From: Pigoraptor vietnamica
Taxonomy: Eukaryota > Opisthokonta > Filasterea
Assembly (NCBI GenBank): GCA_943704525.1
Contig: CALSCQ010001124.1
Location: 1 to 27,620, forward strand
DNA length: 27,620 nt
Direction: 5' to 3'
Both the position numbers and the translations under genes were made by a program. The notes beneath the pieces are model-generated. The model did not search any database. It had not been told where the DNA came from and saw only the letters and a program-made list of their open reading frames with translations. This document shows, piece after piece, positions 1 to 27,620 of this stretch (position 1 is the first letter of the stretch; each line of letters begins with the position of its first letter).

Positions 1-217
1 GTGGGTGGGTGGGTGGGTGGGTAACGCACCTCGTTGTGTGTGCGGGATAGGTATGCTTATCCTAGATGTGTTGTGTGTGCGTCTGCGGGTGTGCAGTGCG
101 GCAAAGGAGAGACGGGCGTGCGTTTCATTACAAGTACGAACTCAAGGTGCGTTCATTCGTTCGTGCGATTATTTTTCCACATAAGATGTATAGTGAACGA
201 ATGCCGCAAAGCCTCTT

Positions 218-301
<84 letters not shown>

Positions 302-398
302 TGTGTGTGTGTGTGTGCGTGCGTGCGCGCGCGCGCGGTGTCTCCCTTGCACTGGCTTTTGTGCCTCTGATATCCATCCTGCGTGGGATCGTTCACAG
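1..398. other. 5' flank or first intron of the WD40 gene, simple-sequence rich
   Basis: No gene is recognised here. The stretch opens with five to six GTGG units (1-21), then unique sequence, then about 18 TTG units (218-271) running into (TG)n and CG-alternating sequence to about 338. It ends at 398 with a credible 3' splice site (TTCACAG) before the first WD40 exon. The start codon and first exon of the WD40 gene are either hidden in 22-215 or upstream of the window; I could not choose between these. Confidence 0.6.
218..338. repeat. (TTG)18 followed by (TG)n microsatellite
   Basis: About 18 perfect TTG units (218-271) run directly into a TG tract with a few A and C interruptions, ending in CG-alternating sequence. 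Apparent poly-Val, poly-Cys or poly-Gln translations are artefacts of this repeat. It lies upstream of the first recognised WD40 exon. Confidence 0.95.
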
Positions 399-1015
399 GG
401 ACACAGTGGCGCCGTGTATGCAGTTCAGTACTCCCCATGCGGTCGCATCCTTGCGTCGGGTTCGTTCGACAAGACGGTCCGCCTGTGGGACACCCTCATG
501 CAGCGCGAGGTGCGTGCGTTGCACTGTGTTGTGTTGTGTTGTGTGAGTCTATGGGGTGTGCGCCTGGGAGGTGAGTGCGCCCATCGTGTGCTTACAAACA
601 CGCCTTACCCCCCCCCCCCCCCCCCCCCCCCCCAGCTCTCGTGTCTCGACATGCACAAGCTCAACGTTTCCGACGTCTCGTGGTCAGCGGAGAGCTCGCT
701 TCTTCTGTCGGGCTCCTATGACCAGACCGTGAAGCTGTGGGACGTGGAGAGTGGCAAGATGACCGCAAGCTTCGATGCGCTCGGATTTGTGCAGGCCGTG
801 TCGTTCAATCCCGCGGGTGGGTGGCGCGTGGGTGGCGCGTGGGTGGCAGCGACGGATGTGTATCTGTACGTGTGTGTGGAATGTGTATATGTTTTTGTAG
901 TTCAGTGTGCGGGTCTGTGCATGCGTGTTTGTGCGCAGATGTCTGTTGTGTGTTTTTGTGTGTGTGTGTGTGTGGGTGTGCGTACGTGTGTGTGCGTGTG
1001 TGTGTGCGCGCGTGC

Positions 1016-1053
<38 letters not shown>

Positions 1054-2965
1054 ACGTGTGCGTGTGTGTGTGTGTGTGCGCGCGCGTGCATGTGTGTGTT
1101 CTGTGTGTGTGTTTGAATCTGACTCCGGTGCATTCACCCCAGACAACAACTCGTTTGTGGCCGGCACCACGCGCAAGCACATCCACGCCTTCGACCGCCG
1201 CGCCGACAAGCCCGTCAAGTCGCTCGAGAACGACGCAATGGTCAACGCACTGTGGGTGTTTCTGTGGTGGTCTTACTACATGCAGATGGTGCGTGTTGTG
1301 TATGTGCGCGTGTGTGTGTGCGTGGGTGTGCGCGTGGGTGTGTACGTATGCAGCGTCTGTGTGTGCGTGTGCGTGTGTGTGTGCGTGTATGCGTGCGTGT
1401 GAGCGAGTGTGTGTGTGTGAGTGCGTGTGCGTGCGCGTGTGCGTTTGTATGTATGTAGCCTCTGTGTGTGCGTGCGCGTGTGCGTTTGTATGTATGTAGC
1501 CTCTGTGTGTGCGTGCGCGTGCGTGGCAAGTGCGGCATCTCACAATGTTGTCATTCTTCCTTCAGTTATGTCTACCGCGATGGCTCGCTGGTTCTCACGG
1601 GCGATTCGCTCGGTGCGCTCAAGACATGGGACTTGCGGACAGGTGCGAGTTCACGAGAAGAGTGCTCCTCCCCCCCCCCCCAACCAACCCCGTCCCCGGA
1701 AACACACACATACACCACCTTTCCTCCCCTCGAAATAGGTTTAGTTCGGGCTTCTATTCATTTTTGTTGCCTCGCAAATTCCCCTACTATCTGCTTTGTT
1801 ACTCGCACTTGCGAGTGCGCTTGAGTCTCCCGTGTGCTTTGTTACTCGCACTTGCGAGCGAACTCGAGTTCTCTGTGTGTGCCTTGTTACTCAAGCGAGT
1901 GGGCGCAGGCGCCTGCATCGACACTGTCCTGAACGAAGAGACGCGCAAGCCCATTTCGCACATTCACGTACCGTCGAGGGGACTCGGTGAGTCTCCCTAT
2001 TCTGTATGCGTGCGCGTGAGGGGACTCGGTGAGCCTCCCTATTCTGTATGCTGGGGACTCGGTGAGCCTCCCTATTCTGTATGCGTGCACGTGAGGGGAC
2101 TCGGTGAGCCTCCCTATTCTGTATGCGTGCACGTGAGGGGACTCGGTGAGCCTCCCTATTCTGTATGCGCGCATGTGAGCGTACATGTATCTGCCTGTGC
2201 TTCTTGCGTGAACAAATAATCGAGTGTCGCCAAGCGCCAAGTCGCTTTACGCTTACTTACACGTCATACACTCAGACGACGAGGAGCGATATCTCGGCGT
2301 CAATAGCTACGACAATGGTGAGATGAGAATACCGCTGCGTATTTCTCGCCTATGTGCGTCGGCGGAGTGCATGTTTTTGCACATTCAAATCCAAGGCGAC
2401 ATGGGCGCGCGTGCCTTCTGTTCGCGCTTGACGTGGGACCCTGGTGGTACGCGTGTCTTTATCCTCACGTCCACCCTTAATTCACATGGTCACATGAGCG
2501 CGTCTGCGTGCATGACTTTTACGTTAACGAGCGCGTTTGGGTGCGTGCGCATCTCCATCCTGACACTCTCAAATTGCCAGTGTTGCGCGTGTACGACCGC
2601 GGTTCGATGCCGCCCAAGACGCCGCTGCGGCTGTTGCACGCGGTGAAGGGGCACAAGAACAAGAACTACCCCATACGGAGCTCGTTCTTCCACGGGTCGC
2701 AGCGTAGGTGTTGCGCGGCCAAGTGGCGCGGAGCCTTGTCTTTATTGAGTGCTCGCTCCGCTGCTCTTTGCTGACACCATGTGCGCATTTGCGTCGTAGA
2801 CATATCTCGCACAGTGCGCACGACGGGCTCCGACGAGGGCATTGGCGCGCAAAAGGGAAAGCCATTCAAGACGGACGCGTCCGAAGAGTGGGTTTGGCAC
2901 ACACGCACGCACACGTGCACTCACACACACACACACACGCACGCACGCACGCACGCATGCACACT

Positions 2966-3000
<35 letters not shown>

Positions 3001-3324
3001 TCACACTCACACACACTCACACACACGTGCGTGTGCGTGCCCTAACACGCCCACATGCCTTGCAGTGGGTCTGAGCGCAGCGTGCACGAAACGGTCCTTC
3101 TTGCGACAGGCAGCGCGGACTGCTTCGCATATGTCTACGACGTCGGTGGCGCGGATGGCTCCGGCGAGCTCGTGCAACGGCTGGAGGGCCACACCGACCG
3201 CGTGTACGGCGCAAGCTTTCACCCGTCGGATCCCATACTGGCCACGTGCTCTGGGGACTCGACAATCCGCATATGGACGGCCAAGACGAAGCGCATTCAG
3301 CCGGGCGCGTTTGAGATGCCGTGA
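399..3324 (+). CDS. WD40-repeat (seven-bladed beta-propeller) protein, 5' partial
   Basis: Nine exons join in frame: 399-509, 636-816, 1143-1251, 1566-1642, 1909-1986, 2276-2317, 2581-2703, 2800-2887, 3066-3324 (TGA), giving 355 visible residues. Seven WD40 blades can be read: [12 protein letters not shown]...[13 protein letters not shown]...VKLWD; a blade ending HIHAFDRR; one ending [10 protein letters not shown]; one ending [13 protein letters not shown]; one with [14 protein letters not shown] and ending YAYVYDVG; and the last, [15 protein letters not shown]...IRIW. The set of blades looks complete, so only a short N-terminal exon is missing. WD40 propellers are protein-interaction scaffolds; nothing here fixes the partner, and I do not assign a known orthologue. 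Between the two strands of blade 6 lies an insertion of about 35 polar residues. The introns hold GT/CA microsatellites and poly-C; one has its 5' splice site tandemly copied (1979-2180). Family confidence is high; exon 4-6 borders are less certain because of the repeated donors. Confidence 0.85.
608..633 (+). repeat. Poly-C run (26) serving as polypyrimidine tract
   Basis: A pure run of 26 C sits directly against the AG (634-635) that ends the WD40 intron 510-635, so it is effectively that intron's polypyrimidine tract. Confidence 0.9.
945..1125. repeat. (GT)n/(GC)n microsatellite in a WD40 intron
   Basis: Interrupted GT dinucleotide repeats with CGCG and CGTACG steps fill most of the intron 817-1142. 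Alternating purine-pyrimidine sequence of this kind can form Z-DNA. Confidence 0.9.
1296..1530. repeat. (GT)n with a tandem unit of about 41 bp in a WD40 intron
   Basis: GT-rich sequence fills the intron 1252-1565. Within it a 41-bp unit containing GTTTGTATGTATGTAGCC occurs twice, starting near 1441 and 1482. Confidence 0.85.
1793..1859. repeat. Direct repeat with short palindrome in a WD40 intron
   Basis: GCTTTGTTACTCGCACTTGC followed by GAG occurs at 1793-1815 and again at 1837-1859. Each copy holds complementary CTCGCA/TGCGAG arms around two bases, so each could fold as a tiny hairpin. Confidence 0.8.
1979..2180 (+). repeat. Five tandem copies of a unit carrying a 5' splice site
   Basis: Units start at 1979, 2021, 2054, 2096 and 2138 (spacing 42, 33, 42, 42). 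Each begins GGGACTCGGTGAG, which is the end of the WD40 exon plus the donor of its intron. The reading frame of the exon stays open through all copies until a stop near 2217, and every spacing is a multiple of three. Confidence 0.92.
2903..3035. repeat. (CA)n microsatellite in a WD40 intron
   Basis: Interrupted CA/CG repeats (ACAC, ACGC) fill the intron 2888-3065. The sense strand here reads CA, opposite to the GT-rich introns earlier in the same gene. Confidence 0.9.
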
Positions 3325-3371
3325 GAATGAATGCAGGGACGTCAAGGAAGAGCTTCGGGCGCGGACATTTG

Positions 3372-3428
<57 letters not shown>

Positions 3429-3685
3429 TGAGTGAGTAGAGGACCTCTCTCAAGTCAGTCTAGCCATGATGAGAGTCGCGTTGCTAGCGCGAGGCTTCCG
3501 AGCAGACTGACGGTTTGGCAACGCATAATTCATTTGGGAGACAAGACAGAAAAGGGAAAACGGCGGCGAATGCGACTAAAATGGCATGCAAATCATAAAA
3601 GCAGAAAAAACGCAAAAGACATTGGCGACGCGAAATGCAAACGCGCACGCGCACGCAAACACACACGTGATTACAGTATAGGAGT
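3325..3685. other. Convergent 3' intergenic region
   Basis: This lies between the stops of the WD40 gene (+) and the giant gene (-). It contains a long pure (GT)n at 3373-3427 and a moderately AT-richer stretch at 3520-3680 that presumably holds both 3' UTRs. I see no canonical AATAAA on either strand and no gene. Confidence 0.6.
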
Positions 3686-4752
3686 TCAAGGACGGCCCAC
3701 AGGTTCCACGACAAGCGGGCGCGTGGCATCGTCCGAGGTCTGCTGTCCCTTCTTGCGCGCCTTCTTCGCTCGCTTTCCGCCGCTCCCGACACGCGAGAGC
3801 TGTATCTCCATCGCCGCGCGCGCAAACTCGTGGCTGCCGACGCCGGGCTTGAGGCCGTGCAGTCCGTTGCGTCCCGTGCGCAGGAGCAGCTGCCCTCGAC
3901 CCACGTGGGGGAGGCTGGACGCCGATCCCGACGAGTGCAACGACTGGACGGCGTGCACGCCCACCGAAGGGCCAGAGCTGGCCGACGCGTCTTCGGGTGC
4001 TGTCGGTTCGTGCGGGCGCTCGGGGCCCTTATCGGCCGCCTCGAGGCAGTCCGGACACGCCGAGGGGCACTTTTCGGCGAGCGAGAGGAAGAAGCGGTGG
4101 CGAGCAAATGTGTCGAAGCCGGCGCTGTCGAGGACGCACGCACGGCCGCACCACGTGATCACGCCTGCGAGAGCGAAGACAAGAGGGGGTCGTTAGGACG
4201 AAGCCCACAAACACAGTAGATGGACTGTCTGTCCACGCGGGTGTGTGTGCGACATAGGGTTAGGGGGTTAGGGTTAAAGTGAGCGCGCTTGTGTGATTGC
4301 ATCTGTGCGCATGCAAGGTGCATGCACTGCGACTGATCTTGAACACGGAGATTCGCACCTTGGGCGTTGGTGAAAAAGAGGAGCGGGACGCCCCGCAGCC
4401 TATAGAGCTCAAGGACCTCGCTCCTTCCCGCGTACCACGCCTGCGTCACGCCGTCCCTCTTGGGCCACTCCCGCGTGACGTCACCAGAGACGGTACCAAG
4501 GTCCGTCTCGTCGATGCACACCATCGTCACGGAAATGCGGCCCGACAGCGCCGAGTCACGTGATGCGGACGCGACGAAGTCGTGCACGAACTGCGCGATG
4601 CGTCGTGAGCTATGGCACCTGCGCGTCGGGAAAGAAAATGGTCAGAAGACATGCAACCGTCGGAAACTACAGAGGCGTCGTCGTCGTCACCCTGAAACCA
4701 AGACAACTTGTCCAATGTGCGTGTGTGTGTGCGTGTGTGTGTGCGTGTGTGT

Positions 4753-4823
<71 letters not shown>

Positions 4824-5713
4824 GGGTTCGGCAGAGGGACTGTTCTATTTGCGCTGCAAGGAGGGATGCACAATCAAAAAGAAAAAAACCCACCACGTGG
4901 TCCAGAACACAAGAAGCCCGGCCTTCCCCTCCACCGTCGACAGCAGGCGAATGCGGGCGCCCGTGGCTACATCCACGACGCGCACATCCGGCGCCTTATT
5001 GTTGTTCATCGCGACGAGGCTGCGGAACTGGCGGTAGTCGTCCTCCATCTCCTCAAGCGTCTTCTTCGGCGGAAGGTCAAACAGCGCCGACTTCGGCCCC
5101 TGCGCCGCGTCCACGCGCGGTCGCATGAGATAGAGGCGATCGCTCGCCTTGAGGCCTTGCCCCATGAGTCGAGAGCCGGGGGTCGGGTGCACGATTGGAG
5201 GGAAGGTGTGCCGAGTGGGCGCAAGGACTGCGTGGCCGTTTGCAACGCCTGCGTGCGAGACACCGGTGCGGATGGAAGCGACGACGGTCGAGTAGTACGG
5301 CGTGGCGCCGAAGACGGGTTCGCCCTCCGGCACGGGGCGCTCGGCGAGTTCGTGCCTCTGCGTGGGGAAGGCAAATCAATTAGAATGCTTGCATACAAAC
5401 AGACTGTGAAGGTGTGCGTGTGGGCTCTTGTACGATGCGTGTGTAGGGCCATGCCACGCGTGGACGTGAAAGCAAGAGAATAATCGCACACAATCGCCGC
5501 GCGAACTCACAAAGCTCTGCCAGTACGAGCAGCACCCGCTGGTGGGCCACCCGGCGTCGCGGCGATGCACGTGACCGAGACAGAAGAAGTTGTACGGGGC
5601 AAAGTCTGCGCCGAAGGCTCCATCAGAGTCTTTGTAGGCCGCGTCATACACATGTCAACCACAGGAAACGCCGCAACAAAATAGTCTTCTCCGTAGGGTG
5701 TGTGAGCAAGTGT

Positions 5714-5751
<38 letters not shown>

Positions 5752-8700
5752 CCCCGGGACACAGACACCATCTGGAAAGAAAACAAATGCCACCCACCGG
5801 TCGTCTCGACTTCCACCGCGTTCGACATCTCGCCAAGGCCCACGGGGTGCCTCGTCGTCGCCGCAATCGATATAATATAGCGGGGGCGGTCCACGCACAG
5901 GCTAATCGTCACCTTGTCCGACGACGCCGGCAGTTCGCGCCCGAAGGCCACCCCGTCCAGAAATACCTGGTACCCGGACACGACCGCGTCCCCGTCGTCG
6001 ACAGCGCGGCGCCAGCGCAGGCCAACGGTCGCGTAGCCCGTGTGCTTCTCCTCAAACTCAACGAGCGCGCGGTTCAGTCGAGACTCCATGTCGATCAAAC
6101 GCGGATATCCCTCGCGCCGCTGTAGGTCCTCGACGAACAATCGCCGCGAGCTTCCCTTGTGCCGCCCGGGGTTCATGGCCTGGACGTCCAGACGGAACAG
6201 CCTTTGCATCAGTCGCTCCCTCTCCGAAAGCATCGTGCATATCTCGCGCTCGGCACGCTCTCGCGCCGCCGTGCTCGCGGGATCGACGACCAGCTCCGGC
6301 GCAGTGGGACGCGTCGGCGGACGTCCGCGGACACAGTTCGAACCGTACCGCGTGCCGTCCGTCGCCACGGCAAAGGCGCGAATGGCGTACTCGTATCCCT
6401 CAATCAAGTAGTGGAACTCGTGCGCTCCATCGCCCGGCCGCGCGTGCGCCGTCTGCGCCAAGTCCGTGCCGCCGTCGTCGTCCTGGTCGAGGCGCACGCA
6501 CGTGATCTCGTAACCGGACACGACGCGTCCCTCGGGCAGAATGGGCTCAAAGTATTCGACGCGAATCGAAGACGTCTGCGTGGACGACACGCGCCGGACG
6601 TGCGGCGCGGGACCGCGCGGGCACGCGACCTCGAGTGGGTCCGAGGGAAGGCCATCGCCGACGGGATGGCCGTTCGTGAGGGCGGCGACGGTGAACGTGT
6701 AGCTCCGCCCGGGGCGGCAGTTGGCCCAGTCGTACGTCGTCACTTCGGGCGTCTGGGACGTGTGCACGACCTCGTCGTCCACGCACACAGTATATCCCGA
6801 GACAAAGGCGCGCCCGAATTCGGCCGGTCGATTCCACTGCAGGGTAATCTTGTCCGGACCCGCATACGGCGCAGACAGCACTGGACACGCGGGCCTGGCG
6901 GCAGTCTGAACCACGAGCTGCCGCGATCGCAGCACCTCGCCCTTCCCGCCCGCGGGGTACGCAGACACGACTACAAAGTGAGACCGTCCGGGCGTGCAGC
7001 GGGCAATTTGGAACGAGCGGTGCTTGCCGTTGACCGTCGCCGTCTTCACCGCCGGCGCAACCGTCGAGCTCCATTCGACCTCGTAATGGTCCAAGACCCA
7101 GCCGGGCGGCGCATGCGGGCGCGCCCACGTGATCGCCAGCGTCTCCCCGTCGCACCACGCCTCGCGAATCTCGAGCGACGGCTCGGTTCCGGGTGTCGTG
7201 AGCCGGAGAGGCGCGGAGAGGGGTCCCTGTCCCTTCTGTGGCATGCCCTCGCAGCGCACCTCCACGCACACGGCGTAGTCCGTGAGGGGATCGGCCGCAA
7301 AGTCGGCCTCGCGAGTGCGCGCGGGAACGCCGTCAACAACGAGGCGTCCGTTCACGTGCACACGGAACCCGCTCACTGCGGGCCCCCCAAACTCGACGGG
7401 ATCCGTCCACGCGATACCAATGCGTTCGCCCGTGGCAAAGCGGTACGACACTTCGACGGGATCGGGAAGGGACGGCGCGCGCATGCGTGCGGGCGCAGAG
7501 TCAATCTTCCCGTCTCGGTCCAGGACGGCCCACACAGTGACAACGTAAAACGCGCGCGGAACGAGCCCGTTGAACGTGTGCTCGTGGAGGTCGGCGGGCA
7601 CCTCCGCCTCTCCCGACAAACCCGTGGCCATGTCTGCGGACGACGCGCGCGGCGACCGTCCTGACGACCGCAAACGCGCGTTGACGTCGGGGCTTTCGGA
7701 GGGTGTCGGGCGGTTGCTGTCCGGGCCCTCCTCTCGCCGGCAGGTGACGTGGTACGCGCGCACGGGGGCGGTACCCAGCGGCGTAAGCGGCGTCCACGTA
7801 ACGGTCAGGGCGCCAATGCCCGCACCCTGCGCACGCACGGAGAGCACGTCCATAGGAAGTGTCTCGACGGAGAGGGGCTCCGAAACCGAAGAGTCCGCGA
7901 GGCCGTTCGACACCACCGCGGTGACGGTGAGAGAGTACGTGTTGCGCGCGCGAAGTCCCGTCACCACGCACGTGGTCTGCGCAGGCTTGATGTTGCCGCC
8001 AAACTGGTGGCCGTTCACTTCCACCCTGCAGTAGCTCACGCGCGCGTCGCCAAATTCCGCGGGCTTCGTCCACTCGATTGCCGCGGCGGTCGCAGAGACC
8101 CACAGCAGCGAGAGCTCGGGACGCCGAGGGGGCGCGGGCACTTGGAACGACACGCAAGGCGAGACGACCGTGAGTTCCGGAAGATCCTTTCCGTTCGTAT
8201 CGGAAAACATGGCCGTGACGCGCGCGTAAAAGTGGGCGCCCGGTTCCAGCCCCTTCAGAACGCACTGGCGCTCTGTTCCTTCGAGTCCCCTCTTCTCAAT
8301 CAACGGAGGCGCGTACTGCACGGCCGCTTCCTCGCCCTCAAACGCCGATAACTGTCCCGTCCACACGCACAGGTCATACTGACGCACAATGGCCGCGCCC
8401 ACCGGCTTGGCGGCGGTCCACGCCATGGTCGCCGTGCCGCTGCGCAAGTTGAGCGCCTGAATGTCCGGGCGTATGCTGCCGAGCGTCGTCCCCTTCACTT
8501 CCATCGACGGCTGGCCACGCGGGGCGCGGGAGACGGCATCGGGTACGGCAACGACGCGGAGGCGAACTTCCGTGCACGGGCGCAGGCCCTCAACAGTGTA
8601 CGTCGTCGTGGAAGCGGGGACTGTGGCCACCATGTCGCCATTGGCGAAGACCTCGAAGGAGTGGGCCGTGGCGCGGTCGCCCGAAGGGGGCGCCGGTGTC

Positions 8701-11700
8701 CAGGCGAAGACGACTGACGTGGGTGTGCACGACTCAACCATCACGCTGGGAGGGAGGGGCGCAAGGAGGGCCTCTGCGCGTTGTGAGGGCAAAAGTGAGG
8801 GGATTGTCACATGCACTGCGGACGCCAAGGAACTCTTTGGTGACCCAACCACGGATGACAGGATAGGAACAAGGGTGCAGGTGTATGCACGCACAGACGT
8901 GTGCCGCACTGTCGCACACGTGCGTGCACGACGATAGTGCGACGCCCATCAAAACAGGCAATTGCGAGGGCATGCGACAACTAATTGCGACTGAAAGCAG
9001 CGACAGCCACCAAAACAGGCATTGGGGAGGGCATGCGACAACTAATTGCGATTGATAAGCAACACTCACCGCACGATTCAAACGTCAGCGACACGGGCGG
9101 CACAAATGCGTCCCCCTTGTCCGTCAGCACCTTCACGTGGACGGCGTACTCGGCGCCAGGCTCAAGGCCCTCCAGGCGAATTTCCCGCGCATCCGCGGCA
9201 AGCGACTGCTTTCCCGCCGCGCCCTCGCCACCGTTTGCCGGTCCCCACGACACCGCGTATCCTTGCAGCGTCGCGCGACGGCCCAGCCTTGGGTGCGTAA
9301 TGGAGAAGCGGGCATCGTGGCGGCCCACGTGCGAAGGGGTCACCGACGCGCCGGTGGGCCCTGCCGCTTCAAACCCGCACGGGTTCGACACCGCCGGCGC
9401 GCGCTGGTAGTCGCTTAGCGCGGCAACCGTGACGGTGTGCGGGCCGACCGAAAGCGCATCCACGTCAATCACGTGAGCGCGATGGCCCGGCTTCACTTCG
9501 CGGCCGCTGTTGAGACCAACCAAGCCGGCGTCCCCGCCAGTTACTGGGGCGACGACCACGCCGTCCACGGACACTTGGTAGCCAGTAACGCGCGCGATTC
9601 CATAAGCAGTCACCTCGTTCCATGTCACCACGCAATAGCCGTCGCTGCCCACTGACGCCGTCGCGCGCGGGGGGTCCGGACCGTCCGGGCACACCGCGTC
9701 CACCTCGGCCGAGCGACGCGAGTCGCAAAACACCTCGTCGTCCTTCTGTGCGAGCGCCATAACCGCAAAGAGATAGCGCGAGCGGGGCACGAGGTTCTCC
9801 ACCATAACCACAGACGCGCCCCCATCGCCCTTCGCGGACGCCGTCCCGTTGACAAACACCTCAAAGCCGCCCACGCGCGGCGGCGCTCCGTCGGACGACG
9901 GCGGACTGTTTGCTCGCTCGAAGTGCACGGCAGCCGTAGTCCCCAAGGCCCACGTGACCCGCACTTGGCCCGGCGTGCCCAGGCGCACAGGGTCCGGCTT
10001 GGGCGGCGGCGGGGGTACGTCCGGGACCACGACAGCGGCTGGCTCCGGCTCTGGCTCCGGCACGGGTTCGGGTTCGGGCTCAGGCTCACGCACAGGCTCG
10101 GGCTCAGGCTCCACAGCAGGCGGTGGCGGCGGCGGCGGCGGCGGTGGGGACGGCGCACGTGGCGCGGGTTGGACCGGTTTCTCCACGACGACGGGGGGCG
10201 CTTCGGGCACAACAACGGGCGGTGGAGGGGACGGTGCACGTGGCGCTGGTGGGGGTGGGGCCGGTTCCTCCACGACAACAGGTGGGGCGGGTTCAGCAGG
10301 AGACGCTTCGGGGACCACGGCGGGCGGGGGCGATGGCGCACGCGGGTGTGTCGGCGGCAGCGGCGGCTCTTCCTTGACCGGTTCCGGTGTGGGCTCACGC
10401 GGAGGGGGAGGGGAAGGGGGCGCCACGACGGGCTCAGGCTCAGGCTCGGGCTCAGGCTCAGGCTCAGGCTCGGGCTCAGGCTCGGGCTCAGGCTCGGGCT
10501 GAGGCTCAGGCTCAACGGAGGGCTCAGGTTGCACCAAAGGGGCGGGCTCGGGTTCGGGCGCCTTCGGAGAGGGCGTGGGCTCCGGCTCCGGCTCGGGCTC
10601 GGGCGCTTTGGGCGGTTCCGGCTCTGGCTCAGGCTCAGGCTCAGGCTCCTTCGGTGGTTCAGGCTCAGGCTCTGGCGCGGCGACTGGATCCGGCTCCGGG
10701 TCGGGCTCGGGCTCGGGCTGCTTGGGAGGCTCTGGCTCAGGCATGGGGGGAGGGGCAACCACGGGCTCTGGTTCGGGCTCCGGGGCGGGAGGAAGGGGGT
10801 CCGGTAGTTCCGCGATGGCGCTTTCGATGGCCCACTCGCAGAGTTCCGAGCCAGCGAGAGCATCGACAACCTTGTCGCACGCACGCGAGACGATCGAGTC
10901 GATTTGCGCCTCCCTTTCCTCCTCGGCGTCGACCATCTCGGCAGCCGCAGCGTGGAGAGCGTCGTCCAGCATCTCGTCCACCACAGTCCCTTCGACGTCA
11001 CGCACTGCGGAAGCCACGAGTGAGTCTGTGCGCTCCTGCTCCTGTTCCCATAGGGACAGCGCCTCGTCGAGGATCGAAGCGAGCGCGACGTCCACCGCGC
11101 GCACCGAGGCCTCTTCGCACATGGCGTCCGTGAGGCGCTCCCTCTCCGCCTCGCTCTTCGCCGCCTCCTCCAGTGCAGCCATTCGCTCCAAGTGCGCATC
11201 GATGGCGTCGGCGATAAAGCCGTCGCACACAGCGTCAATCGCCGTGTCCACTGCGGCCGAAGCGAGCTCCTCCGTCTTCACCGCGACAACGTCAATTTCC
11301 GGCGGAACGTCGACGACGAGGGCTGCGGATGGCGTGCCGTGTCCATACACGGGAAGAAGCGCGTACTTGAGTTGAACGTGCACCTTCGTGCCAGGCTTGA
11401 GAGGCGCGAGCACCGCCGACGTGTCGTCGAGCGAGGTGTAACAATGCGGCGCGCCGTCGACCACCACTTCCACAGCAGACATCCACGCAGCGCGCGAAGA
11501 GTGCGACGGGAGGTCCGCCGGCCAGTCCCACTCGATCGTGGCGCGTGTTGGTGCCACCTCACGCAAGCGCGGCGTCGGCGCGGAGGGGACGGGCGACTCC
11601 AAGCGCGTGACGCGCAAGAGGCCGCTCGTGAAAGTCGAGGAGAACCCGCGCGTTTCGGCGAATGCAATGGCACGGATGGTGTGTGTGCCCTCCGTCAGGC

Positions 11701-14660
11701 GAAACTCTTCTCCTGGCTTGCACGTGTGCGTGGAGGTCCCAGGCATACCGACCGACGCGACGGTCGGAAGGGACCCGTCGACTGTGTAGAGGATGGTGAC
11801 GTCGGTCTCGGGCGTGGAGAAGACAAACGGGGTAATAGGGTACGCCGTCCCTTCCCGAAGTGGCGAAAGCGACGGCACAGCCGGGTTCACAACTGCCAAA
11901 AGAGGGAATGTCGGGTCAACGACTGTCTCATCGAGGCTCACTCCCCCAGTGCACGCATACCTAAACAGTCTACTCGCCCACGTGGACGTGCCGTTCTACT
12001 TACCGCACAGTCACACACAGTCAACGCACCTTTCTCGGCAACGGTGAGCGTGAAGTGGCGGCCGACGGCACCGGCGGACACGGCTGTATACGTCCCCGCC
12101 TTGCTAAAGACGTTGAGAAACTCCCCCTTTGGAGTTGGTTGGCCGCTCTTGAACCCTCGACGCACGCGCTTGGGCTCCCCGTTCGGTCCCATTGTCACCT
12201 GCGCGGATGTTTGGGGGGGGGGGGGGGGGGGGGGGGGGGGAGGGCTGAACATGAGCGATCTGCAGGAAACGAAAACTGCGATGTCGCACACACGCGCGAT
12301 GCATATTCAAAAAAGACGCAACAGAACTTCGGGTCGCGTGCGCAGGCCCGCCAAGTCGTCTGCGACCCCCTTGTGGCACGTGCGCAACCAGAGCTGCGCA
12401 ACAACAACACACACACGGCATCGCACACCTGTATGATATTCTGCGGCTGAGACGGGTCATCCCATCGGAAAAGCACTCCGCGCCCCTTCCCGATCGTAAG
12501 CGCCTGCGGCCGGAACCCCTTCTCCGCCGACACGTGCACGCACTCGGGCGGCTGACGGGGGTCCACCAAAATCGTCGCCACGCCCACCGATTCGGAGACG
12601 CCCATGTCGCGAAAGTGGTACACGCCGGGCTTGTCAAACGTCACCGCGTACGCCCCGCCAACCATGGGCGGGCCAGACTTGAACGCGCCGCTTTCCGTCG
12701 CACGTCCGGACGCCGCGTCAATGGTCACCGCGTGGACGGCGTGCGGCGCCTTCGATTCGATCCAGTCAAACCACACCTGGTCGCCCACAGTGGCCGAGGT
12801 GAGGCGTGGGGACGGTGCAGCGCCGTCTGCGAGCACAACGCGAATGTCCTTCGCGCGCGGCACCACGGCCACGCAGCCAAACTTTCCAGAGCCGGAAGCC
12901 TGGTTCTCGTAGTAATAAATGCCCGGCTCGTCAAACTGCCGGCAGAACGCGCCCGAGCCGTCCTGCCCCGGGCCAGACGAGAAGCAGCGGTCGGGCTCGG
13001 CGCCGATTTGCACAATGTTGTTGCGCACGCCCTTGACGGAGCGGGAGCGCGACGATCCCGCGCTGTGCCCACGACCGGAGGCCTGATCCCCTTCACCCTC
13101 GGGAAAAGACGCGTGCGACTGAACGCCGTCCGGAGACAGCGGACTCATCGGCAGTGCCTGCGATGCCAATAGGCTTGCGTCCGTGTCGAGGGAGCTGTCG
13201 CGCCCAGTCCACGAAAACCACACGCGGTCCCCGCAAGACACGACGAGCCGCTTGGGCGTGAACCCCGACTCTGCGACGCGCACTTCCTTCTCCTTCGGCC
13301 GCGTCTTCACGAGAATGACGACGCCGTGCTTCCCCTTGGATGTCTCCGACGAAACCCTGTAGGCGCCGGGGACATGGAAGGTCGCGCAGAACGAACCGCC
13401 CTGCCTCAACGCCCACCCGCTGTGGAACGAACCGTCGTCCTTCGAGTCGAGAAGAGGAGAGTGCGCGCCCACGGGTACGCCGTACACGGCTTCTCCGTGG
13501 TCGCAATCGAACCACAGGCGGTCCCCCTGGAGCACAGACACGCTCGCGTGCGAGAACGAGCCGTCCGTGTCGACATACACAGTCTCGTCCGCCGGCCGCG
13601 GCCGCACGACCACCGTCGAAAAGTGTCCGGAGTAGCCGGGACTTGAAAAGTAGTACACCCCGGGCGTCTCAAAGGCATGAACAAAGGCGCCCGTCTTCCC
13701 GCTCACGGGATGGCTGGTGATGCCGCCGTGCTTCAGCGGAACGCTGTTCGAGGCATCCAGGCCGAGCGAGCGCGTCTCAACCACAGTGTGCATCTTGTCG
13801 CTGTTGGACCACGTCCACCGCACCGAGTCGCCGACGCGAATGGACGCCGTCTGGGGTTCGAATCCGTCCGCGGTCAACCGCACGCGCGTCTGCTTCGACC
13901 GGGCGCGCACAATCACCGCAAGGACGGTCCCCTCCTTAAGCTCGTCAAGCGCACCCAGCGAGTCCTTCGCCAACTCTTCGGCGGTCACGGCGCAGAACGA
14001 ATAGCTTCCCACTGTCCGAAATGCGTGTTCGTAGCGAATGTCGACCTTGGGGGTCGGAGGGGCGAAGATGCCGCCGGTACGCACAGGATGCACAATCGCG
14101 TGCCCACTCTTGTACGAGAACGTCACCGGCACAAGCGTGCGCGCGGCGGTCGATTCTTCCTCCGAGTGCCATGCAACGCTGCTCCCTTCCCATATGACGA
14201 GGTGCTCGTACTGGAACGTGCCGTCCGACCGAATCGCGACGGGCTCGGGGGCCTTAGCACGCACCGTCACGCTGCAATACGCACCGGGCGGCGAGCCCTC
14301 GCTCGAGAACCGGAAGTTGCCGCGCGTCTGAAAGACGTGCAAAAACACGCCCGTGGTCGTTGGGCCCCGCTGGAAACCCGTGGGACCCCCCTTCACGGGG
14401 CGCATCTCCTTATCCGCGACATAGATCTCGCGCACAAACTGCGGCCGCTTACAGTCCTTCCAAGTAAACTCGATGAGGTCCCCCTCTTCGATCGACAGCT
14501 GCGGCGGCGTAAATCCATCGTCGGTGACGGTCACGAGGAACGGGAGCACCTCCTTCTTCCCACGACCCGACAGATCGCCCTTCGACGGCACCTGGTAGAG
14601 GTCATTCTGCGACGTCAGCAGCGCGGGTGGGGGTCCGCGCGAGGACGCCACTTGCGCCAT
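3686..14660 (-). CDS. Giant cupredoxin-like / Fn3 / thioredoxin-like multidomain protein
   Basis: Eight exons, read from high to low: 14660-12429, 12198-12030, 11940-9070, 8773-5798, 5629-5511, 5357-4894, 4618-4359, 4164-3686; 9,570 nt, about 3,189 residues. Order of parts: seven cupredoxin-like beta-sandwich repeats (about 41-134, 138-252, 256-352, 358-450, 456-600, 603-699, 706-800), each with a GD-x-(V/L)-x-F/W-x-W strand and a PG-x-Y turn; a chitobiase/hexosaminidase C-terminal-type (Fn3-associated) domain with [11 protein letters not shown] (about 812-910); one Fn3; an acidic helical region (about 1025-1180); a Glu-Pro tract (about 1183-1445); some 12 more Fn3 domains to about 2749, the last with a helical insert; a linker; then a thioredoxin-like domain with FWTTWCHSS and cis-Pro GVP (P3022), and a basic tail. 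No signal peptide or membrane segment is seen, so it is probably cytosolic or axonemal. Function unknown; the copper sites look mostly lost. The start is the first ATG of exon 1. The weakest joins are the acceptors at 11941 and 5630. Confidence 0.85.
4255..4276. repeat. Short telomere-like (TTAGGG) stretch inside an intron
   Basis: The + strand reads TAGGGT-TAGGGGG-TTAGGG-TTA within the intron 4358-4165 of the giant gene. Only about three imperfect units are present, so it is an interstitial motif and not a chromosome end. Confidence 0.7.
4717..4822. repeat. (GT)n microsatellite in a giant-gene intron
   Basis: A nearly pure GT tract on the + strand (CA in the sense direction) occupies much of the intron 4893-4619 that splits the thioredoxin-like active-site Trp codon. 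Confidence 0.95.
5715..5748. repeat. Poly-C run (34), poly-G in the sense strand of an intron
   Basis: Thirty-four C on the + strand lie in the giant gene's intron 5797-5630, whose transcript therefore contains a run of 34 G. This is the longest homopolymer in the window. Confidence 0.95.
8946..9057. repeat. Tandem duplication of about 61 bp in a giant-gene intron
   Basis: A unit with CCATCAAAACAGGCA and GGGCATGCGACAACTAATTG occurs near 8946-8995 and again at 9007-9057 with a few differences. It sits just inside the 5' end (sense direction) of the intron 9069-8774. Confidence 0.9.
10013..10793 (-). repeat. Glu-Pro-rich low-complexity coding tract
   Basis: Within exon 3 of the giant gene a degenerate hexanucleotide repeat encodes alternating Glu-Pro runs with Pro-rich and Lys/Asp interruptions, about 260 residues. 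It separates the first Fn3 and helical region from the main Fn3 array and probably forms a stiff extended linker. Such tracts vary in length between alleles. Confidence 0.9.
12213..12240. repeat. Poly-G run (28), poly-C in the sense strand of an intron
   Basis: Twenty-eight G on the + strand become 28 C in the giant-gene transcript, 14 nt before the acceptor at 12199 of the intron 12428-12199. In this orientation it can serve as the polypyrimidine tract. Confidence 0.95.
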
Positions 14661-15300
14661 AGGTGGCGACAGCGCCCGCGCAAATGCGCGACGGATATCA
14701 AGTCATGACCGACACGGAAGTGGGGTGCGATTGAGTATATGCGACAGGAGTGCCGCGCCCAAATCGGTCAACCCCCCACAATCCGATGGGTTCGTTTGCC
14801 GATTGCACTTATAGGTATGTGTCTCCCGTTCGCCTCCAAGAGTATAGAGGGAGCGTGCGTGTGCGTGTGGGCGCGCAGAGGGAGTTTAGAGGGGCGGAAA
14901 GAGAGGGTGCGCGGGGAGAGTGACGGTGGCTTCAACGGCTTCAAAGGTCTTCCACTTCACCCAAAATGGCAACAGACGAGTGTGACGCGAGGGTCGTTTA
15001 GTACTTTAGAATACATGTCTGGACTCTTAACTGTGAATTAACAAATCAAGTGAATCTTCTGAAAAATTAAGATGAATACAATATAACAAATGACTGACTG
15101 GAGCAAAATATAATTGACTTATAGCAGAGTTCAGACGGTTGCCATGCAGGGCATATCACGTGATCGCACGTGATGTTGCACGTGACACCTCGCACATTTT
15201 GTGTGAACTGCCGACATGCGCATCGTTTTCCACTGGAGAGTCGTTGCGCGCGCAGTTCCCAACGTAGGCGTGTGTGCTGACTGTGCGTCCCTCCACGGCG
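14661..15300. promoter_or_regulatory. Divergent promoter region of the giant gene and the tRNA transferase
   Basis: Six hundred and forty bases separate two divergent start codons. The part next to the giant gene is GC-rich. At 14998-15135 there is an AT-rich island, unusual for this window, with no gene in it. Beside it, on the transferase side, lie a half X-box (GTTGCCAT, 15138-15145) and three CACGTG boxes (15157-15184). An ATG at 15216 opens a frame that overlaps the transferase start out of frame, so transcription may begin downstream of it, or it may dampen translation. Confidence 0.6.
15155..15186. promoter_or_regulatory. Cluster of three CACGTG (E-box/CDEI-type) sites
   Basis: CACGTG occurs at 15157-15162, 15167-15172 and 15179-15184, spaced 10 and 12 bp, so all three would face about the same side of the helix. 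Each extends to RTCACGTG on one strand, the CDEI consensus bound by Cbf1-type bHLH proteins. The cluster is 117-146 bp upstream of the transferase ATG. The factor is not known in this organism. Confidence 0.55.
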
Positions 15301-17785
15301 ATGCCCCGCCTCCCAGTGGCGCGGGCGCCGCGTCTGCTGAAGGGCATCCCTCTCCACTTGCGTGGCGAGGGAGCGCAGCCGCGACCCAAGGTCCTCGTGA
15401 TTGCGGGACCGACGGCGGCAGGGAAGAGCGACATTGCGATGGTGTTGGCGCAGCGGCTGGGTGGAGAAATTGTGTCGGCGGATTGCGTGCAGGTCTACCG
15501 TGGTCTGGAAGTGGGAACAAGCAAGCCGTCCCCGTTTGAGAGGTGCGAGTGCCTGCGGATTCTGAGGCTACGTCTGTACCACTGCGCGCGCGTGTTGTGG
15601 TGCAGAGAGAGCGCTATCTCCGTCGGTAGCGGTGCTTTCAAGCGTGTGTGCATCTGTGGTTGTGGCACACTGCTGCTGTAATACCTCTTATGCTCACATG
15701 TCTGTCGTGCAGGCGTCTCGTGCGTCACCATCTCGTTGATATTCTGAATTGGAACGAACACTTTTCTGCGGGGATGTTCAAGAAATACGCGACAGAGGCC
15801 ATCGAGGTGATTGCTTAAGGAGCACACCCGGCACACACACGTGCGCTCTCCACACTCGCATGTTCACATCGGGCCTGCTTTCGGCTTTGTGTGTGTAACC
15901 CTGTCCCTTCGTTTGCCTTACTTACTTGGGCCTCTGCGCAGGACATACTGTCCCGCAACAAGCTCCCCATAATCGTCGGTGGCACCGCCTTCTATCACCG
16001 ATTTCTGCTTCGGGACTTCCACGAAATTCCGAGCGATCCCGCCATCCGCGCACGCATCGCGCTCGAGGTGCAGAAGGACTCGTGCTGGGAAGAGAGGTGT
16101 GTGACGGTGTCCCAACTATGATTTGTTGAGAAGCTCATTGTCCTTTGGAGAAAAGTATCCTTTGCTCCATGGTAGCGATGGTGTTGCGTGTGAATGGCAT
16201 GTGTGGCTCTCGTTCGGGATTGCTGTCTCTTCTCCCTCCTCTTTCCGCCACTCGCCCTCACACTTTGCCTGTTGTTTTGGCGTGGTCAGTTTGGAACGTC
16301 TGCGCAAGATCGATCCCGTGCGAGCGTCGCGGATATCGCCCAACGACATGCACCGCCTCGTGCGTGCGCTGGAAATATGCGAGATTGTGGGCGGTCCCGT
16401 GCCGCAATTGCCCAGTCCCGCGGAGACGAGTGGGTCAATGTCTGTTGCGCCTCATGTGTTGCTGCTAGCATACGTATGTCGAGTATGGCAGCTCCTTATT
16501 CACTGCTTACCCTTCTCTTTCGACTCTCTCAACTGCGCTAATTGCTAGAATCGCCGCACTCCGCCCTTTTTCAGGTCCCAAGTACGACTTTCGCACGGTG
16601 TTTGTGACCCCACCGACGCGGGCTCTGCTTGTGCTGGGAATTGAGAGGCGCTGCGAGGCGATGATCGAAGACGGCCTGGTCGAGGTGGGTTCGTGGGACA
16701 GAAGAAAGGGGGGGGGGGGGGGGGGACATCGATTCTGATAGTGAATTAGGAGGATCTAAATAGATCACTGGAGGTGTGTGTGTGTGTGTGTGTGTCAATT
16801 CTTTAAAGCTCTGCCTTCGTGCGCACGTTTTTTGACGACGCCCACTGCAGGAAGTCGTCCAGTTGATGTCAAAGGGATTTGGCATAGTGGACAGCGCAAG
16901 CCGTGCTATTGGGTACGCACAGGCGCTCGATTACGTGCGCGACTACTGGCTGAATGATGAGGACGCTATCGAACACTCGGTGCGTGGAAGTTCTATGGTC
17001 GTTGCTGTGCATGTGCGCGTGTGCGTGTGTGCGTGTGTGCGCGTGTGCTTGGGTGCGTGGGTGGTGACCCTTTTTCGTCCGTTGTGCAGGTGCGCCCCGA
17101 CGTCACACGCAAGCGGTTTCTGCAGTTTTTGGAGGCTTTCATGAGCAAAACAAGGTTTGATTTGCGCCCTTGTGCCTCTTCGTGGGCGTCTCTCTTCCTT
17201 CTTTCGTCTTCCCTTTTGTCGTATGCCGTGTTAGTGTTCCTTGGCCTGTGTTGCACCAGACTCTTGTGACAAGTGTCTCGCCGCCATTTTTTTTTTGAGT
17301 GCCCGTTTTTGTACGCAGATCGCTCGCCGCCGCGCAATACACGTGGTTCCGGAATGAGCCCTCGTTTTACGCAGCCTCTGTGAGCGGATATACTGGCAAC
17401 AGCCCCGGCACTATACCCGGCCGGCTCTCGCGGCAGGCGAAGCTCAGCGTGGTGCGCGAGATTATCCCGCTCCTAAGGGGCGACAGGTGCGTGCTTTAAG
17501 ATTTTTGGGTGCGATGGGTGTGCTGTTTTGCTGATGTTTGCCCTTCGCAGGACTGCCTTCGAGCGTCGATTGTTGGCAAATAAGCCCAAAAAGGATGCTC
17601 TTCTTGCGCGTCTCACGACCAAGAAGAAGGATCGGCCGCCGCAACACGAGTTGATATACACCACCGTTCCCGCCATTTTGCGACGACGCGTCGAGAGCAT
17701 CGGGCTGGCAGTGGCCAAGTTTTTGACTCCCTCGATAACAAGGAGGCTGCGGTCGGAGGAGCCGCGCGACAGTTGGGAGCGGTGA
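15301..17785 (+). CDS. tRNA dimethylallyltransferase (MiaA/TRIT1 family)
   Basis: It transfers a dimethylallyl group from DMAPP to N6 of A37 in tRNAs that read U-starting codons. Nine exons join in frame: 15301-15542, 15713-15806, 15942-16096, 16290-16429, 16575-16684, 16851-16979, 17090-17154, 17319-17486, 17551-17785 (TGA), 445 residues. Family motifs appear in order: P-loop GPTAAGKS (36-43), [55 protein letters not shown] then [22 protein letters not shown] and [12 protein letters not shown]. The usual D-S-x-Q is D-C-x-Q here. The C-terminal tail is basic and shows no Cys2His2 zinc finger such as many eukaryotic forms carry. Residues 1-30 are rich in Arg with one acidic residue, which would suit a mitochondrial presequence. 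The exon 4 end (16429) is the least certain join; it was chosen for phase. Enzyme identity is very secure. Confidence 0.95.
16708..16725 (+). repeat. Poly-G run (18) in a transferase intron
   Basis: Eighteen G lie 23 nt after the donor of the intron 16685-16850. The same intron also has a short (GT)n at about 16773-16795. Confidence 0.9.
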
Positions 17786-17909
17786 ATGCGGGAAGGCGTT
17801 TTTGCTGTTGTGACTACAGGAACGGAGCAGGCCTCCGATGAAATTGAGGGTTTTGTGTCAAGTAACATGATGTAACATAGATTTTCCGAGATTTCGCAAA
17901 AATCAAGTC

Positions 17910-17923
17910 ATCACCATGGTGAC
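17910..17923. promoter_or_regulatory. X-box-like (RFX-type) site upstream of SPAG17
   Basis: ATCACCATGGTGAC matches 12 of 14 positions of the X-box consensus GTHNYYATRRNAAC and contains a perfect 12-bp palindrome (17911-17922). It is 170 bp before the SPAG17 start codon, a usual X-box distance. RFX factors drive ciliary genes in animals. The two mismatches and the unknown lineage limit certainty. Confidence 0.45.
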
Positions 17924-18007
17924 ACATAGGAGACTTGGACTTGGCCGACTGGCTTGAAGTTGAATCAACCACAAAAGCTCACTCGAGCAGACGACGGCCT
18001 CTGTGAA

Positions 18008-18052
18008 ATGCGCGTGCGCGTGTGCGTGTGCGAGTGCGAGTGGACGTGCTGA
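18008..18052 (+). other. Possible upstream ORF of SPAG17
   Basis: ATG at 18008 opens 14 sense codons ending in TGA at 18050-18052, 40 bp before the SPAG17 ATG and in another frame. It would act as a uORF only if transcription starts upstream of 18008, which the sequence cannot show. Confidence 0.3.
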
Positions 18053-18092
18053 TCCGCACCTGTGCGCCTGCCTCAGCGGGGGCCTTGCGGCC

Positions 18093-21000
18093 ATGTCGAA
18101 GAAGGAGAAGCCCCCCAAGGGCGACAAGGTCACCGCCCGCGCGTCGACAGTCGCGCTGCCCAGCCGCGATTCCGAGCTGTTTGACATTCCGGCAAACGCA
18201 ACAGCCCTTGCGAACGTGGGTTTTGTTTTGGAACGTGCGCGTGTGCGGTGTATGAAGTCAACACGCATGTCGGTGGACGTGTAAGCAGTGTATGTCTGGT
18301 GTGTTCATATTCGCCGCGTGTGCGTTGCAGGAGGACTGGAATGGCTTTGTGTTTGTCGTGGAGAGCGATATCGTTGACGATGGCAAGGACGCCGAGCTGC
18401 TCGCAGCCGCCATTCAGAGCGGCTGCCGGCAGCGCTTCCAAGTTCTCAGTAAGGAGTCGATTGCGGGAGTGGTGAGTTGCTACGACTCAGTTTGTATCGC
18501 CGTGCGATGTGCAATTGCTTCAAGGCAAAGAGACGGACAATTATGGGAACGGCGGGTGTTGAGAGTGTGTGCACTGAAGTTAATCCTTCATCGGCTCTCG
18601 GGTGGATCGATGTCGAAATGGCGCAAATCGATTCGTTTCCACTTTGTGTGACCTTGTCCTTCTCTCATTGCGCCGCAGGTCAAGGAGACGAAGGGCAGCG
18701 ACTTGAGCGCCACGTTGCGGCAGCACTTGGAAGCTGGCACCGAAATCCCCACCGAGATGTACGCGCGGCTGCTCCGTGCGCGCCTCCTCCAGCTGAAGAG
18801 CGAGGCTAACGAGAAGAGGGCTGCTATGCAGAAGGTGTGGAGTCATCCCATGCACACTCGCTGTCGACACGATGCCGTTTGAGTAGATCGTCAACTGAGA
18901 ATGCTTATTAGGTGTCGCATCGTCGTTCGGTGTGCCCGTGTATTTGTACTTTTGTCTCTCCTCACTCGCAATTGAAACGTGCAGAACGACGCGGGTGCCA
19001 GTGGCGACAATGCGGCAGAGCGCGGCAAGAAGGGCAAGCCGAGCGCCAAAGTGGGGTCGTCGAAAAAGAGACCCGAGACGGGCAAGCCGGTGGAAGAGGT
19101 GCGTGGAGCGTAACAAACCAGCGACCTTTTGGGGACTGCTTACATCGGCGTGGTGCGCTGGGGTTGTGTGTGCAAGCACCTATGGGATACGCACGCCGCG
19201 CACGTGTTTCTTGTGTGGCCCGCCCTTTGGTGATGCCGTCGCTGTATGGCACAGGTGCCTGAGGTGCCACCGGCGGACAAGGACGCCGGCAAGAAGAAGC
19301 TCAAGCTCAAGAAGCCGACGACCAAGGCGCAGGAAGTCTCCAAGACCATAGGTGAGGGTTGCATGCATGCACCGTGCACACATGCGAAATGACGCACAAG
19401 GGAAGGTACGCGAGCGTTGACGAAGGCATGGCCGTGCTCACGTATCGAATTTTTCACACACAGATGACGAGCCCAAGGACGGTCCGGACACGTACTACCT
19501 TGTCCAGGGGTTCTCGTCTGCGCAGGGCCTTGCGACGGCGCTTGAAATGGGTGTGGCCATCGACGCAATCGTCCGCATTGCGCACGTGACCGACGAGGCG
19601 GGTGCGCCTCCGAACCCGTTCTGGCCCGAGTTCTCGCGCCTCGTGGAAGCGTCGCCTGTGACGTCCGGTTTGCGCGACGTCGTTCTGCTCTCCGCGAACG
19701 CCCCTCCGCCGGAGCCCGCGCAGCCGAAGAAGGACAACAAGGACTCGATTGGGCTCGCGCTGTTCGCCGAGATTGCCGCGTCCATCTACGGTCTCGTCGA
19801 CAAGAAGCGCGAGCACGCGACGTATGTCGAAAAGCTGCGGGTCGTCGACGTCCCAGAGGCTCACGGCAACGCGGACATGTCGCTGTACAGGCGGCTTGTA
19901 GACCGCGTGCCGGACAGCGCCGTCGGCGTGGGCTTCCTTCTCGATTGCATGCTGGAGCAAGTGGCGTACACGGCGCGTGCGGCCTCGCCCGACCCCGCCA
20001 ATTCGCTCGCGAGGCACGGCCACTCTGAGTCGGTCACAAACTCCATCAATTACGGGTCGAGCATGGCGAATGGCGCGTGGCTCGTGGGCGAGGGTGACGG
20101 GGGGAGGGACATCGCCGACGCATTTTCGAACTATTGCGACGAATGGGGCACTCTGATAGTGCAACAGCTTCCCGGGGACACAGAGCGCGCGGTGGCCGCC
20201 ATTGCCGCTGCCGCTGCCGCTGCTGCCGCGGCCGCCAACAACGCAAATGTCGATGCTTCGGCCGCTTGTGCGAACGGTGCGAGCGCGGCGCCTGTGGACG
20301 GCCAGTCCCAACCGCAGGCACCTTCCTCCAACGATCCAACACCCATGTCTACTGCCCCGCCTGCTGTTGCACCCCCTGTGACGTCGGATGCGCCCACGCC
20401 CACACCGGCAGCCGCTCCCCCCGCCCCTCCGCCGCCGGTCTTCCCTGGTGCGTCACTGCCCCCGCCCCCTCCCGAAGTGGCCACGGTCCGCCGTTGGGAC
20501 GCCATCGCCCGCCGTCTAGTGGGCTTGGACGAGAACGTCGCGAAGATTGTCGAGCGCGCCGAGCGTCGCATGCTCGCGTTTATGCCCTCGGCCGACACTG
20601 CGCGGCAGTTTCTTCCCATGTACCGCTCGGCGTCGAGCACGGACGTTGGACCGCGGGAACGCGCGATGGCGAAGCGGGAGTTTCAGTCGATGTGCGGCGG
20701 ACTGGCGCCATCGGAATCGGAAGCCGGTCTGTTGCAGCTTGCGATTGATCGCCTGTTGGCGGACGGACCACTTGTCCCGGCACACTGCGTGGGAGAAGAG
20801 CGCCGGGGCATCGAACGCTTTGACCGCGCGGGCTTTCAGCAGGTGCTTGTGGAGGCCGCGATGACACACCCGAAGGCGGCTGCAAGGTGCGTGTGCGTGC
20901 GTGTGTGCGTGCGTTGGTTCGCGTGCACGCGCTTAGTGCTGCCTCCAGCGCACCTCTTTTGTAGCGTACGGGTACCAGTCGAATTTTTCGTTCTTATTTC

Positions 21001-24000
21001 TCGCTGTTCTGGAATGTACATGTTATGGCCACTGAATTGCAAAACGACTCACTTGTCATCCAGGTATGATGCCGACGCGGACGTCCTTGTGCTTGCGCTG
21101 CACGCGGGCTTTGGGGACGATCCCTCGCGCACACTGCGTGAGCACACGGAGGCGAGCCTGGCCACCCGTGTCGGCTTTCGGTAAGAATGATCTTCTATAG
21201 TATGCCACTTTGTGCGTGTTGTGTGTGCAGGATAAGATGGCTATCTCTCGTCATCGCCATACGTCCACTTACGTTGCCTCTTCGCAGTAATTTTCTTCAG
21301 CACATCCACGGCACAGAGTGGAACTCCCCCGGCTGCGTCGGCTACGACATCGGCGACGCCGTCGTTCGCCTCGACGACGAGTCCTCCCGCGTGTACGTCC
21401 CGGACGGGACCGTCATCGCCTCAACGCGCCAGCAATTTCCCTGGGATTCACGGCCCGTCGTGCGCACGTCCCTCGCTTCCGACGGTCACGTGGTGTCGCT
21501 GCACTCGAACTGCGCCGGCGCGCCCATGCCTCTTGTGCGCCCGAACGGCAGCGCAGCTGGGCGCAAGGACAAGGGCGCGGTGGCCACCGCCTCACTCGTC
21601 GACGGTGCCGTTCTCTCGCTGTCCGCGGACGGGACGGCCTTTTTCACGACGCCCGATGGCGTGACGGTGGACCTGTCGTGTCCTTCGCTCGTCCGCCTCA
21701 CGCCGGCGCGTCGCGTGCGCAGCGCCAAAGAGGAGCTGACGCCTGCGTGCAAGCAAGAGGTGATGAGGACGCTGCTGCAGGACGGGACGACCAGCCGCCA
21801 CTTTGCGGATGGCACGCTCGAGATCCTTCTTCCGGACGGTGCGATGTGCGTGCGTGGCGAGGACGGCGTGTGGATGACGACGCTTTCCGACGGGCGTAAG
21901 GAGCGGCGCTCAGCCGACGGCGTCCTTCGCGAGATGCTTCCCCGTCTGAACTGCAGCTGGTCTCGGGATTACCACACGGGCGATACGGTGCAGGCGCGCG
22001 ACGACGGCGTCATCATGGTGACCCGAAAGTGCGGATCGGTCGTCGTGCAACACGCCGACGGCACACGCATCACCCGCTTTGGACAGGACTCGGCGCAGGT
22101 CCCTGGCAGCATTCGTGTCGAGTGCGAAGGGTACCCGTCGGTGACGTTTGACCCTCCCGACCCGGCCACAGAAGAGGCACGGCGCACGTTCGCCCTGGAT
22201 TCCGCGGCTCCGTCGCGTGCCACGGAGAGCCCCGTCTTTGCGTCCCCCCAACCCACCATCGCCGCGCAGCCGCAGCCGCCGCAATCGCCAATGGTGAGAC
22301 CCGTGGAATCGGTTGTGGCTGCTCCGTCGCCGCCTCCGAAGCCGGGCTCTGCGAGCGCGTCGGGAAGCCTCAAACCCAGCGGTATTCTCAAGAGCTCGGC
22401 GAATGTCGCCGGCAATAACAGTGCGTCGATGGCAACTACGCCCGTCCCGCAGCCCGCCCTCTCGCCTGTCCAGGCGTCGCGGCCACCCTCAACGGACCCA
22501 TCGACCGCCGCGTCAACTGCGAACCTCGCCGGCAAGGGCATTTCGCCCATTCCTGAGCGGTCGGCGGTCATCCCTATGCCTGAGATTGCGCCGGTGCCGC
22601 GATCGGTCGTCTGCGCCAACGGCACGCGCATCGAATCGGACGTCCTCCTCGGCCGCTTGGTGCTCTCGAACACGGCCGGCCTCGTGCTTGCGTACGACCG
22701 CGCGTTTGGCGAACTGCAGTTTTTGCCGCAGTTGCCACCCGGCGGGGACGTTGCGTTGCAGGGCCCACGCGTGTTTCCGGAGAACGGCGAGGCGTCCGTC
22801 GGCGTCTACCGCTTCTCTCTGGCGGATGGTTCTGTGCGCTGCCTGAGCGAAGATGGCCGTCTGTACGCCGTCTCGCCCGACGGCGTCGTCAGCGTCGCCT
22901 GCGCGAGTGAGGGAGAGGGGACCAACTCTGCCGGTTCAGTCGTGTCTCTGCCTCCTGGCCGTGTGGACCCGCATGCGCCGCGTGTGTTTGTCGTGCACCA
23001 CGACGGCAGCGCGTTTGAGCTACTTCGCGCGACCGATGTCTCTCGCTTTGTGACTGCGGCGGCAACGGAACCGAGCACGGTCGTTCTGCGGGAGCGGTTC
23101 GAGGGAGACATCTCGACAGACGCCATCAACGCACTCTTGGGCGTGGAGGAGACGATCACCGTGCTGAGTGTTCCGGAAATTCTCAGGCCGCAGTACTATG
23201 CGGACAGTGCAATTGTGCCCGTTGGCTTCACCTCGACCGCCCGCCGTGCGTACGCAAGGTTCGAAGCGCTTCCAGTGCCAAAGTCGATCGAGGTCACGCA
23301 AATTGCACTGCGACGGACCGTGACCCCCGACCGGCTCTCCCAGATTGCGGCGTGTGTGGAGCGATACCGCGCGCTCGTCGAGGAGAGGGAGAGGGAGAAG
23401 GAGCGTGAGAGGGAAAGAGAGCGCGAGAGAGAGCGCGAGCAGGCCGCTGCTGCCGCCGCTGCGGGCGACGCCGCGGTAAATCCGGACGCACCCGCTACCT
23501 CTTCCGAGCCCGCGCCGCCCCAAACGCCTCAGCCTGCCGAGGGCACCCCCAATCTGCGTGCACGCGACTCGGTCGTTAACATGCGCAACATTCGCCGTCG
23601 CTTTTCCGTCTCTTCCGCTGCGCCGCCCCCGCCCGACACCCTCGACGCCGGCGTCCAGTACATGGAGGAACTGGAGCGCCGCCGTGCCGCACGCGCGCTT
23701 GCGGAGGCACTTGAGCGCGAGCCTGGCGTGTCGGAGCGCATCAAGAACAACTGGCGTAGCCGCGCCCTCCCGCTGGGCTACGCGGCACGTGAGCGCCGGT
23801 GCTCTCATCCACCCCTCATATCGCCTGCCTCCATTGGCCTGCGCGATCCTATTCCGCCGTACTTTGCGAGCGAGGAAGGGCGCGCGTGGATTGAGGGACG
23901 CAGCGACCCCGTCCCGGAGGCCGCGTGCGAACACTCGCAGCCTTGCGATGGCGATGCGCGCGACTGCGATGCGACCGAGGCGTGCGCTGTGGTAACAGAG

Positions 24001-25259
24001 GCGCGGTCGGAGGAGGCGCCTGCTGAGAGTGGCGACGCCGGTTGTGACGGCGAAGGGGTGCCGGTCGTCGAGAACGACGTCACGGTGACCGAAGAACACC
24101 TGGACGGCGAGCACGTGACGTCGTCTGCTGCTGCGGAAGACAGGTCGTCTGACGCGGGCTCGTCGACCCGTCGCCCGCACCTGGACATCGAGGATGCGCC
24201 CAGCTTTGACGGGGAATCTGTGTCGTCTGTGCTCACGCCGCGCTCGGACGGCCGCCCGCACACGCCGACGCCGCACTCGCTCAACAACAGGCAGGCGCTT
24301 CCGCCCATCGCGAGCGCGCGCGGGCACGAAGACGACGCGGCGGACCGTCGCGGATCGGCCAGCCCCGTTCCTTCGCAGTCGAGCGGCCACAACATGAACG
24401 CGAGCGCCAACAAGGGCGCGCGGGTACCTTCGTCTTCGCCTTCGCCGAGCAGCGCGCGTTCGAGGCCGAAAAGCCTCGACTTTGACGTGGCTGGCTCGCC
24501 GCGGCGCACGAAGGTGAAGCTCCCCCCGGCCATCCTGTCGTCGAAAACGAACGCCATGCCAAACGAGCGCGCGGCTATTGAGGAGTCTGGGCGCCGCAAG
24601 GTGCAGACGTCGTCGGTACTGCAGGCCGCCGTGCCGCCCCGCGGCTTTGAGGTGCGTAAGAGTCTCCGCTTTCTATCTCTTATCTCGCTGCGCGCTGAGT
24701 CGATGCAAGGTGTGGTGGGTCGTATGCTCACGTGACGCATTTTTGCGCGTAGGTGTACCCCGACCGCGTTGATTGCGGCGTGCTCCACCCCGGCACTGTC
24801 TGCCGTGTGCCCATCGCCCTCAAGAACGTGGGCCTTGACACGGCCCGCTTCAAGATACTCGCGCCCCCGGCATCGTCAGGGATCCGCGTGCTCTTCAATC
24901 CCGGACCGGTGCGTTGTTTGTGTGTCCGTGCGCAGATGTGTGCTTGAGTGTTGTGCGCTGAAAGACACGCGTGGCGTTGTTTTTTCTTGTGCGCTGTTTT
25001 TCTTGTTCGCGCACCGTCGCGCTGTTCTCACGCCCTTTATCCGCGTGCGCAGATTGCCGCCGGGATGCAGACGCAGCTTCAGGTCGAGCTGACGGCTGGC
25101 TCTGGGACGGTATCGCAGGAAATTGAGATTGTCACCGAGAGCGAGATATTCCGCATCCCTGTCACTGCGAGCGTGAGGCCGCGCCCACTGCCCCACACGA
25201 TTCCGGGCACGGCCGCGATGCCGGTGTCGCACGGCGATCACTCTCGCGTCCATCGATGA
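18093..25259 (+). CDS. SPAG17: SPAG17/PF6, central-pair apparatus protein
   Basis: SPAG17 (PF6 in Chlamydomonas) scaffolds the C1a projection of the axonemal central pair and is needed for normal beating. Ten exons: 18093-18215, 18331-18471, 18679-18834, 18985-19098, 19255-19351, 19464-20886, 21064-21180, 21288-24651, 24753-24908, 25053-25259 (TGA); 5,898 nt, 1,965 residues. Seen: a Lys-rich start MSKKEKPPKG; a basic low-complexity part (about 140-210); the conserved block with YRRLVDRVPDSAVGVGFLLD then CMLEQV; a poly-Ala and Pro-rich region (20200-20470); the family's many D-G hairpin motifs (FADGTLEILLPDG, QHADGTRITRF, LSEDGRLYAVSPDG) from about 730; an Arg-Glu repeat (23380-23440); a disordered acidic/Ser-rich part; and a C-terminal ASH/MSP-like domain (VYPDRVDCGVLHPGTVCRVP, then ALKNVGLDTARF). 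The start is the first ATG in frame with exon 1. Length is near that of other members. Identity is strong; the internal disordered region cannot be checked. Confidence 0.93.
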
Positions 25260-25591
25260 GCGTTCTCTCGTCCAGCGCAGCGGTTGTATTGCGTGCGCGT
25301 GTGCGCGTGTCACCTAATTGAAACTTCACAAGTTTGCACCATTTTGGCCCGACAGATGTCTGCCCACATGTACGCGTAAGGGCTCCAACACAGCAGTGCC
25401 TAGTTTCGGTGATTGCACTTCTGGCTCTTCTATGCGAGGCGTTGTCTCTCAAGTATTTCTGCAAGCGCCGGTGCGACGGCCATTCTCACATGAGGCACAA
25501 CAGAAGAGGGTGTGAGGCATTGTCTCTCAAGTATTACTGCAAGCACCGGTCGTGCGATGGCCATTCTCACCACGAGGCACAACGTATCGAT
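25260..25591. other. Convergent 3' region between SPAG17 and the MAPEG gene
   Basis: No gene is recognised. It contains the 3' ends of both transcripts and most of a 78-bp tandem duplication (25436-25603). The open frame through the duplication has no ATG at its start and is not taken as coding. Confidence 0.6.
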
Positions 25592-25603
25592 TCAGAAGAG
25601 GGC
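25436..25603. repeat. Diverged tandem duplication, period 78 bp
   Basis: Copy 1 (25436-25513) and copy 2 (25514-25603) share GAGGC-TTGTCTCTCAAGTATT, CTGCAAGC, GGCCATTCTCAC, GAGGCACAAC and CAGAAGAGGG. Copy 2 has small insertions. The far end of copy 2 includes the stop codon and last codons of the MAPEG gene. Confidence 0.9.
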
Positions 25604-26166
25604 GCGGACTTCGCGGCCGGCAAAGATGAAGAGGCACACGGATGCGCCAAGAAACAGCGTAAAACGCACGGGAATAAAATTGACGGTGGCCTGGTGTATG
25701 CTGTGGGCGACGCGGAAGGCGACGTAGGCCCACGCGAGGGCCACCGAGAAGGCGTCCGCTGTCCCCGCACTGTGGCTGTAGAAAACGAGGGCGTAGAAGA
25801 GCACCGGCTGCTCGTGCAGATGATTGTAATTGTCCGCCACCTGAAACGTGGAATGCGAGTGTCAGAGGTAGAGTAAATTGTACGGTTGTGCTTGCGTGTA
25901 TGTGGTGCATCACAGACACATTTTACACGTTAATGTTCAGCACACCGCAAAATACTTCAGAATTGTGCCCACGGAGAGCGATGGAAAACACCACCCACGT
26001 TGCGCGCCTCGCGCGGAAGCACGTTCAGCTCGGACTTGTCCTTCATTTTGGCGGGATCGATCTTTGCGCGCTGCATGGCGGGAAGGCGCGTCGCGTAGAG
26101 CCACACCCACATGACGTGTGTCCAGCACACGAGCGCAAGGGCTGGAACAAGCACCGGCGCCACCAT
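25592..26166 (-). CDS. MAPEG-family membrane protein
   Basis: Two exons, 26166-25999 and 25840-25592 (TGA), joined in phase 0 across a 158-nt intron with a GTGGGT donor, giving 138 residues. The protein has four likely membrane helices: near the N-terminus (VAPVLVPALALVCWTHVMWV), after the central loop (PVLFYALVFYS), AFSVALAWAYVAFRVAHSIH, and RFTLFLGASVCLFIFAG. The loop NVADNYNHLHEQPVLFYALV spans the splice junction and matches the conserved Asn/Glu segment of MAPEG proteins, which in known enzymes helps bind glutathione. MAPEG includes microsomal glutathione transferases and leukotriene C4 synthase. This one most resembles the short MAPEG proteins common in bacteria, so the substrate is unknown. 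Membrane location is inferred. It converges with SPAG17 and shares a 305-bp divergent promoter with QCR8. Confidence 0.85.
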
Positions 26167-26471
26167 TCTCCTCTCAGTGCAGGTATGCGACCACAAAACT
26201 CTCTCGTTTGAGAAAGAAATTCTGTTTTCAATCGAAGCTTGACCTCAAACGATTTGAACCTTCAAAAGCCACCACTTTGTCCGGACTCTAATGTTGTTGT
26301 CCAGACAGTCACGTGATGATGGCTCAAGAGGGTGTAAGGGGGGTCAAGGGGGGTCTTTCTGTGTGTGAGATGCACCAACTCAGTCGAAACTAAGCGCCCA
26401 GTGCTTTCAAACCTTTGGACTTCCGTCACACCCATTTCCGTTCGTGCTTGCGAGAGGACGAGGGCGCGAGA
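26167..26471. promoter_or_regulatory. QCR8: Divergent promoter region of the MAPEG gene and QCR8
   Basis: Three hundred and five bases without a gene. It contains an AT-richer stretch at 26205-26300 and one GTCACGTG box (26308-26315), 157 bp before the QCR8 ATG. In budding yeast the QCR8 promoter is controlled by Cbf1/Cpf1 (CDEI, RTCACRTG) and Abf1, so the match is notable, though the distance between lineages is large. Confidence 0.5.
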
Positions 26472-27006
26472 ATGGGCGGCGCTCACAAGGCCTTTGGCAA
26501 CCTTGCGCGCGGCAAGCACTTTATTACGTTTGCGCTCTCGCCCTTTGAGCAGCGCGCGTTTGCCGGCGCATTCACCAAGGTGATTCCATCACGCGCTCGT
26601 GTGCACCCAAATCGCACACGAGTGTAGACGCACTCTCCTCTCCTCGCCGCCCCCTCTCTATTGTGGCGTGCACATTTACACGCACACACGCACCAATACA
26701 AGCACTCTTCCTTCGATTCTTATGCACAACCGCTGTCATGTCTCACTCAATTTTTGATGCGCTGTCGTCGTTGTGATGTGTGTGGGGATTCAACTCCCTC
26801 GCGAAAGCCTTCTCACCCTCGTCGGTTGTTTTTTTTTTGGTCAGGGGCTCGCAAACGTCGTGCGCCGCATGAAGCGCGGAGTGTTGGACGCCGCGCCTGG
26901 CCTCGGCACGGGCTATCTCATCTATTACTGGGGCAACGCGGAGCACGAGCGCCTCTCTCGCAAGCAGCCGGGCCAGTTCGATAACGAGGTCATCGAGCAC
27001 AAGTGA
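26472..27006 (+). CDS. QCR8: Ubiquinol-cytochrome c reductase subunit 8 (complex III)
   Basis: QCR8 (subunit VII/UQCRQ type) is a small subunit of the mitochondrial bc1 complex that crosses the inner membrane once and supports cytochrome b. Two exons, 26472-26579 and 26845-27006 (TGA), join in phase 0 and give 89 residues, the usual family size. Conserved features: FGNLARGKHFITFALSPFEQ then RAFAGAF in exon 1; RRMKRGVLDAAPGLGTGYLI and YYWGNAEHERLSRKQPGQFD in exon 2, the latter holding the membrane helix and the Arg-Lys-x-Pro tail. The intron (26580-26844) has a pyrimidine/T-rich tract before its CAG acceptor. No cleavable presequence is seen, as usual for this subunit. Confidence 0.9.
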
Positions 27007-27620
27007 AGAGGCGGTGCTATGTCGTTGATGGGAGTCGCGAGGACGAAGCGCGCGCGTGCGCACGGTTGAGTGCGGTGTTGCGCGTGGACGGAATTGTATG
27101 AGTGTGTATGTCTCCTGCGGATTCGCTTGCGGCCCTGGGCGAGCGGCGTCTGCGTGTGTATAATGTGGGTGCAGTGTCCGTGCCGCTGTGCGCACCGCGC
27201 ATGCACACACCAACCAACCCATGCAACACGTGCACGTGGACAGCCACTCGCACCTACATAGTACCATGTGCACGCACGAAGAAGCGCAAACAGCCACTCG
27301 CACCTACATAGTACCATGTGCACTCACTACCGCTCTGCACACATGTGCGTGTGTGTGTGCGTGTGTGTGTGTGTGCGCGCGCGCCTGCGGCGAAGCGCAA
27401 TGTTGCCTTATATCGCGAATGCTCGAGCTCGTCAGTGCGCAAGTGGATTGACATTCCTTTGTTCCTTTTGCCCCGACGCAGTTTCTGTGTGTCACGTGCC
27501 AGGCGAAGCCCGGGTGGCTGGGACGAGTGTGGAATGAAACTGCAAGCGTCAACGTGTGCCGCTGTTGCTGTTGTTACGTTCGAGTGAGGGGGGGGCGACC
27601 CAGTGTGTGCACGCACCCGG
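27007..27620. other. 3' flank of QCR8, repeats only
   Basis: No gene is recognised up to the window end. The region holds a 50-bp-period direct repeat (27241-27323), a short (GT)n/(CG)n tract (27340-27384) and a G-run near 27588-27595. Frames here have no recognisable protein features. A gene beginning beyond the window cannot be excluded. Confidence 0.55.
27241..27323. repeat. Perfect 33-bp direct repeat, period 50 bp
   Basis: CAGCCACTCGCACCTACATA followed by GTACCATGTGCAC occurs at 27241-27273 and 27291-27323 without mismatch. Perfect identity suggests a recent duplication. Confidence 0.95.

Follow-up and report, generated by a model that had tools for sequence, protein, structure and literature searches.

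Gene model and modules of the predicted protein

The window analysed here is a whole contig of Pigoraptor vietnamica (CALSCQ010001124.1; 27,620 nucleotides). On its minus strand, positions 3686..14660 carry a predicted gene of eight exons, delimited by GT-AG ends, phase and codon use: 14660-12429, 12198-12030, 11892-9070, 8773-5798, 5629 (or 5605)-5511, 5357-4894, 4618-4359 and 4164-3686. All eight join at GT-AG borders, with a phase consistent throughout, into a predicted protein of 3,173 residues. A first-pass annotation of this DNA had likewise joined eight phase-consistent exons into one protein; that part stands, and its length of 3,189 residues gives way to 3,173 (or 3,165) in the rebuilt model. 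The open frame of exon 1 starts at 14702, behind a stop, and the ATG at 14660 lies 42 bases further in. Codon log-odds clearly favour the annotated frame over the other two in six of the eight exons (0.166 to 0.295); in exon 2 it is again the best, with a slightly negative score (-0.06). The exons likely form one transcript. A gene break between 12429 and 12198, which had been raised as possible, is unlikely because this intron cuts through the seventh cupredoxin repeat. No RNA family reached its cut-off within the window.

Seven cupredoxin-fold repeats occupy residues 36-802 (11888..14555, minus strand), starting at 14555, 14252, 13898, 13595, 13295, 12854 and 12545; the last one spans exons 1 and 2 and ends at the beginning of exon 3. 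With each repeat compared to a profile built from the remaining six, the scores are 20.7-61.6 bits, and none of the 885-998 shuffles scored per repeat (999 made) attains the score of its repeat. Repeat and domain borders were set by eye. Profile matches in the PDB agree with the assignment, which further draws on an AF2 model of repeat 3, Foldseek and VIA-align, and the seven repeats first read from the sequence are thereby borne out.

Relative to the Plastocyanin / Cupredoxin_1 fold, these domains differ by their tandem array and by the loss of the Cys, second His and Met ligands in all seven: in one alignment, the equivalents of Cys84, His87 and Met92 are kept in no repeat, and that of His37 in two (R3 and R6). 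The fold of type 1 (blue) copper proteins is present; their His-Cys-His-Met ligand set is absent, and the repeats are predicted to be copper-less. Eukaryotic cupredoxin folds that are intracellular and lack a blue-copper site are also found in the N-terminal domains of peptidyl-arginine deiminase, which differs in being an enzyme with two such domains and no Fn3 array.

The array is followed by a CHB_HEX_C_1 / Fn3_assoc domain (11633..11833, minus strand; Pfam E 1.4e-6, 28.6 bits against a cut-off of 22), placed at the same spot by a second search and matching the chitobiase C-terminal-type domain of the first reading. Next comes a single Fn3 domain, F1 (residues 901-997; 11303..11593, minus strand), which has no Pfam stretch of its own and scores 16.3 bits in the leave-one-out comparison. 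Domains F2-F13 (residues 1433-2733; 5799..9997, minus strand, interrupted by the intron 9069-8774) bring the total to 13, in keeping with the earlier estimate of about that number. Their evidence comes from the Pfam fn3 model and from leave-one-out scores, which over all 13 domains range from 14.1 to 66.5 bits, with none of the 457-497 shuffles scored per domain (499 made) reaching the domain's own score; F12 and F1 are the weakest, and F13 was scored with its insert removed. This insert, 79 charged residues near the start of F13 (residues 2575-2653; 6039..6275, minus strand), is helical by eye only. The fn3 model itself reaches E 1.2e-54 in exon 4 (seven stretches, 182.9 bits against a cut-off of 25) and E 1.5e-12 in exon 3 (one stretch). 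Over the same exon-4 stretches the Pur_ac_phosph_N and Ig_RIMBP2 models also pass their cut-offs; the latter (28.6 bits against 27) lies over the domain with which the exon-4 Fn3 series opens, where fn3 gives the better coverage.

Between F1 and F2 lie an acidic helical region (residues 998-1168, net charge -34; 10790..11302, minus strand) and a Pro/Glu-rich linker of 269 residues (1164-1432; 9998..10804, minus strand), both recognised in the first reading. The single-sequence AF2 model of the former consists of helices (mean pLDDT 68.1); with a pTM of 0.43 it does not have the certainty that a fold search needs. The linker is composed to 81.4% of P, E, V and K, with 47.6% P, 21.2% E and 52 EP pairs. 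A 38-residue repeat in the helical region was considered and set aside: among 5,000 shuffles, 11 do as well at period 38/76 and 432 when any period counts, so that the periodicity is suggestive only.

Finally, exons 6-8 encode a putative ResA/TlpA-like thioredoxin domain (residues 2890-3017; 4157..5009, minus strand), in line with the thioredoxin-like C-terminus proposed at first. Its best PDB chain is 3kcm (E 4.4e-4), with similarity across 128 residues; the NCBIfam ResA model gives E 4.2e-5 at 23.5 bits, far under the family cut-off of 170, and Pfam gives E 0.014, also under its cut-off. In the 3kcm alignment FWTTWCHSSRR faces FWATWCPPCRE, so that CHSS stands in place of the CxxC active site of thioredoxin-family oxidoreductases: the attacking cysteine is retained and the resolving one replaced by serine. 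A GVP stretch is also kept, which we take to be the cis-proline place of the thioredoxin fold. The domain thus shares 128 residues of similarity, the attacking cysteine and the GVP stretch with ResA/TlpA-like thiol-disulfide oxidoreductases, but differs from them in its CHSS motif and in its fusion to a giant scaffold. A CxxxCxxC cluster, found in the cysteine list, lies at residues 3047-3054 (4046..4069, minus strand). As the copper ligands are absent and CHSS is not CxxC, neither end of the protein would be an ordinary redox centre, which weakens its earlier description as redox-tipped.

Neighbourhood, gene borders and relatives

On the other strand, about 3.4 kb from the giant gene, lies a SPAG17 gene, whose frame (21142-24735) gives a match to the SPAG17 chain of a solved structure, 9ijj (E 1e-15), with Tcp10_C just under cut-off. 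Between the two sits a tRNA isopentenyltransferase gene (IPT and IPPT above cut-off), so SPAG17 is indeed one gene away, as had been noted. The protein could accordingly be seen as a lineage-specific axonemal or basal-body component, a tether or ruler, of a flagellate. Its predicted nature as a non-secreted giant scaffold speaks for this, and with SPAG17 at least one central-pair gene is present in the organism. A paper on axonemal structure describes thioredoxin-like subunits in axonemes, LC3 and LC5 of the outer arm; the words "cupredoxin" and "fibronectin" are absent from its main text (PMC10266980). Gene neighbourhood, however, means little in eukaryotes and the IPP transferase gene intervenes; the surroundings show no more than the presence of a central-pair gene in the organism. 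Likeness to the SPAG17/PF6 central-pair projection proteins is limited to the nearby gene, for PDB searches of the giant protein gave no sequence relation to them, and the PDB holds SPAG17. No axonemal chain is found among the PDB sequence matches listed for the protein (one listing being the best 60 of 100). The open-licence literature yielded no paper joining cupredoxin with axoneme, with flagellar proteome or with cilia and fibronectin, and none joining cupredoxin, fibronectin type III, thioredoxin and flagella. We consider an axonemal role doubtful, and the "axonemal ruler" of the first-pass annotation is left unsupported by the gene order and the PDB matches.

The weakest joint of the gene model is 5798-5357, and its least certain part is exon 5 with the first part of exon 6, upstream of the thioredoxin fold (5010..5629, minus strand). 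A gene break at 5798-5629 is possible: the scaffold of cupredoxin and Fn3 domains would stop within exon 4 or beyond it, and the thioredoxin-like part would be a small protein of its own, started by the in-frame ATG at 5165 inside exon 6. Exon 5 is short, and its first acceptor, CTACAAAG at 5630, is unlike those of the other six introns, all of which end in GCAG. Its annotated frame has a negative total codon score (-0.213 against -0.165 in another frame), and over the opening 190 bases of exon 6, ahead of the ATG, two frames are nearly equal (0.223 annotated against 0.262), leaving no clear best one. Synonymous codon choice alone, by contrast, makes the annotated frame of exon 5 the best (0.187); of 260 equally long open noncoding frames, one attains this score and none the third-position GC of 0.77 of exon 5, these frames being overlapping windows from stretches picked by the analyst. 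The codon evidence on 5010..5629 is therefore split, but phase agrees on both sides of exon 5, and reading through from exon 4 adds 47 odd residues, over a glycine run, up to a stop at 5655. If exon 5 begins at 5605 instead, behind GGCGCAG, the frame is preserved, the protein has 3,165 residues and the synonymous score rises from 0.187 to 0.315; the acceptor before 5605 appears better than the one at 5630. Altogether, two separate genes seem unlikely.

The protein may also belong to a conserved family that is already known and out of reach of our protein search, which is insensitive: it depends on identical 5-residue words common to query and target, and can easily overlook scaffolds that evolve fast. 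No relatives were found with the full length and region 1-990 (E <= 0.001; 7,983 candidates scored), with region 2580-3050 (E <= 1; 7,599 candidates scored) or with exon 1 alone (E <= 10; 7,993 candidates scored), the first and the last of these searches scoring only the candidates with most shared words. Such absence is weak evidence, and because the search is word-limited it does not make the protein an orphan. Against a known family, Pfam, NCBIfam and the PDB give matches at module level only and the whole domain order in none, which makes membership improbable in our view; the initial statement that these parts are not known together in any named family agrees with all of these searches.

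Within the organism's own genome (32.5 Mb in 1,395 contigs, the window being the whole of C451), searches with exon 1, the helical region, exon 4 and the C-terminus found no second copy of the gene. The latter three each match only themselves; exon 1 matches itself and, weakly, three other places (E 4.9e-4 to 8.4e-3). Two of these were rejected as paralogues: they sit in frames of 4,334 and 4,749 residues with IPT/G8-like repeats, PKHD1L1/fibrocystin-like by eye. The third is on C1335. A genome search with the Cupredoxin_1 family gave no match, a false negative, as it missed the present gene too. Also set aside were a second CHB_HEX_C_1 match (C639), in a short frame with no Fn3 or cupredoxin seen by eye, and a 3,149-residue "open frame" (C1238) that is mostly N.

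Neither a signal peptide nor a membrane helix was seen in the protein, just as first described: the highest 19-residue hydropathy is 1.32 and the N-terminus is polar. The 640 bases examined upstream, before the divergent gene, contain seven ATG frames (15301 to 14661, the longest of 30 residues), none signal-like by eye. Given the low hydropathy, the polar N-terminus and the lack of signal-like upstream frames, the protein is probably non-secreted. On the same grounds it is distinctly unlikely to be an adhesin, secreted or at the surface, with either an overlooked signal exon or an unconventional way out of the cell, although its cupredoxin, CHB_HEX_C_1 and Fn3 modules are of types characteristic of secreted proteins, the 3,173 residues include 51 cysteines, and the two giant receptor-like frames of the genome carry one similar cupredoxin domain each.

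A possible titin-like scaffold

We now propose, tentatively and at a little less than an even chance, that the gene encodes a large non-secreted, single-copy modular scaffold working like titin. One rod would be made of the seven copper-less cupredoxin sandwiches, the CHB domain and one Fn3 sandwich, and another, at the other end, of twelve Fn3 sandwiches, the two being joined by the acidic helix and the 269-residue Pro/Glu spring. The thioredoxin-like end may serve as a binding or mixed-disulfide anchor, not for redox turnover. Such a protein, presumably cytoplasmic and made from a single transcript, could tether two structures tens of nanometres apart. The composition of the Pro/Glu linker suggests elasticity, but EP-rich stretches can be stiff, not elastic. 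With a beta sandwich about 4 nm long, 21 of them would come to about 80 nm (arithmetic, not measurement), and the spring and helix would add tens of nanometres.

The architecture is unusual and the observation sound; in kind, it falls among giant modular sandwich scaffolds. If the protein is one chain and intracellular, it would be a titin-style design of sandwich rods and a P/E spring outside muscle, in a protist, built in part from plastocyanin-type domains stripped of copper, and a candidate structural ruler or tether open to tagging and testing. A bolder version, which we hold to be unlikely, is a titin-like elastic protein that arose independently in a flagellated protist, with copper-less cupredoxins taken up as a second type of beta-sandwich rod, a PEVK-like spring between the two rods and a thioredoxin-like CxxS end as a redox-sensitive or covalent anchor, possibly spanning axoneme repeats.

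In titin, beta-sandwich arrays flank a spring rich in P, E, V and K, the protein is non-secreted and Fn3 is a main module. The scaffold proposed here resembles titin and twitchin-type proteins in each of these respects: it has the long Ig/Fn3-type array, in the form of its 13 Fn3 domains, and the P/E/V/K-rich segment, as judged by composition. In PDB sequence searches, exon 4 also matches titin best (E 1.5e-20), which says little on ancestry because Fn3 is a large family. The scaffold differs from titin and twitchin in that no Ser/Thr kinase appears among Pfam rows with E <= 1 (exons 1, 3, 4 and the C-terminus, residues 745-801 lying outside the scan), and no Ig domain was found besides the Ig_RIMBP2 model, just above cut-off and atop an Fn3. 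It carries instead the cupredoxin sandwiches, the CHB domain and the thioredoxin-like end.

Related domains elsewhere in the genome

Two long open frames on other contigs of the P. vietnamica genome, one of 4,334 residues (C351, 10963-23964, minus strand) and the other of 4,749 residues (C1136, 14656-28902, minus strand), resemble one another by eye. On the same visual reading both are PKHD1L1/fibrocystin-like: they combine IPT-like repeats, G8/beta-helix-like parts, one transmembrane segment and an SH3-like tail. The genome search found one plastocyanin-like domain per frame, resembling repeat 3, the third cupredoxin-fold repeat of the giant protein; inspected by eye, these domains lack the copper cysteine as well.

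A second CHB_HEX_C_1 domain (locus L032, 49.8 bits) is found on the plus strand of contig C639 (2080-2253), within an open frame of 171 residues. A short way C-terminal to the thioredoxin-like part of the giant protein lies a CxxxCxxC cluster (residues 3047-3054; window 4046-4069, minus strand), possibly a metal site.

Neighbouring genes

The giant gene is divergent from a tRNA isopentenyltransferase gene (about 15301-17785, plus strand, ends placed by eye), with approximately 640 bases between them; in the latter, Pfam IPT and IPPT both score above cut-off. The big exon of the SPAG17/PF6 gene (about 18093-25259, plus strand, ends again by eye) matches a solved SPAG17 chain in the PDB, 9ijj.

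UcrQ, subunit 8 of complex III, is encoded by two exons at 26472-27006 (plus strand; Pfam E 1.1e-24). In the WD40 gene (plus strand), both exons tested (402-509 and 3064-3324) exceed the Pfam WD40 cut-off; THOC3-type propellers come second to WD40, under the cut-off.

Homopolymer runs and repeats

Uninterrupted stretches of G or of C, 18-34 bases long, occur at four places (608-633, 5715-5748, 12213-12240 and 16708-16725), all of them intronic by our own reading; the lengths given for these stretches may contain assembly errors. Long TG repeats are also present in the window.
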